From contig NZ_CP160452.1 in the NCBI RefSeq assembly GCF_041295575.1, positions 682,001 through 746,000 on the forward strand: 64,000 nucleotides of DNA, in the 5' to 3' direction. Below the pieces are notes generated by a model, which saw only the letters and a list, made by a program, of their open reading frames with translations, was not told where the DNA came from and did no database searches. Origin of the DNA: Sporosarcina pasteurii. Its GTDB lineage: Bacteria; Bacillota; Bacilli; Bacillales_A; Planococcaceae. Below are positions 1-64,000 of this stretch, one piece after another (positions within the stretch are counted from its first letter, which is position 1; every line of letters begins with the position of its first letter). Position numbers and translations under genes: made by a program.

Positions 1-174
1 ATTACAAACGGCGGACCAGGAAATGGGACAGTTTCCATATCACAATATATTTATAATTTGTCGTTTAAATATACCCCTGATTTTGGATATGCAGCTGCAG
101 TATCATTCGTTATTGTGATACTCATCGTGTTATTTTCATTAATACAGTTTAGGGTGGCGGGTGATCGAAAATGA
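1..174 (+). CDS. Sugar ABC transporter permease, MalF-like (5' end cut off)
   Basis: The open frame enters from the window edge and ends with TGA at 172-174, giving about 57 C-terminal residues. It starts with TNGGPGNGT, the conserved segment of the last cytoplasmic part of MalF-type permeases, followed by one hydrophobic membrane helix (AAAVSFVIVILIVLFSLI). Its stop overlaps the ATG of the next permease (ATGA), so the two are translationally coupled and would form the membrane heterodimer of a carbohydrate importer. The binding protein and the rest of this permease lie outside the window; no dedicated ATPase is visible nearby, so MsmX at 60.4 kb may serve it (inference). Confidence 0.85.
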   Translation: MTNGGPGNGTVSISQYIYNLSFKYTPDFGYAAAVSFVIVILIVLFSLIQFRVAGDRK

Positions 175-995
175 AGGTTTTCAAAAGAGCATTTACATAT
201 ATTTTCCTATCGGTTGCGGCGTTTTTTTCCATATTCCCATTTTTTTGGATGGTCGTCAGTTCGACAAACAAATCAGTTGATGTCACAAAAGGACGTTTGT
301 TGCCTGGCAGTCATTTATTTGAAAATATGAAAAACCTGTTCGAGACAGTGAATATGGGACAGGCATTATTAAATTCAGCGATGATTGCGATTGCAACAAC
401 AGTTTTAGCATTAATTATCGCTTCCTTAGCAGGATACGGTTTTGAGATTTATCGTAGTAGAAAAAAAGATATTCTATTTAATATTCTTTTATTATCCATG
501 ATGATTCCATTTGCTGCATTAATGGTACCGTTATATCGGATGTTTGGTGGCATTTCACAAACATTACCGATTATCGGAATAGACACATTGGCGGCAGCAT
601 TATTACCAACGATTACGACAGCATTTTTAATCTTTTTCTTTCGACAAAATACAAAAATGTTTGCAAAGGAATTAATTGAAGCAGGTCGAATAGACGGTTT
701 ATCAGAACTTGGCATCTTTTTTAAAATTTTTATGCCATCTATGAAAACAGCCTATGCAGCTGCGGCAATCATTACATTTATGAATAGTTGGAATAACTAT
801 TTATGGCCATTAGTTGTTTTACAATCACCAGAAAAACAGACTATTCCTTTATTAATTTCAAATTTGGGATCCAGTTATTCTCCAGACTACGGCGTGAGTT
901 TTTTAGCGATTGTAATTGCGACTATTCCTACTGCACTTGTGTTTTTCTTAATGCAAAGACATTTTGTTGCAGGGATGATGGGATCGGTAAAGTAA
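171..995 (+). CDS. Carbohydrate ABC transporter permease, MalG-like
   Basis: A 274-residue protein of normal length for MalG/LacG-type permeases. It has an N-terminal helix (residues about 8-28), several further hydrophobic segments, and the EAA-loop region around residues 163-185 (ELIEAGRIDGLSELGIFFKIFMP), which docks on the ABC ATPase. It begins on the ATG overlapping the preceding permease stop. It is followed after 111 bp by the isomerase/dehydrogenase genes, so the imported substrate is probably processed by those. The substrate cannot be read from the permease itself; the neighbours suggest an oligosaccharide or glycoside. Confidence 0.9.
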   Translation: MKVFKRAFTYIFLSVAAFFSIFPFFWMVVSSTNKSVDVTKGRLLPGSHLFENMKNLFETVNMGQALLNSAMIAIATTVLALIIASLAGYGFEIYRSRKKDILFNILLLSMMIPFAALMVPLYRMFGGISQTLPIIGIDTLAAALLPTITTAFLIFFFRQNTKMFAKELIEAGRIDGLSELGIFFKIFMPSMKTAYAAAAIITFMNSWNNYLWPLVVLQSPEKQTIPLLISNLGSSYSPDYGVSFLAIVIATIPTALVFFLMQRHFVAGMMGSVK

Positions 996-1066
996 ATTTG
1001 AGCGTTATTAGCGTTTGCGAGTATTTACACTTCGAGAGGATTGTCCATATAAACATTCATTAAGAA

Positions 1067-1080
1067 TGTAATCGATTACA
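1067..1080. promoter_or_regulatory. Perfect 14-bp palindrome, cre box or LacI-type operator
   Basis: TGTAATCGATTACA is a perfect palindrome and fits the CcpA cre consensus TGWAANCGNTNWCA at every defined position. It sits 27 bp before the ATG of the following isomerase gene, within an operon-like series. It could act as a roadblock cre or as the operator of a LacI-family repressor encoded outside the window. Confidence 0.6.
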
Positions 1081-1106
1081 AAAGTAGATTTTGAGGAGAG
1101 AAGAAA

Positions 1107-1871
1107 ATGAAAAATAGACCAATTGCTTTACAATTGTATTCACTAAGAGAAGCAACAGAAAAAGATTTTCTAGGAACTTTGGCGAAGGTTGCCGAAATGG
1201 GGTATGACGGGATTGAGTTTGCTGGATATGGTGGTTTATCAGCGGAGGCGTTAAAAAGTGCGTTAGATGATTTAGGATTAAAAGCTGCTTCCAGTCATAT
1301 CCCAATCAATTCATTAGAAAATGCCGATGAGTTGGCTGAAATAATTCGTTATCAACATGTAATTGGTAGTAATAATATCGTATGCCCATATCTTCCACCG
1401 GAAAGAAGGTCGAAGGAAGATTATTATAATCTAATTCCGATTTTAAATAGAGTGGGAGAACAGTGCTTTAAAGAAGGCATCAATTTTTCGTATCATAACC
1501 ATGATTTTGAATTAGTGGCATTAGACAATGGAGAAATTCCACTCGAATTACTTTTAAATGAAACAAATCCTGAGTGGGTGCAAACAGAATTAGACGTCTA
1601 CTGGTTAACGAAAGCGAATGAAAATCCTGTTGAATGGTTAAAGCGTTACCATAATCGAACGCCATTAGTACATTTAAAAGATATGACGACTGATGAAGAA
1701 CAGTTTTTTGCGGAGCTAGGAACCGGCGGGGTTGATCTTTCAAGAGTTATCGAACAAGCGAGTACATCAAATGTTGAGTGGTGGGTTGTAGAGCAGGATC
1801 AAAGTAAAGTTGACCCGTTACAAAGCGTTCAAATGAGTCTTGATTATTTAAAAGCAAATTTTAAAGTATAA
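1107..1871 (+). CDS. Sugar phosphate isomerase/epimerase-family TIM barrel protein (IolE-like)
   Basis: A 254-residue AP-endonuclease-2-type TIM barrel. Putative metal ligands and catalytic positions are visible in YHNHDFE (residues about 130-136), TELDVYW, VHLKDM and WWVVEQD near the C terminus, the usual Glu/Asp/His/Glu set. The ATG follows GAGGAGAG with good spacing. Family members act as isomerases, epimerases, dehydratases or lyases on sugars, keto-sugars and inositols. Next to three Gfo/Idh/MocA dehydrogenases, a role on a keto-sugar or keto-glycoside intermediate is likely (inference). The exact reaction cannot be assigned. Confidence 0.8.
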   Translation: MKNRPIALQLYSLREATEKDFLGTLAKVAEMGYDGIEFAGYGGLSAEALKSALDDLGLKAASSHIPINSLENADELAEIIRYQHVIGSNNIVCPYLPPERRSKEDYYNLIPILNRVGEQCFKEGINFSYHNHDFELVALDNGEIPLELLLNETNPEWVQTELDVYWLTKANENPVEWLKRYHNRTPLVHLKDMTTDEEQFFAELGTGGVDLSRVIEQASTSNVEWWVVEQDQSKVDPLQSVQMSLDYLKANFKV

Positions 1872-1997
1872 GAAGCTAGAAGCTAGCAAAAAATCGGTAG
1901 TGCATAACGTTAAATTTTGAGTAAAAGCAATCTAAATTGACCAAAAAGTTATGTAGGCTTTTATGATACAAACGACAATAATGGGGGCATTAAAGCG

Positions 1998-3029
1998 ATG
2001 AAAAAGTTAAAAGTAGCTGTAATCGGTTGTGGAAGTATCGCGCAACATAGACATTTAATTGAATATAACCAGAATCCAAATGTAGAACTTGTCGCAGTTT
2101 GTGACATTGTGGAAGAGCGAGTGAAAGAAATAGCCAATGAATACAATGTGGAAGCGTATACGAATTATGAAGACGTATTGATGCTAGCCAACGTGGATGC
2201 TGTAAGCGTTTGCTTACCAAACTATTTACATGCACCTGTTTCTATTGCAGCGTTACATGCTGGAAAACATGTACTTTGTGAAAAGCCGATGGCAACGTCA
2301 AGAGAAGAAGCCGAAGAAATGATAGCGGCAGCGGAGAAAAATGATAAAAAGCTTATGATTGCGCATAATCAGCGTTTTGTCCCATCTCACCAGAAAGCGA
2401 GAGCGATCATTGAAAGTGGTGAAATCGGAAAAATTCATAGTTTTAGATCGACTTTTGGTCATGGCGGTCCAGAAGGCTGGAGTGCTGACGGCAAAGACAG
2501 CTGGTTCTTTAGAAAAGAAGAGGCATTTATTGGGGCAATGGGAGATCTAGGTGTACATAAAGCAGATTTACTCCGTTATCTTTTAGGCGAAGAATTTGTA
2601 GAAGTTGCAAGTATGATTGAAACAAGTGCGAAAGACTTTGCAGAAGTAGATGACAATGCGGTTTGTATTTTGAAGTCAGAAAGTGGAATCATCGGCACAC
2701 TCACAGCAAGCTGGGCTTATACAGCGAAAGAAGATAACTCAACAATTATTTACGGAGAGAAGGCCATTTTACGTCTAGAAGATGACCCGATTTATTCCTT
2801 AATTGTCCAGTATGCAAACGGTGAAGTCGTTAAATATGGGCTAGGGGCAATTCAATCGAATGATGAAGGCGGGCAAACAACTTCCCATACAATCGACCAT
2901 TTTGTGGAGGCTGTCCTAGAAAATAAAGAGCCACTCATTGACGGTGAAGAAGGTAAGAAATCATTAGAAATTATTTTGGCATCTTTAGAATCTATGAAAA
3001 CAAAGAAATTTACTAGAATGACTGTTTAG
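1998..3029 (+). CDS. Gfo/Idh/MocA family NAD(P)-dependent oxidoreductase
   Basis: 343 residues. An N-terminal Rossmann fold begins VAVIGCGSIAQHRHL (residues 5-19), the catalytic-lysine motif CEKPM lies near residue 95, and GDLGVHKADLLRYLLG near residues 181-196 carries the Asp and His expected at the active site. Such enzymes oxidise or reduce hydroxyl groups of sugars and cyclitols. The gene is followed after 15 bp by a second TIM-barrel isomerase, so the pair is probably co-translated. Substrate unknown; compare the four other family members in this window. Confidence 0.88.
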   Translation: MKKLKVAVIGCGSIAQHRHLIEYNQNPNVELVAVCDIVEERVKEIANEYNVEAYTNYEDVLMLANVDAVSVCLPNYLHAPVSIAALHAGKHVLCEKPMATSREEAEEMIAAAEKNDKKLMIAHNQRFVPSHQKARAIIESGEIGKIHSFRSTFGHGGPEGWSADGKDSWFFRKEEAFIGAMGDLGVHKADLLRYLLGEEFVEVASMIETSAKDFAEVDDNAVCILKSESGIIGTLTASWAYTAKEDNSTIIYGEKAILRLEDDPIYSLIVQYANGEVVKYGLGAIQSNDEGGQTTSHTIDHFVEAVLENKEPLIDGEEGKKSLEIILASLESMKTKKFTRMTV

Positions 3030-3044
3030 TAGGGGGAAGTATCC

Positions 3045-4013
3045 ATGAAACTAGGTGTATTTACAGTATTATTTTCACATATTAAATTTGAAGAAATGCT
3101 AGATTATGTTCAAAAGTCAGGACTTCAAGCAGTTGAAATTGGGACAGGTGGAAATCCAGGAAATGCCCACTGTGATGTAGATGCATTACTTGCTAGTGAA
3201 GAAAAACGTAAAGCATATTTAGAAGCCATTCACTCACGCGGCTTAACAATTAGCGCATTCAGCTGTCATGATAATCCCGTTTCACCAAACCCGATAATTG
3301 CTAAAAATGCACATGAAACGTTCGTGAAAACTGTTCAATTAGCAGAGCTGATGAATGTTCCGGTCGTGAATACATTTTCTGGGACGCCAGGTGCCAACGA
3401 AGACTCGAAACATTCGAACTGGCCGATTTCCCCTTGGCCAACGGAATATACGGATATTTATAATTGGCAATGGGAAAAGAAATTAATTCCTTATTGGAAA
3501 GAACAGGCAAAGTTTGCCGAAGATCACGGCGTGAAAATTGGCGTTGAATTACATGGGGGCTTTTCGGTTCATTCACCTTATACACTGCTGAAGCTACGTG
3601 AAGCAACATCTCCTGCGATTGGCGCAAACTTAGACCCGAGCCATTTATGGTGGCAAGGTATTGATCCAGTAGCGGCAATTAAAATTCTGGGGAAAGAAAA
3701 TGCAATCCATCATTTCCATGCGAAAGATACGTATATTGATCAGGATAACGTCAATATGCATGGATTGACAGATATGCAGCCTTATGGCGACGTACAAACG
3801 AGAGCTTGGACATTCCGCTCGGTCGGCTGTGGTCACAGCATCCAAGAATGGTCGGATATGATGAGTGCACTTCGGACATACGGTTATGATTACGTTGTGA
3901 GTATTGAGCATGAAGATCCGCTCATGTCTGTTGAAGAAGGGTTTTCACGTGCTGTTACGAATTTACAGTCTGTGTTAATTAATGAACAACCTACGGAGAT
4001 GTGGTGGGTGTAA
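3045..4013 (+). CDS. Sugar phosphate isomerase/epimerase-family TIM barrel protein
   Basis: 322 residues with the family's metal-site segments GVELHGG, NLDPSHLWW, HHFHAKD and SIEHED in the expected order. It starts at ATG after AGGGGGAAG, 15 bp behind the preceding dehydrogenase. It is longer than and clearly different from the 254-residue paralogue at 1107. Paired dehydrogenase plus TIM-barrel genes occur in inositol and in keto-glycoside pathways; which reaction takes place here is not visible. Confidence 0.82.
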   Translation: MKLGVFTVLFSHIKFEEMLDYVQKSGLQAVEIGTGGNPGNAHCDVDALLASEEKRKAYLEAIHSRGLTISAFSCHDNPVSPNPIIAKNAHETFVKTVQLAELMNVPVVNTFSGTPGANEDSKHSNWPISPWPTEYTDIYNWQWEKKLIPYWKEQAKFAEDHGVKIGVELHGGFSVHSPYTLLKLREATSPAIGANLDPSHLWWQGIDPVAAIKILGKENAIHHFHAKDTYIDQDNVNMHGLTDMQPYGDVQTRAWTFRSVGCGHSIQEWSDMMSALRTYGYDYVVSIEHEDPLMSVEEGFSRAVTNLQSVLINEQPTEMWWV

Positions 4014-4024
4014 TTTTTTAAAAG

Positions 4025-4064
4025 TAGTTGTGGTGGAGCTAATAAGTAACCTTCATCACAACTA
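4025..4064 (+). other. Intra-operon hairpin
   Basis: TAGTTGTGGTGGAG at 4025-4038 pairs with CTTCATCACAACTA at 4051-4064 (two G-U pairs, 12-nt loop). No U-tract follows, so it is more likely an mRNA-stabilising or attenuating hairpin behind the 3045 gene than a complete terminator. Confidence 0.5.
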
Positions 4065-4127
4065 TCACTTGTTAAATTTCAATAAGTTAATCGAAATTTA
4101 ATTTACATAGAGAAAAGAGTGTTCCAA

Positions 4128-5168
4128 ATGAATAAACTAAGGGTTGGTCTAATTGGTGCGGGTGCAATTGCAAAAGATGTTCACATTCCTTTTTATTTAG
4201 CAAATAAAGATCGGGTAGAAATTATTGCGATTATGGATATTGACGAGAAGCGGGCGAAGTCAGTCGCTGCTGAATTTGGTATTCCCTATGCATTTGGTGA
4301 ATTACAAGAAATGTTTATTCAATCTCAATTAGATGCGGTCAGTATTTGTATTCCAAACAAGTTTCATAAAGAAGCAACAATTGCAGCACTTGAAGCAGGC
4401 TGTCATGTGCTATGTGAAAAGCCGCCTGCTATGACCGTAGAAGAAGCTGAACAGATGGCTGAAGTGGCTGAGAAAACGGGGAAAATTTTAACATATGGAT
4501 TCCATTATCGATACCAAACTGATGTTGAAATTGCGAAGTCTTTTATAAAAGCTGGAGAAATGGGCGACATTTACTCGGCACGTGTGCAAGCAATTAGACG
4601 TAGAGGAATTCCAGGCTGGGGAGTCTTTACAAATAAGGAGTTACAAGGCGGAGGACCGTTAATTGATATAGGGATACATATGTTAGATACTGCTTTATAT
4701 TTAATGGATTATCCGGAGCCGGCTGTCGTTCTTGGACAAATCCATCAAAGAATTGGCAATAAAAAAGGTGTAGGCCTGCTTGGCGACTGGGACTATGAAA
4801 ATTACACAATTGAAGATATGGCTATTGGCATGATTACATTTAAAAATGGCGCTTCAATTACGGTGGAAACAGCATTTGCTGCAAACGTTGAAAAAGCCGA
4901 AACAATGCAAGTTTCCTTAATGGGTGAAAAGGGCGGTGCAGATATTTTTCCGTTGAAGTTTTTTCAAGAAAAACATGGAACATTAATCGACATCACCCCT
5001 GCGTATGCACCTGAAGTAAACGGGCACGAGCGAGAAATTAGTCAATTTGTGGAGAGTTGTTTAGGTGGAAAGTTGCCTTCAAGTACACCCGAACAAGGGG
5101 TTATTATTCAAAAGATTATTAATGCACTTTATGAATCAGCTGAAACAGGCAAAGCGATAAACTTTTAA
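4128..5168 (+). CDS. Gfo/Idh/MocA family NAD(P)-dependent oxidoreductase
   Basis: 346 residues from the ATG at 4128, chosen because AGAAAAGAG lies 8 bp upstream and the protein then starts MNKLRVGLIGAGAIAKDVH; an in-frame GTG at 4119 falls inside that Shine-Dalgarno stretch. Rossmann motif at residues 5-12, CEKPP near residue 95, and GGPLIDIGIHMLDTALYLM as the active-site helix. Sequence differs enough from the genes at 1998 and 5370 to suggest a separate step or substrate. Function beyond sugar dehydrogenase is unassigned. Confidence 0.86.
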   Translation: MNKLRVGLIGAGAIAKDVHIPFYLANKDRVEIIAIMDIDEKRAKSVAAEFGIPYAFGELQEMFIQSQLDAVSICIPNKFHKEATIAALEAGCHVLCEKPPAMTVEEAEQMAEVAEKTGKILTYGFHYRYQTDVEIAKSFIKAGEMGDIYSARVQAIRRRGIPGWGVFTNKELQGGGPLIDIGIHMLDTALYLMDYPEPAVVLGQIHQRIGNKKGVGLLGDWDYENYTIEDMAIGMITFKNGASITVETAFAANVEKAETMQVSLMGEKGGADIFPLKFFQEKHGTLIDITPAYAPEVNGHEREISQFVESCLGGKLPSSTPEQGVIIQKIINALYESAETGKAINF

Positions 5169-5369
5169 ATGAAGTGAAAGTTTATCGTTTTTACAAAAGA
5201 GGTAGGATATCTTCATATTTCGATTGTATAGGTTTCTAGACTACGAGTGATTCAAAAAGTTTTATTACCAAAAATAACGAAAAGATTTAAGTCAATTCCA
5301 AAACCTAAATGATGTTTATTTTAACATTTATAAAAAGTGTTTTTTAAAAACAAAGGGAGGACAAAAATC

Positions 5370-6359
5370 ATGACAGAAAAGAAAGTACGCTGGGGAATCA
5401 TAGGAACAGCTAGTATTGGGAAACGCTCAGTAATTCCAGGCATACAAGAATCAGATAGAAACATCGTAAAGGCGGTTGCAAGTAGGCATCTGGATAGTGC
5501 ACAAAAATATGCAGATGAATTAGGTATTCCAAAAGCTTATGGAAGTTATGAGGAGTTATTAGCAGATCCGGACATTGATGCAGTCTATATTCCACTGCCA
5601 AATCATTTACATAAAAAATGGACAATAAAAGCTGCTAAAGCAGGAAAACATGTTTTATGTGAAAAACCGATGGCATTGAATGAACAAGAAGCGCTCGAAA
5701 TGATTGAAGCTTGTGAAGAAGCAGGCGTTATTTTCGTAGAAGCCTATATGTATCTTCATCAACAAAGATATGAAGCGATTAAACATGCGATTCATAACGG
5801 AGAAATTGGAGAAGTTCGCGGCATTCATGGGGTATTCACGTTTGATGGCGCTGAAGACAAAGGGAATATCCGTTTTACAAAAGAATGGGGTGGCGGCTCG
5901 ATTTATGATGTGGGGTGTTATCCAATTAGTGCTGCAAGATATTTGTTAAATGAAGAGCCTACTGCGGTAACTACGCATGCCTTTTTCTCTCCAGAACATG
6001 GAAATGTGGACATGATGGCATCAGGGATAATGGAGTTTTCTAATGGTGTAGCTTTAACATTTGACTGTGGAATGTGGGCAGAATTTAGAAACGAACTAGA
6101 GATTCTGGGCACTAAGGGAAGAATCATTATGGGGTCTGCTTTTATCGGAGATCAGTCTTATAGGATTATTAAAGATGGAAAAACAAATGAAATACATGAT
6201 GAAAATATTAACCCATATAAATTACAAGCTGATCATTTTGCAGAAAGTGTATTAGATGGAAAACCAGTTAAATTCTCATCAGACGATATGGTTAACAATA
6301 TAAAAGCTATTAAAGGCGCACTAACTTCGGCTGAGAAACAAGAAAGAATTATCTTATAA
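5370..6359 (+). CDS. Gfo/Idh/MocA family oxidoreductase (xylose/glucose dehydrogenase-like)
   Basis: 329 residues from the ATG at 5370, preceded by AAAGGGAGGA; the frame opens earlier at 5337 but that start lacks a ribosome-binding site. VRWGIIGTASIG is the dinucleotide-binding turn, HVLCEKPMA the Lys motif, and GGSIYDVGCYPISAARYLL the catalytic helix. The YDVGCYP form is typical of NADP-dependent sugar-1-dehydrogenase-like members (family knowledge). It is followed 17 bp later by an aldo/keto reductase, so a redox pair on the same sugar is plausible. Confidence 0.85.
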   Translation: MTEKKVRWGIIGTASIGKRSVIPGIQESDRNIVKAVASRHLDSAQKYADELGIPKAYGSYEELLADPDIDAVYIPLPNHLHKKWTIKAAKAGKHVLCEKPMALNEQEALEMIEACEEAGVIFVEAYMYLHQQRYEAIKHAIHNGEIGEVRGIHGVFTFDGAEDKGNIRFTKEWGGGSIYDVGCYPISAARYLLNEEPTAVTTHAFFSPEHGNVDMMASGIMEFSNGVALTFDCGMWAEFRNELEILGTKGRIIMGSAFIGDQSYRIIKDGKTNEIHDENINPYKLQADHFAESVLDGKPVKFSSDDMVNNIKAIKGALTSAEKQERIIL

Positions 6360-6376
6360 GACTCGGGGGAATCAAC

Positions 6377-7309
6377 ATGCATAAAATCAAAATAGCGAAT
6401 TTAGAAAAAGAAGCAACAAGCTTAATGATGGGAACTGACTATTTTGCTCCGGAAATCATTGATCAAGTTTCGGATGTACTAGAAAACTATATTAAAATTG
6501 GGGGCAATATACTTGATACTGCCTATGTTTATGCAGGCGGGAAAAGTGAAGAAGCAATTGGCATGTGGATGGAAGAAAATAACCGTCGAAATGACGTAAT
6601 CTTACTGACAAAAGGCGGACATCCAAATACAGAAGGGCCACAAGTTAATAAGCAGGCGATTGATGAAGAATTGAAAATTAGTTTAGATAGACTTCGAACA
6701 GATTATGTAGAACTTTATGCGCTCCATCGAGATGATCCATCTGTGCCGGTAGGAGAAATACTAGAAATCTTAAATGAGCATGTTGAAGCAGGGAGAATTG
6801 GAGCATTTGGCGGGTCAAACTGGTCTTTTCAACGACTTCAAGAAGCGAATGACTACGCCGAGAAAAATAACCTAATTGGTTTTTCTTTTAGCAGTCCAAA
6901 TTTGAGTCTAGCTAAAGCACAAGAACCTTATTGGCCAGATTGTGTATCTGTTGATGATTCGACGCTTGCATGGCATGAAAAAACAAAATTACCGATTTTC
7001 TCTTGGTCAGCGCAAGCACGTGGATTTTTTACTGGCAGATTTACACCTGAAGACAAATCGGACAAGGACTTAGTCCGCGTATTTTATAATGATGAAAACT
7101 GGGAGCGTTATCGTCGAGCAGAGAAATTAGCGAATGAAAAAGGTGTAGAAACAATCCAAATTAGTTTGGCTTATGTATTAAACCAGTCATTCCCTACTGC
7201 TGCGATTATCGGTCCAAGAAATGAAAAAGAAATGCTTTCGTGTAAAGCTGCAACAGAGATTAAGTTAACAGAAGATGAAGTGAAGTGGCTAGATCTTCGT
7301 ACAGATTAA
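6377..7309 (+). CDS. Aldo/keto reductase
   Basis: 310 residues. AKR features are DTAYVYAGGKSEEAIG (Asp and Tyr of the tetrad, residues about 48-63), VILLTKGGHP (Lys), YVELYALHRDDPSVPVGE (His) and IIGPRNEKEM near the C terminus for NADPH binding. The start ATG has CTCGGGGGA upstream. Probably reduces or oxidises a sugar aldehyde or keto group in the same pathway as the flanking dehydrogenases. Substrate unknown. Confidence 0.87.
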   Translation: MHKIKIANLEKEATSLMMGTDYFAPEIIDQVSDVLENYIKIGGNILDTAYVYAGGKSEEAIGMWMEENNRRNDVILLTKGGHPNTEGPQVNKQAIDEELKISLDRLRTDYVELYALHRDDPSVPVGEILEILNEHVEAGRIGAFGGSNWSFQRLQEANDYAEKNNLIGFSFSSPNLSLAKAQEPYWPDCVSVDDSTLAWHEKTKLPIFSWSAQARGFFTGRFTPEDKSDKDLVRVFYNDENWERYRRAEKLANEKGVETIQISLAYVLNQSFPTAAIIGPRNEKEMLSCKAATEIKLTEDEVKWLDLRTD

Positions 7310-7365
7310 ATTGAATAAAAATTTCACATCTTTATATACTTGAATTTTGAGTTGGAGGGTTTTAC

Positions 7366-8667
7366 ATGTCGAAAATTACTTTTCTAGGTGCTGGAAGTAC
7401 AGTTTTTGCAAAAAACGTACTCGGGGATTGTATGACAGTCGATGCACTACAAGATTTTGAGTTTGCTTTATTTGATATCGATCATGAGCGTTTAAAAGAC
7501 TCTGAACAAATGTTGAAAAATATTAAAAAGAATCTCGGCTCTACAGTTAAAATTGTCTCTTATACAAATCGTAAAGAAGCATTAAGAGATTCTAAATATG
7601 TCATTAACGCAATTCAAGTAGGCGGTTATGAGCCAAGTACAGTCATTGACTTTGAAATCCCGAAGAAATACGGACTTCGTCAAACGATTGCCGATACGAT
7701 AGGAATTGGTGGGATTTTCCGTACACTAAGAACAATCCCTGTCATGCAAGAATTTGCAAATGATATGGAAGAAGTTTGTCCAGATGCGTGGTTCTTGAAT
7801 TATACAAACCCGATGGCGACATTAACAGGTTATATGCAAAGATACACGAATATTAAAACGGTTGGATTGTGTCATAGTGTTCAAGTATGTGCAAATGATT
7901 TATTAAAAGATTTAGATATGCCGACAGATAATGTTCAATGGAAAATTGCAGGAATTAACCACTTAGCATGGTTATTAGAGATTACACGTAACGGGGAAGA
8001 CTTATATCCAGAAATAAAAAGAAGAGCACAAGAAAAGCAGAAGACGAAGCATCATGATATGATTCGTTACGAATTAATGAACCGTTTTGGCTACTATGTG
8101 ACGGAGTCGTCTGAACATAATGCAGAGTACCATCCATATTTTATTAAAAGCCAGTATCCAGAGTTAATTGAACGTTTTAATATTCCACTAGACGAATATC
8201 CAAGACGTTGTGTGACTCAGATTGAAGAGTGGAAGCAAATGCGTGATGATTTAGTAAATAACCCAGGCTTAATACATACTCGTTCACATGAATATGGTTC
8301 TTATATTATTGAAGCGATGGAAACGGATAACCCTATTAAAATTGGTGGAAATGTGTTAAATACTGGTGGTTTAATTAGTAATTTACCTAAAAAAGCTTGT
8401 GTAGAAGTACCTTGTCTTGTCGATGCGAGTGGTGTGACTCCAACGTATATAGGTGACTTACCAGAGCAATTGGCGGCTTTAAACAGAACGAATATTAATA
8501 CACAGTTATTAACAATTGAAGCTGCTGTAACAAGAAAAAAAGAGCATATATATCACGCGGCAATGCTAGACCCCCATACCTCAGCGGAATTATCAATAGA
8601 TGATATTGTTTCATTATGTGATGATCTAATCGAAGCACATGGGGATTGGTTGCCAGAATTTAAATGA
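7366..8667 (+). CDS. melA: Alpha-galactosidase, glycoside hydrolase family 4
   Basis: 433 residues, the normal GH4 length. The start MSKITFLGAGSTVFAKNVLGD is the NAD-binding segment characteristic of MelA. NYTNPMA, GLCHSVQ (metal-binding Cys) and INHLAW (metal-binding His) follow in the usual order. GH4 enzymes hydrolyse glycosides by transient C3 oxidation, needing NAD+ and Mn2+. The closest remembered relatives are Bacillus MelA proteins, so cytoplasmic hydrolysis of melibiose/raffinose-type alpha-galactosides is the best call; another alpha-hexosidase specificity cannot be excluded. It precedes a beta-galactosidase gene, and the Leloir gal genes lie downstream. Confidence 0.9.
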   Translation: MSKITFLGAGSTVFAKNVLGDCMTVDALQDFEFALFDIDHERLKDSEQMLKNIKKNLGSTVKIVSYTNRKEALRDSKYVINAIQVGGYEPSTVIDFEIPKKYGLRQTIADTIGIGGIFRTLRTIPVMQEFANDMEEVCPDAWFLNYTNPMATLTGYMQRYTNIKTVGLCHSVQVCANDLLKDLDMPTDNVQWKIAGINHLAWLLEITRNGEDLYPEIKRRAQEKQKTKHHDMIRYELMNRFGYYVTESSEHNAEYHPYFIKSQYPELIERFNIPLDEYPRRCVTQIEEWKQMRDDLVNNPGLIHTRSHEYGSYIIEAMETDNPIKIGGNVLNTGGLISNLPKKACVEVPCLVDASGVTPTYIGDLPEQLAALNRTNINTQLLTIEAAVTRKKEHIYHAAMLDPHTSAELSIDDIVSLCDDLIEAHGDWLPEFK

Positions 8668-8781
8668 AAACAATAAGATAAAACCAAAGTACTGGAAATG
8701 TACTGAAATTATAAAAAGGTTTATCTATTTTGGCCCGTATGACAAATAGCCGTCTATTTATTATATAAGGAGAGGGAAATA

Positions 8782-11700
8782 ATGAAACAGCCTAGTTTAG
8801 ACTGGCTTACAGATACAGATGTATTTGCTGTGAATCGTTTACCTGCCTATTCAGATCATTTATATTATGAAACAATCGAAGAAGCGAGAGAAAAGGGCGA
8901 AATGAATTTGCGCCACAGTTTAAACGGCACATGGAAATTCAGCTATTCGGTAAACGCTATGAGCCGTATCGAAAATTTTTATGAGATTGACTATGATGCT
9001 GCTGGATGGGAGACAATTCAAGTTCCCGGTCATATTCAATTACAAGGATTCGGGCAGCCTCATTACGTAAATAAAATGTATCCATGGGATGGCCATGATG
9101 ATATTCGTCCACCTGAAATCCCCTTGAATGATAATCCGGTTGGCAGTTATATTAAAGAATTTACAGTGCCTGAAAATATGGAGAATAAACCTGTAAACAT
9201 ATCCTTTCAGGGCGTGGAAACAGCATTTTATGTATGGTTAAACGGCAAGTTTGTTGGCTACAGCGAGGATAGTTTTACCCCGTCAGACTTTGAACTGACA
9301 CCTTATCTGGTGGAAGGCGAAAATAAATTAGCCGTTGAAGTTTATCAAAGAAGTACTGGAAGCTGGCTAGAGGATCAAGACTTCTGGCGTTTCTCAGGAA
9401 TTTTTAGAGATGTGTATTTATATAGCAAACCAGCTATCCATGCGGAAGATATACATGTACACACCAATTTAGATGATTTATATGAAAATGCTGATTTAGA
9501 AGTCCAACTTAAATTGAATACAGACGAATCTGTAAAAGTATCTCTTATATTGGAAGATAGAGATGGCAAGCTGGTTGGAGAGGTTACTGAAGAACAATTC
9601 AATTCAGAAGACAGCTTAAAGCTGACTGTGACAAAGCCGGAACTATGGAGTGCAGAAAGCCCATATTTATATCAAGCTTTTATTAAGATTTACAACAAAG
9701 AAGGAAAGTTAATAGAAGTTGTTCCGCAAAATGTCGGTTTCCGCCGTTTTGAAATGAAAAACAAAATGATGCATTTAAACGGAAAACGCATTGTTTTTAA
9801 AGGCGTCAACCGGCATGACTTTAATTGCCGCAGAGGCAGAGCGGTTACAAAAGAAGATATGCTGTGGGATATTAAAACTTTAAAACAGAATAACATTAAC
9901 GCAGTCAGAACAGCGCATTATCCTAACCAAAGTTATTGGTATGATCTTTGCGATCAATATGGAATTTACGTAATGGATGAAATGAACTTAGAAACACACG
10001 GTACTTGGCAAAAGATGGGGGAGGCCGTTGATGCTGCAACGGCAATTCCGGGAAGCTTGCCGGAATGGGAAAATATTGTTATGGATCGAGCAAATTCAAT
10101 GTTCGAACGCGATAAAAACCATCCATCAATTTTAATTTGGTCATGCGGAAACGAGTCCCATGCTGGTGAAGTTTTATTAAATGTATCGCGTTATTTTAAA
10201 GAAGCGGATCCAAGCCGTCTCGTACATTATGAAGGTGTGTTTTATGACAGAAACTACAATGATACAAGCGATATGGAAAGTCAAATGTATACGAAACCAG
10301 CCGACATTGAAGCGTATTTAAAGAATGATCCAGAGAAGCCGTTTATTGCTTGTGAATATATGCATGCAATGGGGAATTCGGTCGGAGGCATGAAGAAATA
10401 TACAGACCTTGAACGAAAATATCTTATGTATCAAGGCGGCTTTATTTGGGATTACATTGACCAAGGACTTATGAAAAAGGACCGGTACGGCAATGAATTT
10501 CTAGCATATGGCGGAGATTTCGGCGATCGGCCAAATGATACGAACTTCTGTATAAACGGCATTATTTACGCAGACCGCAAACTGTCTCCTAAAATGCAGG
10601 ATATTCGCTTTTTATATCAAGATATAAAATTGTATCCAGACCGTAACGGCGTCAAAATCATGAATGACCGGTTGTTTGAAGGTACTGATGACGTAGTGTT
10701 GGAGTATCGCTTATTGTCTGAAGGCGAGCCAGTATATATTGGACAAACTGAAATTCATGTTCAGGCGGGCAGCGAAGCATATGTTAGTTTAGCTATTCCT
10801 TCTGAATTAATTACTAAAGGAGAATATGCTATTCAAACTGCATTACTATTAAAAGATGATGCGATTTGGGCGAATAAAGGTTATGAAGTTTCCTTTGGCG
10901 AGTATATTTTCCAAGAAGGCAAGCAAAGCTGGGCTATACCAGCGGGAAGCGTTAACGTTGTCAAAGGTGATTTCAATGTCGGTGTTCACGGTAAAAAATT
11001 CAGTACGTTATTTTCTTTGGAATCCGGTACGTTAATTTCATTAAATTATGCGGGGAAAGAAATGATGGAAAAAGCGCCTGTACCACAGTTTTGGAGAGCG
11101 CTCACTGATAATGACCGGGGAAATCAATCTGGGTTTGAAAAGAGCGCGTGGTATGCGGCGAGTTTAGGTTATCAATGCACCGGCTTTACGATTCAGGATG
11201 AAAAAACGCATGCGATTGTTACATTCGATTATTGTTTGGCAATCCATCCTGAAGTAAAGCTGCAAATCACTTATACTGTCTATGCAAATGGAACATTAAA
11301 GTGCATTCACACTATAAAGGAGTTGCCGGACTGCCGGAAATGCCAATCTTTGGCATAACATTTAAATTGTCTGCTGATTATGACGAGCTTAAATGGTATG
11401 CAAAAGGGCCGAAAGAGAATTACATTGACCGGGCACATGGTGCAAGACTGGGGATTTTTGAGAATACGGTGAAAGACAATGTCGCTGCTTATGTAATTCC
11501 GCAAGAATCTGGAAACAGGACGGGCGTTCGAAGCGTTGATATAGCAAACAGCGATGGACTCGGGATAAGAATCTCATCCGTTGATGAACCGATTGAATGT
11601 AATATTTCTCCGTATACAGCACATGAATTGGAGAACGCATCTCATCATTATGAATTGCCACAGATTCACCATACCGTTGTAACTGTTGCTGGCAGACAAA

Positions 11701-11810
11701 TGGGGGTTGGCGGAGATGATAGCTGGGGAGCGCCGGTACATGAGGAGTATAGAATTAATGCTGAGGAAGAACTGGAATTTGAGTTTAGGATAGAATCGCT
11801 TAATCTGTAA
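8782..11810 (+). pseudogene. lacZ: Beta-galactosidase (GH2, LacZ) with a single-base frameshift
   Basis: Frame 1 (8782-11358) encodes the sugar-binding, Ig-like and TIM-barrel domains, with acid/base Glu458 (SCGNESH) and nucleophile Glu525 (ACEYMHAMGN). The C-terminal domain 5 continues in another frame from about 11301 to 11810 (KGVAGLPEMP... onward). The junction lies at the AAA at 11298-11300: one extra A would give GTLKVHSHYKGVAGLPEM, the normal family sequence, and a product of about 1009 residues. The 27 residues translated after the shift in frame 1 are not LacZ-like. The cause may be a real mutation, a slippage-prone base or an assembly error. Strong RBS AAGGAGAGGG precedes the start. 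Confidence 0.9.
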
Positions 11811-11837
11811 GTGTCGAAACAGGATAAATTTATGAAA

Positions 11838-11867
11838 AAACAAGTCTTCATTCGAAGGCTTGTTTTT
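11838..11867 (+). terminator. Rho-independent terminator after lacZ
   Basis: AAAACAAG-TC-TTC pairs with GAA-GG-CTTGTTTT, followed by a T run, 25 bp after the lacZ stop. Confidence 0.75.
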
Positions 11868-11900
11868 CATGTAAACTGATAGATTAAAAAATTAATTAAT

Positions 11901-12026
11901 ATGGTTCGCGACAAAGTACAAGAACTGATTATTGATAGTTTCAAAGGTGTGCAAATTATGAAAGCATCGCTTGGTAATAAAGCCGGACTGCTTGGTGCTG
12001 CGGCACTGCATTTATCGGTTAAGTGA
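11901..12026 (+). pseudogene. Remnant of a ROK-family sugar kinase (C-terminal 41 codons)
   Basis: This small open frame reads VQELIIDSFKGVQIMKASLG followed by NKAGLLGAAAL and a stop. That is the C-terminal end of ROK gluco/fructokinases (the S-L-G-N-x-A-G-L-x-G-A-A-A motif). No upstream part of the kinase is present; only the lacZ terminator and about 30 AT-rich bases precede it. It is therefore a deletion scar rather than a gene. A transcribed peptide cannot be excluded, but there is no convincing RBS. Confidence 0.7.
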
Positions 12027-12047
12027 ACAAGAAGTGGCGTGTTTTAA

Positions 12048-12194
12048 ATGACTAATCAAGGCGGTTTCATGGGCGGACTTTTTACGCTTTGCGATTGGGT
12101 TATGAAATCGGGAATTCAGCTGGCGGGGGGCGGAATTCAAGTGATGAAGAGGAGAATTCAGAATTCAGGCAGAGATTCAGTCCCAATGCAATAA
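12048..12194 (+). pseudogene. Remnant of a DUF624/YesL-like membrane protein fused to GAATTC repeats
   Basis: The 48-codon frame begins MTNQGGFMGGLFTLCDWVM, resembling the N terminus of YesL/DUF624 proteins (G-G-L-x-x-x-x-x-W-x-M before the first helix). From codon 20 it runs into unrelated repetitive sequence and stops at 12192. DUF624 genes commonly sit in sugar operons, which fits the location between lacZ and a ROK regulator. Assignment rests on about 15 residues only. Confidence 0.45.
12112..12166. repeat. Cluster of four GAATTC-containing short repeats
   Basis: GAATTC occurs at 12112, 12133, 12154 and 12161, each followed by A, with a decayed copy (AGATTCAG) just after. The spacing of the first three is exactly 21 bp, so this is a short degenerate tandem array, probably expanded by slippage. 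Confidence 0.6.
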
Positions 12195-12282
12195 AACAAC
12201 TTAATTCGGTGAAAAAATAATCTATGTTAAAATGGAAACATCAGAAAAAGATTGCTTTACTTATTGAGAAAGGAGGAATACT

Positions 12283-13449
12283 ATGCGCGAAGGTACTTTC
12301 CAATGGATGAAATCAGTAAACCGTTCAATCATATTAAATAAAATCCGTACAGATGCACCGATTTCACGAGCTCAAATCGCAAAGGAAACGAAGCTTACAC
12401 CACCGACTGTCAGCAGTAATGTTAAATCGTTAATCGAAGAAGGCGTTGTTGTGGAAAGTGAATTAGGCGAATCGCAAGGCGGAAGAAAGCCGACGATGCT
12501 GCTCATTAATGACGAGGCATTTTACGTAATCGGGACAGATGCGGGTCCTACGAAAATTGAATGTGTCATCGCCGATTTAGCCGGGAATATACATACGCGT
12601 AATTCTATTGCTTTGACAGTGCCTATTACGAATGATGAATTTCTAATTAAACTGACTAAATGCATTCGCGAATTAATTGCGGCTGCAACAATTGATACAG
12701 ATAAATTAATTGGTATTGGCGTAGCGATGCATGGTGTTGTAGATGTTGAAACAGGAACATCTTTAATTGCACCGAATTTAGGGTTAACAAATATTCCCAT
12801 TAAAGCAGTAATGGAAGAGGAATTTAGACTGCCGGTGAAAGTGGAAAATGACGCAAGAGTGATGGCGTTGGGCGAAGCATGGTTTGGCAATCATGAAGTG
12901 ATGGATAATATGCTGGCAGTAAACGTTGGCCGCGGCGTCGGAGCAGGAATAGTTGTAGGCGGTAAGCTTTTCCATGGGGCTAATAATATTGCCGGGGAAA
13001 TAGGCCATATGACGATTGACATTCATGGAGAAGTCTGTGAATGCGGAAACAGAGGTTGCTTGCAAACGTTTGCTACAGGGGCGGCGATTGCGAAACGGGC
13101 AAATTTACGTATGCAGCATAATAATGCTATTACTGCTGAAAAAGTATATGAGCTTGCACTTTCCGGCGACCACGACTGCCGGGAGATTTTGGAGGAGACC
13201 GGCTCGATTATAGGCGTGGGATTAATGAATTTAATTCATATAATAAACCCTGCAAAAATAGTAATCGGCGGCGGTGTTATGAAATCGGGTAAATTTATTT
13301 TACCTGCGATTCAGAAAGCTATCGAAAAACATGCGTTAACGCCGGAAGCTAAGCAAACTGAAGTCGAGATTACAAAATTAGGCGATGATGCGACAATTAT
13401 CGGAGCAGTGGCGTTAGTGTTAGTAACTATTTTTGAACCAACTGCGTAA
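12283..13449 (+). CDS. ROK-family transcriptional regulator (NagC/XylR type)
   Basis: 388 residues. An N-terminal winged helix-turn-helix (residues about 15-60: PISRAQIAKETKLTPPTVSS) is joined to a ROK sugar-kinase-like domain with the zinc motif CECGNRGC at about 247-254. Position 256 is Gln where kinases usually have Glu, consistent with a sensor rather than an enzyme. The RBS is AAAGGAGG. It faces the gal operon convergently and follows the broken lacZ, so galactoside or galactose control is the natural guess; no operator was identified for it with confidence. Confidence 0.88.
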   Translation: MREGTFQWMKSVNRSIILNKIRTDAPISRAQIAKETKLTPPTVSSNVKSLIEEGVVVESELGESQGGRKPTMLLINDEAFYVIGTDAGPTKIECVIADLAGNIHTRNSIALTVPITNDEFLIKLTKCIRELIAAATIDTDKLIGIGVAMHGVVDVETGTSLIAPNLGLTNIPIKAVMEEEFRLPVKVENDARVMALGEAWFGNHEVMDNMLAVNVGRGVGAGIVVGGKLFHGANNIAGEIGHMTIDIHGEVCECGNRGCLQTFATGAAIAKRANLRMQHNNAITAEKVYELALSGDHDCREILEETGSIIGVGLMNLIHIINPAKIVIGGGVMKSGKFILPAIQKAIEKHALTPEAKQTEVEITKLGDDATIIGAVALVLVTIFEPTA

Positions 13450-13477
13450 TAGTTTTTTTGAACAGCCATAATAGAAA

Positions 13478-13515
13478 GAGAGTCAATCCAAGTAAGCGAT
13501 TGACTCTCATTTTTT
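13478..13515. terminator. Terminator between the ROK gene and galM (convergent)
   Basis: GAGAGTCAATC at 13478-13488 pairs perfectly with GATTGACTCTC at 13498-13508, loop of 9, followed by ATTTTTT. It terminates the plus-strand ROK gene; the A-rich left flank is only a weak terminator for the minus-strand gal operon. Confidence 0.8.
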
Positions 13516-13562
13516 GTAAACAGGAAGCAACTTCATTCATTTAAATTCAACTATCTGTCATT

Positions 13563-14606
13563 TCAATCCTCTTCCACATCAAACTTAAAAGAAGTTTGTT
13601 TCATATACTTTTCACCGGCTTTTAACAAAATAGAAGGAAATTCGGGATGTTCGAGGGAAGCCGGCGAGCCTTGGGTTTCAAAGCAAACGCCTTTATACGG
13701 GCCAGCGTCTCCTTCGGCAAATGCAATTTCATCGGTCATCGTATTCGCTGTGTACATGACGACACCCGGCTGATTGGTTTGAATCGTCATTTTTCTTCCG
13801 CTGGTTTTTTCCCTCACAAAAATCGGTTCTTGATTCTCGAATATAAAGTAATGATCATAGCCATTAGAAGCTATTGTGTTTTGATTATAGTCGGATTGGA
13901 TGCCATGTTGAAGTTCCAATCCTTCTCTGAAATCAAACGGGGTACTGCTAACGTCTAACTTTTTCCCAGTCGGTATTAATTCGGTATCAAGTTCGGCGAT
14001 TTCCCTGGCATCCATTGTTACTCCATGATGGTGAATCGTCTGTTTTGCGTTCCCGCTTAAATTAAAATAAGAATGATTGGTCATCGTTAAAATCGTATCT
14101 TGATCTGAAATTCCTTCGTAGTCGATGATTAATTCGTTATCATTCGTTAGTGTATATATGACAGATACATCCAGATTGCCGGGATAGCCGGAAGACATAT
14201 GCGGACTTGTATGCTGAAGTCGCAATCCGACCGAGTGATTTGATTCAAACGTCTCCGCATTCCAAATAACGTTATGAAATCCGGAAGGACCGCCGTGTAA
14301 ATGATGTTTTCCATCATTGGCGGGCAGATTAATTAATTTGTCATTCAGTGAAAATACCCCATTGGCAATTCTTCCGGCAACACGACCGATAATCGAGCCG
14401 AAATAAGAAGGGTTTTGCTCATAATCAGCAATATTATTATATTTAAGAACGACATTTTCAACGATACCTTCGCGGTTAGGTACGAGGATTTCAGTGATAA
14501 TGCCGCCAAAATTTAAAATACTGACACTCATTTTCTGGTCATTTTTCAGTGTATATAAAGTCCATCTATTATCCAGTTTTTCACTTGTAATATTCATATT
14601 AATCAC
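13563..14606 (-). CDS. galM: Aldose 1-epimerase (galactose mutarotase)
   Basis: 347 residues of the GalM beta-sandwich family. Visible motifs are GRVAGRI and HHLHGGPSGFHNVIW (His), NHSYFNLSG (catalytic His, residues about 178-186), and FETQGSPASLEHPEFPS (Glu) near the C terminus. The GTG start at 14606 overlaps the galT stop by 8 bp; an ATG at 14597, just behind the galT stop, is an equally reasonable start. It interconverts alpha and beta galactose so that beta-galactosidase products can enter GalK. It is the last gene of the gal operon. Confidence 0.93.
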   Translation of the reverse strand: MINMNITSEKLDNRWTLYTLKNDQKMSVSILNFGGIITEILVPNREGIVENVVLKYNNIADYEQNPSYFGSIIGRVAGRIANGVFSLNDKLINLPANDGKHHLHGGPSGFHNVIWNAETFESNHSVGLRLQHTSPHMSSGYPGNLDVSVIYTLTNDNELIIDYEGISDQDTILTMTNHSYFNLSGNAKQTIHHHGVTMDAREIAELDTELIPTGKKLDVSSTPFDFREGLELQHGIQSDYNQNTIASNGYDHYFIFENQEPIFVREKTSGRKMTIQTNQPGVVMYTANTMTDEIAFAEGDAGPYKGVCFETQGSPASLEHPEFPSILLKAGEKYMKQTSFKFDVEED

Positions 14607-16086
14607 TAACTTTCGCAGAAATTGCCGCTAGAAATCGCTGCCAGGCCCCATTGTTTTTAAAGACTCCGGCATCGCCTAGAACTCTAGCAAATTTATATCC
14701 AAGTTCCCGTTTAAGGATTTCATTTGCCTCATTTTTATTGTTAATTTCCCCGTGTTTTTCCAGCAGCTCTTGAGCCCACTCCAAGTGGTAGTCAGCAATC
14801 CCGCTTTGCTTGTTCCTTAAGTAATGACTGATTTCTTCCAGTTCTTCATTCAGGCGTGCCGGTAAAACAGCGAGTCCCATAACTTCTATGAGTCCGATAT
14901 TTTCTCTTTTAATATGATGCACATCTGCATGCGGATGGAAAATACCGAGCGGATGCTCCTTTGATGTGCGGTTATTGCGCAGCACGATGTCCAGTTCAAA
15001 TTCATTGCCTCTCATTCTTGCGATAGGCGTCACAGTGTTATGAGGTGTATCATCTGTAAATGCGATGATATTTGCATCAACGTCTGAGTAATTTTTCCAT
15101 TCATTTAAAATATAAGCCGCGGCCTCTGAAACCGCTTCTTTATCAGAACTTCGCAGCCGAATAGTAGCTAGTGGCCATTCTAATGCCTGCATAGAAACAT
15201 TTGAAAAATTTTCCAATGAAAATTGAAATTTCGTAGACGCATTAGTCATTGGAAAAGCATAATTTCCTGCTTGATAATGGTCGTGGCTTAAAATAGATCC
15301 GCCTACGATAGGCAAGTCGGCATTTGAACCGATAAAATAATGCGGGAATTGTTCAATGAACGAAAGCAATCTTTGAAAAGTATGTGGATTAATTTTCATA
15401 TCGCGATGTTTTTCTGACAACAGAATGCTATGTTCATTGTAATAAACATACGGGGAATACTGGAAATACCAGTTTTCACCTTCAAGTGGAATCTGAATAA
15501 CCCGGTGGTTTGCTCGTGCCGGATAGGCAGTTCTGCCAGCATATCCTTCGTTTTCAATACAAAGGACACATGCCGGATAATTAATATCCTTTTTGGCAAC
15601 CTTTTCTCGCTTAATTTGTTTAGGGTCTTTTTCGGGTTTAGACATATTTATCGTAATATCCATTTCGCCGTATTTTGTTTCGGCTTTAAATTGGATGTTT
15701 TTTCGAATGCGGTTCATTTGAATATAGTTGCTGTTTTTGCTCAGTTCATAAAAATAGTCGGTTGCATCTTTTGGATTCGCTTTATATTTTTGCTGAAATT
15801 TAGCGTTAATTACCGACGGTCTTGCAATAAAACAATCCATTATTTCTGCGCTAAAAATTTCTTTATCATCAAAAACATCCTCAATGACTTGGCGTTCAAT
15901 CGCATCTTCAATGATTTTTTCAAGTAAGTTTGGAATTGAGTCATCTGTATATGACCCGGTTGAATCTATTGAATCAAATTTCAATAAGGCAAGGATGCGA
16001 TTCCGGGTATAAATTTCATCAGCCGGCTCTATCAGCTCAGTTTTTAAGGCTTGCTTAATCAACCCTTCTAGACGTTCAGCAATCAT
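14599..16086 (-). CDS. galT: UDP-glucose--hexose-1-phosphate uridylyltransferase, class II
   Basis: 495 residues, the length of the Firmicutes class II GalT rather than the roughly 350-residue class I enzyme. Recognisable stretches are [40 protein letters not shown] (active-site histidines) and [24 protein letters not shown]. It transfers UMP between UDP-glucose and galactose-1-phosphate in the Leloir pathway. The ATG overlaps the galE stop by 4 bp, indicating translational coupling. Confidence 0.95.
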
Positions 16087-17087
16087 TTTTTAATCCCGTC
16101 CTTTACATAGCCATTTGGATGTGCGACATGCCAATTCCATGCATCTTCAATGATTTTTGCAATTGAATTCCGCGAAGGCTGCCATCCAAGTATGTTCTCT
16201 GCTTTTTGCGAACTGGCAATAAGTCTTGCTGGATCGCCCGCACGGCGTTCCCCGATGACTGTCGGAATTTCATTGCCGGTTACCTTTCGGGCCTCTTGAA
16301 TAATCTCTTTTACGGAAAAACCTTGACTGCTCCCGAGGTTAAAAATATCGGATTCTCCGCCTTCGTTTAAATATTCTAAAGCGAGTAAGTGCGCTTCAAT
16401 CAAATCTTCAACGTGAATATAATCGCGAATGCAAGTGCCGTCTTCAGTATCGTAATCATCGCCAAAAACCGTAATGAATTCACGCTGGCCGAGCGCAGTT
16501 TGCAATACAATCGGCACTAAGTGAGTTTCCGGATGATGGTCCTCGCCGATAACTCCGGTTTCCTTTGCGCCTGCTACATTAAAATAACGCAGAGATACGT
16601 AGCGGATATCATGAGCATGTTCGCACCATTTCATCAGCTTTTCCATAACAAGCTTTGTTTCGCCATAAGCATTTTGCGGTTGTGTCGGCGTATCCTCTGT
16701 AATTGGCATCTTTTCAACATCCCCGTACGTTGCCGCTGTAGAGGAGAAAATGATTTTATTCACGTTATGCTCAGCCATTGCTTGCAGTAAAACTTGCGTG
16801 CCATACACATTGTTATCGAAGTATTGAATCGGTTTTTCCATTGATTCGCCAACTAAAGAATTTGCGGCAAAATGAAGGATTGCATCGATTGATTGCTCTT
16901 TGAAAACAGTTCGTAAAAAATCGATATCCCGAATATCTCCTTCATAAAAAACAGCATCCGGGTGGATGGCATCTTTATGGCCGGTTTGTAAATTATCAAC
17001 AACAACTACCTTTTTGTTTTGTTCAATTAATTGGTAAACAGCATGGGAGCCTATATAACCGGCTCCTCCTAATACTAAAATACTCAT
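16083..17087 (-). CDS. galE: UDP-glucose 4-epimerase
   Basis: 334 residues. The SDR-extended NAD motif GGAGYIGSH is at residues 7-15, the catalytic Ser region is FSSTAATYG, and Y-x-x-x-K is in [12 protein letters not shown]. It regenerates UDP-glucose from UDP-galactose. Start and stop overlap its neighbours by 4 bp on each side. The protein is of normal family length with no defects. Confidence 0.96.
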
Positions 17088-18268
17088 TGTGCGGCCTCCT
17101 TCGTTATTTTTTTCGCGCCATCCACAATTGTCGGCATGTAGAAGCTTGCATCATAGCCGATTTTATCAAGGTAAACATCATTGACAGCTTCTGTAAATGA
17201 AGAGATGCTGTTTTTCTCAACAATCGCAATTGCACATCCGCCAAAACCTGCTCCGGTCATCCTTGCACCGATTACTCCAGGTTGTTCCCATGCCGTTTCA
17301 ACGAGCGTGTCTAGTTCAATTCCAGTCACTTCATAATCATATTGCAATGAAAGGTGTGACTCATTCATTAATAAGCCGAATTGCTTTAAGTCATTTTGTT
17401 CCAGTGCTTCATAAGCTTGCAATGTGCGGTTATTCTCATAAACAACATGTTTTGCCCTTCTGCGGACTGTCGAATTCTCAATAAGGTGAGCATTTAAATC
17501 AAACTCTTCAGTTGTTAAATCTCCTAAATGCTGGATAGATAAGTGTAATTGCAAGTCACTTAGCGCTGTCCGGCATTCTTGGCTGCGTTCATTATACTTG
17601 GAAGTCGCCAATGTGCGCCGTTTGTTCGTGTTCATAATAACGATTGTATAATCTTCCAAATGAAGCGGGGCATATTGGTATTCCAAAGTTTGGCAGTTTA
17701 ATAGAAGGGCATAGTCTTTCTTGCCCTGTCCAACAGCAAACTGATCCATAATCCCACTATTTACTCCAATGTATTCATTTTCTACTTTTTGTCCTAGCTG
17801 AATAATTTGCAGACGCTCTAACGACAAATCAAATAAATTATCCAGCAACACACCTGTTGCCAACTCTATCGAGGCGGAAGAGGATAAACCTGCCCCGTTT
17901 GGAATCTCCCCGTAAAATAAAATATCAAGTCCTTCTTCAATGTTGGATTTCGTATCGATTATATATTGAATCATCCCTTTTGGATAATTCGCCCAGTCGT
18001 CTTCAGCTTTATACGCCAAATTATCTAAACTGCACTCGATAATCCCACTGCTAGGGAAGTTTAAGGAATAAAAACGCAATTTCCTGTCTTGCCGCTTGAA
18101 AGCAAGTGCATACGTCCCCAATGAAATCGCGGCGGGAAAAACATACCCCCCATTATAATCCGTATGTTCGCCAATTAAATTAATCCGGCCGGGTGAAAAG
18201 TAAACTGCCGGCAGTCCGGCATCTGGAAAAATCCCCTTAAATTTCTCTTGCAAGTCGTTTATGTTCAA
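17084..18268 (-). CDS. galK: Galactokinase
   Basis: 394 residues of the GHMP kinase family. Motif 1, [21 protein letters not shown] (galactose site), is near residue 27; motif 2, [17 protein letters not shown] (ATP loop), is near 123; motif 3, [17 protein letters not shown], lies near the C terminus. It phosphorylates galactose to galactose-1-phosphate. It is the first gene of the galK-galE-galT-galM operon, with the RBS AAAGGAGGA ahead of ATG. Confidence 0.97.
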
Positions 18269-18325
18269 TTTAATTATCCTCCTTTTATCATTAACGATAG
18301 GGTCATGAAAACTTAATTAAATTAA

Positions 18326-18354
18326 TTTATAAAGTTAAGTTTACGCCAATACAA
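18326..18354 (-). promoter_or_regulatory. Sigma-A promoter of the gal operon
   Basis: Read on the minus strand: TTGTAT (18354-18349), a 17-bp spacer, and TATAAA (18331-18326), about 55 bp before the galK start. Just downstream, TTAATTTAATTAAG is AT-rich and partly symmetric and could bind a repressor. The remaining part of the 18269-18654 gap contains no further gene that I can support, only a purine-rich stretch at 18412-18426 and a short 8-codon frame. Confidence 0.55.
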
Positions 18355-18654
18355 TAGAATTTTCAATATATTTTTATGGTATTTTTAATTTAACAATAAA
18401 CTGAATACCTTGGAGGGGGAGGGGGACGATGATGAGAGGAACAAAACTTGCCTAATAGCTGTTATTGAGTCGTATCTGTCACAATATTCATTGCGTATAC
18501 ATTTGAATAGGCAGTGAAGATTGTTTTGAACTGAAAAATTGGTTGAGTAAATTACTTGAAAGTTGAATGTTTGAACAATGAAAAGGCATTTTAGAAGTAT
18601 TTGATAGAATGATTGTTAAAATAGAGATGAAATAAAAACTCTAGGAGGATACCA

Positions 18655-19665
18655 ATGAAAAAAGTAAACTGGGGCGTACTAAGCACTGCAGGCATCGCAC
18701 AAAAACAATTGCTTCCGGCATTTATGCGTGCCGAAAACGCGGTTGTAACAGCAATTGCAACTGGGAGCGATGTTGAAAAAGCGCAAGAAATCGCAAACAA
18801 ATTCGAGATTGAGCATGTATATGATAGTTATGAGAAGCTTCTAGACGATCCAACGATTGATGCGGTTTATATTCCTTTACCAAATCATTTACATAAACAG
18901 TGGGTCATCAAAGCAGCGAAAAAAGGGAAGCATATTTTATGCGAAAAGCCGGCTGCCATTGCAAGAGAAGAAGTTCTAGAAATGAAGGCAGCATGCGAAG
19001 AGAATAACGTCTTATTTATGGAAGCATTTATGTATTATTTCCATCCGCAGCATGCTCGTGTTAAAGAAATCATCGATCGTGGTGAAATCGGTGAAGTGAC
19101 GTTTATGCAAGCCGGATTTTCATTTTATATGCCGGAAGAGCGTAGGGGGAATAATATTCGCATGAGTCAAGAGAAGGGCGGCGGCAGTATTTATGATATT
19201 GGAAGCTATGCCATCCACACGATAAGAAATATTCTTCGAGCAGAGCCCGAATCGGTGCATGTTCATGCCGTAATGGATCCAGACTACGGAATTGATACGG
19301 ATGCAGTGGGGTATTTGAATTTCCCGAACGGAATACGTGCATCATTTGATTCCAGTTTTAATTTAGCGATGCGACACGAGTATAAAGTACACGGTACGAA
19401 AGGGAGCATTACAGTTCCACGTGCTTTTAGACCTGATAATTACGGCGGTGAAGGACTTATTCAAATTGAAAAAGGGGACGTCACAACGACAGAGATTGTT
19501 CGAGGCGATCAATATTGTTTACAAGTTGAACATTTGTCCCAAGCTATTTTAGACGGTGAGAAAACGGTTCATCATACTTTTGAAAATACGTTGGATAATA
19601 TGGCGGTTATTGATGCGTGTTATGCGTCGATTGCGTCGGGTAAGAGTGAGAAAATAAAAGGATAA
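18655..19665 (+). CDS. Gfo/Idh/MocA family NAD(P)-dependent oxidoreductase
   Basis: 336 residues. VNWGVLSTAGIAQKQL replaces the usual GxGxxG with a Ser/Thr-Ala-Gly turn, as in NADP-preferring xylose dehydrogenase-like members. HILCEKPAA supplies the catalytic Lys and GGSIYDIGSYAIHTIRNIL the active-site helix. It is monocistronic, with the RBS TAGGAGGAT and its own terminator. Its closest paralogue in the window is the 5370 gene. Between galactose and uronate genes its substrate is open. Confidence 0.86.
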   Translation: MKKVNWGVLSTAGIAQKQLLPAFMRAENAVVTAIATGSDVEKAQEIANKFEIEHVYDSYEKLLDDPTIDAVYIPLPNHLHKQWVIKAAKKGKHILCEKPAAIAREEVLEMKAACEENNVLFMEAFMYYFHPQHARVKEIIDRGEIGEVTFMQAGFSFYMPEERRGNNIRMSQEKGGGSIYDIGSYAIHTIRNILRAEPESVHVHAVMDPDYGIDTDAVGYLNFPNGIRASFDSSFNLAMRHEYKVHGTKGSITVPRAFRPDNYGGEGLIQIEKGDVTTTEIVRGDQYCLQVEHLSQAILDGEKTVHHTFENTLDNMAVIDACYASIASGKSEKIKG

Positions 19666-19670
19666 CTTTG

Positions 19671-19703
19671 GGGAACCTTCACGATGATTGTTAAGGTTCT
19701 TTC
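19671..19703 (+). terminator. Terminator after the 18655 oxidoreductase gene
   Basis: GAACCTT (19673-19679) pairs with AAGGTTC (19693-19699), followed by TTTCTATGATTTTC, a modest U-rich tail. Confidence 0.6.
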
Positions 19704-19732
19704 TATGATTTTCTTTTATCCCAAAGTAACAC

Positions 19733-19798
19733 TTGAAAAGAAAAACGCTTACACCTATTATGTTACATAAGGAGTTTGTTTACTGGGCAAACTAATTA
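19733..19798 (+). promoter_or_regulatory. Promoter, cre box and ROK-type operator of uxaC-gnd
   Basis: TTGAAA (19733-19738), a 17-bp spacer and TATTAT (19756-19761) form a sigma-A promoter. A cre-like box GAAAAACGCTTACA (19740-19753, two mismatches) lies in the spacer. Immediately downstream of the expected start, AGTTTG-N9-CAAACT (19773-19793) is an inverted repeat of the XylR/ROK operator type (TTAGTTTG...CAAACTAA). This arrangement suits CcpA repression plus release by a uronate or gluconate signal. Confidence 0.65.
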
Positions 19799-19829
19799 AG
19801 GCGACTTACAAAAGAGAGGGCGGTTCACT

Positions 19830-21233
19830 TTGAAGACTTTTATTACCGATGATTTTCTTTTATACAATGAGACAGCTAAAATTCTTTATCACGAAACAGC
19901 AAAAGACCTACCAATTCTTGATTATCATAACCATTTAAATCAACACGAAATTTTAGAAAATAAACGTTTTAACAACTTAGCAGAAGTATGGTTAGGCGGA
20001 GATCACTATAAATGGCGTGCGATGCGTGCAAACGGCATTGAAGAGGCTTATATTACAGGAGATAAAAGTGATTATGACAAGTTTCTAGCTTGGTCAAAAA
20101 CTGTTCCGAATACATTTGGAAATCCGTTATATCACTGGACGCATCTCGAGCTGCTAAGATATTTCGATATCGATGAATTATTAAATGAACAATCAGCGCC
20201 GGCAATTTGGGAAGAAGCAAATGCGAAGTTACAATCTGCTGATATGACAGCTAGAACGTTACTGACAAATAAAAAGGTAGAGTTTGTTGGGACAACGGAT
20301 GATCCAACAGACGATTTGGCGAGCCATATTGAATTGCATAAGGAAGGTTTTGACATCAATGTATCGCCTTCATTCCGACCTGACAAAGGGCTCAATATCG
20401 AAAGAAACGATTATTTAGCATGGGTAGATAAATTAGAAGAAGTTACAAATACGTCCATTGAGAACTACAGTGCACTTTTAGATGCATTAAAAGAGCGCAT
20501 CGATTTCTTTGACGCGCACGGTTGTCGCAGTTCGGACCATGGGATTGAAAGAATGTTTTACGCGGAAGCAACAAAAGAAGAAGTGGACGCGATTTTCTCA
20601 AAACGTCTGCAAGGTCAACCATTGACTGCCGATGAAGTTGAAAAGTATAAAACATATACATTAGTCACATTGGGCGAATGGTATGCGGAAAAGGGCTGGG
20701 CGATGCAACTTCACTTAAGTCCGTTAAGAAATAATAGTACGAGAATGTTTAAACGATTAGGGGCGGACGCTGGCTTTGATTCAATGGGTGATTATTTAAT
20801 TGCTGATAAGTTATCAGGATTTTTAGATGAGCTCGATAAAAATGATAAACTGCCGAAAACAATTTTGTATAGTCTAAATGCAAGTGACAATAATATTTTA
20901 GCCGCGATGGCAGGAAATTATCAAAATTCCGAGATTCCTGGCAAGGTTCAATTCGGGACGGCATGGTGGTTTAATGATACAATCGAGGGTATGGAAGACC
21001 AGATGAAGACGCTAGCCAACTTTGGCTTAATTAGCAACTTCATCGGAATGTTGACAGATTCAAGAAGTTTCCTTTCATTCCCGCGTCATGAGTATTTTAG
21101 AAGAATCCTATGTAATTTACTCGGTACTTGGGTTGAGGAAGGAAAAGTGCCGAAAGATATACCATTATTAAAACAATATGTATACAATATTTGCTATGGC
21201 AATGCAAAGCGCTATTTCGGCTTGAATGAATAA
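19830..21233 (+). CDS. uxaC: Glucuronate (uronate) isomerase
   Basis: 467 residues, standard UxaC length. Metal-ligand motif DYHNHL is at residues 31-36, followed by VWLGGDHYKWRAMRANG, FVGTTDDPTD and SDHGIERM, all family signatures. The start is TTG at 19830, about 11 bp after AAAGAGAGGG, with no better ATG nearby. It converts D-glucuronate to D-fructuronate (and D-galacturonate to D-tagaturonate). It is followed after 30 bp by gnd, an unusual partner, which suggests the carbon ends in 6-phosphogluconate rather than in KDG. Confidence 0.95.
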   Translation: MKTFITDDFLLYNETAKILYHETAKDLPILDYHNHLNQHEILENKRFNNLAEVWLGGDHYKWRAMRANGIEEAYITGDKSDYDKFLAWSKTVPNTFGNPLYHWTHLELLRYFDIDELLNEQSAPAIWEEANAKLQSADMTARTLLTNKKVEFVGTTDDPTDDLASHIELHKEGFDINVSPSFRPDKGLNIERNDYLAWVDKLEEVTNTSIENYSALLDALKERIDFFDAHGCRSSDHGIERMFYAEATKEEVDAIFSKRLQGQPLTADEVEKYKTYTLVTLGEWYAEKGWAMQLHLSPLRNNSTRMFKRLGADAGFDSMGDYLIADKLSGFLDELDKNDKLPKTILYSLNASDNNILAAMAGNYQNSEIPGKVQFGTAWWFNDTIEGMEDQMKTLANFGLISNFIGMLTDSRSFLSFPRHEYFRRILCNLLGTWVEEGKVPKDIPLLKQYVYNICYGNAKRYFGLNE

Positions 21234-21263
21234 ACAATAATTACTTTGAAACGAGGGAACAAC

Positions 21264-22673
21264 ATGTCAAAACAACAAATCGGAGTCATCGGTTTAGCGG
21301 TTATGGGTAAAAACTTGGCAATGAATATTGAAAGCAGAGGTTATTCAGTTTCAGTATATAACCGTACGACATCCAGAACCGAGGAATTTTTGGAGAATGA
21401 AGCAAAAGGGAAAAACTTTTTTGGTGCAAAAAGCATTGAGGAGTTCGTTAATTCTTTAGAAGTTCCGCGTAAAATTATGTTAATGGTTCAAGCTGGACCT
21501 GCTACTGATGCAACGATTGCATCTCTACAGCCATACCTTGAAAAAGGCGATATTTTAATCGACGGTGGAAACACATTATTCGAAGATACGAACCGTCGTA
21601 ATAAAGAACTTGAAAAAACAGGCATTCACTTTATCGGGACAGGCGTTTCCGGTGGAGAAGAGGGTGCGCTGAATGGTCCTTCACTTATGCCTGGCGGACA
21701 AAAAGAAGCGTATGACTTAGTTGCGCCTATTTTTGAAGCGATTGCTGCAAAAGTTGACGGCGATTCATGCAGTACGTATATCGGTCCAGAAGGTGCGGGG
21801 CATTATGTGAAAATGGTGCATAACGGCATTGAATACGGAGATATGCAACTGATTGGTGAGTCATACTTTATTCTAAAGCACGTACTAGGTCTAGATGCAC
21901 AAGAACTCCATGAAGTATTTACTGAGTGGAATAAAGGCGAATTAGACAGTTACTTAATCGAAATTACATCTGAAATATTCACAAAAGTAGACGATGAAAC
22001 TGGCCAACCATTAGTTGAAGTCATTTTAGATAAAGCAGGTCAAAAAGGAACGGGTGCATGGACAAGTAAAAATGCATTAGATATCGGTGTTCCACTTCCA
22101 CTTATTACAGAATCTGTCTTCGCTCGTACAATTTCATCGATGAAAGATGAGCGTGTCCGTGCAAGTAAATTATTAGTTGCACCTGAAGTACCAAAGTACG
22201 AAGGCGATCGTGAAGAGCTGATTGAAGCTGTTCGAAAAGCATTATTTATGAGTAAAATTTGTTCATACGCACAAGGATTTGCGCAAATGCGTGCACATTC
22301 AGAAGAAAACAACTGGAATTTAAATTACGGTGAAATCGCAATGATTTGGCGCGGTGGCTGTATTATCCGTGCACAATTCTTACAAAACATTAAAGATGCA
22401 TATGACCGTAATCCAGAACTTGAAAACTTATTATTAGATCCTTATTTCAAGGATATTGTTGGAGAGTACCAATCAGCATTACGTAAAGTTGTATCTGTCG
22501 CGGTACAACAAGGAATTGCAGTGCCATGTTTCTCAAGTGCGATTGCTTATTACGACAGCTATCGTTCTGAAAACTTATCCGCAAACCTTATTCAAGCACA
22601 GCGCGACTATTTCGGCGCGCACACATATGAGCGTAAAGATAAAGAAGGTACATTCCATACGAATTGGTTCTAA
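21264..22673 (+). CDS. gnd: 6-phosphogluconate dehydrogenase, decarboxylating
   Basis: 469 residues from ATG 21264 (RBS GAGGGA; the frame opens at a TTG 18 bp upstream that lies before the RBS). [14 protein letters not shown] is the NADP-binding start, with NRT at about 34 favouring NADP+. [19 protein letters not shown] and [15 protein letters not shown] carry the catalytic Lys and Glu. It oxidatively decarboxylates 6-phosphogluconate to ribulose-5-phosphate. Sitting with uxaC under one promoter, it is probably a pathway-dedicated copy; a housekeeping copy may exist elsewhere. Confidence 0.96.
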
Positions 22674-22677
22674 TCGA

Positions 22678-22711
22678 AAAAGGTCGTCCATCGCCGGACG
22701 ACCTTTTTTTC
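22678..22711. terminator. Bidirectional terminator between gnd and the ROK repressor gene
   Basis: AGGTCGTCC (22681-22689) pairs perfectly with GGACGACCT (22696-22704). An A run lies on the left and a run of seven T on the right, so both convergent genes can terminate here. Confidence 0.88.
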
Positions 22712-22722
22712 TCTACTTTATG

Positions 22723-23931
22723 TCAATGAATTGCGAATCCATCCTTCTTATGTGACGTTGCCACTAGCGGAGCATCAAGTGTTAACACAACTTCCGACAC
22801 TTCTAGAAAACGTTGAATGCCAAGTGCACAAGCACCCAGCGAACAAGACTTATAGCCAAGTCCAGAAAGCACAAGGGAGCCATATTGACTCATCGTTGAA
22901 TGGAAATTGCGCTTAATCTTCTCGATTGCATTTGGGTACATTTTTAATACACGACTCGTTAATACAACTGTTTCAGGATTGTACAAATTAATAATGTTAT
23001 TCAATCCTGTGGAAAGGTCAACGATATACTCCTCGAGGATTGCCATCGTATCAGAATCTTTTTGTTCAATTAATTGTTCAAGTTCATCATATGTTAGATA
23101 ATCTACTTGCATGTGCTTCATCAATTTAATAAACAAACTTTTTTCTGATGAATATAATTCCCAACATCCACGATTCCCGCAATTACATAATTCACCATTT
23201 TGTTTAATAATCATATGGCCCATTTCACCGGAAAATCCGTGAAAGCCAGTTTGCAAATTCCCGTCTACCATTAAACCTACGCCAATCCCTGAGGAAAGCA
23301 TAATACAAAGTAAGTTGTCGCTATCGTGGTATGCATACACACGCTCGGCATAGGCTGATAAATTGGCATTGTTTTGAATCGAAATGTCAATTTCCAGTAC
23401 ATTTTCTAAGTCTTCTTTTAACGATTTATTTTCCCATTGATAGGCAGGTACAAAGTGAATCTTTTCGTCATTACTTACAGTTCCGTGCACACCAATAATG
23501 GCGCTAATTAATCCGTATTCACTCGAAGCCCATTCGGATTGATAGTGTTGAATATCCTGAATGAGCATCGCAACAATCTCATCATAATCGACAGTATCCA
23601 ACTTAACGGATTTGTAGTGGACAGGTTGCCCGCCTAAATCGGTAACGATATATTGAATTTGCTTGTAATCTAAGTCGACTCCTAACACGTACCCGGCTTT
23701 TCGGTTGATAGAAAGCATAATGGGTCTTCTACCAACAGTGTTGTGCTCTTGCTGCGATTCAAAAATTAAATGTTCATTTAATAAATCCGCAACTTGGACA
23801 GAAACCGTTGCTTTATTAAGTCCAGTTATTTTAGAGAGATCTGCCCTTGAAACCGATTGTTCTTCGATAATTTTTCTTAATATTAATCCTCTGTTTATTT
23901 TTTTTATGTATGCGCCGTCGCCTGTAATCAT
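22723..23931 (-). CDS. ROK-family transcriptional repressor of the uronate/lar regulon (proposed)
   Basis: 402 residues. The N-terminal wHTH, about 17-60, contains SRADLSKITGLNKATVSVQVADLL; the ROK domain carries the zinc motif LCNCGNRGCWELY near 253-262 and a degenerate ATP loop (GVDLDYKQI), so it is a regulator. Bacillus XylR is the best-known relative. The RBS AGGGGGAT precedes ATG. It is divergent from larC1 with two identical-centred palindromes in between. XylR-like half-sites also stand before uxaC, dctP, larE and the larA-like gene, which makes it the likely regulator of all of them (inference). Confidence 0.85.
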   Translation of the reverse strand: MITGDGAYIKKINRGLILRKIIEEQSVSRADLSKITGLNKATVSVQVADLLNEHLIFESQQEHNTVGRRPIMLSINRKAGYVLGVDLDYKQIQYIVTDLGGQPVHYKSVKLDTVDYDEIVAMLIQDIQHYQSEWASSEYGLISAIIGVHGTVSNDEKIHFVPAYQWENKSLKEDLENVLEIDISIQNNANLSAYAERVYAYHDSDNLLCIMLSSGIGVGLMVDGNLQTGFHGFSGEMGHMIIKQNGELCNCGNRGCWELYSSEKSLFIKLMKHMQVDYLTYDELEQLIEQKDSDTMAILEEYIVDLSTGLNNIINLYNPETVVLTSRVLKMYPNAIEKIKRNFHSTMSQYGSLVLSGLGYKSCSLGACALGIQRFLEVSEVVLTLDAPLVATSHKKDGFAIH

Positions 23932-24000
23932 ATAAATCCCCCTGATTCTACATCAATTGTTTATCGCACCAATTAATTAGTTGAACATAGCCTCTCTTAG

Positions 24001-24046
24001 TTAAACTTAGTTTACCTTTGTTAAACTGAGTTTACCTTTGTTGGTT
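24001..24046. promoter_or_regulatory. Tandem 20-bp palindromic operators between the ROK gene and larC1
   Basis: TTAAACTTAGTTTACCTTTG (24001-24020) is repeated at 24021-24040 with one change. Each copy contains the perfect inverted repeat TAAACT-N-AGTTTA. The 20-bp period is close to two helical turns, placing dimers on one DNA face. It abuts the -35 box of the larC1 promoter. Confidence 0.7.
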
Positions 24047-24069
24047 TAGGATATTTAAATCTGTATACT
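24041..24069 (+). promoter_or_regulatory. Sigma-A promoter of larC1
   Basis: TTGGTT (24041-24046), a 17-bp spacer, then TATACT (24064-24069). The start site would be about 27 bp before the larC1 ATG, which has GAAAGG as its RBS. Confidence 0.6.
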
Positions 24070-24103
24070 TATTTCTAGTATAGCAAAGAAAGGCGCGTTA
24101 AAA

Positions 24104-24838
24104 ATGAAAGTTCTCTATTTCGACTGTTTTTCAGGCATTAGCGGTGACATGGTAATAGGAGCGTTAATTGATGCCGGTGGCGACATCGTTCATTTAGAAA
24201 ATGAATTAAAGAAACTAAAGATGGAAGATGAATATGAGTTGAAGGTTGCCAAAGTTGTAAAAAATGGCATCACAAGTACAAAGTTCGATGTTTTATTAAC
24301 GGATGGAAATCACCATGACCATCATCATCGTTCCTATAAGCATATTGTCGAGATGATTCAAAAGGCTAAGTTTTCGGAGCGTGCAGAGAAAATTGCATTG
24401 AAAATTTTCGAGAAGATAGGTGTTGCTGAAGGTAAGATTCACGGTGTTCCACTTGAGGACGTCCATTTTCATGAAGTAGGCGCGGTTGATTCAATCATTG
24501 ACATTGTCGGCGCGGCGATTTTATTGGACTTATTAAATCCCGACAGTATCCAATCATCTTCGGTTCCAGTCGGTTCCGGCAAGATTCGTATTGAACATGG
24601 AATTTATCCAGTTCCGGCACCAGCAACATTAGAAATCTTACGTGGTGTGCCCATTGCTGCGAGCGATGTAAAAGGAGAGCTCGCAACCCCAACAGGCGCG
24701 GCGATTGTTGCTGCATTAGCGAATAGTTTTGGGACGATGCCGAGTATGACGGTCGAACAAATTGGTTACGGGGCGGGGACAAAAACATTTTCAAGCCATC
24801 CGAATATTTTAAGGGTAATGATTGGTGAAAAGTTGTAA
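24104..24838 (+). CDS. larC1: LarC N-terminal part (LarC1), nickel insertion for the NPN cofactor
   Basis: 244 residues. Start MKVLYFDCFSGISGDM, a His-rich patch at 70-75 (HHDHHH), HFHEVGAVDSIIDIVG, and a C-terminal ELATPTGAAIVAAL are signatures of LarC/DUF111. LarC is a CTP-dependent nickel insertase that completes the nickel-pincer nucleotide used by LarA-type enzymes. In Lactiplantibacillus full LarC is made by frameshifting between adjacent larC1 and larC2. Here no larC2 follows: a strong terminator comes next, and the C-terminal part is encoded at 33892. It is a separate transcription unit with its own promoter and operators. Confidence 0.92.
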   Translation: MKVLYFDCFSGISGDMVIGALIDAGGDIVHLENELKKLKMEDEYELKVAKVVKNGITSTKFDVLLTDGNHHDHHHRSYKHIVEMIQKAKFSERAEKIALKIFEKIGVAEGKIHGVPLEDVHFHEVGAVDSIIDIVGAAILLDLLNPDSIQSSSVPVGSGKIRIEHGIYPVPAPATLEILRGVPIAASDVKGELATPTGAAIVAALANSFGTMPSMTVEQIGYGAGTKTFSSHPNILRVMIGEKL

Positions 24839-24965
24839 AAAAGTAAATTAAATATTCACGACCACTTTAAGTGCCTTTATTACAAGGTTTAGTCAATTAT
24901 TTCGTAATCCAATAACGGTCAATATATAGTTTGGGCAATTATGAAATTGCCCCTGTTAGTAAATA

Positions 24966-25011
24966 AAAGGTTGTTTAAAAATGGAATCTTCAGTTTTTAA
25001 ACAACCTTTTT
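24966..25011 (+). terminator. Strong terminator after larC1
   Basis: AAAGGTTGTTTAAAAA (24966-24981) pairs with TTTTTAAACAACCTTT (24994-25009), followed by TT. It separates larC1 from the TRAP genes. The 24839-24965 stretch holds nothing else I can name. Confidence 0.85.
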
Positions 25012-25037
25012 GTGAAGAAAATAAGAACAAAAAAACC

Positions 25038-25131
25038 TTGAAAATAAAAGCGCCTGCATCTATAATAAATTTTAATTAGTTTGTTTATCGGCTAAATTAA
25101 TTCGAGTGAAATTTTTATGAAAGCGGTAGCA
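25038..25131 (+). promoter_or_regulatory. Promoter, ROK-type operator and cre of the dctPQM operon
   Basis: TTGAAA (25038-25043), 17 bp, TATAAT (25061-25066). At the expected start site, TTAGTTTGTTTATCGGCTAAA (25077-25097) resembles the site in front of larE (TTAGTTTGTTTGTCAACTAAA on the minus strand there). A cre box TGAAAGCGGTAGCA (25118-25131, one mismatch) follows. The order promoter-operator-cre parallels uxaC. Confidence 0.68.
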
Positions 25132-25179
25132 TATCAGGAGAATTTACGGTGCATAATATTTAGTTAAGGAGAGGTTCAT

Positions 25180-26172
25180 GTGAATAAAAAGTTTATCTCA
25201 TTGCTATTAAGCGTTTTCATAGCAACAATTATGTTAGCAGCATGTGGAGCTTCTGGATCTTCAGATAAAGCAATTGTATTACGTTTGGCTGACAATCACC
25301 CCGAAGACTATCCAACAGTGATTGGCGATAAGAAATTTGCTGAGTTAGTTGAAGAAAAAACAGAAGGTCGTTATAAAATTGACGTTTATGCTGGAGGGCA
25401 GCTAGGAAGTGAGAAAAGCATTGTAGAATTACTTCAACTCGGTGCAATCGATTTAACGCGAGTGAATACAATGCCGCTGACAGAATTCTCCAAAGACGTT
25501 GGTGTTTTATCTTTACCTTATCTTTTTGAAGACGAGGATTCGAAATGGGAACATTTAAATGGAGAATTAGGAAGAGAGCTACTTGATACTTTTGAAGGTA
25601 CGAATTTAATTGGTCTTGCTTTTTATGACTCGGGTGAGCGAAGTATTTATAATTCCAAAAAACCAATTGAAACGCCGGCAGATTTAAAAGGATTAAAAAT
25701 TCGGGTGCAACCATCGGAACTAGCGATTGATGTCTTTAAATCTTTTGGCGCTTCAGCAACACCAATGGCATACAGTGAAGTGTATTCGGCCATTCAAACA
25801 GGAGTTATAGATGGCGGAGAGAATAACTGGCCAAGTTATTACACATCCAATCATTATGAAGTGGCAGGATATTTTACTGAAAATAACTATTCTGGACCGC
25901 CTGAAATTTTACTAGGTTCACAAAAGTTATGGGATCGGTTAAGTGAAGAAGATAGGGAAATATTTAGAGAAGCAGCATTAGAATCTGTAGCTGTACAGCG
26001 TGAGGCATGGGCTGAATTAACTGAGAAATCTAGAGAAGCCGTGATTGAAAGAGGAAATGAAGTAATTGAAATAAAAGACTTTACACCTTGGAGAGAAGCT
26101 GTTGAGCCGGTATATGAAAAATATGGCGGACCCTATAAAAAATGGATTGATAAAATTCAAAGTAGTAAGTAA
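25180..26172 (+). CDS. dctP: TRAP transporter substrate-binding lipoprotein, DctP family
   Basis: 330 residues. A lipoprotein signal peptide ends in the lipobox LAAC with Cys22. The TRAP-binding fold follows, with RVQPSELAIDVFKSFGASATPMAYSEVYSAIQTGVIDGGENN (the Arg and Asn typical of carboxylate-binding DctP/SiaP proteins). The start is GTG after AAGGAGAGG. It captures an organic or sugar acid outside the membrane. In this regulon the ligand is probably a hexuronate or hexonate (inference). Confidence 0.92.
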   Translation: MNKKFISLLLSVFIATIMLAACGASGSSDKAIVLRLADNHPEDYPTVIGDKKFAELVEEKTEGRYKIDVYAGGQLGSEKSIVELLQLGAIDLTRVNTMPLTEFSKDVGVLSLPYLFEDEDSKWEHLNGELGRELLDTFEGTNLIGLAFYDSGERSIYNSKKPIETPADLKGLKIRVQPSELAIDVFKSFGASATPMAYSEVYSAIQTGVIDGGENNWPSYYTSNHYEVAGYFTENNYSGPPEILLGSQKLWDRLSEEDREIFREAALESVAVQREAWAELTEKSREAVIERGNEVIEIKDFTPWREAVEPVYEKYGGPYKKWIDKIQSSK

Positions 26173-26244
26173 GAATGATGATGTTTTCGTCTATTTTAAA
26201 TTCGGTGAAAATGACAGTTTTTTTGGACAAAGGGGGAAATACTT

Positions 26245-26775
26245 ATGAAAGCGATTAAGTGGATCAAAAATATTTTAGATCGTCTGCTTGTAGGCGTATC
26301 TATGACGGCTTTACTGGCGATGATTTTAATCATTATATATCAAGTTTTTTCAAGACAACTATTCCAACATACGCCGTCTTGGGCAGAAGAACTTTCCATT
26401 ATTCTTTTTGTGTGGACGAGCTTTTTAGGAATTGCTTATGGGTTTAAAGCAAGACTTCATATTGGGGTCAGTTTTTTAGTTGATATGTTTCCAACTAAAT
26501 TGCAGGATGCAATGGATTTTCTAGCAAAGATATTAATTATTATCTTCGGTATTGTTTTAGTCGTTTATGGATGGAAATTTACAGTTATAATGGGCGGTTC
26601 AACTCTTGCTGGAACAGGTCTTCAATCTAGTTATTTATATGCGGCTATTCCTGTTACGGGCATATTCGTGTTACTATACGGAATTGAATTGCTGTTTTCT
26701 AAAGGGTTACACCAAGAATATAACGATGAGATTGATGTTGATGCACTAGATGCAGTCGAAGATAGGAGGGCTTAA
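26245..26775 (+). CDS. dctQ: TRAP transporter small permease, DctQ family
   Basis: 176 residues with four hydrophobic helices and the family stretch WAEELSIILFVWTSFLGIAYGFKARLHIGV (Trp-Ala-Glu-Glu and Arg/His positions conserved). It forms the membrane complex with DctM, and the next gene begins 3 bp after its stop. RBS AAGGGGGAA. Confidence 0.92.
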   Translation: MKAIKWIKNILDRLLVGVSMTALLAMILIIIYQVFSRQLFQHTPSWAEELSIILFVWTSFLGIAYGFKARLHIGVSFLVDMFPTKLQDAMDFLAKILIIIFGIVLVVYGWKFTVIMGGSTLAGTGLQSSYLYAAIPVTGIFVLLYGIELLFSKGLHQEYNDEIDVDALDAVEDRRA

Positions 26776-26778
26776 AGA

Positions 26779-28059
26779 ATGGCAATATTAATACTACTAG
26801 GTGTTTTTATTTTACTCTTATTATTAAGGGTTCCAATTGCGCTTACTTTGGCTATATCTTCAATTGCAACTGGCGTTTATTTGCATATTGATTTAGCGGC
26901 GATTATGCAACGTATGGTTAGTGGCGTTAACTCTTTTTCATTAATTGCAATTCCGTTCTTTATATTAGCCGGAGAAATTATGAATGAAGGTGGAATCTCC
27001 CGCCGCTTAATTAATCTTGCGAACGTAATTATTGGAAGAATTAGAGGTGGATTAGCGCTCGTAAACGTTATTACAAGTACCTTGTTTGGCGGGATATCCG
27101 GTTCTGCTTTGGCAGACGTATCCTCTTTGGGATCGGTGTTAATTCCAATGATGAGAAAGCAAGGGTACGATAATGATTATGCGGTAAGTGTTACTACAGC
27201 ATCCGCTACACAAGGTGTTATCATTCCCCCTAGTCATAATATGATTATTTACTCAACCGCAGCGGGTGGGGTATCTGTTGGGGCCTTGTTTATGGGTGGA
27301 TTAATACCGGGATTATTACTTGGATTTGCATTATTAGTGCTAACTTATATCATTGCAGTGAAAAGAAATTATCCTAAAGGCGAACCAATTAAAAAAGAAG
27401 AAGTTCCTAAAATTGTACGAGAAGGCTTATTAGGGCTACTGACAGCCGTCATTATTATGGGCGGAATCATTAGCGGCTTTTTCACGGCTACTGAATCAGC
27501 GGCTATAGGTGCACTTTACGCGTTCATTATCACGTTCTTTGTGTATAAAGATATTCCGCTTAGCCGTTTCAAAGTAATCTTATATCGTGCATTTAGAACA
27601 CTTTCAATGGTTATGTTTTTAATTGCAGCTTCTTCAGCTTTTGGTTGGATGTTGGCGTTATTAAAGGTTCCAGCAATGGCAACAGACTTTATTTTAACCA
27701 TTTCACCAAACGACATTACGACGTTGCTTTTAATTAATTTAATCTTATTGTTACTGGGCATGGTGATGGATATGGCCCCACTTATATTAATTGCAACACC
27801 AGTTTTATTGCCTATTGCGATAGAGATTGGAATGGACCCAGTTCATTTTGGAGTTGTATTAGTCCTTAACTTAGCAATTGGTTTGGTTACACCGCCAGTA
27901 GGTTCTGTGTTATTTGTCGGAGCAGCAATCGGACGAATACCTATTGAAAGGGCTGCAAGGTCCATGTTACCGTTCTATGGCGTATTAATATTCGTGTTGT
28001 TATTAATTTCATTTGTCCCAAGTATTGTCATGTATCTGCCACAGCTTCTGGCGAAATAG
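26779..28059 (+). CDS. dctM: TRAP transporter large permease, DctM family
   Basis: 426 residues, about 12 membrane segments. PFFILAGEIMNEGGISRRLI, FGGISGSALADVSSLGSVLIPMM and IIPPSHNMIIYS are the conserved transport-core segments with Na+-site features. It drives sodium-coupled uptake together with DctP and DctQ. It ends the operon; no clear terminator follows directly. Confidence 0.94.
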   Translation: MAILILLGVFILLLLLRVPIALTLAISSIATGVYLHIDLAAIMQRMVSGVNSFSLIAIPFFILAGEIMNEGGISRRLINLANVIIGRIRGGLALVNVITSTLFGGISGSALADVSSLGSVLIPMMRKQGYDNDYAVSVTTASATQGVIIPPSHNMIIYSTAAGGVSVGALFMGGLIPGLLLGFALLVLTYIIAVKRNYPKGEPIKKEEVPKIVREGLLGLLTAVIIMGGIISGFFTATESAAIGALYAFIITFFVYKDIPLSRFKVILYRAFRTLSMVMFLIAASSAFGWMLALLKVPAMATDFILTISPNDITTLLLINLILLLLGMVMDMAPLILIATPVLLPIAIEIGMDPVHFGVVLVLNLAIGLVTPPVGSVLFVGAAIGRIPIERAARSMLPFYGVLIFVLLLISFVPSIVMYLPQLLAK

Positions 28060-28172
28060 AACATAAGGAATGTTGCAGAGGGCGTAAGTAGCTGTGCAAG
28101 ACGATTCATCAATAGTTAATAGTATTTGACGCTTACTTATGAAAATGATAATCTTTAATTGAAATAAATTGG

Positions 28173-28221
28173 TTTAGTTGACAAACAAACTAAAGTTTTA
28201 TGATTTGTGAAAGCGGTTAAA
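28173..28221 (+). promoter_or_regulatory. ROK-type operator, -35 box and cre before larE
   Basis: TTTAGTTG-ACAAA-CAAACTAAA (28173-28194) is an inverted repeat overlapping the possible -35 TTGACA (28178-28183). The best -10, TATGAT, is only 15 bp away, so the promoter is uncertain. TGAAAGCGGTTAAA (28208-28221) matches cre with one mismatch. Confidence 0.55.
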
Positions 28222-28326
28222 GCTTACTTCCATACAAGAAAATAAGGGATTTGGGCATCACTAACACTTGAACAAATCGGTGGCATAGTAATCATTAGAA
28301 AATGAATAAAAGTGAGGCGATTCAAG

Positions 28327-29163
28327 ATGAACAAAACTTTGGAAGAAAAAAATCGTCACTTAGGAGAAATCCTGTCAGGCATGGAACGTGTCCTTGTAGC
28401 ATTTTCAGGCGGTGTGGATAGCACGCTTGTCCTAAAGCGCGCACAAGAAGAACTTGGCGACCAAGTGTTAGCAGTTGTCGTTGCATCTGAATTATTCCGT
28501 AAAGAAGAATTTGAAGGTGCGGTACAATTAGCTGAAAAAATGGGTGTGAACGTTTATAAGACGGAAATTAAAGAACTTGAGAATCCGCATATTGTGGCAA
28601 ACAATCCAGACAGCTGGTACCACAGTAAAAAAATGTTGTATAGCCACTTGAATGACATTGCGGAAGAATTAGGTTATTCGTATGTTTTGGACGGCATGAT
28701 TATGGATGACTTGGATGATTTCCGTCCAGGCTTGAAAGCAAGAACTGAGGCGGGTGCACGAAGCGTTTTACAGGAAGCTAACATTTATAAACATGAAGTG
28801 AGAGAACTTGCGAATCAGCTTGAGCTGCCAGTCTGGGATAAGCCGGCATCATGTAGTTTAGCGTCAAGAATTCCATATGGCGTTCAACTTGATAAGAAAA
28901 AAATCGAGCAAGTAAATGAGGCTGAAATATTTTTAGATAAATTAGGCTTCCCTCAAACGAGAGTCCGTCATCATGGAAATGTAGCACGAATCGAAGTAAC
29001 ACCTGAACAAATTCCGTCTATGGTTGAAAAGCGTGAACAAATTCAAATGAAACTGACTTCACTTGGATTTGCATATGTTTCGATTGATTTACTTGGATAT
29101 CGTACAGGAAGCATGAACGAGGAATTGCCAGCAACGATTTTAGAAAAAGCATCAAATAGTTAG
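28327..29163 (+). CDS. larE: LarE, ATP-dependent sacrificial sulfur transferase
   Basis: 278 residues from ATG 28327 (RBS GTGAGGCG; an upstream GTG at 28312 is inside that RBS). The PP-loop SGGVDST at 27-33 activates the substrate carboxylates by adenylylation. Cys176 in KPASCSLASRIPYG occupies the same number and position as the sacrificial cysteine of Lactiplantibacillus LarE. It installs the two sulfurs of the nickel-pincer nucleotide. It is monocistronic between a ROK/cre-type control region and its own terminator. Confidence 0.93.
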   Translation: MNKTLEEKNRHLGEILSGMERVLVAFSGGVDSTLVLKRAQEELGDQVLAVVVASELFRKEEFEGAVQLAEKMGVNVYKTEIKELENPHIVANNPDSWYHSKKMLYSHLNDIAEELGYSYVLDGMIMDDLDDFRPGLKARTEAGARSVLQEANIYKHEVRELANQLELPVWDKPASCSLASRIPYGVQLDKKKIEQVNEAEIFLDKLGFPQTRVRHHGNVARIEVTPEQIPSMVEKREQIQMKLTSLGFAYVSIDLLGYRTGSMNEELPATILEKASNS

Positions 29164-29173
29164 TTTGTTATTG

Positions 29174-29213
29174 GGTCCCATTCTGAATCGAATAAATCGA
29201 GAATGGGACCTTT
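29174..29213 (+). terminator. Terminator after larE
   Basis: GGTCCCATTCT (29174-29184) pairs perfectly with AGAATGGGACC (29200-29210), then TTT. Confidence 0.8.
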
Positions 29214-29219
29214 ATCTGG

Positions 29220-29246
29220 TTAATTAGTTTGCTGGATAAACGAATT
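29220..29246. promoter_or_regulatory. ROK-type operator before the larA-like gene
   Basis: TTAATTAGTTTGCTGGATAAA followed by CGAATT matches, half-site for half-site, the reverse complement of the uxaC site (TTAATTAGTTTG-N5-TAAAC). It lies about 100 bp before the gene. TATAAT at 29278-29283 is a possible -10 without a good -35. Confidence 0.5.
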
Positions 29247-29342
29247 GTTTTTTGTGAGTATTGGCAATCAAATACCGTATAATAAGAAGAATAAAACATG
29301 CAGCAGGCCGAGACAGATGCAATGATTAAGGAGGAAATTCAC

Positions 29343-30611
29343 ATGAGCATTCTCAACGAACTACTAAAAGATATACCAGTACCTAAAATGTTGAAAGTAC
29401 GTCAATCATTTGATGATACAAAATTAGACGATGTAGATGGCGCGTTGAATGAAGCATTACAAAAAGAAGAAATTCGCAGGACCGTAAAACCAGGCATGGA
29501 GATTGCAGTAGCTGTTGGTAGCCGCGGCGTGGACCAAATCGTCGAGGTGACCAGAAGAACAATTACATATTTAAAAGAACTTGGGGCAAAGCCTTTTATC
29601 GTTCCAAGTATGGGAAGTCACGGCGGTGCAACTGCGGAAGGACAAACGGCAGTTCTTGCACATTTAGGTGTAACGGAAGAGTCGGTTGGTGCTGAGATTC
29701 GTTCATCTATGGAAGTTGTGGAGATCGGAAAATTAGAGAACGGACTGCCAGTTTACGTGGATAAACTCGCTTCACAGGCAGATGGTATCGTTGTAATTAA
29801 CCGCGTGAAACCACACACAGCATTTAGAGGAACTGTTGAAAGCGGTATTATGAAAATGATTGCTATCGGTTTAGGGAAACAAAGAGGGGCAGAAACATGC
29901 CACCAGCTCGGTTTCGAACATATGGGCAAACATATTATTTTAATGGCTTCGATGATCCTGGAAAAAATGCCTGTATTATTTGGCGTTGCGACAGTTGAAA
30001 ATGCTTTTGATAAAGTTGCGCATGTTGAGGTTTTATTACCAGATGAAATCGAAACGCGTGAAACAGAGCTTCAAAAAATGGCGAAACAATTATTACCTAA
30101 AATTAATTTCGAGAAAATTGATGTACTTGTGATTGATGAAATTGGTAAAAATATTAGCGGCGACGGAATGGATCCGAATATTACTGGACGCTATCCAACG
30201 CCTTACGCGCACGGTGGACCGGAAGTTAATAAAATGGTAGTGCTTGATTTGACACCAGAAACAGAAGGAAATGCGAACGGTGTTGGAACAGCTGACTTTA
30301 CGACAAGACGCCTTGTTGATAAAACAGATTGGGATGCAACGTATGCAAACGGCCTTACTTCAACGGTTGTAGCTCCTACGAAAGCAGCGACGACATTGGC
30401 AAACGATAAACTTGCAATTAAGGCTGCGATTAAAACATGTAATATTTTAGACTTTACACAAGTTAGAATGGTACGTATCAAAAATACGTTAGAAATTGGT
30501 GAAATTGAAGTTTCGGAAGCGTATCTCGAAGACGTGAAGGCCCATCAATATATGGAACAAATCACGGATTTATATGAACTGTCATTTGATGATGAAGGAA
30601 ATTTAGCGTAA
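29343..30611 (+). CDS. LarA-superfamily nickel-dependent epimerase, proposed D-mannonate/D-gluconate 2-epimerase
   Basis: 422 residues from ATG 29343 (RBS AAGGAGGAA; the frame opens 45 bp earlier without an RBS). Key positions follow the LarA pattern: His93 (GSHGG), His158 (KPHTAF), Lys171 (ESGIMKM) and His187 (AETCH). Their spacing of 65-13-16 compares with 66-10-16 in lactate racemase (His108, His174, Lys184, His200), where they serve catalysis, NPN attachment and nickel binding. The superfamily includes D-gluconate 2-epimerases. With a mannonate-type SDR and a gluconokinase directly downstream, C2 epimerisation of mannonate to gluconate is the best proposal. Lactate racemization is less likely given the neighbours. 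Confidence 0.82.
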   Translation: MSILNELLKDIPVPKMLKVRQSFDDTKLDDVDGALNEALQKEEIRRTVKPGMEIAVAVGSRGVDQIVEVTRRTITYLKELGAKPFIVPSMGSHGGATAEGQTAVLAHLGVTEESVGAEIRSSMEVVEIGKLENGLPVYVDKLASQADGIVVINRVKPHTAFRGTVESGIMKMIAIGLGKQRGAETCHQLGFEHMGKHIILMASMILEKMPVLFGVATVENAFDKVAHVEVLLPDEIETRETELQKMAKQLLPKINFEKIDVLVIDEIGKNISGDGMDPNITGRYPTPYAHGGPEVNKMVVLDLTPETEGNANGVGTADFTTRRLVDKTDWDATYANGLTSTVVAPTKAATTLANDKLAIKAAIKTCNILDFTQVRMVRIKNTLEIGEIEVSEAYLEDVKAHQYMEQITDLYELSFDDEGNLA

Positions 30612-30632
30612 ACATTTTAGGAGGATTTTCAC

Positions 30633-31403
30633 ATGAGCAATTTATTCGATTTGACCGGAAAAACAGCTGTCGCGATTGGCGGAAATAGTGTATTAGGTTC
30701 AGCAATGGTTAAAGGGTTAGCAGACCAAGGTGCACAAGTAGCTGTCGTTGGCCGGAATTTAGAAACAGCAGAAGAAGTTGTACAAGATATTATCGCAAAA
30801 GGCGGTAAAGCGAAAGCGTTCCAAGCTGACGTGATTTCAAAAGAATCTCTAAAGAACGTTGCAAAAGAAATTGAAGCTTGGTCAGGCGGCTGGGATATTT
30901 TATTAAACGCACCTGGAACAAATAGTCCGACACCATTTTTTGAAATAGAAGAAGACGAGTGGGACCATATTTTAGACGTGAACTTAAAAGGCATTATGTT
31001 GACAACGCAAGTGTTCGCTGAAAGAATGATTGAACAAGAAAGAAAAGGTAGCATTATTAATATTTCATCCGTATCATCAACAACGCCATTATCAAGAGTC
31101 TTTACATACTCCGTATCTAAAGCTGGCGTAAACAATATGACACAGTTTTTAGCGCGTGAATTTGCACCGCACGGCATCCGTGTAAACGCAATTATTCCAG
31201 GATTCTTCCCGGCGGAACAAAACCGTAAAATTTTAAGTGAAGAACGTATTGCATCAATCATGGGCCATACGCCAATGGATCGTTTTGGAAAACCAGAGGA
31301 GCTTGCAGGTACAGCTGTTTGGCTTGCTTCAGACGAAGCATCTGGCTTCGTTACAGGAACGCTAATCCGTGTAGACGGTGGTTTCGGTGCGATGACAATT
31401 TAA
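30633..31403 (+). CDS. SDR-family D-mannonate oxidoreductase / fructuronate reductase-like
   Basis: 256 residues. The cofactor loop is GGNSVLGSAM (16-25), with the catalytic Ser region SSVSS, Tyr159 and Lys163 (YSVSK). The C-terminal half, PGFFPAEQNRKIL...MDRFGKPEELAGTAVWLASDEASGFVTG, closely resembles the Bacillus UxuB (YjmF) type. This supports interconversion of D-fructuronate and D-mannonate with NAD(P)H. It starts 21 bp after the LarA-like gene with RBS AGGAGGA, in the same transcript. Gluconate 5-dehydrogenase activity is the alternative. Confidence 0.82.
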   Translation: MSNLFDLTGKTAVAIGGNSVLGSAMVKGLADQGAQVAVVGRNLETAEEVVQDIIAKGGKAKAFQADVISKESLKNVAKEIEAWSGGWDILLNAPGTNSPTPFFEIEEDEWDHILDVNLKGIMLTTQVFAERMIEQERKGSIINISSVSSTTPLSRVFTYSVSKAGVNNMTQFLAREFAPHGIRVNAIIPGFFPAEQNRKILSEERIASIMGHTPMDRFGKPEELAGTAVWLASDEASGFVTGTLIRVDGGFGAMTI

Positions 31404-31429
31404 ATGAATTGGACGCAGGAACGTTAATC

Positions 31430-31462
31430 AAAAGCTTTGGAGAACATTCCAAAGCTTTTTCT
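31430..31462 (+). terminator. Terminator/attenuator between the SDR gene and gntK
   Basis: AAAGCTTTGG (31431-31440) pairs with CCAAAGCTTT (31449-31458), followed by TTC and TTTTC. Because the kinase begins 30 bp later without an obvious promoter, partial read-through is likely. Confidence 0.7.
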
Positions 31463-31493
31463 TTTCAATACAATGAGAGTAAGGTGAAAAGTA

Positions 31494-32966
31494 ATGTCGA
31501 AAGAACTTGTACTTGCACTGGATATCGGTACGACGAGTGCGAAAGCAGTTATATTTGAACAAAATGGTAAACTTGTTGCAGAAGCTGAAAGAATGATAAC
31601 TTCTCATTATCCGCAACCGGATTGGGTAGAACAGGATCCGGTGGAAATAGAAGCTGCCTCTAGGGGCGCTATTAAGGATGTCTTGGAAAAAGGGAATGTG
31701 GATGCAAATCATTTAGTCTCGGTTGGCCTATGTGCGGCAATGCATTCTCTTATTTGCATCAATGAACAATTTGAACCTTTATCGCCAGTAATGATTTGGG
31801 CGGATGGTCGAAGCAGTGAACAAGCGCGTGCACTGCGTGAAACAGTCGGAGATGAAGTTTACGCAAATACAGGATTGCCGAACCATCCGATGTCCCCGTT
31901 TAGTAAATTGCTATGGATGAAGGAGACGAATTTCGAACCTTACCAGCAGGCAGCTTACTTTATGTCTGCAAAGGAATATGTCATCCAAAAATGGTTTGGC
32001 GTTCGTGTCATTGATTATTCTATGGCGTCAGCAACAGGCATGTTTAATGTGAAGGAATTCGATTGGGACAAACAAGCGCTAGCATTGAGTGGCGTAAATG
32101 CCGAACAACTTTCTAAAATTGTAGCGCCAACAGAAAAATTAACAGGACTCGATGAAGCAATTGCGAAGGAAATGGGTATTCCAGCAGATCTTCCATTTGT
32201 CATTGGCGCTGCTGATGGGCAGTTAGCAAACTTAGGTAGTGGTGCTATTTCACCTGGTGAAGTAGCGATTTCAGCAGGAACGAGCGGTGCAATTCGCCAA
32301 ATGATGAAAGGTTTTAAAGTAAGCGAAGACCAAGAAGTATTTTGCTATGCATTTACGGATGAATTATCGATTATTGGTGGGCCAACAAATAACGGCGGTA
32401 TCGCACTCCAATGGTTAAAAGAATTGATTGAGTATGAAGGCAGTTTTGAGCAATTAACTGCCGAAGCGGAAAAGGTTGCACCGGGGGCGGAAGGGGTATT
32501 ATTCCTACCTTATATTAACGGAGAAAGAGCACCGGTATGGCGTCAAGAAGCGAAAGGAAATTTCTTCGGACTGTCCATTACGCATAAAAAAGAACATTTA
32601 GTCCGTGCAGTGTTGGAAGGCATTACGTATAATTTATTCCACATCGGCATTGCGTTAGAAAAGCAGGCGGGCGAAACGAAGAAGATTTATGTCAATGGTG
32701 GACTTGCAAGATCACCTCTTTGGGTACAGATGCTGGCGGATGTCTTTGGGAAAGAAGTTTATTTATCGGAAAGTCATCATAGTGCCGCTTGGGGTGCTGC
32801 GTGGACAGCATTATACGCAACTGGGAAAGTTGCATCTTTAGAAGATATTAAGCAAAATATCCCGATTGAAGCAATCATTCAGCCGAATATGGACAATCAT
32901 ACATTCTACAAAGAGAACTTCGATAAATATATCAACATTGCCAATGATTTAAAGAAGTATTTTTGA
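31494..32966 (+). CDS. gntK: Gluconokinase, FGGY family
   Basis: 490 residues, FGGY length. The N-terminal phosphate loop is LALDIGTTSAKAV (7-19); GLPNHPMSPFSKLLWMKE and VIDYSMASATGMFNV are the sugar-domain segments typical of Bacillus GntK rather than of xylulokinase. GAADGQLANLGSGA and SAGTSGAIR form the ATP site. It phosphorylates D-gluconate to 6-phosphogluconate, the substrate of Gnd at 21264. This assignment is what turns the LarA-like and SDR genes into a coherent route. Xylulokinase is the main alternative annotation and fits the motifs less well. Confidence 0.85.
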   Translation: MSKELVLALDIGTTSAKAVIFEQNGKLVAEAERMITSHYPQPDWVEQDPVEIEAASRGAIKDVLEKGNVDANHLVSVGLCAAMHSLICINEQFEPLSPVMIWADGRSSEQARALRETVGDEVYANTGLPNHPMSPFSKLLWMKETNFEPYQQAAYFMSAKEYVIQKWFGVRVIDYSMASATGMFNVKEFDWDKQALALSGVNAEQLSKIVAPTEKLTGLDEAIAKEMGIPADLPFVIGAADGQLANLGSGAISPGEVAISAGTSGAIRQMMKGFKVSEDQEVFCYAFTDELSIIGGPTNNGGIALQWLKELIEYEGSFEQLTAEAEKVAPGAEGVLFLPYINGERAPVWRQEAKGNFFGLSITHKKEHLVRAVLEGITYNLFHIGIALEKQAGETKKIYVNGGLARSPLWVQMLADVFGKEVYLSESHHSAAWGAAWTALYATGKVASLEDIKQNIPIEAIIQPNMDNHTFYKENFDKYINIANDLKKYF

Positions 32967-33056
32967 TTCTTCTTGGGCCCTTATTTGTTATGATGATTGT
33001 AACTGTTACGTGAGAATACCCTTAACTTTTATGAAAAACTAATTTAGTACGAGCGT

Positions 33057-33105
33057 ACGGGATGCTGATATTGTTTTACTTTACCATCAGCTATCCCGTT
33101 TTTTA
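33057..33105 (+). terminator. Terminator after gntK
   Basis: ACGGGATGCTGAT (33057-33069) pairs with ATCAGCTATCCCGT (33086-33099), followed by six T. It lies only 32 bp before larB, whose promoter must then be within or read through this region. Confidence 0.75.
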
Positions 33106-33136
33106 TCATCATTTATAAATAAGGTGAGTGAGATCA

Positions 33137-33892
33137 ATGGAAGAAATTTTAAAGCAAGTTCAATTAGGTACTTTAAGTATAGAAGAAGCAAAAGGAAAGC
33201 TCGCAACGTATGAAAATTTAGGATTTGCAAAAGTGGACCATCATCGTAAAAAACGTCAAGGCTTTCCAGAGACGATATACGGTGAGGGTAAGACAGCTGA
33301 GCAAATTACTACCATCATCACTGCAATTCAAGCGCATGGGGATGACATATTAGTCACAAGGATTTCAGGCGAGAAAGCGACAGAAGTAAGAAGTACACAT
33401 CCTGAATTAATTTACAATGAGATTGCTGAAATTTTATATACACGTAATGAACGGAAAAATCGTTTTGCAAATGGTTTTATTGCAGTATTATGTGCAGGCA
33501 CGTCAGATTTAAGAGTTGCTGAAGAAGCGGCTGTTACTGCTGAGGCATTTGGTTGTGAAGTTCGTCGATTTTATGATGTTGGAGTAGCTGGAATTCATCG
33601 ATTACTAGATAATATCGAAGAAATTCAGCAAGCGACGGTTTCAATAACAGTGGCAGGGATGGAAGGAGCACTACCGAGCGTCGTCGGTGGACTTGTTTCA
33701 CATCCAGTGATTGCCGTCCCGACAAGTGTGGGTTACGGTGCGAATTTTAATGGTTTATCGGCATTACTCACGATGCTTAATTCTTGTGCATCAGGCATTA
33801 GCGTTGTAAATATCGACAATGGATACGGGGCAGCGTACAGTGCTGCGTTGATTCATCGATTGGCACAACCAACAGAAGAGGGGCAGTCATAA
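33137..33892 (+). CDS. larB: LarB, pyridinium-3,5-biscarboxylate mononucleotide synthase
   Basis: 251 residues from ATG 33137 (RBS AAGGTGAG). The C-terminal half is PurE-like: GFIAVLCAGTSDLRVAEEAAVTAEAFGCEVRRFYDVGVAGIHR and VAGMEGALPSVVGGLVSHPVIAVPTSVGYG are diagnostic. LarB carboxylates and hydrolyses nicotinic acid adenine dinucleotide to start nickel-pincer nucleotide synthesis. Its TAA overlaps the ATG of larC2 by one base. A decayed second larB lies at about 42570. Confidence 0.95.
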   Translation: MEEILKQVQLGTLSIEEAKGKLATYENLGFAKVDHHRKKRQGFPETIYGEGKTAEQITTIITAIQAHGDDILVTRISGEKATEVRSTHPELIYNEIAEILYTRNERKNRFANGFIAVLCAGTSDLRVAEEAAVTAEAFGCEVRRFYDVGVAGIHRLLDNIEEIQQATVSITVAGMEGALPSVVGGLVSHPVIAVPTSVGYGANFNGLSALLTMLNSCASGISVVNIDNGYGAAYSAALIHRLAQPTEEGQS

Positions 33893-34362
33893 TGTCAGTC
33901 ATTCATCCGCCAAATCATGCGCATATTGATGATGCCATGTTTAAAGTTGAAGTCAATTTAGATGATATTTCCGGTGAGATTTTAGGGTATGTGATGGATT
34001 TATTAATCGATGCCGGGGCAAATGATGTTTATTATACACCGATTTATATGAAAAAAAATCGGCCAGCGATATTGTTACAACTTCTTTGTTCAAAATCCAA
34101 ATTGAATAAAATGAAGGAAATCCTCTTCCAGGAAACGACTACCCTGGGTGTACGGTATTATCCTTTAACAGTCCATCGAATGGAAAGAAGCTTTCGAAAA
34201 GTTTCGACCAAATGGGGAGAGGTTACTGTTAAAGAAGGGATATTGGATGGGCAAGTGATTAAGAGTTCTCCAGAATTTGAGGAATGCAAAGAAATTGCCG
34301 AAGCCAATCATGTTCCACTTAAACATGTTTATGAAGAAGTTTGGAAAAAGTTATCGGAGTGA
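33892..34362 (+). CDS. larC2: LarC C-terminal part (LarC2), encoded separately
   Basis: 156 residues. FKVEVNLDDISGEILGYVMDLLIDAGANDVYYTPIYMKKNRPA and TTLGVRYYPLTVHRMER correspond to the C-terminal, CTP-binding domain of LarC. It begins with its own ATG overlapping the larB stop (TAATG), so it is translated by coupling to LarB and not by frameshifting from larC1, which lies 9 kb upstream. The two halves presumably associate as a heteromer. The first 15 residues before FKVEV resemble a linker. Confidence 0.9.
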   Translation: MSVIHPPNHAHIDDAMFKVEVNLDDISGEILGYVMDLLIDAGANDVYYTPIYMKKNRPAILLQLLCSKSKLNKMKEILFQETTTLGVRYYPLTVHRMERSFRKVSTKWGEVTVKEGILDGQVIKSSPEFEECKEIAEANHVPLKHVYEEVWKKLSE

Positions 34363-34393
34363 TTTCATCATTAACGATACGCTTTTTAGTCGT

Positions 34394-34418
34394 AAAAGCC
34401 GTTCTCCGTAACGGCTTT
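34394..34418 (+). terminator. Hairpin after larC2, possible weak terminator
   Basis: AAAAGCCGTT (34394-34403) pairs with AACGGCTTT (34410-34418), followed by CACATT, so no real T run. The same stem sequence recurs at 45804-45826. Confidence 0.45.
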
Positions 34419-34507
34419 CACATTAATCAACGACATTGCACTGTTTTATAGATGACCATTAAATAGGGCGGCAACCGATCTATCCGTCTTTGTTTAGGCA
34501 AGACTCA

Positions 34508-35182
34508 TTAAAAATTACTGTCCATCACTTCGTCCCACCGTGATTTTGCTTCTTTTTTCAAGCTATGAATATGCATGGTTATCGTATCTGTAAAGGCGTT
34601 TAAATTACGGTCTTTTAATGCTTTTATTAAATTCCAATGATCCTTATGTCTGGCAATTGTGCTTTCTAACGATGTTGAGTAAACAATACGAGATAAGGAA
34701 ACATGCGTATTTAAGGAATTGTAAATCTGTTTTACATTTGCATTGTTTGCTAATTCAACTAATGTTTTATGCAATCGAATATCTAATTCCAAATACTCTT
34801 CAAAGGGAAATGGGCTTAAATCAAGCAAATTATCCATATTAACTACAATTTCAGTGCATTCGTCGATTTGTCTTTTGGCAGCGCTTTCAATTATTTGCTC
34901 AGCTGCCCATTTTTCAATCATTAAACGTGCATCGAGAATGTCAGTAAATTCATTAAAACTTAATTGTGAGACGTATGTTCCTTTGCGTGGAATCACTTCA
35001 ATGAGCCCTTCATGTACCAATTGGTTAATCGCATCTTTAACAGGGGATCGGCTTACTCCGAAAGTATCTGCTAAAGTTAGGATATCTAATTTATCACCGG
35101 GTAAATACTCTCTGCTAATAATACTTTTACGAAGAATATCGTAAACTTGTTTTGTTAATGAGGACGTTTCGATTTTGATCAT
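34508..35182 (-). CDS. GntR-family regulator, FCD (FadR) subfamily
   Basis: 224 residues. A winged helix (residues about 8-72, GDKLDILTLADTFGVSRSPVKDAINQLVHEGLIEVIPRKGTYVS) is followed by an all-helical FCD ligand domain with Asp/His metal-site residues (ELDIRLHKTLVEL, HKDHWNLIKAL, MHIHSL). It is divergent from the second TRAP locus. A near-perfect palindrome overlapping that locus's promoter is its likely operator. Effectors of this family are usually sugar acids or other carboxylates. Confidence 0.9.
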   Translation of the reverse strand: MIKIETSSLTKQVYDILRKSIISREYLPGDKLDILTLADTFGVSRSPVKDAINQLVHEGLIEVIPRKGTYVSQLSFNEFTDILDARLMIEKWAAEQIIESAAKRQIDECTEIVVNMDNLLDLSPFPFEEYLELDIRLHKTLVELANNANVKQIYNSLNTHVSLSRIVYSTSLESTIARHKDHWNLIKALKDRNLNAFTDTITMHIHSLKKEAKSRWDEVMDSNF

Positions 35183-35373
35183 ATCTATCGATCTCCTTTA
35201 TAAGTCTTTCATGTGTCATGTAAAATGTTACAAGTAGTTATGCATATTGATTGCACCAATATTATAGCTACTTACCATTTGAAAATCAATTTGATGAATT
35301 TTGAAAATGGTAGGTTGCGAATATTATTATCAATACGTAATGCTTTTTGTACGTAATATATATTAAAAGCATA

Positions 35374-35427
35374 TTGACAAACGTATACTTGTCGACTAGT
35401 ATGTTAGGTATATTGAAAGCGCTTTCC
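35374..35427 (+). promoter_or_regulatory. Promoter with GntR palindrome and cre, second TRAP locus
   Basis: TTGACA (35374-35379), 17 bp, TAGTAT (35397-35402). ATACTTGTCGACTAGTAT (35385-35402) is an 18-bp palindrome with one mismatched pair and a TTGTCGAC core typical of FCD-GntR operators; it covers the spacer and -10. The cre box TGAAAGCGCTTTCC (35414-35427, one mismatch) lies just downstream of the start site. Both would repress. The rest of 35183-35373 is AT-rich without a gene. Confidence 0.75.
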
Positions 35428-35491
35428 GTTTAGGGAGTTTTCAGTAAAAATATTTGTATTTGAAAATTATAGAAAAGGGGAGGATTTTGAA

Positions 35492-36517
35492 GTGAAGAGA
35501 AATTTGTGGATTGCTGTACTATTTATTTTAACTAGTTTATTAATTGTTGCTTGTGGAGATGTGGACTCAGATACTGGATCTGATTCTGGTGGAAAAAAAG
35601 TTGTTATTAAAGTTGCAAATAACTTTGGAATCGATCATCCACATAATGTTGCGATACTAGAAAAGTTTAAGCCGATTGCTGAGAAAGAATCTAATGGAAC
35701 ATTAGAAATTCAAATTTTCGAAAATAATAAATTAGGCGCGGAATTAGAAACATTTGATGGCGTAAGAAATGGAACAATTGAAATGGCTATCGCCGGTACA
35801 ACTGTATCAGGTAATCCGGAAAAACTAAAGGTTGGTGACTGGCCTTTCTTATTTGAAAATTTAGATCATGCCAAGGCAGCTTATACTGGGGAAGTTGGCG
35901 CGGAAGTCGCTGAGGAATTAGAAGAGAAAACAGGCGTGAAAGTATTAGGTTGGGCCGCAAATGGTTTCCGTGCATTTAGTAGCCATGAGCCAGTTGAAAG
36001 TATGGAGGACTTTAAAACTTATAGATTAAGAATGCCAGATTTACCAGAATATATTGCTATTGGAGAAAGTTTAAACGCGAATGTAATTTCTTTACCGTTT
36101 TCAGAAATATTTACTGCATTGGAACAAAAAGTTGCGGATGGACAGGATAACCCAATATCTACTTTAGTGGCAAATGGTTTCTATGAGGTTCAAGAAAACG
36201 TTTTACTTTCCAACCATGTTTTCAGTCCTAACCTATATGTGATTAATGGAGACTTGTGGGAAAATAAATTAACAGATGAACAAAGAAATGCAATTGAAAA
36301 AGCAGCTCAAGCTTCTACCGAATACCAATGGCAGTTATATGGTGAAAGCGTTGAAAATGATATTGCATTCTTAAAAGAAGAAGGTTTAACTGTCACTGAA
36401 CCTAGTAAAGAGTTCAGACAGGATATGGTTGATGCGATGGAGCCGTTCTTTGCAGAGCGTAAAGAAAAATATACTTGGGCAGAAGAAATGTTACAGAAAA
36501 TTAAAGATCTAAAATAA
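35492..36517 (+). CDS. dctP: TRAP transporter substrate-binding lipoprotein, DctP family (second system)
   Basis: 341 residues; lipobox LIVAC with Cys21, then an Asp/Ser/Gly-rich linker. The core TYRLRMPDLPEYIAIGESLNANVISLPFSEIFTALEQKVADGQDNP carries the conserved Arg and Asn for a carboxylate ligand. GTG start after AAGGGGAGG. It is unusually separated from its permease genes (40547-42363) by four metabolic or regulatory genes. The neighbouring YiaK-type reductase suggests a keto-gulonate-like ligand, as in E. coli YiaMNO. Confidence 0.91.
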   Translation: MKRNLWIAVLFILTSLLIVACGDVDSDTGSDSGGKKVVIKVANNFGIDHPHNVAILEKFKPIAEKESNGTLEIQIFENNKLGAELETFDGVRNGTIEMAIAGTTVSGNPEKLKVGDWPFLFENLDHAKAAYTGEVGAEVAEELEEKTGVKVLGWAANGFRAFSSHEPVESMEDFKTYRLRMPDLPEYIAIGESLNANVISLPFSEIFTALEQKVADGQDNPISTLVANGFYEVQENVLLSNHVFSPNLYVINGDLWENKLTDEQRNAIEKAAQASTEYQWQLYGESVENDIAFLKEEGLTVTEPSKEFRQDMVDAMEPFFAERKEKYTWAEEMLQKIKDLK

Positions 36518-36524
36518 TTCTCAA

Positions 36525-36560
36525 AGGGGAATGTCCTACAGAGGCATTCCCCTGTATTTA
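36525..36560 (+). terminator. Hairpin after dctP, probable partial terminator
   Basis: AGGGGAATG (36525-36533) pairs with CATTCCCCT (36545-36553), followed by GTATTT. It probably raises the amount of binding protein relative to downstream genes. Confidence 0.65.
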
Positions 36561-36639
36561 AACCAATATTTCGTTTGGATTTTTAAATATATTTCACGCT
36601 TGAATAACAAATCGTTGTAGTTGAGAGGGGAATCGTCCA

Positions 36640-37605
36640 ATGAAAATGAAAAAAGTTCGTTGGGGAATTATTGGGTGCGGTGATGTGACTGAAGTGAAAA
36701 GTGGCCCCGCATTCCAAAAAGTCGAGAATTCAGAATTAGTTGCAGTAATGCGTAGAACTGGTCATTTGGCTAAGGATTATGCAGAAAGACATGGTGTGCC
36801 GAAATGGTACGATGATGCTGATAATTTAATAAATGATCCGGAAGTCGATGCAATCTATATTGCAACACCGCCAAGTTCCCATAAAGAGTATGCAATAAAG
36901 GCTGCAAAAGCAGGGAAACCCATTTATGTTGAAAAGCCGATGGCGCTTAATTTTGACGAATGTAACGAAATGATTGTTGCCTGTAAAGAGGCAGGTGTTC
37001 CTTTATATGTTGCGTACTACCGCCGGGCAATGCCTAGATTTTTGAAGATAAAAGAATTGCTGGACAATAATGCAATTGGGGAAATTCGCTTTGTTATAAC
37101 AACGCAATATCAAAGACCTTCGGAAGACTTACAGGATGCATGGAGGGTTCAGCCTGAGATATCCGGTGGCGGATTGTTTTTTGATATGGGCAGTCATACG
37201 TTAGATATTTTAGATTTTCTACTCGGACCTATTCGGGAAGTGAAAGGTTTTACTGCCAACCAAGCAGGGAATTATCGGGCGGAAGATATCGTAACAGGTG
37301 CATATGTATTTGAATCTGGAATCCATGGTACAGGAAATTGGTGTTTTTCTGCCTATGAAGATGTAGATGTAAATGAAATCATCGGAAGTGAAGGAAAGTT
37401 AACCTTCTCCACTCTAGGAAATGAGCCAGTTTTGTTAACAAACTCCGATGGAATAACCGAATTTACCTATGAAATGCCAGAGCATGTCCATCAGCCTCTT
37501 GTTGAAACAATCGTGGAAGAATTAACCGGCACGGGTGGAGTGTGTCAAAGTAATGGTACTTCAGGTGCCAGGACTAATATGGTGATGGATAAATTTTTTG
37601 TATGA
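36640..37605 (+). CDS. Gfo/Idh/MocA family NAD(P)-dependent oxidoreductase
   Basis: 321 residues. VRWGIIGCGDVTEVKSGPAF is the cofactor turn, PIYVEKPMA the Lys motif, and GGGLFFDMGSHTLDILDFLLG the active-site helix. The YYRRAMPRFLKIKELL stretch resembles the 1,5-anhydro-D-fructose reductase-like branch (family memory, not tested). It is the second gene of the GntR-controlled locus, so it likely acts on the sugar acid imported by that TRAP system or a derivative. Confidence 0.85.
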   Translation: MKMKKVRWGIIGCGDVTEVKSGPAFQKVENSELVAVMRRTGHLAKDYAERHGVPKWYDDADNLINDPEVDAIYIATPPSSHKEYAIKAAKAGKPIYVEKPMALNFDECNEMIVACKEAGVPLYVAYYRRAMPRFLKIKELLDNNAIGEIRFVITTQYQRPSEDLQDAWRVQPEISGGGLFFDMGSHTLDILDFLLGPIREVKGFTANQAGNYRAEDIVTGAYVFESGIHGTGNWCFSAYEDVDVNEIIGSEGKLTFSTLGNEPVLLTNSDGITEFTYEMPEHVHQPLVETIVEELTGTGGVCQSNGTSGARTNMVMDKFFV

Positions 37606-37650
37606 AGTGTTGATAAACACATATGACATTACTTTTATGGAGTTGAGAAT

Positions 37651-38652
37651 ATGAGAATAAAATATGAAGACATGAAAAACGAATTTAGAAGAGTATTTAT
37701 TAAAAAAGGTTTTACTGAACAAGCAGCTGAAGAAGCAGCCACGTCTTTTACAAATAATAGCCGCGATGGGGTTTATTCACACGGTGTGAATAGATTTCCA
37801 AGAGTGATTGAATATATAGAGAAGGGTTACATAAAGCCAAATGCAGTACCGGAAAAAATCAGTTCTTTTGGTGCAATTGAAAGATGGAACGGAAACTTAG
37901 CATTAGGAAACTTAACAGCAAAACACTGTATGGATCGGGCAATGGAAATAGCATCTGAATTTGGTATTGGGTGTGTTGCTCTACAAAATACAAATCATTG
38001 GATGAGGGGTGGCGAGTATGGCTGGCAAGCAGCGGAAAAGGGATATGTTGGAATTCTGTGGACTAACACGCAGCCGAATATGCCTGCCTGGGGAGCTATA
38101 GATAGAAGGATTGGGAATAATCCTATCATTTTAGCATTGCCAAGAGAAGAAGGACCGGTAGTTGTAGATATGGCGATGTCGCAATTTTCTTACGGTAAAA
38201 TAGAAGAATATCGGTTGGAAGGAAAAGAGTTACCAGTACCAGGAGGTTTTGATAATGCGGGGAATTTATCAAAAAATCCGAAGGAAATAGAAGAAACATG
38301 GCGCGTATTGCCGGTAGGCTTTTGGAAAGGTTCGGGCTTATCCATCGTACTCGATCTCCTAGCTTCCATGTTATCGGGTGGAAATACGACACATGGTATT
38401 GGAAAATTAGGCGATGATGAATACGCATTATCGCAAGTGTTTATGGCTATATCACCGGAGAAACTGGGGGATATGTCGGAGACGGAAGAGAAAATTAACG
38501 AATCAATTCAATATATTAAAGACTCTGTTCCAGCCTCAAGTGAAGGCGAAGTATATTATCCTGGGGAGCGAACGATGAACACGCGCGAGGAAAATTTGAA
38601 ACTGGGAATACCTGTCGATGAGGGAGTCTGGAATAAAATTAAATCTATGTAA
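37651..38652 (+). CDS. dlgD: 2,3-diketo-L-gulonate reductase-like enzyme (YiaK/DlgD)
   Basis: 333 residues of the LDH2/MDH2 family. [38 protein letters not shown] and [20 protein letters not shown] match the E. coli YiaK segments almost residue for residue, including the catalytic His. YiaK reduces 2,3-diketo-L-gulonate to 3-keto-L-gulonate with NAD(P)H. Its presence with a TRAP system parallels the E. coli yiaK-yiaMNO operon. No UlaD/SgbE-like decarboxylase or epimerase is seen in the window, so the downstream route differs or lies elsewhere. Confidence 0.88.
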
Positions 38653-38741
38653 TAAGTTGTTGTGGGATATATAGGGGGGACACCTCGTCCTTATTGGACG
38701 GGGGTGCTGCCCCATTGCCTTACGAACAGAGGGGGATATAC

Positions 38742-39761
38742 ATGAAAGCAATTCGAATACCTAAAGCACATACAATTGAACTATTAGATATTGAGGAACC
38801 AGTGATAGAAAAAGATAATCAGGTAAAAGTTAAGGTGAAAAGGGTCGGTATTTGCGGATCAGATATGCATATTTACCATGGCACTAATCCACTTGCAACT
38901 TATCCGAGAATAATTGGGCATGAAATAACCGGAGTAATTGTAGAGTTAGGTAGAGATGTGAATAAAGTATCCGTTGGCGATCATGTTGTGATTGAACCAA
39001 TTCATTATTGTGGGGAATGCTATGCATGTAAATCTGGTAGACCCAATGTATGCAAAGATGTAGCAGTACTTGGTGTTCACGAAGATGGCGGAATGCAAGA
39101 ATTTATAATCCTTTCTGAAAAACAAGTGCATAAAATGGATTCAGATATTGAGTGGGATGAAGCGGTCATGGCAGAACCTTATACAATTGGTGCACAAGCC
39201 GTATGGAGAGGTAATGTGCAAGATGAACAAACAGTTTTCATTCAAGGGGCTGGTCCAATTGGCATTACGGTTTTAAAAATGGCAAAGATTCTTGGTGCAA
39301 CGACCATTATTTCTGATTTAACAAATGAAAGATTGGCTTTTGCGAAAGAAAACGGCGCAGACTATACAATTAATCCATTTGAGATAGACACAACGGAAAA
39401 AATAAATGAAATTACAAATGGTGAAGGGGCCAATGTTGTAATTGACGCGGTAGGGACGCCACAAACATTTGAATTAAGTGTTCAGATAGCTTCTCCGGCA
39501 GGTTATGTTGTGACGCTAGGTTTTAATGCAACACCATCTGCAATCGCTCAAATGCTCATTACGAAAAAGGAATTAACAATTGCGGGTTCTAGACTACAAA
39601 CGAATCAATTTGAAAAGGTAGTAAAGCTAATTAATGAAAGGAAATTAACACATAATGGTCTAGTCACACATAAATTCCATGTTGACGACGTGAAGGAAGC
39701 GTTTAAGTTTATCAAGGAAAATCCTGATAAAGTTAGAAAAGCGGTTATTTCATTTGAATAA
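38742..39761 (+). CDS. Zinc-dependent medium-chain sugar-acid/polyol dehydrogenase (RspB/LgoD-like)
   Basis: 339 residues from ATG 38742 (RBS AGAGGGGG; the frame is open from 38694). GICGSDMH (catalytic Zn Cys), [12 protein letters not shown] (His, Glu), the four-Cys structural zinc set [17 protein letters not shown], and [14 protein letters not shown] for NAD binding are all intact. Sequence style resembles the RspB and L-galactonate 5-dehydrogenase (LgoD) branch. It probably oxidises a hexonate such as L-gulonate or L-galactonate (inference). Confidence 0.85.
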
Positions 39762-39844
39762 TTGACTTGAAAAACCACCTTGATTTTTAGAACCGCCAAA
39801 TCAGAAGGTGCTTATGTAAGAAGTATGAATAGTAAAGGACGAGA

Positions 39845-40528
39845 ATGAAAATGAAGTTTCCTGCCAATTGGTTAACGAGTGACTCCTTGGGCGAGCTTAT
39901 TTCGAGTGAGTTAAGATTTCAAATCATAAATGGAGAGATTGAAGATGGGGCTGTTTTAAGTGAAAATATGATTTCAAAATCATTTGAAACGAGCAGATCT
40001 CCAGTTAGGGAAGCATTTAAAACGTTAGAATTAGAAGGCCTTGTGACCCCGGGACGAATGGGTATTACTGTGCAAGGCTTAAATGAAGAGGATATTAAAG
40101 AAATCTATGATGTTAGGTTCTTATTGGAGGGTTTTTCCATCCGGAAAATATTTGAGGGTTTTGATTCGGAAGAGGCATCTGAATTTTATAAAATTGTCGA
40201 TCTTATGAAATTACATGCTGACCATAATGATTTCATGGAATTCGCCTTTCAGGACTTACTTTTTCATGAAACATTAATCATGCGTGCAAATCATAAAAGG
40301 GTCTCTTATTTTTGGAGAAATATCCGAAATATTATCCTCTGTTTACTGGTAGTTGCTACAGAGAAACGATTTAAGGAAGTTAAAGAGGAATTAGATAACC
40401 TGATATTCCGACATAGAATACTTATAGATGCGTTAGTGGAGAAGGATCAGAACAAAATTGAAAAATGGCTGGAAGACCATTTACTGGATACGAATGCCAC
40501 GGTAATGAGTGCTTATTTAAAGAAATAA
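39845..40528 (+). CDS. GntR-family regulator, FCD subfamily (second)
   Basis: 227 residues; winged helix at about 12-75 (ENMISKSFETSRSPVREAFKTLELEGLVTPGRMGITV) and an FCD domain with LLFHETLIM and FRHRILIDAL metal-site histidines. It is embedded between the dehydrogenase and dctQ genes, unlike the divergent GntR at 34508, so the locus has two regulators. ATG codons at 39845 and 39851 are both possible; AAAGGA is 5 and 11 bp away respectively. Confidence 0.86.
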   Translation: MKMKFPANWLTSDSLGELISSELRFQIINGEIEDGAVLSENMISKSFETSRSPVREAFKTLELEGLVTPGRMGITVQGLNEEDIKEIYDVRFLLEGFSIRKIFEGFDSEEASEFYKIVDLMKLHADHNDFMEFAFQDLLFHETLIMRANHKRVSYFWRNIRNIILCLLVVATEKRFKEVKEELDNLIFRHRILIDALVEKDQNKIEKWLEDHLLDTNATVMSAYLKK

Positions 40529-40546
40529 AAGTGTAGGGGGAATAAT

Positions 40547-41086
40547 ATGAAGCGGTTTGCAACATATTCCGATAAGCTATTGAAATTGTTTGCGGTTATT
40601 TGCGTCGTTGCTATGAGTCTATTAGTATTCTCAAATGTTGTTTCTAGATACATATTTGACTCAAGTATTCCGTGGGCGAATGAGATGTCTCGATTCTTTT
40701 TTGTGTGGTTAGTCTTCTTTGGAGCGATTGAGGCCCTAAAAAGTAATGAACATATGGCTGTAGATTTATTGGTTGGGAAATTACCTAAAGTGGTTAGAAA
40801 AATCTCATTTGTTTTTATTAATTTAGTAATATTATTTTTACTTTATATGATTTTTGATGGAAGTATAAAAATTACACAGTTAAGTATAAATAGTCCAGCG
40901 CCTGCAACAGGTATCCCATTTTCATTTATGAATGGAATGGGCATTATTTTAAGTGTTGGAATGGCTATAATTGTGATCACTCGCTTAATCACGGTTTTAT
41001 TTTTCAAAGATGATGTCGATAAATATATGTTGCCCAAATCGGAAGTAGAAGAATTAGTCAATGCGGAAGAGGGGAACAAATTATGA
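40547..41086 (+). CDS. dctQ: TRAP transporter small permease, DctQ family (second system)
   Basis: 179 residues, four membrane helices, with PWANEMSRFFFVWLVFFGAIEALKSNEHMAVDLL as the conserved helix-2/3 region. RBS TAGGGGGAA. Its TGA overlaps the ATG of dctM (ATGA). It partners the DctP encoded at 35492. Confidence 0.91.
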   Translation: MKRFATYSDKLLKLFAVICVVAMSLLVFSNVVSRYIFDSSIPWANEMSRFFFVWLVFFGAIEALKSNEHMAVDLLVGKLPKVVRKISFVFINLVILFLLYMIFDGSIKITQLSINSPAPATGIPFSFMNGMGIILSVGMAIIVITRLITVLFFKDDVDKYMLPKSEVEELVNAEEGNKL

Positions 41087-42363
41087 CTTTACTGATTTTC
41101 GTAGTTGTACTTTTTGGATTAATTCTAATTGGGATGCCGATTGCATTTGCCCTCTTAGCGACCTCAGTGTCTCTCATGTTTTACCTAGATGTTTTTGATA
41201 CGCAGATTATGGCAACGAACCTGATTAGTGGTGCCAATAACTTCCCACTCATGGCGATTCCGTTTTTTATCCTTGCAGGGGAAATTATGAATGCGGGAGG
41301 CATGTCAAAACGAATCGTTGAATTTGCCATGTCACTTTTCGGACATATTCGCGGTGGATTAGGTTATGTAGCAATATTTGCGGGGCTTCTATTTGCAGGG
41401 TTATCCGGTTCGGCGGTTGCGGATACGGCTGCACTTGGAGCAATATTAATCCCTATGATGGTACAAGCGGGTTATAGCAGGGAAAAATCAACGGGTTTAA
41501 TTGCTTCAAGTGGTATCATTGCACCAATTTTACCACCTAGTATTCCCTTAATTGTTTTCGGTGTGACGAGTGGTGTTTCAATTACGAGTTTATTCATGGC
41601 TGGAATTGTTCCAGGGATTTTGATGGCGATTTGTCTAGTGATTGTTTGGAGAATTCTGATGGGTAAAGATATGATTCAAACGCTTCCTAGAAAAGGTGCC
41701 AAAGATGTTTGGAAAGGCTTTCTTAGTTCATTCTGGGCGCTATTATTACCGGTCATAATTATTGTAGGTTTACGTGGCGGCATATTTACCCCAACTGAAG
41801 CGGGGGCAGTTGCTGCATTTTATGCGCTATTAGTAAGTCTATTAATTTATCGTGAAATGAAAATTTCATCGTTATACCAAGTGCTTATTTCAACTGCTAA
41901 GACCACGAGTACGGTAATGTTTTTAATTGCTGCAGCAATGGTCTCAGCTTGGTTAATTACAGTATCGGACATCCCAACACTGATTAGTGATTTCTTAGGA
42001 CCTTTTGCTGGAAGTCCAACTTTGCTAATGTTTGTGATTGTTATTATCTTATTTATTGTCGGTACAGCGATGGATATTACGCCGGCCATTTTAATTCTAG
42101 TACCAATTTTGATGCCTTTAGTAAAGATGGCTGGTATTAATGAAGTATATTTCGGTATTATCTTTGTATTAACGGCGACGATTGGTCTCATAACGCCACC
42201 GGTTGGAACAGTTATGAACGTGGCTGCGGGAGTGGGGAAAATTACGATTACCCAGTTTGTTAGAGGTACATGGCCATTCCTGCTCGTATATGGAATCCTT
42301 GTAATTATATTAATATTGTTCCCATCTATTGTTTTAGTACCATTAGAGTTTTTAGTGAAGTAA
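41083..42363 (+). CDS. dctM: TRAP transporter large permease, DctM family (second system)
   Basis: 426 residues, about 12 helices. PFFILAGEIMNAGGMSKRIV, FAGLSGSAVADTAALGAILIPMM and IAPILPPSIPLIVFG are the transport-core motifs. It has the same length as the first DctM, but the sequence is clearly diverged, so the two systems are not a recent duplication. It is the last gene of the GntR-controlled operon. Confidence 0.94.
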   Translation: MTLLIFVVVLFGLILIGMPIAFALLATSVSLMFYLDVFDTQIMATNLISGANNFPLMAIPFFILAGEIMNAGGMSKRIVEFAMSLFGHIRGGLGYVAIFAGLLFAGLSGSAVADTAALGAILIPMMVQAGYSREKSTGLIASSGIIAPILPPSIPLIVFGVTSGVSITSLFMAGIVPGILMAICLVIVWRILMGKDMIQTLPRKGAKDVWKGFLSSFWALLLPVIIIVGLRGGIFTPTEAGAVAAFYALLVSLLIYREMKISSLYQVLISTAKTTSTVMFLIAAAMVSAWLITVSDIPTLISDFLGPFAGSPTLLMFVIVIILFIVGTAMDITPAILILVPILMPLVKMAGINEVYFGIIFVLTATIGLITPPVGTVMNVAAGVGKITITQFVRGTWPFLLVYGILVIILILFPSIVLVPLEFLVK

Positions 42364-42456
42364 TCGTTAAAGACGATGGGGGCAGAAACGTTGTCGGAAG
42401 GTGCTAGGATAACTATAAATGAAGCCCCTTTTGGAAATCTTTTCTCAGAGATTAAT

Positions 42457-42496
42457 AAAGGAAGTTGACGATTTATCAATCTGTCGACTTCCTTTT
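42457..42496 (+). terminator. Terminator of the second TRAP operon
   Basis: AAAGGAAGT-TG-AC (42457-42469) pairs with GT-CG-ACTTCCTTTT (42483-42496). Confidence 0.75.
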
Positions 42497-42569
42497 GTGA
42501 GCTCTTAGTTGTAAAATAGCTTAGGAATATGTATTTTCAAGCAATCGCTTGAAATTGAAGAAAGTATTG

Positions 42570-42760
42570 AATTTTTCCACCGGGAAACTGATATTCATTG
42601 CTAACTTGATAATATTGAAAAAGTTCATGAAGCAATGGTGTCGATTACTGTAGCAGGAATGGGAGATACGCTTTCGGGTGCAGACAGCTGACTTGTTTTG
42701 AATCCTGTAATTGCAATATCGACAAATGGGTTATCCGAGTTTATTCATAAATGCTCACGG
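42570..42760 (+). pseudogene. larB: Decayed larB fragment
   Basis: Translation around 42600-42720 reads LDNIEKVHEAMVSITVAGMG, then GDTLSGADS, a TGA stop, and LVLNPVIAISTNGLSE. The intact LarB at 33137 has LDNIEEIQQATVSITVAGMEG, LPSVVGGLVSHPVIAVPTS and NGLSALL in the same order. An in-frame TAA also precedes LDNIE, and part of the loop before NGLS is deleted. This is a relic of a second lar locus or of a duplication. Its 3' end runs into the RBS region of the AEC gene. Confidence 0.78.
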
Positions 42761-42779
42761 CTAGGGGAGATGGGGGAAC

Positions 42780-43703
42780 TTGCTAGAACTGGGGATTATA
42801 TTAAAAGATATTCTACTGCCGATTTTCGTCATCATGTTGATTGGTTATTGGATGCAAAAAAAGTTTCTGTTAAATGTACAAACATTGGCTCGATTAAATA
42901 TTTATTTTCTTGTACCTGCATTTATTTTTGTGAAATTATATAGTACAAAGATATCTGTGAATTTATTTGGACAGGTATTCTTGTTTTTCATTCTCTATGT
43001 CGTGATTTTATATATCATTTCGCATTTTATTGGCAAGATGATTCGGTTGGAGAAAGGTGAAAAAACGACCTTTTCGAATAGCGTTATGTTTTTCAATTCT
43101 GGAAACTATGGTGTACCGGTCAATGATTTAGTGTTTAGAAGTGACCCATTTGCAATGTCAATTCAAGTGATTATACTAACATTGCAAAATATCTTCTTAT
43201 TTTCCTATGGGATTTTTTCGTTGCAGTCCGTCCGGGTAGGGAAATTACAAGCAGCACTTGGTTATTTTAAAATGCCTGTACTGTATGCGATGTTGGCAGG
43301 GGTATCGCTAAATTACTTCGACGTTGCGATTCCATCATTTATTTGGGTACCGGCAAACTATGTTGCAGATGCGATGATTGCGTTAGCCCTCTTTACATTA
43401 GGGGCACAGGTCGCTCAAATTAAATTCACTTCTGCACTTTCCACATTGTATTATAGTTTGACGATTAGGCTAGCAATTGGCCCACTCATTGCATTAGCGA
43501 TCATATACATATTTCAAGTAGAAGGCATCGTCGCACAAGCATTGTTAATTGGATCAGCCATGCCAACTTCAGTGAATAGTGCTGTAATCGCGCAGGAATA
43601 CGATAATCATCCGGACCTGGCTGCGCAAATCGTTTTGTTTTCAACGTTAATCAGTGCGGTGACGGTTTCGATTGTGATTTTTATGGCTAGGTTGTTGTTT
43701 TAG
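42780..43703 (+). CDS. AEC-family (auxin efflux carrier) permease
   Basis: 307 residues with about ten hydrophobic segments in two halves. The conserved central FFNSGNYGVPVNDLVF and the late SAMPTSVNSAVIAQEY identify the AEC/MdcF-type family, whose bacterial members move malate, malonate and other carboxylates. The start is TTG at 42780 behind the purine-rich GGGGAGATGGGGGAA. It stands alone after the larB relic; a sugar-acid or dicarboxylate substrate would suit the locus but is not shown. Confidence 0.85.
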   Translation: MLELGIILKDILLPIFVIMLIGYWMQKKFLLNVQTLARLNIYFLVPAFIFVKLYSTKISVNLFGQVFLFFILYVVILYIISHFIGKMIRLEKGEKTTFSNSVMFFNSGNYGVPVNDLVFRSDPFAMSIQVIILTLQNIFLFSYGIFSLQSVRVGKLQAALGYFKMPVLYAMLAGVSLNYFDVAIPSFIWVPANYVADAMIALALFTLGAQVAQIKFTSALSTLYYSLTIRLAIGPLIALAIIYIFQVEGIVAQALLIGSAMPTSVNSAVIAQEYDNHPDLAAQIVLFSTLISAVTVSIVIFMARLLF

Positions 43704-43758
43704 ACGATAAAGTTTTTATCGTTAAGATCCAGTAAAAAAAGAAATTAAGATAAAATAG

Positions 43759-43787
43759 TTGTCAAAGAATCCACTCAAAAGTATAAT
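43759..43787 (+). promoter_or_regulatory. Sigma-A promoter of the antitoxin RNA
   Basis: TTGTCA (43759-43764), exactly 17 bp, TATAAT (43782-43787): near consensus. No coding frame follows, which fits a non-coding RNA starting near 43794. Confidence 0.75.
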
Positions 43788-43793
43788 AAAGAT

Positions 43794-43938
43794 ATAGATT
43801 GAATAGAATAAAAAAAGGTCGCCCGATGTTTGTGCATCGAACGACCAATGTAATAGCAGGTTCCCTTTGAGGGGACAGCATCACTTGGCGAAATAATCCA
43901 CCAGAGCGGCGAAACTCAAGGGTGGATTATTTTATTTT
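43794..43938 (+). ncRNA. RatA/SR4-like antitoxin RNA of a type I toxin-antitoxin pair
   Basis: A predicted RNA of about 145 nt runs from the promoter above to the terminator AATAATCCACC (43892-43902) / GGTGGATTATT (43921-43931) followed by a T-rich tail. It holds a first hairpin (43817-43846) and the segment GGTTCCCTTTGAGGGGACAG, which I remember from holin-like toxin loci of Bacillales. Its 3' end reaches the toxin stop codon on the opposite strand, so it is antisense to the toxin mRNA 3' region, as in txpA/ratA and bsrG/SR4. Confidence 0.7.
43809..43846 (-). terminator. Terminator of the toxin mRNA (minus strand)
   Basis: Minus-strand GGTCG-TT-CGATG / CATCG-GG-CGACC stem (43846-43817) followed by eight T. 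The toxin transcript would extend about 120 nt beyond the stop codon, the stretch covered by the antisense RNA. Confidence 0.7.
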
Positions 43939-44084
43939 GAGGCCGACAGGATGTCGGTCATGCATCCGTTGCCGCAGGACGCGGCGCTTGTAGGATGCGT
44001 ACCTTTAAAATACGCCAACGCAATGATCGACACGACTAGACAAGAAAAGCTAATCATGATTACAAGCGTCTGGAATATGGTCAC
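43932..44084 (-). CDS. Small holin-like type I toxin (TxpA/BsrG family)
   Basis: A 50-residue peptide beginning MTIFQTLVIMISFSCLVVS, with one membrane helix (about 3-26) and then GTHPTS and a Cys/Gly-containing tail. The M-T-x-x-x-x-L-x-x-M-I-x-F start is the signature of the Hol-Tox/TxpA/BsrG toxins, which disturb the cell membrane. GTG start at 44084 with a very strong RBS, AAGGGGGTG, 6 bp upstream. It is convergent with a non-coding RNA. In the 5' leader GCATCCC (minus strand, 44141-44135) can pair with GGGGTGC of the RBS, suggesting translational masking. Confidence 0.75.
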   Translation of the reverse strand: MTIFQTLVIMISFSCLVVSIIALAYFKGTHPTSAASCGNGCMTDILSASK

Positions 44085-44309
44085 TTGCAGCACCCCCTTC
44101 CGTCATGGAATATACCGTGACTAGGATTGAAAACGGGATGCTGACCACCCTTGAAAACCTATTCTATTACTTTTTTATTCTATCACACATACGTTCCCAG
44201 AAGCTATAAATAATATAGCGCTTCTATTCATATGTTTTATATATATTGATATGTTCGATAATTCTCTCAATAACACTTTTCCTTAGGTGCTATTGAGAGG
44301 TATAAGCAT

Positions 44310-44347
44310 AAAAAAAACCGTCCATTCTCATAAAGGAAGTGGACGGT
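44310..44347 (-). terminator. Terminator of the HAD phosphatase gene
   Basis: On the minus strand ACCGTCCA (44347-44340) pairs with TGGACGGT (44324-44317), followed by seven T. Confidence 0.85.
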
Positions 44348-44362
44348 ATTTATTTTGAAAAA

Positions 44363-45235
44363 TCAACGAGACATTTGTGCTTGCAATACCTTTTGGATCG
44401 CAACGCTAACGCCATTATTGCTGTTAGTTTCAGTAATATGATCACATGCTTCTTGAATTGCTTCTGGCGCATTGCCCATCGCGACTGAGCGTCCAACGCG
44501 TTCCATCATTGATAAATCATTATAGTTATCACCAATCGCCATTACTTGTTCCATTGGGATGTTTCGCGCTCTTGCTAACGCTGTTAACGCAATCCCTTTT
44601 TGAGCGTTCACGTTTGTGATTTCAAGGTTCCCTGCACCAGATGAGCTAATCGCAAGGCTTGGGATATTGTTTAGTGCTGCGCGAGCAACATCTAAATTAT
44701 CACGATTAAACGAAGTGCCTAGTATTTTGTAAATCTCACTCTGATGATCTTTTAGTACCGGATCAAATGAGTCTACAATTTGAACAATTCCTAGTTCGAC
44801 ACGACTTTCGATTTCTTTACGAATATCTTCAACGTTTGGCGTTAAATTTGCAGCTTCAGCAAGTTGAATAAATGTATCAACTTGTACTTGGATACTTTTA
44901 GCATAAACGGTTTTATCGATAAATAGTTGGCAATCGATTTCATATGACTCTAAAATAGCCATCACTTTATGAATGTCTTCATCTAATAAATGCGTTCCTG
45001 TAATGAGGTTACCAGTATTGTCTCTTACTTCGGCACCATTAATACAAATATAGGAAAGGTCGAGACCTTCTTCGTGAACAGGTTCATAAGCTTCTAAATA
45101 GCTTCTTCCTGTAGCAATTACGACTTCAATCCCTTGTGCTTGCGCTTCACGAATCGTTTTTTTATTCATTTCACTGATCGTGTGATCGGGGCTTAACAGC
45201 GTCCCATCCATATCTATTGCAATAAGGCGTATCAT
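44363..45235 (-). CDS. Cof-type HAD-IIB sugar-phosphate phosphatase
   Basis: 290 residues. HAD motif I is AIDMDGTLL (Asp8 nucleophile, Asp10), motif II is VIATGRSY, motif III Lys is in NAQKGIALTALA, and motif IV is AIGDNYNDLSMM. The class IIB cap lies between motifs II and III. These cytoplasmic enzymes dephosphorylate sugar phosphates or FMN/PLP-type substrates; specificity cannot be read. Monocistronic with its own terminator. Confidence 0.92.
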   Translation of the reverse strand: MIRLIAIDMDGTLLSPDHTISEMNKKTIREAQAQGIEVVIATGRSYLEAYEPVHEEGLDLSYICINGAEVRDNTGNLITGTHLLDEDIHKVMAILESYEIDCQLFIDKTVYAKSIQVQVDTFIQLAEAANLTPNVEDIRKEIESRVELGIVQIVDSFDPVLKDHQSEIYKILGTSFNRDNLDVARAALNNIPSLAISSSGAGNLEITNVNAQKGIALTALARARNIPMEQVMAIGDNYNDLSMMERVGRSVAMGNAPEAIQEACDHITETNSNNGVSVAIQKVLQAQMSR

Positions 45236-45370
45236 GAAAAACTCAGTCCTCCATTCAGCTTGGAACCTGATAATATCAATGTTTAACTAGAATATCAACT
45301 CACATGTATTAATGGAGTGAAAATGAACTAAAGAAAATGTTTGTGGGTGATAAATATAAATCCATAGCGC

Positions 45371-45499
45371 AATTAATCTCCGTTCCAATCGGACGCTTTC
45401 CGCGGGCACGGCCTCAGCCGCTTCCCTCGCTTCGCTCAGTCCAGGGTCTTCGGCTCGCGCTGTTCCCGCTGGAGTCGCCGATTTCCACTCCGATTAATT
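45371..45499. repeat. GC-rich Bacillaceae-type intergenic repeat, copy A
   Basis: About 130 bp, clearly more GC-rich than its surroundings. It is bounded by the inverted ends AATTAATC and GATTAATT, with a second inverted pair AATCGG/CCGATT. Inside are GGACGCTTTCCGCGGGC, GCTTCGCTCAGTCCAGGGTC and GTTCCCGCTGGAGTCGCC, phrases recurrent between genes in many Bacillales genomes. No coding content. The rest of 45236-46199 outside the two copies holds only short stop-riddled frames. Confidence 0.65.
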
Positions 45500-45786
45500 G
45501 GTGTGCAAGTTGAATTATTGGGATTTGCAGGCATAGAAAAAGGGCTCTTTAAGCACTTGGATATAGGAAATGGCTTATTGAACATATAATAGATAGTAGC
45601 GATATGAGTCCAATGGGTGTATCGGAGGCGGCCAAAGACAACGTTTCTTACTTACACCAAGCAACTGAAAAACCTGTTTATCAAGCTTAAAAGGACTTCA
45701 GGGATATTGAGTTAGCGAAGTTATTTATAAACAAAATCTATGTAAATTATATGCTCTTATTAATTTATATATAAGGAATCTCTGTT

Positions 45787-45982
45787 GATTGGAGTGCAGA
45801 GCGAAAGCCGTTACGTAGAACGGCTTTTTGCGAGTAAAAGCGAAGCGTTATGAGCAGGGATATACAAGAGGATGCCTTAATTTCTGCAAAAAGCGCAGAA
45901 ATACGGCCAATCGCAATCTGCGGTTTGCGATTGGCTCACCGCACGCCCCACCGAAAGCGTCCGCTCGGAACGGAAATCAACA
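45787..45982. repeat. Same intergenic repeat family, diverged copy B in opposite orientation
   Basis: It begins GATTGGAGTG and ends GAAAGCGTCCG-(N3)-GGAACGGAAATCAACA, the reverse complement of copy A's left part (CGTTCC...CGGACGCTTTC). The interior has been replaced or rearranged. It contains the hairpin AAAGCCGTT/AACGGCTTT (45804-45826), also found at 34394, and AATCGCAA/TTTGCGATT (about 45911-45935). Together these explain the short open frames in this gap. Confidence 0.55.
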
Positions 45983-46199
45983 TAGTTTATTTGACATTAT
46001 TAAAAATGGGATACCTAACTATTCAAGAAGAGAAAATTCCTACTTCAAATAGCACCGACAAAAACTTGATTCAATCTAAACTGCATCATATTAGCTAGAT
46101 AGAACTGGGTGTAGTATAGTATAAATGGTTTTAACCTTAATTCATGGTGAAACAGAAGCCAACTATTTTATATGACATATAAGGAAAGAGGTTACAATT

Positions 46200-47501
46200 A
46201 TGGTAAATGCAATTACATTCAACCAAACACATATAGCACAAGAAGAACTTGAAAAGCAGTTCGGGGAAAAAGTTCAACACATTCACAAGCAGATGATAGA
46301 AGGTACGTCTGTAGGTGCAGAGTTTCTTGGCTGGAAACAACTGCCGAATGAAATTGATCAAGAAGAATTAAACCAAGTATTAGCAACTGCAGAGAAATTA
46401 CGGAAATCGGCAGACGTCGTTGTTGTCATCGGCGTAGGCGGATCTTATTTAGGTGCGAAAGCAGTTCAAGACGCACTATCACCGTACTTCGGCAAGCATG
46501 AAGACAATCCAGAGGTTATTTTTGCAGGACAAAACTTAAGTGGCACGTATATGAAGCAATTACTTCAACATATTGACGGCAAAGAAGTAGCCGTTATCGT
46601 GATCTCTAAATCGGGTACGACAACAGAACCAGCGATTGCCTTCCGTATTTTACTTGAATATATGGAAAATCGATACGGTGCAGCTATGAAAGACAGAGTT
46701 GTTGCAATCACTGATAAATCGAAAGGCGCACTAAGAGAATTGGCGAATCGTTCTGGTTTTACAACTTTTGTCGTTCCAGACGATGTTGGTGGCAGATTCT
46801 CCGTTTTAACGCCTGTAGGATTACTACCGATTGCTGTTGCAGGCATCGATATTTTACAGCTATTAGAAGGCGCCAAAGATGCAGTCAAAGAATACACTTC
46901 CTCGGAATTAAGTACAAACAGTGCTTATCAATACGCTGCGCTCAGAAATCACCTGTTAAATGAAGGGTACAATATAGAAATTTTAGCAAGCTTCACACCA
47001 AACTTTGCGACATTCCACGAATGGTGGAAACAGTTATTTGGCGAAAGTGAAGGAAAAGACGGAAAAGGAATTTACCCAGCTTCTGTCGCTTATCCAACAG
47101 ACTTGCATTCTTTAGGTCAATACGTTCAAGATGGCCGCCGCGAGATTTTTGAAACGTTCGTCCAGTTCAAAGAAACAACGGCAAATTGCGCGATTCCAAC
47201 AACAGAGGATAATTTAGATGGATTAAACTATCTATCCGATAAAACGATGAATGAAATTAACGACGTCACATTACAAGCAACAATGCAAGCGCATCAAGAC
47301 GGCGGTGTTCCATTAATTCACCTGACAGTCGGTAAAAAAGATGCGTATCACATCGGCTACATCATTTACTTCTTTGAAATGGCTTGTGCAATGAGTGCTT
47401 ACTTATTAGGCGTAAACCCGTTTGACCAACCAGGTGTAGAAGAGTATAAGAAAAACATCTTTAGAATGTTAGAAAAGCCAGGGTTCGTTGAAGAAAAGTA
47501 A
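46200..47501 (+). CDS. pgi: Glucose-6-phosphate isomerase
   Basis: 433 residues, the short Bacilli type. VVVIGVGGSYLGAKAV, VISKSGTTTEPAIAFR (sugar-phosphate loop) and GGRFSVLTPVGLLPIAVAGIDI are diagnostic, and the C-terminal GVEEYKKNIF region is present. It interconverts glucose-6-P and fructose-6-P, so it receives the glucose-6-P made by beta-phosphoglucomutase downstream. RBS AAGGAAAGAGG. Confidence 0.97.
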   Translation: MVNAITFNQTHIAQEELEKQFGEKVQHIHKQMIEGTSVGAEFLGWKQLPNEIDQEELNQVLATAEKLRKSADVVVVIGVGGSYLGAKAVQDALSPYFGKHEDNPEVIFAGQNLSGTYMKQLLQHIDGKEVAVIVISKSGTTTEPAIAFRILLEYMENRYGAAMKDRVVAITDKSKGALRELANRSGFTTFVVPDDVGGRFSVLTPVGLLPIAVAGIDILQLLEGAKDAVKEYTSSELSTNSAYQYAALRNHLLNEGYNIEILASFTPNFATFHEWWKQLFGESEGKDGKGIYPASVAYPTDLHSLGQYVQDGRREIFETFVQFKETTANCAIPTTEDNLDGLNYLSDKTMNEINDVTLQATMQAHQDGGVPLIHLTVGKKDAYHIGYIIYFFEMACAMSAYLLGVNPFDQPGVEEYKKNIFRMLEKPGFVEEK

Positions 47502-47512
47502 ATCGCTATATT

Positions 47513-47558
47513 AAAAACTATGTCTGATTAACTGAAGAGTTAATCGGCATAGTTTTTT
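47513..47558 (+). terminator. Terminator after pgi
   Basis: AAACTATG-N3-GATTAACT pairs with AGTTAATC-N2-CATAGTTT with a 4-nt loop and a run of T. Confidence 0.85.
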
Positions 47559-47564
47559 ATTTAT

Positions 47565-47709
47565 AAAGTATGCAATGTTTTACCGAAAGAAATCCATGAA
47601 TACAAAAAAGAACGCAACGTCTCCCAAAAAGTTCACAACGCTATCAAAGTATGCAACGTTTCACCGAAAGAACTTAACGAATCTCGTAAAGTTCACAACG
47701 ATAAAGGTT
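47565..47709. repeat. Degenerate tandem repeat, about 20-bp unit, seven copies
   Basis: Units begin with AAAGT or AAAGA and contain CAACG: AAAGTATGCAACGTTTCACCG and AAAGTTCACAACG are the best preserved. The unit boundaries advance by 19-21 bp through the stretch. There are no spacers between units, so it is not a CRISPR. It sits between the pgi terminator and the LacI-controlled promoter. The translated frame through it (73 codons) is a by-product. Confidence 0.65.
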
Positions 47710-47850
47710 CAAAATGCCTGTTTGAGGGCCTTTTCAATACTTAGTTGGGTAATAAGTTTGTGTGTGATGATTAATTATAGAGCGAAAGGCATATGAAAGT
47801 CAGATGTAATTCATTGACAATCGAAAAATGGCATACTATACTCGATGTAC

Positions 47851-47944
47851 CAAAAACGTTTTCGGTAGTTGATTTATCTCACTGCGAAAACGTATCTATT
47901 TTAATATTTACAAAAACGTTTTCGTAAAACTGAAAGCGTTACCA
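47851..47944 (+). promoter_or_regulatory. LacI-type operators and cre before the GH65 operon
   Basis: AAAAACGTTTTCG occurs twice (47852-47864 and 47912-47924); the second lies in a 22-bp near-palindrome with TTTAC/GTAAA arms (47907-47928). A third partial site, GCGAAAACGTAT, is at 47884. All suit the LacI-family regulator encoded in the operon. TGAAAGCGTTACCA (47931-47944) is a one-mismatch cre directly before the RBS GGGAGGTG. Confidence 0.72.
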
Positions 47945-47957
47945 GGGAGGTGTAGTT

Positions 47958-50342
47958 TTGCTCGACTATTCTCAAGGTAAGGGAGAATTTAAAAACTGGA
48001 TTATATCAGAAGTTGATTTTTCCTCCAATGCATTAGGAAAATGTGAAGCGATTATGTCTCTCGGAAACGGTTACATGGGATTGCGCTCAGTGACGGAGGA
48101 ACCCTATATACATGAAACGAGAAATTTATTTGTCAGTGGAACATTTAACAAAGCAGCGGAAAATGAAGTAACAGAGTTACCTAATTTAGCGGATGTGACA
48201 AGACTTGATATTCGCATTGATGGGGAGCGGTTTAGCCTTGAATTAGGTCAAACTAACAATTATGTACGTCAATTGAATCTAAAGACCGCAGAATTGATAA
48301 GAAGTTTTGAATGGACCTCGCCGAAAGGAAAGGAATTAAGATTCCTTTTTAGCCGATTCGTTTCGCTTGATAACTTGCATTTAATCGGTATGAAAATGGA
48401 GATTGAAAGTTTAACAGATCCCGTTGAGATTTCAATAGACACGGGGATTAATGCACAAATGAGCAATTCGGGTTGTCAACACTTTCTTGAAGGTGAAAGA
48501 AGAATTTATAATAACGAGTTCATTCAGCTCATTCAAACGACAACGGAATCGAATATCGATGTGGTCTTGAATACGACTCATAAAATGAAAGTAAATGGTA
48601 AGGAAGCTTCAAACGATTCAGAGATGCATATGGCGCGCAGGAAGGTATGGCAAACTTATCAATTTAACCTTAAGCCGAATGATAAATTGGAAATGGAGAA
48701 GTTAACTACGGTTCATACAAGTCGAGATAAAGAAATCCCGCAAGAAGGCTATGACCTTCAAAAGCTACGTGATGATTCATTACGAGCATTACAAAGTCAC
48801 GTTGAGAAAGGATACGACACACTTTTCCAACGCCATAAAGATGCGTGGCAGCGAAAAATATGGGACAAATACAATTTTGAATTGGTTAGCGACAACGATT
48901 TCGATGAACTTGCACTCCGCTTTTCGCTCTATCATTTAACCGTAATGACGCCAGCGCATGATGAAAGAATGGGAATCGGTGCGAAGGCATTAAGTGGAGA
49001 AGGTTATAAAGGTCATTCGTTTTGGGATACAGAAATATTTATTTTACCATTTTTTATTTTCTCGAATCCTGAAGTAGCTAAATCATTATTAATGTATCGT
49101 TATCATGGATTGGAAGGCGCGAGGAGAAAAGCGCTTGAAAACGGTTACGAAGGTGCGATGTACCCTTGGGAGATGGCTTGGCCGACAGATGGCGAAGTGA
49201 CACCAGAATTTGGAGACATTGATATTGTAACGGGTGAACAAACGAAAATCTGGACTGGCTTCATTGAGCAACATATTACGAGCGACATCGCATTTGGGGT
49301 TTATCAATATGAAAATGTAACCGGTGACAAGCAGTTTATGGATGAATACGGTTATGAAATTGTTTTCGATACAGCAAAGTTTTGGGCAAGTCGTCTTGAG
49401 TGGAACGAGGAAAAACATCGTTATGAAATTAACAATGTCATTGGTCCTGATGAGTATAAAGAACATATTCATAATAATGCTTTCACGAATTATATGGCCT
49501 ATTTCAATATGAAGCTAGCCATGCGTTACTATGATCAATTAAAAAAGGAAAACCCATTACTCCTTCAAAGTTTAGGTAGAAAACTAGATTTAGATGAAAT
49601 GTACTCACTTTGGGAGAAGAAAGCAAAACGACTGTATTTACCAAATCCACGTGAAGAAGATTCAGTCATTCCGCAAGATGATACTTATTTACAATTGAAG
49701 CAAATTGATTTGACGAAATATAAAGAGCAAGACACGGTTAGGACAATCTACAGAGATTATAATCCGGAACAAATCAACGAAATTCAAGTGACGAAACAGG
49801 CCGATACGTTAATTTTATTTTATTTATTAGAACAAACTTTTTTAGCTGACGATGAAAGAATTTCAGAAGCAGTTAAACGCGCTAATTTTCATTATTACGA
49901 GCCAAGAACCTTGCATGATTCTTCTTTAAGTTTAGTGACATATGCAATTGTCGCAAATGACATTGGAGAAGAAGCATTGGCTTATCGTTTGTTCGAGAAA
50001 TCATGCGAAACGGACCTTGGTCCAATGATGCACACATCCGATGAAGGAATCCATGCAGCATCAATCGGCGGCATATGGAAAACAGCAATTTTTGGATTTG
50101 CTGGTATCAGACTTGTGAATGGCAAACTAACAATTCAGCCTAGACTGCCGAAGCATTGGAAAGAAATTAAATTCACGATTCATTGGCAAGGCCAACCGAT
50201 TAACTTTTGTATCACACCTACTACCCTAACTGTAGAAGCAGTATACAAAGAGAAATTTGTATTTGAATCTTATGGCAAAACGTATGAATGTGGTGACTTT
50301 ATAGAGGTCGACCTTTCAGAGGATGTTATAAAAAATAGCTGA
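47958..50342 (+). CDS. Glycoside hydrolase family 65 disaccharide phosphorylase (kojibiose/nigerose phosphorylase-like)
   Basis: 794 residues with the GH65 N-terminal beta-sandwich, helical linker and (alpha/alpha)6 barrel. The general acid is Glu499 in IGPDEYKEHIHNNAFTNY; the K-E-H form is usual in kojibiose/nigerose/trehalose-type members and differs from maltose phosphorylase. HDSSLS and HTSDEGIHAAS form the phosphate site. It cleaves an alpha-glucobiose with phosphate to glucose and beta-glucose-1-phosphate. TTG start at 47958, 6 bp after GGGAGGTG. Exact linkage specificity is uncertain. Confidence 0.85.
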   Translation: MLDYSQGKGEFKNWIISEVDFSSNALGKCEAIMSLGNGYMGLRSVTEEPYIHETRNLFVSGTFNKAAENEVTELPNLADVTRLDIRIDGERFSLELGQTNNYVRQLNLKTAELIRSFEWTSPKGKELRFLFSRFVSLDNLHLIGMKMEIESLTDPVEISIDTGINAQMSNSGCQHFLEGERRIYNNEFIQLIQTTTESNIDVVLNTTHKMKVNGKEASNDSEMHMARRKVWQTYQFNLKPNDKLEMEKLTTVHTSRDKEIPQEGYDLQKLRDDSLRALQSHVEKGYDTLFQRHKDAWQRKIWDKYNFELVSDNDFDELALRFSLYHLTVMTPAHDERMGIGAKALSGEGYKGHSFWDTEIFILPFFIFSNPEVAKSLLMYRYHGLEGARRKALENGYEGAMYPWEMAWPTDGEVTPEFGDIDIVTGEQTKIWTGFIEQHITSDIAFGVYQYENVTGDKQFMDEYGYEIVFDTAKFWASRLEWNEEKHRYEINNVIGPDEYKEHIHNNAFTNYMAYFNMKLAMRYYDQLKKENPLLLQSLGRKLDLDEMYSLWEKKAKRLYLPNPREEDSVIPQDDTYLQLKQIDLTKYKEQDTVRTIYRDYNPEQINEIQVTKQADTLILFYLLEQTFLADDERISEAVKRANFHYYEPRTLHDSSLSLVTYAIVANDIGEEALAYRLFEKSCETDLGPMMHTSDEGIHAASIGGIWKTAIFGFAGIRLVNGKLTIQPRLPKHWKEIKFTIHWQGQPINFCITPTTLTVEAVYKEKFVFESYGKTYECGDFIEVDLSEDVIKNS

Positions 50343-50414
50343 TTTATTGTTAGTTAGTAAAATGTTTTTCATTTTATTTACTATAAATATTAAAAAGTAA
50401 TAGGAGGAGTTCAA

Positions 50415-51677
50415 ATGAAATTCCGTAAAAGATTGTTAAGTAGTCTTTTCATTGGTGTCTTAATGCTAATTTTAGCTGCTTGTAGTGGTGACAGCGGCGG
50501 TGAAGGAGGAAAATCTAACGACGGAGAGTCTGGAAAATCATCAGACCAAAAAATCACGATTTTCCAAAGTAAAGTAGAAATTTCTGATCAATTAGAAGCA
50601 CTTGCGAAAGAGTATGAAGAAGAAACGGGCGTCGAAGTTGAAGTTTGGGGTACAACGGGTGATGACTATTTCCAACAGTTACAAATTCGTCTGAATAGTG
50701 ATCAAGGACCATCAATCTTTAGTCTACAAAACGTAACAGAAGCTGAGCGTCTAAAATCGTATGTACATGATTTAAGTGATGAAGATTACGTAGAGCATAT
50801 TGCACCTGGTATGGCTTTAGAGTTAGATGGGAAAGTTGTTGGAATTCCTTACGGTGTTGAAGGATTTGGATTAGTGTATAACAAAGATTTAGTAAGTCCT
50901 GAAGATGTAGCAGACTATGAATCTTTCGTGAAAACGTTAGAAAAGTTTAAAGCAGAAGATATTAACGGTTTGGGATTAGCGAAAGATGCTTATTTCTTAA
51001 TTGGTCATATTATTAACCATCCATTCTCGTTACAAGATGATTTCTATTCGTATATTGATCAGTTAACTGCTGGAGATGTGACAATGGCAGAAACTGAGAC
51101 GTTCCAAGAGTTTGGTAAATTCATGGAAGCAATTAAAGAAAATACGCCAAGTCCACTAGACGTTTCATACGATGAGGAAATCGGTGACTTTGCGGCAGGA
51201 AAGTCTGCAATGATTCACCAAGGTAACTGGGCATACGGGATGATTTCTGATTTCGATGTTGACTTTGAAATTGGTATGTTGCCATTGCCATTACAAGGCA
51301 ACGATAAGTTAGCGGTAGGTGTAGGTAGCAACTGGGCAATTAACAGTGAAAAAGATGAAGCTGAAGTTCAAGCAGCTGTAGATTTCTTAAACTGGTTGAA
51401 TACAAGTGAAACGGGCCACAAGTACATTGTTGAAGAGTTTGGCTTCGTTCCAGCACTTACGAACATTGAAGCTGGCGAATTAGACCCACTTTCACAAGAT
51501 GTTTTAGATGCATCGAATAGCGGTGAAACAATTGCATGGTCTCAAAGTTATTTCCCAGCAGGTATCGTACCAAATGATTTCACACCTGCTGCACAGGAGT
51601 TCTTCTTATCAAAAGATATGACTGGACAGGAATTTATCGAGAAACTAGACGCAGCTTGGAAAAATGCTGTGAAATAA
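50415..51677 (+). CDS. Sugar ABC transporter substrate-binding lipoprotein
   Basis: 420 residues; signal peptide with lipobox LAAC, Cys23, then a Gly/Ser/Asp-rich linker. The SBP type 1 fold shows KEYEEETGVEVEVWGTTGDDYFQQLQIRLNSDQGPSIFSL and AAGKSAMIHQGNWAYGMI, characteristic of maltose/oligosaccharide-binding proteins. It captures the disaccharide for the two GH65 enzymes. RBS AGGAGGAG. Confidence 0.93.
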   Translation: MKFRKRLLSSLFIGVLMLILAACSGDSGGEGGKSNDGESGKSSDQKITIFQSKVEISDQLEALAKEYEEETGVEVEVWGTTGDDYFQQLQIRLNSDQGPSIFSLQNVTEAERLKSYVHDLSDEDYVEHIAPGMALELDGKVVGIPYGVEGFGLVYNKDLVSPEDVADYESFVKTLEKFKAEDINGLGLAKDAYFLIGHIINHPFSLQDDFYSYIDQLTAGDVTMAETETFQEFGKFMEAIKENTPSPLDVSYDEEIGDFAAGKSAMIHQGNWAYGMISDFDVDFEIGMLPLPLQGNDKLAVGVGSNWAINSEKDEAEVQAAVDFLNWLNTSETGHKYIVEEFGFVPALTNIEAGELDPLSQDVLDASNSGETIAWSQSYFPAGIVPNDFTPAAQEFFLSKDMTGQEFIEKLDAAWKNAVK

Positions 51678-51699
51678 AGGAGATTGTATCTCTAACCTA

Positions 51700-51745
51700 A
51701 AGGATTTGCTGAACATGTCTACAATGGCAAGTTCAGCATTTCCTT
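51700..51745 (+). other. Hairpin between binding-protein and permease genes
   Basis: AAGGATTTGCTGAAC (51700-51714) pairs with GTTCAGCATTTCCTT (51731-51745), 13 of 15 matched, then CATTC. It is likely a processing or partial termination structure keeping binding-protein mRNA in excess. Confidence 0.6.
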
Positions 51746-51782
51746 CATTCTAAAGTGATTAGAAAAGAAAGAGGGGGTTGAC

Positions 51783-52658
51783 ATGAAAAATAGTAAAAAT
51801 AGGCTGTGGTATATCCTATTTGTCGCGCCACTAGTGTTAATATTTGCGACAGTCGTCGTGATCCCGTTTTTAATGGGAATTTATTATGCATTTTTTCAAT
51901 GGGACGGTATTGGAGCCAATCCTAAGGTGTTTGTCGGTTTCGATAACTTCAAGCATTTACTAACGGATACACGCTTTTTCAAGTCGGCATGGTTAACAAC
52001 ATTGTTTACAATTTTAGCCGTTGCTTCTGTTAATATTGTCGGGTTATTCTTTGCTTTATTGGTTACTTCTAAACTACGAACTGCGAATGCTGCTCGTACA
52101 ATGATTTTTATGCCTTATTTAATCGGTGGTTTAATTTTAGGATACATTTGGCAATTTATTTTTACGGACGTATTTAAAAGACTCGGTGAACTAACTGGTT
52201 TTGACAATGTGTTTTTTAACTGGCTGATGGATCCGCAATATGCATTGTATGCAATGGTTTTTGTCTTTACTTGGCAGATGGCGGGTTACGTCATGATTAT
52301 CTATATCGCAGGCATACAAGGCATTCCAGAAGACGTGATAGAAGCATCAAAAATAGACGGTGCGAATGGTTGGCAAAGATTGCGGAAAATTATCTTCCCA
52401 CTATTAATGCCTGCATTTACAATCAGTTTATTTTTAACACTTTCTTCAGCATTTAAAGTGTATGATGTTAACTTATCATTAACAGGCGGAGGCCCGGCAA
52501 ACGCTACTGAATTGTTTGCGATGAATATTTACAATGAAATCTTTGGCTATGGAAACTATGGATTTGGTCAAGCGAAAGCAATTGTTTTCTTCTTAATTGT
52601 AGCAGCAATCACTTTAACGCAAGTTTATTTAACGAAGAAACGGGAGGTCGAAATGTAA
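51783..52658 (+). CDS. Sugar ABC transporter permease, MalF-like
   Basis: 291 residues, six predicted helices. The EAA loop is at EDVIEASKIDGANGWQRLRKIIFPLLMP (residues about 185-212), and LTGGGPANATE is the MalF C-terminal signature, comparable with the fragment at the start of the window. Its TAA overlaps the next ATG by one base. RBS AGAGGGGGT. Confidence 0.94.
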   Translation: MKNSKNRLWYILFVAPLVLIFATVVVIPFLMGIYYAFFQWDGIGANPKVFVGFDNFKHLLTDTRFFKSAWLTTLFTILAVASVNIVGLFFALLVTSKLRTANAARTMIFMPYLIGGLILGYIWQFIFTDVFKRLGELTGFDNVFFNWLMDPQYALYAMVFVFTWQMAGYVMIIYIAGIQGIPEDVIEASKIDGANGWQRLRKIIFPLLMPAFTISLFLTLSSAFKVYDVNLSLTGGGPANATELFAMNIYNEIFGYGNYGFGQAKAIVFFLIVAAITLTQVYLTKKREVEM

Positions 52659-53494
52659 TGAAAAAAACAACTACTATCATTAAAAACATTTTACTTTTTT
52701 TAGTAGCGTTACTTTTTTTATCTCCCATTTATATTATCATTACGAACTCATTTAAAAATCGGCAAGAACTATATACAAATGTATTAGCGCTACCAGAAAG
52801 TTTTAGTTTTCAATATTATTCAGAAGCAATTCAAAAAATGAATTTTATGAGTGCGATTGGCAACTCCTTATATATAACGATTGTGTCAGTCTTTTTTATC
52901 GTTATTTTATCTTCAATGACAGCGTGGATGTTAGCTAGAACGAATAATAGGCTGAGCAATATTATTTTTATGACTTTCATTGCAACGATGTTAATTCCTT
53001 TTCAGACGATCATGATGCCTTTAATGCAATTGATGGGGACCATTACGAATGATTTAGGAATTCCAATGTTTAATACGCGTGAAGGATTAATTTTTATGCA
53101 TATCGGATTTCACTCAAGTCTTTCGGTATTTCTATATCATGGCTTTGTGAAATCAATTCCTAGAACGTTAGAAGAAGCTGCAACAATCGATGGTGCTTCA
53201 AAGTTTGGTGTGTTTTGGAAAGTAATTTTTCCAATGTTAAAGCCAATTACAGTAACGGTTATGATATTAAACGTCATTAGTATTTGGAATGACTATTTAT
53301 TACCATCATTGACGTTAACAGATAGAGGACTTAGAACGATTCCGTTATCAACATTCTATTTCTTCGGCGAGTTTACGATTCAATGGAATTTAGCGATGGC
53401 CGGTTTAATGTTAACGATTATTCCTGTTGTTATTTTCTATGCACTTGCTCAAAAACATATCATTAAAGGAATTGGAGACGGAGCTGTTAAATAA
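52658..53494 (+). CDS. Sugar ABC transporter permease, MalG-like
   Basis: 278 residues, six helices. The EAA loop is RTLEEAATIDGASKFGVFWKVIFPMLKP. It is translationally coupled to the MalF partner through TAATG. No ATPase gene is in this operon; MsmX at 60394, 7 kb downstream, is the probable energiser, as for several Bacillus importers. Confidence 0.94.
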   Translation: MKKTTTIIKNILLFLVALLFLSPIYIIITNSFKNRQELYTNVLALPESFSFQYYSEAIQKMNFMSAIGNSLYITIVSVFFIVILSSMTAWMLARTNNRLSNIIFMTFIATMLIPFQTIMMPLMQLMGTITNDLGIPMFNTREGLIFMHIGFHSSLSVFLYHGFVKSIPRTLEEAATIDGASKFGVFWKVIFPMLKPITVTVMILNVISIWNDYLLPSLTLTDRGLRTIPLSTFYFFGEFTIQWNLAMAGLMLTIIPVVIFYALAQKHIIKGIGDGAVK

Positions 53495-53565
53495 GTCTTC
53501 ATTCAAGCAGCTTGCTAAGAGTAGCCTTTTTGTGACTATAAATGAATAGGGGATGTGTATTTATT

Positions 53566-54594
53566 GTGACTACTATAAGAGATGTTGCTAAAAAAGCTGG
53601 TGTATCGATTAGTGTCGTGTCAAAAGCGTTTAATAATTATGCAGATGTGAATGAAAAAACGAAGCAAAGAATTTTCGACATCGCTAAAGAATTGAATTAT
53701 TCACCGAATATAGTAGCCAAAAATTTATCATCCAAAAAGCAAATGACGATTGGCTTAATCTCTTCTGGTGTGCTAAATCAAAATGAAAAAGATAATAACG
53801 CATTTGATATATTCAAAGGCGTTTATACAAATGTTGAGGAAAATGAATATGAACTGTCGATTTTTCTCATTGATTCAATGAAGCAAAAGCAGAAAAGTTA
53901 CGTACAGTTTTGTCGGGAACGCAATATTGGTGGTGCAATATTACAAGGAATTCGTACGGATGATCCCTATTTTAAGGAACTGATGAACACGAATATCCCC
54001 TGTGTGCTCTTCGATATCATTCCAGAAAAGAACAATGAGCTAATTGGGAGTGTATCGATTGATAATGTAGGTGCGACTAAACAAATTGCGGAACACTTAC
54101 TAGAACGGCATCATCGTGACATTGTCGTGATGGCAGGCATTAAAGAAACGCATGTCAATTCGGAAAGGCTTAAAGGCGTTCAACAAGCTTTTCATGAATA
54201 TGGCTTAGAAGTGGATCCAAATAAAGTGCTGTACGCCGATTTTTCTGAAGAAAAAGCCTATCAATTAGCGAAGGCGTATTTGAAGACGAATAGCCCCTCT
54301 GCATTTCTTTGCTTTAGTGATTTAATGGGCTTCGGTGTTATGAAAGCAGCGAAGGAAGCAGGACTACGAATTCCTGAAGATATGTCTGTGACTGGGTTTG
54401 ATGATGTAGTCCTAAGCGGATATATCCAACCGCAACTGACAACAATTCGTCAGGACTTTACGAAAATGGGGAAAGTCGCAGCGCAATTACTGCAAAGTTT
54501 AATGGAAAATAAAACATGTGAAAAACATGTCGATGTCGCCTACGAATTAATTGAGCGAGAAAGTGTAGGAACATTAAATAAAACTTCAAATTAA
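53566..54594 (+). CDS. LacI-family transcriptional regulator (MalR-like)
   Basis: 342 residues from GTG 53566, giving MTTIRDVAKKAGVSISVVSKAFN; an ATG at 53542 would add eight unconserved residues. HTH at 3-25, hinge FSPNIVAKNLSSKKQ-like at about 45-60, and a periplasmic-binding-type effector domain ending in DVVLSGYIQPQLTTIRQDF. It lies inside the operon it probably controls through the ACGTTTTCG sites at 47.9 kb. The effector would be the imported disaccharide or a product. Confidence 0.9.
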   Translation: MTTIRDVAKKAGVSISVVSKAFNNYADVNEKTKQRIFDIAKELNYSPNIVAKNLSSKKQMTIGLISSGVLNQNEKDNNAFDIFKGVYTNVEENEYELSIFLIDSMKQKQKSYVQFCRERNIGGAILQGIRTDDPYFKELMNTNIPCVLFDIIPEKNNELIGSVSIDNVGATKQIAEHLLERHHRDIVVMAGIKETHVNSERLKGVQQAFHEYGLEVDPNKVLYADFSEEKAYQLAKAYLKTNSPSAFLCFSDLMGFGVMKAAKEAGLRIPEDMSVTGFDDVVLSGYIQPQLTTIRQDFTKMGKVAAQLLQSLMENKTCEKHVDVAYELIERESVGTLNKTSN

Positions 54595-54615
54595 CGAATG
54601 AAAGGGAATCAAAAT

Positions 54616-55314
54616 ATGTCACATTTTCCTAAAGCATTTATATTTGACCTTGACGGTGTCATTACCGATACAGCTGAATTTCATTATTTAGCATGGAAAA
54701 AACTTGCTAAAGAGCTTGGACTATCAATCGATCGGCAGTTTAATGAACAATTAAAAGGCATTAGTCGTATGGAATCGCTGGAGAAAATTTTAGCGTTGGA
54801 TCCATCCTTATCGGCTATGTCGAATGAAGAAAAGGAAAGATTGGCTACGGAGAAGAATGAGTACTATTTAACGTTAATTGACCAACTTCAGCCGGATGCC
54901 ATTTTACCTGGGATTGAACAGTTATTGAAGAAATGTGTTGAACAGAAAGTGAAAATTGCCCTCGGTTCTGCTAGTAAAAATGCGCAAACCATCGTAGAAA
55001 AGCTTGGCTTAATCGAGTACTTCGATTATATCGTGGATGCGGGTAAAGTCGAAAAAGGAAAGCCAGATCCTGAAACATTTACGACTGCAGCAGATTACTT
55101 AGGTGTACCCTATTCAGATTGTATTGGACTAGAAGACGCGGTTGCAGGGGTAGAGGCAGTGAATAGCGCGCAAATGTTTTCAGTCGGTGTAGGTTCTTTT
55201 GAACATTTACATCATGCTGACTATGTTGTAGAGGATACTTCTGAATTAATTTTTGAAGACATTATTAAACAGTATCAGAAGCAACGTGAAGCCGGGAAAA
55301 GTACGACGACTTAA
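54616..55314 (+). CDS. pgmB: Beta-phosphoglucomutase
   Basis: 232 residues from ATG 54616 (RBS AAAGGGAA; an ATG at 54598 lies before that RBS). FDLDGVITDTAEFHY carries nucleophile and acid/base Asp. The cap contains KLAKELGLSIDRQFNEQLKGISRMESLE, whose G-I-S-R segment is specific to beta-PGM. GSASKNAQTIVEKLGL and GLEDAVAGVEA follow. It converts beta-glucose-1-P, the product of inverting GH65 phosphorylases, to glucose-6-P. Confidence 0.95.
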   Translation: MSHFPKAFIFDLDGVITDTAEFHYLAWKKLAKELGLSIDRQFNEQLKGISRMESLEKILALDPSLSAMSNEEKERLATEKNEYYLTLIDQLQPDAILPGIEQLLKKCVEQKVKIALGSASKNAQTIVEKLGLIEYFDYIVDAGKVEKGKPDPETFTTAADYLGVPYSDCIGLEDAVAGVEAVNSAQMFSVGVGSFEHLHHADYVVEDTSELIFEDIIKQYQKQREAGKSTTT

Positions 55315-55342
55315 GACGATATGAAGAGGGAGTGTGTGCTGA

Positions 55343-57631
55343 GTGACGTGGAAAATAACAAAATCAGAATTAGATAATGAGAACTTATTATTAAATGAAA
55401 GTCTTTTATCCTTGGGGAATGGCTATTTAGGTGTGAGAGGGAATTTTGAGGAAGGTTATCAAGATGAATTTAACTCAATCCGAGGTACTTACATCAATGC
55501 TTACCATGATGAAATTGAAATTAAATATGGCGAGAAATTACATGCATTCCCTGACATCCAGCAAAAACTATTGAATGTAATCGATAGTCAAGGGATACAA
55601 ATTTATCTTGACGATGAGCGCTTCTCTTTATTTGAAGGGGAAGTGATTCATTTTGAAAGAACTTTACATATGGATTCAGGTTTTGCTGAAAGAATCGTTC
55701 ATTGGAAATCACCTACGGGGAAAGAAGTTAAACTTACATTTAAAAGACTTGTCTCTTTTAAAACGAAAGAACTTTTTGCAATAGACGTTGAAGTTGAGCC
55801 AATCAGTGGCGTTCAACAAGTAAAAATTATATCCACTGTGAACGGTGACGTAACAAACTTTGTTGATCCAAGTGATCCTCGTGTTGCCGCTGGAAATGCG
55901 AAACGCCTACATATTTTAAACGTTTCACAAAATGAAAAATATAGTGTCATAAAGAATCGTACATACGAAACGAAGTTAGATGTAGCTTGCGTCACGTCGT
56001 CTACGATGCATGCAGAGAATTATGGTTATGACAGTCAAGTCACTGAAAGCCATATCGAAGAAATATATGAATTTGAGGCAACTGGGCCTGTTCATTTTAC
56101 AAAATATAACGTGTACACAGATACGTTAAGACACGGTGAAAATGTGATTGAAAAAGGGCTTGAAATTCAACGTAAACTTAACGAGACATCGTTTTCTACT
56201 CTTTTACAAGAGCAACAAGAATACTTAGACAATTATTGGCGTCAATCTGACGTGAAGATTGATGGAGATGAACAGTTGCAAGAGGGAATTCGTTTTAATT
56301 TATATCAACTGTTGCAATCGGTCGGGAAAGATCCAGTGAGTAATATCGCAGCAAAAGGCTTATCTGGTGAAGGGTATGAGGGACATTACTTCTGGGATAC
56401 AGAAATATACATGTTCCCGGTGTTTTTAATGACGCATCCTGAAATTGCAAAAAACCTATTAGTCCATCGCTATTCACTATTAGATAGTGCAAGAAAACGA
56501 GCGAAAGAAATGGGCCATAAAAAGGGCGCATTATTTCCATGGAGAACGATTACGGGTCAGGAAAGCTCCGCATTTTTCCCAGCAGGTACTGCCCAATATC
56601 ATATAAGTGCAGATATTGCTTATAGTTATATTCAATATTATTTAGTGACACAAGATGAAGACTTTTTGAAAGAGTATATGGCTGAAATGTTATTTGAAAC
56701 AGCTCGTTTATGGAATGACACGGGTCATATGCAAAATGGCGAATTTAGAATCGACAGTGTCACAGGACCGGACGAGTATACATGTGTTGTAAACAATAAC
56801 TATTATACAAACGTAATGGCTAAACATAATCTGTCATGGGCTGTAAAAGTGTTTCATCTCTTGAAGGAAAAAGAGCAAAATAAACTAAACGATCTAATGG
56901 CTAGACTGAGTTTATCAGAAGGTGAAGTATCAGAATGGCTGACAGCCGCAGAAAATATGTATTTGCCGTATGATGAGGAACTTAAGATTAATGCGCAAGA
57001 TGATAGTTTCTTACAAAAAGACCGTTGGGATTTAGAAAATACCCCGGAAGATAAGTTTCCACTTCTCTTAAATTATCATCCGTTAACACTTTATCGCTAT
57101 CAAGTCATTAAACAAGCAGATACCGTGCTTGCTCATTTTCTATTGGAAGATGAACAAGACTTGGAAACGATCAAAAATTCATATGATTATTATGAAGAAT
57201 TAACAACGCATGATTCATCATTATCTTGTTCAATCTACGGGATTATGGCTTCAAAGTTAGGATACGATGAGAAAGCGTATAACTATTTCATTGAAACTGC
57301 GAGACTGGATTTAGATAATACACAAGGCAATACGAAAGACGGACTCCATATGGCGAATATGGGCGGTACATGGCTTGCACTTGTCTATGGATTCGCTGGC
57401 TTACGGGTGAAAGAAACAGGCCTGTATTTTGCGCCAACCTTGCCGGAAGCATGGAATTCACTTTCATTTAACATACGCTACCAAGGGCGAATTCTAAATG
57501 TACATTTAGAAAGAGATGCCGTAACGTATACGATTGTAGAAGGTGAGGAGCTAACAATTTCTCATCATGGTCAATCGATTCATCTAGAAAATGGTGTGGA
57601 AGCAAAAGTCGAAACTGAATATTCGTCTTAA
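55343..57631 (+). CDS. Glycoside hydrolase family 65 phosphorylase (maltose phosphorylase-like)
   Basis: 762 residues. The general acid is Glu478 in TGPDEYTCVVNNNYYTN, the form seen in maltose phosphorylases. GHYFWDTEIYMFPVFLMTHPEIAKNLLVHR and HDSSLS complete the active site, and GNTKDGLHMANMGGTWLALVYGFAG matches the phosphate-loop region. GTG start with AGAGGGAG about 12 bp ahead. It differs throughout from the first GH65 gene, so the operon handles two linkages or one enzyme handles an intermediate. Confidence 0.88.
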   Translation: MTWKITKSELDNENLLLNESLLSLGNGYLGVRGNFEEGYQDEFNSIRGTYINAYHDEIEIKYGEKLHAFPDIQQKLLNVIDSQGIQIYLDDERFSLFEGEVIHFERTLHMDSGFAERIVHWKSPTGKEVKLTFKRLVSFKTKELFAIDVEVEPISGVQQVKIISTVNGDVTNFVDPSDPRVAAGNAKRLHILNVSQNEKYSVIKNRTYETKLDVACVTSSTMHAENYGYDSQVTESHIEEIYEFEATGPVHFTKYNVYTDTLRHGENVIEKGLEIQRKLNETSFSTLLQEQQEYLDNYWRQSDVKIDGDEQLQEGIRFNLYQLLQSVGKDPVSNIAAKGLSGEGYEGHYFWDTEIYMFPVFLMTHPEIAKNLLVHRYSLLDSARKRAKEMGHKKGALFPWRTITGQESSAFFPAGTAQYHISADIAYSYIQYYLVTQDEDFLKEYMAEMLFETARLWNDTGHMQNGEFRIDSVTGPDEYTCVVNNNYYTNVMAKHNLSWAVKVFHLLKEKEQNKLNDLMARLSLSEGEVSEWLTAAENMYLPYDEELKINAQDDSFLQKDRWDLENTPEDKFPLLLNYHPLTLYRYQVIKQADTVLAHFLLEDEQDLETIKNSYDYYEELTTHDSSLSCSIYGIMASKLGYDEKAYNYFIETARLDLDNTQGNTKDGLHMANMGGTWLALVYGFAGLRVKETGLYFAPTLPEAWNSLSFNIRYQGRILNVHLERDAVTYTIVEGEELTISHHGQSIHLENGVEAKVETEYSS

Positions 57632-57635
57632 CAAG

Positions 57636-57664
57636 AAAGCTGGACTTATTAGGTCCAGCTTTTT
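57636..57664 (+). terminator. Terminator of the GH65 operon
   Basis: AAAGCTGGAC (57636-57645) pairs perfectly with GTCCAGCTTT (57653-57662), loop of 7, followed by further T. Confidence 0.88.
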
Positions 57665-57771
57665 GTGTAGTTGTTAATGTGAAAGTCAATGCAAGAAAGA
57701 ATTAGCAGATGACCAAATAAAGCTTCTATAATATAATGAAAGAAACGTACCCAAATGAAAGAGGGATTCTT

Positions 57772-58662
57772 TTGATTAATCAATTACGTACGATGTATTC
57801 TTCCTTTTTATTATACAAAAATACGAATGAACCGTTCCCCCCAGATTATAAATGGTTTATAACAGAAAATCATGAAATTATCGGCATACATGAGGAGGAG
57901 TTATCGTCCAAAGAAATTTCATTGCTAGAAACATTTTTAACACCGTACCAAATTCAACTTCCTCTAATGACGAACGAGGAGAGGAAGTGGGCAGCACTTA
58001 TCCATGAGAATGAATATAAGGATGAGGAAAATAAGTATGCTTATCGTTTTGTTTATTTCTCCATTGATCGAAATCAAATCAGTCCGATTCAATTTAAAAG
58101 TGCGATCTGTGAATTATTTGGTAGAGAGGTTCCAATTTTATGGGAAAATGAGTTTGAAGGGATTATTATCGAAGAGAAAATAATCCATGAAGATATCACT
58201 TCTTATGAGCAGATTATTGATGTATTAATGAGCGACTTATATGTGAAGATTAAATTCCTTGTGGGTACATTTAAAAATAATTGGCAAGATGTTCATCAAT
58301 ATTATAATACTTTATTATACGCTGCTAAAAATGTTTTTAAGTACGCTACTAAAGATGTGCTGACCTATATTAATGCTATTCCCTATGTTTTTGTTCACCA
58401 AACATCACAAGAACAAAGTCGCTCTATTAGTGAATCTATTCTACAAAATTATATAGATGACGAAGAAACAACGAAGATGATTAAAGCATTTGTGTCTTGT
58501 AATTTAAACGTTTCTGAAACCGCAAAAAAACTTCACATGCACCGAAATAGTTTGCAATATCGTTTAGAACGTTTTTATGAAAATACGGACTTGGATATCC
58601 GCCAATTTCATCATGCAATGACGGCGTATTTAGCTTTATTAATAAGCCGAGAACACTCGTGA
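57772..58662 (+). CDS. PucR/CdaR-type helix-turn-helix regulator (YxkF-like)
   Basis: 296 residues from TTG 57772, chosen for the RBS AAAGAGGGA 5 bp upstream; an ATG at 57736 has no RBS. The C-terminal PucR HTH (CNLNVSETAKKLHMHRNSLQYRLERFYENTDLDIRQFHHAMTAYLALL, residues about 244-290) is well conserved; the N-terminal 200 residues are unassigned. In B. subtilis a related gene, yxkF, lies beside msmX; here a TnpB element separates them. The stop overlaps the start of the element-like sequence, so the last residues (SREHS) may be altered. Confidence 0.78.
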   Translation: MINQLRTMYSSFLLYKNTNEPFPPDYKWFITENHEIIGIHEEELSSKEISLLETFLTPYQIQLPLMTNEERKWAALIHENEYKDEENKYAYRFVYFSIDRNQISPIQFKSAICELFGREVPILWENEFEGIIIEEKIIHEDITSYEQIIDVLMSDLYVKIKFLVGTFKNNWQDVHQYYNTLLYAAKNVFKYATKDVLTYINAIPYVFVHQTSQEQSRSISESILQNYIDDEETTKMIKAFVSCNLNVSETAKKLHMHRNSLQYRLERFYENTDLDIRQFHHAMTAYLALLISREHS

Positions 58663-60266
58663 CTTCAGTTGTGGGATGAATCGGCTTATTCCACTAGGGA
58701 AATACTCCCCTAGACAAACGAATGTTCTTTTGTTAGAATATTCTTGAATGGAGGTGAATAGTTAAATGGAAGTTCAAAATCTTAAAAAAGACTATAGAAC
58801 CTATCAAATCAATATTAAGAAAGGTCATCGATTATACGATTATTTCAATGAACTTTGTTTAAACAGCAGTAAATTATACAATGTCACCAATTTTTACATT
58901 AGGCAAGTGTACACAGCGCTGCATAGTGATAAAAAACTTCAACCCTTGCAACAAGAAGTAATGGACACGCTTCAAGATAATATTGAAAAGATGAATGAAA
59001 TTCAATACTATTCACACCAAAAAAGACTTACCAAAGAAAAATTAAAGCCTATGGCAGAACGAAAAGAATTAAAACCCAACTTATTTGGACTCCCTTCCAA
59101 AGACAAATCTTTTTTAAGTTACAATTTTCTAGATTGCTTATTTAAGGTCATCAAGCAACAAGATTACTATTCTCTCCCGGGTCAAATCAACCAACAAGTC
59201 ATTCGAAATGTCATTCAAAACTGGAATGGCTTTTTCAAAAGTATAAAAACGTACAAAACAAATCCTAAGAACTTTAAAGGGAAACCTTCTATTCCAGGCT
59301 ACTTGTCAAGAGACCGAAAAAAAGAAACTATCTTTTCAAATCAGATTTGTAAAATACAAGACAAAAAATTTCTGCGCTTTCCAAAAACAAAAGGCAGGTT
59401 AAATATTGGGAAATTAGCGACCTTTCCAGGCGAATTTCAACAGGTTCGAATCATTCCGAAATATAATGGTTTTACAGTTGAAGTCATCTTTCTAGTCGGA
59501 GTAAAGAAAGAAATTCCTGCGCAAAAAGAACGTTGTATGGGCATCGATTTAGGCATTGATAACATTGCCGCAATTGCCTTTAATACTGGACATTCATCAA
59601 TGCTATTCAAAGGTGGTGTCATTAAATCAATCAACCAACGGTATAACAAAATGCGTGGATTTTATTATGCGGCGCTTCGCAATGGGAAGAAACCAAAAGA
59701 AGGGCAATTCCGTTCCAAAATATTAATAAAGTTAGACGCTAAAAGGCATCGGAAAATGAAAGATTTTTTCCATAAAGTAAGTCACAATATCGTGAAAATA
59801 GCCATCGAAACCAATGTGGACACTATAATTATTGGGAAAAATAAAGATTGGAAGCAAAAGAGTAATATCGGCAAACGCAATAACCAGCGTTTTGTTCAAA
59901 TCCCGCATGCGCTTTTAATAGAATTGATTACTTATAAAGCCAATGCAAAAGGAATAGCTGTTATCTTAACGGAAGAAAGCTACACGTCTCAAGCCAGTTT
60001 TCCAGATGGCGATCTTATTCCGACCTACAAATTGGGGAATCAGACGCACCATCAATTCAGCGGAAAACGGATCAAGCGCGGGCTTTACCAGACAAAAAGT
60101 AAAATGCGTATTAATGCCGATATAAATGCGGCAGCAAATATTTTAAGAAAAGTAGTGCCGAATGCATTCGCGAACGGCATAGCGGCTGTGTGTTCCCAGC
60201 CACGAGTGGTCAATGTGCGGTAGCACTAACCCTGAAACTCACGATTTTAAATGTGGGAGGTTCATT
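58663..60266 (+). mobile_element. TnpB-only IS200/IS605-group element (IS1341-like), approximate ends
   Basis: It spans from the pucR stop to about GGGAGGTTCA at 60256-60265. It contains one tnpB and no tnpA, so it needs a tnpA in trans to move. CTAGGG/CCCCTAG forms a short hairpin in the left part (58695-58714). The 3' end of tnpB plus the right end would specify the guide (omega) RNA, with the guide reading into the flank from about 60266. Exact ends were not determined. Confidence 0.55.
58766..60223 (+). CDS. tnpB: TnpB-family RNA-guided nuclease/transposase-associated protein with a rearranged RuvC site
   Basis: 485 residues, longer than common TnpB (about 370-410). RuvC-I Asp261 is in MGIDLGIDN, and RuvC-III Asp452 in NADINAAANIL. 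At the usual RuvC-II position (vvxEdL) it has Gly357 in IIIGKNKDW; Glu403/Glu404 in TEESYTSQASF may supply the acidic residue instead. The zinc-ribbon C-x-x-C pairs are absent (ASFPDGD). ATG 58766 follows TGGAGGTG. It probably cleaves DNA with an omega RNA; activity is not assured. Confidence 0.85.
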   Translation: MEVQNLKKDYRTYQINIKKGHRLYDYFNELCLNSSKLYNVTNFYIRQVYTALHSDKKLQPLQQEVMDTLQDNIEKMNEIQYYSHQKRLTKEKLKPMAERKELKPNLFGLPSKDKSFLSYNFLDCLFKVIKQQDYYSLPGQINQQVIRNVIQNWNGFFKSIKTYKTNPKNFKGKPSIPGYLSRDRKKETIFSNQICKIQDKKFLRFPKTKGRLNIGKLATFPGEFQQVRIIPKYNGFTVEVIFLVGVKKEIPAQKERCMGIDLGIDNIAAIAFNTGHSSMLFKGGVIKSINQRYNKMRGFYYAALRNGKKPKEGQFRSKILIKLDAKRHRKMKDFFHKVSHNIVKIAIETNVDTIIIGKNKDWKQKSNIGKRNNQRFVQIPHALLIELITYKANAKGIAVILTEESYTSQASFPDGDLIPTYKLGNQTHHQFSGKRIKRGLYQTKSKMRINADINAAANILRKVVPNAFANGIAAVCSQPRVVNVR

Positions 60267-60362
60267 ATCAAAAAATATACATGGTGCACAAAACAGTGAC
60301 TAAACTTTGTGCACATTCCCCATTACGTAAGAAATCGAAAAAAGGTAAGCTAATGATATAGA

Positions 60363-60376
60363 TGAAAGCACTTACA
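60363..60376. promoter_or_regulatory. cre-like box before msmX
   Basis: TGAAAGCACTTACA differs from the cre consensus only by A in place of the central G. It ends 17 bp before the msmX ATG, where bound CcpA could block elongation. Confidence 0.4.
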
Positions 60377-60393
60377 TATTGGAGGGAATAGGA

Positions 60394-61491
60394 ATGGCAG
60401 GTTTAACATTAAAGGGAATTAAAAAAGTTTATGATAAAGATGTTGTCGTCGTAAAAGATTTCAACTTGGAAATTAGAGACAAAGAATTTTTAGTTTTAGT
60501 TGGTCCTTCTGGATGCGGTAAATCTACGACATTACGTATGATTGCTGGACTAGAAGAAATTACAGAGGGAGACCTATATATTGGTGATAAACGAGTAAAT
60601 GATGTTGCTCCAAAAGACCGTGACATTGCAATGGTATTCCAAAACTATGCGTTGTATCCGCATATGAACGTATATGACAATATGGCGTTTGGTTTAAAGC
60701 TTCGTAAATTTAAAAAAGATGAAATCAAACAGCGTGTTGAAAATGCTGCTCAAATCCTAGGATTAGGAGAGATGTTGGATCGTAAACCGAAAGCACTTTC
60801 AGGTGGACAGCGTCAGCGTGTTGCATTAGGTCGTGCAATTGTTCGAGATGCAGAAGTATTCTTGATGGATGAGCCTCTATCTAACTTAGATGCAAAGCTA
60901 CGCGTTCAAATGCGTGCAGAAATACAAAAGTTGCATAATCGTCTACAAACGACGACAATTTATGTCACGCATGACCAAACGGAAGCAATGACGATGGCGA
61001 CACGCCTAGTTGTTATGAAAGATGGTATTATCCAACAAGTAGGGGAACCAAAAGAAGTTTATGATTATCCAAATAACGTTTTCGTTGGCGGGTTTATTGG
61101 CTCTCCAGCAATGAACTTTTTAACGGGTAAGCTTGAAGGAGAACATATTGTTTTAGGGAATGTGAAATTACACGTTCCAGAAGGCAAAATGAAAATGCTT
61201 CGTGACCAAGGTTATGAAGGGAAAGAAGTAATTTTAGGCATCCGTCCTGAGGATATTCATGATGAGCCATTAGTGATTGATGCTTCACCAGACTCAACGA
61301 TTGAGGCGGAAATTGAAGTAGCTGAGTTAATGGGTGCTGAAATTGTACTTTACTCTAAACTAGCAGATCAAGACTTTGTTGCACGTGTTGACTCGCGTTT
61401 CAATATTGAAGCGGGCGACTCCATAAAATTAGCTTTCAACTTAAGCAAAGCGCACTTCTTTGATGTGGAGACGGAAGAGCGAATTAAATAA
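60394..61491 (+). CDS. msmX: Multi-sugar ABC transporter ATPase MsmX/UgpC-type
   Basis: 365 residues from ATG 60394 (RBS GGAGGGA; frame open from 60379). Walker A GPSGCGKST (about 36-44), Q-loop VFQNYALYPHMNVYDN, signature LSGGQRQRVALGRA, Walker B VFLMDEPLSNLDAKLR and H-loop VTHDQTEAM are followed by the MalK-type regulatory TOBE/OB domain from about 235. In Bacillus one MsmX serves several sugar importers. With no other sugar ATPase in this window it probably powers both incomplete ABC systems. Confidence 0.95.
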   Translation: MAGLTLKGIKKVYDKDVVVVKDFNLEIRDKEFLVLVGPSGCGKSTTLRMIAGLEEITEGDLYIGDKRVNDVAPKDRDIAMVFQNYALYPHMNVYDNMAFGLKLRKFKKDEIKQRVENAAQILGLGEMLDRKPKALSGGQRQRVALGRAIVRDAEVFLMDEPLSNLDAKLRVQMRAEIQKLHNRLQTTTIYVTHDQTEAMTMATRLVVMKDGIIQQVGEPKEVYDYPNNVFVGGFIGSPAMNFLTGKLEGEHIVLGNVKLHVPEGKMKMLRDQGYEGKEVILGIRPEDIHDEPLVIDASPDSTIEAEIEVAELMGAEIVLYSKLADQDFVARVDSRFNIEAGDSIKLAFNLSKAHFFDVETEERIK

Positions 61492-61498
61492 ATATCGT

Positions 61499-61532
61499 AA
61501 AACCGCCAAGGAGACACTTTGGCGGTTTTCTT
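61499..61532 (+). terminator. Terminator after msmX
   Basis: AAAACCGCCAA (61499-61509) pairs with TTGGCGGTTTT (61519-61529), followed by CTTG. Confidence 0.82.
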
Positions 61533-61609
61533 GTAGGAGTATGACGGTATTAGCCTGATTATATGGCCTACACATGAAAAGGAGGTCAGTCAAATCGACT
61601 GCCTTCTTT

Positions 61610-62917
61610 TTATGTTGAAATTTCTTTCCTCATTCTAGAAGAAGGAATGTTTAATTCTTCACGATATTTACTGATTGTTCTCCTTGAAATTGAAATTCCT
61701 TTTTCGGTGTTAAAGTAATTAGCAATTTTTTGATCGGAAGCAGGTTTTTGTTTATTCTCATCGGCGATAAAACTTTCTAATAATTTTTTCACTCTCGTTT
61801 GAGAAATAGCCTCTCCATCACTCGTTTCTAATTTGGATGTAAATAGCGTCCGAAAATCGAAAGTGCCTTTTGGTGTTTGAATCGTTTTATTTGCGGTGGC
61901 TCTACTCACAGTTGATTCGTGCATATCGATTTCATCAGCGACATCTTTTAAGGTTAAAGGTTGAAGGGCGAGAAAGCCTTCTTTGAAAAAATCTTGTTGT
62001 TTTTGAAGTACAACCTCAGTTATTTTGGAGATTGTGACACGGCGCTGTTCGATACTGTTTAATAACCACTGAACCTGATTATATTGTTCATTAATATATT
62101 TTGACATGTCTTGACTTTGATTGCGCATCGTTAAATACTCACGATTTATTTGAATAGATGGTAAGTATCGATCATTTAAAAAGTAAGAGAGTCCATGATC
62201 AGTTTCTTCAATAATAATGTCTGGAGTTACATATTCAGTCGTAAAATCGGTTATATTGGCACAAGGTTTTGGATTTAATGTTTTAATGAAATCATGGAGC
62301 GTTTTTACTTCCGCTAACGTAATCTCCATTCGTGTAGCAATGACATTCCATTTCCGTTCGGCCAATAAATCAAAATAACTTTCAATTAAAGTAAATGCCA
62401 ACTTTTCGTCTGGATAGTTGTAAGTTAGTTGTAAGAGTAAGCATTCCTGCAAGTTTCTTGCACCGATCCCGATAGGACCAATTTGTTGTAACAGTTGAAC
62501 GCCATGTGTGATAACGCTTTCATCATAGTGAGTACAATTCCCAGGTAATTGTAAATAACCGTTATCGTCTAGGTTGTTAATAAGGTATTCTAGCAATCGG
62601 ATGTCTTGCATCTGTCGAAATTCAAGTTTAGCCTGTTGAACTAATTCTTTACGCATATCGTTCCCATCGCAAGGTATCCAGTCTAATGATAGATTAGAAG
62701 CATCTGATGAACTGCGAATACGTCGCGTCGGACGATATTCCGAAGTGATATCTTGTTTTTCTTTTAGTTCAATTAAAGGGTTATCCAAAGCTTGTTCTTT
62801 CATATATTCATAGAGTCCATACGTTGAATATTGTAAAAGCTCTATCGCTTGTCTAAGCGCTGGCGTCATGACCAAATTTAACTCTTGAACTTGTTTTGGT
62901 TGAAGTATAATTTGCAT
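61610..62917 (-). CDS. sigL: RNA polymerase sigma-54 factor
   Basis: 435 residues. Region I starts with LVMTPALRQAIELLQYSTYGLYEYM, core-binding is in the middle, the HTH is at ADEIDMHESTVSRATANKTIQTPKGTF, and the C-terminal RpoN box reads SRRTISKYREELNIPS (consensus ARRTVAKYRE). It directs RNA polymerase to -24/-12 promoters with enhancer-binding proteins; none of those activators and no convincing -24/-12 promoter were seen in the window. In Bacillus SigL serves levanase, amino-acid and acetoin genes. Confidence 0.95.
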   Translation of the reverse strand: MQIILQPKQVQELNLVMTPALRQAIELLQYSTYGLYEYMKEQALDNPLIELKEKQDITSEYRPTRRIRSSSDASNLSLDWIPCDGNDMRKELVQQAKLEFRQMQDIRLLEYLINNLDDNGYLQLPGNCTHYDESVITHGVQLLQQIGPIGIGARNLQECLLLQLTYNYPDEKLAFTLIESYFDLLAERKWNVIATRMEITLAEVKTLHDFIKTLNPKPCANITDFTTEYVTPDIIIEETDHGLSYFLNDRYLPSIQINREYLTMRNQSQDMSKYINEQYNQVQWLLNSIEQRRVTISKITEVVLQKQQDFFKEGFLALQPLTLKDVADEIDMHESTVSRATANKTIQTPKGTFDFRTLFTSKLETSDGEAISQTRVKKLLESFIADENKQKPASDQKIANYFNTEKGISISRRTISKYREELNIPSSRMRKEIST

Positions 62918-63030
62918 ACCTGTCCCCCCTCTTTATGTTAATCAAATTTACCTGTTATAGAATGAATCATCTAAAAATACATTATATTCATTATAGTATA
63001 TCCTATTTTGATTTTCGAGGGGAAAATAGA

Positions 63031-63110
63031 AAAAAAGTGAAATTCGAATCACTTTTTAAAGAAGAGAAGCCCTAAAACGATTATTATTTAAATAATGTTT
63101 CAGGGCTCTC
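63031..63110 (-). terminator. Two hairpins ending the M24 peptidase gene
   Basis: On the minus strand, AGCCCT/AGGGCT arms (63105-63068) enclose ATTATTTAAATAAT. They are followed by AAAAAGTGA/TCACTTTTT (63057-63031) with a run of T, a good rho-independent terminator that would also work on the plus strand. Confidence 0.72.
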
Positions 63111-63118
63111 AATTATGA

Positions 63119-64000
63119 TTATAAAGTTTGTAATTCTCTTGGGAATGAAGTAAGGACTTCTGCTTCGCCTTTTTCATTTATATAGACGGTGTCTTCAATT
63201 CTTACGCCGCCATATTCAGGAATATAAATTCCAGGTTCAATAGTAAAAACAAGGCCTTCATTTGCGATATTTTCGTTATTTTTATGGACAGACGGTTCTT
63301 CATGAACTTCGATACCTAACCCATGTCCAACACGGTTATTGAAGTATTCATCATATCCTTCATTGGCAATAACATCTCTAGCAGCAATGTCGAATGTTTT
63401 TAAAGCAACCCCTGCTTTGACTGCGTTGATACCAGCTTGGTTGGATTTTAAGACAATATCGTAAATTTCTTTTTGCTTTTCAGTTGGTTCTCCGATAATG
63501 AAAGTACGTGTCGTGTCAGAGCAATACCCATCTTTTACAACGCCCATATCGATCAATAAGAAATCCCCTTCTTGGAATTGGCGATCACCAGGTGTTCCGT
63601 GCGGAAGGGCAGCTTTCTCGCCAGATAACACAATTGTTGAGAATGAAGGGCCGTCTGCACCGAGCTCTCTCATTAGTGTTTCGAATTCCGCAGTCAGTTC
63701 AAGTTCAGTCATACCAACTTTCACTTTTTTAATTCCTTCAGCTAATACTTTCTCAATAATATTGATCGCATTTTGCATTAGTTCGATTTCTTCTCGTGAT
63801 TTCCTCATTCTTAATTCGTCCGTAAATGGTTGAATATCAACCACTTCTGCTTGTGGGAAAAATGCTCGCAAGCTGTCATAGCGGAATAAATTTAATGATT
63901 TCTTTTCCACACCAAAAAGTTTAGCATCGTTACTTAGTGCATTCGAAACAACCTCAAATGGCACTTGTTCATCGGAAATAGGAATAATAGTAGTGACATC
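63119..64000 (-). CDS. M24-family Xaa-Pro peptidase (5' end outside the window)
   Basis: 294 codons are present, reading on through the window edge (upstream codons DVTTIIPISDEQ remain open), so the N-terminal creatinase-like domain is partly missing. All five metal ligands of the pita-bread fold are visible: Asp in LLIDMGVVKDG, Asp in SDTTRTF, His in GHGLGIEVHEEP, Glu in TIEPGIYIP, and Glu in GVRIEDTV. It is an aminopeptidase P or prolidase (YpdF/YqhT-like), cytoplasmic, of housekeeping character. Confidence 0.9.
   Translation of the reverse strand, partial: DVTTIIPISDEQVPFEVVSNALSNDAKLFGVEKKSLNLFRYDSLRAFFPQAEVVDIQPFTDELRMRKSREEIELMQNAINIIEKVLAEGIKKVKVGMTELELTAEFETLMRELGADGPSFSTIVLSGEKAALPHGTPGDRQFQEGDFLLIDMGVVKDGYCSDTTRTFIIGEPTEKQKEIYDIVLKSNQAGINAVKAGVALKTFDIAARDVIANEGYDEYFNNRVGHGLGIEVHEEPSVHKNNENIANEGLVFTIEPGIYIPEYGGVRIEDTVYINEKGEAEVLTSFPRELQTL

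What the first reader, a model, noticed from the sequence alone, without database searches (positions are those of the whole stretch)
42570..42760. Relic of a second larB gene beside the second TRAP locus
About 40 codons match the LarB core in order (LDNIE, VSITVAGM, PVIA-ST, NGLS) but carry two stops and a deletion. A second nickel-pincer locus, or a duplication that linked regions 3 and 4, once existed here.
Basis: seen in the sequence. Interest (0 to 1): 0.55.

Follow-up and report, generated by a model that had tools for sequence, protein, structure and literature searches.

The report
Broken larB copy beside acquired operon
A short, decayed copy of the cofactor gene larB lies where larB normally stands in sister species, because an 8.4-kilobase sugar-acid uptake operon was inserted there and the intact larB now lies upstream of it; it is a genuine gene fossil, but an ordinary kind of one.

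Summary
Window 42587-42732 is a larB fragment: nhmmer with a genus profile E=2.8e-21; NCBIfam LarB E=2.2e-4, the only family listed at E<=10; 24 of 45 residues and 93 of 135 bases identical to the window's intact larB, without a gap; two in-frame stops. It covers residues 156-200 of 254, lacks the conserved NSCASG cysteine, and its constrained codon positions have decayed: a pseudogene.

Position explains it. In 9 of 10 congeners with larB the order is larA22-SDR-FGGY-larB-larC2-AEC, larC2 and AEC 21-57 bases apart. Here 8381 bp (34364-42744) stand in place of 7 bp of sister genome G067. They hold a 2,3-diketo-L-gulonate-type TRAP/YiaK operon without close relatives in the relatives searched. 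The relic closes its right end, beside the AEC flank. Best reading: larB was duplicated when the operon integrated; the right-hand copy decayed and its larC2 was deleted. I found no sign of a second complete nickel-pincer locus. Donor and recombination route are unresolved, and a dating test is in mild tension with this reading.

The parts
34364..42744 (.). 8381-bp segment absent from the larC2-AEC gap of sister genome G067 (7 bp there); its right end is the larB relic. Ends are ends of blastn alignments, so approximate by a few bases
   Evidence: larC2-AEC adjacent in 9 of 10 congeners
33128..33892 (+). intact larB, 254 aa
   Evidence: NCBIfam LarB 307.7 bits
33892..34362 (+). larC2, last gene before the inserted segment
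   Evidence: NCBIfam nickel_LarC2 153.2 bits
34508..35182 (-). GntR/FCD regulator in the segment
   Evidence: Pfam
35492..36517 (+). dctP2, TRAP solute-binding protein
36640..37605 (+). GFO/IDH/MocA oxidoreductase
   Evidence: unique at E<=1e-60 in 261 family genomes
37651..38652 (+). YiaK family (3-dehydro-L-gulonate 2-dehydrogenase model, 493.2 bits, cut-off 316)
38694..39761 (+). Zn-dependent dehydrogenase
   Evidence: below equivalog cut-offs
39845..40528 (+). second GntR/FCD regulator
40547..41086 (+). dctQ2, YiaM-like small TRAP permease
   Evidence: below cut-off
41083..42363 (+). dctM2, YiaN-like large TRAP permease
   Evidence: dctM over cut-off, YiaN below
42444..42508 (+). inverted repeat (26-nt arms, 13 nt apart) after dctM2; possible transcription end, not among the sites of the terminator scan
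42780..43703 (+). AEC (auxin efflux carrier/Mem_trans family) transporter, the gene that follows larC2 in 9 of 10 congeners

Best explanation
The stretch is a dead, truncated copy of larB. Shown: it is larB; it is broken; it lies at the right edge of an 8381-bp segment in the larC2-AEC gap, a gap that is 21-57 bases in the 9 congeners that have it. Inferred: integration of the diketogulonate-type TRAP operon left the larB end of the locus on both sides, as a single-crossover integration would. Selection kept the left copy (larB-larC2). The right copy drifted and lost its start, its end and larC2 up to the AEC flank. It makes no LarB: two stops, 45 of 254 residues recognisable, the conserved cysteine region gone. 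The cell's LarB comes from the intact gene at 33128-33892.
For: Identity as larB: control. Decay: 11 of 37 first and 8 of 43 second codon positions changed where 10 genus larBs agree, 15 transitions and 4 transversions, 11 of 19 being G>A or C>T; two functional genus larBs differ at no more than 8 of 90 such positions. Synteny: 9 of 10 congeners have FGGY-larB-larC2-AEC; junctions at 34363 and 42745 against G067; at most 12 bases between relic and AEC flank. Relic in the same larB subclade as own, G067, G056, G045, support 98/99. Operon without close relatives among those searched.
Against: No duplicate of larC2 or FGGY is left to prove a flanking repeat. The relic is not nearest to the own larB: 42 differences, against 40 for G067 and G045; holding relic and own together costs 0.71 log-likelihood units, p-AU 0.128, and the relic is a long branch with 22% of columns filled. 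If decay began after the split from G067, about 11.8 of 80 sites should have changed; 19 have (P=0.02). The donor was not found.
Confidence: 0.62

Rival explanations
1. The larB fragment, already dead, came in as the end of the foreign DNA: the donor, in or near this genus, had the TRAP operon beside a larB relic, and recombination in the AEC flank brought both.
For: Decay looks older than the split from G067 (19 changes against 11.8 expected, P=0.02); the relic is as far from own larB as from those of G067, G045, G056 (40-42 of 135 differences).
Against: No such donor seen: the two best GFO relatives (71-73%) have no other insert gene and no larB within 10 kb; no relic elsewhere in the 68 genus genomes searched. 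The age test assumes equal rates, and the AT-ward bias of the dead copy would inflate it.
Confidence: 0.26
2. An old tandem duplication of larB-larC2 stood before AEC in the ancestor; the right copy was already decaying when the operon landed between the copies, and other lineages lost it.
For: Fits the age hint.
Against: 9 of 9 congeners with this gap have 21-57 bases in it and no spare larB; needs independent clean losses.
Confidence: 0.09
3. The stretch is still used, for example as a short peptide or RNA between the TRAP operon and AEC.
For: A short frame is open between the two stops.
Against: Changes fall on amino-acid-changing positions; no Rfam family here; no sign of constraint.
Confidence: 0.01
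4. Chance resemblance, or a PurE fragment.
For: LarB and PurE share the AIRC domain; AIRC gives E=0.05-0.09.
Against: E=2.8e-21, shuffles at most -0.4 bits, LarB the only NCBIfam family listed.
Confidence: 0.01

Closest known systems
LarB, pyridinium-3,5-biscarboxylic acid mononucleotide synthase (NCBIfam NF033503; PDB 7mj0)
   Same: 45-residue stretch colinear with LarB residues 156-200, LDNIE, VSITVAGM and PVIA included
   Different: two stops, no N-terminal half, no NSCASG cysteine
Gene remnant at the edge of a horizontally acquired segment (general kind, from established knowledge)
   Same: decayed second copy of a neighbouring gene exactly at the junction
   Different: second flanking repeat unit not preserved beyond larB; donor unknown
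yiaK/yiaMNO-type diketogulonate uptake operon (for the inserted segment)
   Same: YiaK model over its cut-off, YiaM- and YiaN-like TRAP subunits
   Different: TRAP subunits under the YiaM/YiaN cut-offs; extra GFO/IDH, Zn-dehydrogenase and two GntR genes; substrate untested

Membership tests
LarB (functional member) | full-length open frame over the NCBIfam cut-off of 175 bits | tested here: not met
   21 bits, two in-frame stops, 45 of 254 residues
LarB (functional member) | conserved cysteine of NSCASG (residue 220 of the intact copy, 221 of 7mj0); catalytic role recalled, not read | tested here: not met
   homology ends before it
larB pseudogene | significant homology to larB and not better to PurE | tested here: met
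larB pseudogene | loss of coding constraint | tested here: met
   19 of 80 constrained first and second positions changed; two stops
Duplication flanking an insertion | inserted segment with clean junctions against an empty relative | tested here: met
   9 of 10 congeners
Duplication flanking an insertion | both larB copies derive from one gene of this lineage at the time of insertion | tested here: inconclusive
   same subclade 98/99 but unresolved inside it; age test in mild tension
Second nickel-pincer locus | remnants of other lar genes beside the relic | tested here: not met
   no FGGY, larC2 or further larB trace in 34364-42800 (larA and larE remnants were not sought with a profile)
Second TRAP locus as a recent copy of the first | high identity of dctPQM | tested here: not met
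   25, 31 and 38%

The most novel reading that the evidence does not exclude
The relic came in with the operon from a lineage in which diketogulonate-type uptake and nickel-pincer cofactor synthesis formed one locus, so that a nickel-pincer isomerase once served a diketogulonate (ascorbate-breakdown type) pathway there.
Probability: 0.08. Interest if true: 0.45.

Novelty: new member of a known kind. Interest (0 to 1): 0.2.

Why it matters
It fixes how this window's second TRAP locus came to lie here: a gain in one species among those sampled, inside a locus otherwise colinear in the congeners that carry it, with the larB fossil marking the scar. It also warns that the closeness of the two TRAP loci is no evidence that they act in one pathway. 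Beyond that it is an ordinary pseudogene.

Tried and rejected
PurE origin: rejected. TRAP2 as a recent copy of TRAP1: rejected, 25-38% identity. Remnants of FGGY, other larB parts or larC2 in the segment: none above the inclusion threshold. A mosaic intact larB as trace of the crossover: own-G067 identity dips at about 33000-33750 but in the coding part stays above that to the other species; no claim made. Donor: GFO relatives at 71-73% in Oceanobacillus arenosus and Neobacillus muris have no other insert gene and no larB in their 10-kb flanks; plasmids hold YiaK relatives under 60% identity in 11 records and DNA pieces of 60-80% identity in 27 records, none covering 80% of the query. Repeats and promoter/terminator scans gave no telling flanking repeat. 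Relic's place inside its subclade: not resolvable from 135 bases.

Rows dropped before counting: of 17 larBs, the seven of 621 bases (six of other genera, and congener G034) are out of register in that table, one of them also read on the wrong strand; the codon-position counts use the other 10, all of the genus. The profile and the tree use the same 10; one search uses 6 of them. One search printed reverse-strand rows as nonsense and was redone.

Limits: the genome searches used strict E-value limits (1e-60, 1e-70, 1e-110), so they exclude close relatives only; the class searches drew 398 and 343 genomes from a larger group; one search scored at most 9 candidates a genome.

Full report
What was claimed.

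The observation. The frame at 42593 reads IHC*LDNIEKVHEAMVSITVAGMGDTLSGADS*LVLNPVIAISTN; the intact LarB of the same window has IHRLLDNIEEIQQATVSITVAGMEGALPSVVGGLVSHPVIAVPTS: 24 of 45 residues and 93 of 135 bases are the same, without a gap. The stops are TAA at 42602 and TGA at 42689. hmmscan against NCBIfam lists LarB alone at E<=10, with E=2.2e-4; Pfam's AIRC domain, shared by PurE and LarB, reaches only E=0.086 and 0.048. A DNA profile of the FGGY-larB-larC2-AEC region of 10 genus members finds 42587-42732 at 65.2 bits, E=2.8e-21. Of 2000 dinucleotide shuffles of 42364-42744, 46 gave any hit, the best at -0.4 bits. With the relic peptide as query, 63 of 398 class genomes match at E<=0.01; after the relic itself the best are the intact larBs of this genome and of G067, both 53% identical.

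It is dead. Only residues 156-200 of 254 are recognisable. The conserved cysteine of NSCASG (residue 220 here, 221 in PDB chain 7mj0; its catalytic role is recalled, the paper not being held) lies beyond the end of homology. Where 10 genus larBs agree, the relic differs at 11 of 37 first, 8 of 43 second and 0 of 7 third codon positions. Of these 19 changes 6 are G>A and 5 C>T. Two functional genus larBs differ at no more than 8 of 90 first and second positions here.

The neighbourhood. Of 261 genomes of the family, 17 have larB over the cut-off, 11 of them in the window's genus, this genome included. I read the loci of the 10 congeners. In 9 of 10 the order is larA22-SDR-FGGY-larB-larC2-AEC, with larC2 and AEC 21-57 bases apart (last matched codon to first matched codon); G034 has another arrangement. 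In the window the order up to larC2 is the same, but between larC2 and AEC lie a GntR regulator, dctP2, a GFO/IDH oxidoreductase, a YiaK-family dehydrogenase, a Zn-dependent dehydrogenase, a second GntR regulator, dctQ2 and dctM2, then the relic. Against sister genome G067, homology stops at 34363 and resumes at 42745: 8381 bp stand in place of 7. At most 12 bases lie between the recognised relic and the AEC flank.

The segment is foreign or at least rare. GFO has no match at E<=1e-60 in the other 260 family genomes. DctP2 at E<=1e-70 has three in the other 260, all at 38% identity. The YiaK-like protein has none at E<=1e-110 in 397 other class genomes, and the YiaK family is over its cut-off in this genome alone of 343; one other reaches 9.3e-61 below the cut-off. 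These strict limits exclude close relatives, not distant ones. GFO relatives at 71-73% in Oceanobacillus arenosus and Neobacillus muris have none of the other insert genes beside them. TRAP2 is no recent copy of TRAP1 (DctM 38%, DctQ 31%, DctP 25%).

Origin of the relic. A tree of 10 genus larBs and the relic separates it, with own, G067, G056 and G045, from the six others (98/99); inside that group it is unresolved, and the relic is a long branch with 22% of columns filled. A DNA search of 68 genus genomes, this one included, hit the window itself, intact larBs in four others and the AEC flank of G067. The simplest account is that integration of the operon left the larB end of the locus on both sides. 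Each surviving piece still has its ancestral outer neighbour: FGGY on the left, AEC on the right. The right copy, being spare, decayed and lost larC2. This part is inference.

Against this account. The relic is not nearest to the own larB (42 differences against 40 for G067 and G045), and the tree neither favours nor rejects joining it to own (p-AU 0.128). Fourfold sites of ten genes give 0.33 changes per site between this genome and G067, 0.16 a branch; a neutral sequence decaying since that split should show about 11.8 changes at the 80 sites, and 19 are seen (P=0.02). The test assumes equal rates and no base bias, and an AT-ward bias is visible, so it is mild evidence. It leaves room for the rival that the fragment was already dead when it arrived.

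Literature. Searches for larB with 'nickel pincer' and LarC (4 papers), 'nickel-pincer nucleotide' with pseudogene (none), LarA genomic context (14 papers of which 10 were listed) and larC1/larC2/frameshift (6 papers) showed no report of a larB relic in what I saw: listings and starts of abstracts, and passages of PMC12393405 and PMC11770544. That is no proof of absence.

Verdict. A real, well-supported larB pseudogene with a clear positional explanation; ordinary in kind. Confidence that it is a larB pseudogene is about 0.98; in the flanking-duplication story 0.62.

Noticed in passing
24104-24838 and 33892-34362: LarC is encoded in two separate pieces about 9 kb apart: a LarC1-type gene and a LarC2-type gene, each matching its own NCBIfam model fully. 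G039 has the same split with larE, larA22, SDR, FGGY and larB between; in G034 the two matches lie side by side.
   Followed up: partly
29298-30611: The LarA-type protein is NCBIfam 'nickel pincer cofactor-dependent isomerase, group 22' (564 bits), beside a mannonate-oxidoreductase-like SDR and an FGGY gluconokinase-like kinase; its substrate is not named by the model.
   Followed up: no
25285-29127: TRAP1 and larE are only 71-77% identical in DNA to G067, whereas 29358-34363 is 90% and 42745-51972 is 92-94%: the left part of the locus was probably exchanged in one of the two species.
   Followed up: no
32980-33750: Own-G067 identity dips around the FGGY-larB gap and the first half of larB, and larB has the highest fourfold divergence of the ten genes compared (JC 0.60).
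   Followed up: partly
43943-44009 (-): Bacillaceae-1 RNA (RF01690), 70 bits against a gathering score of 35, between AEC and the HAD hydrolase gene.
   Followed up: no
42364-42586: 223 bases between dctM2 and the relic, with an inverted repeat at 42444-42508, have no counterpart in the FGGY-AEC profile; origin unknown.
   Followed up: partly
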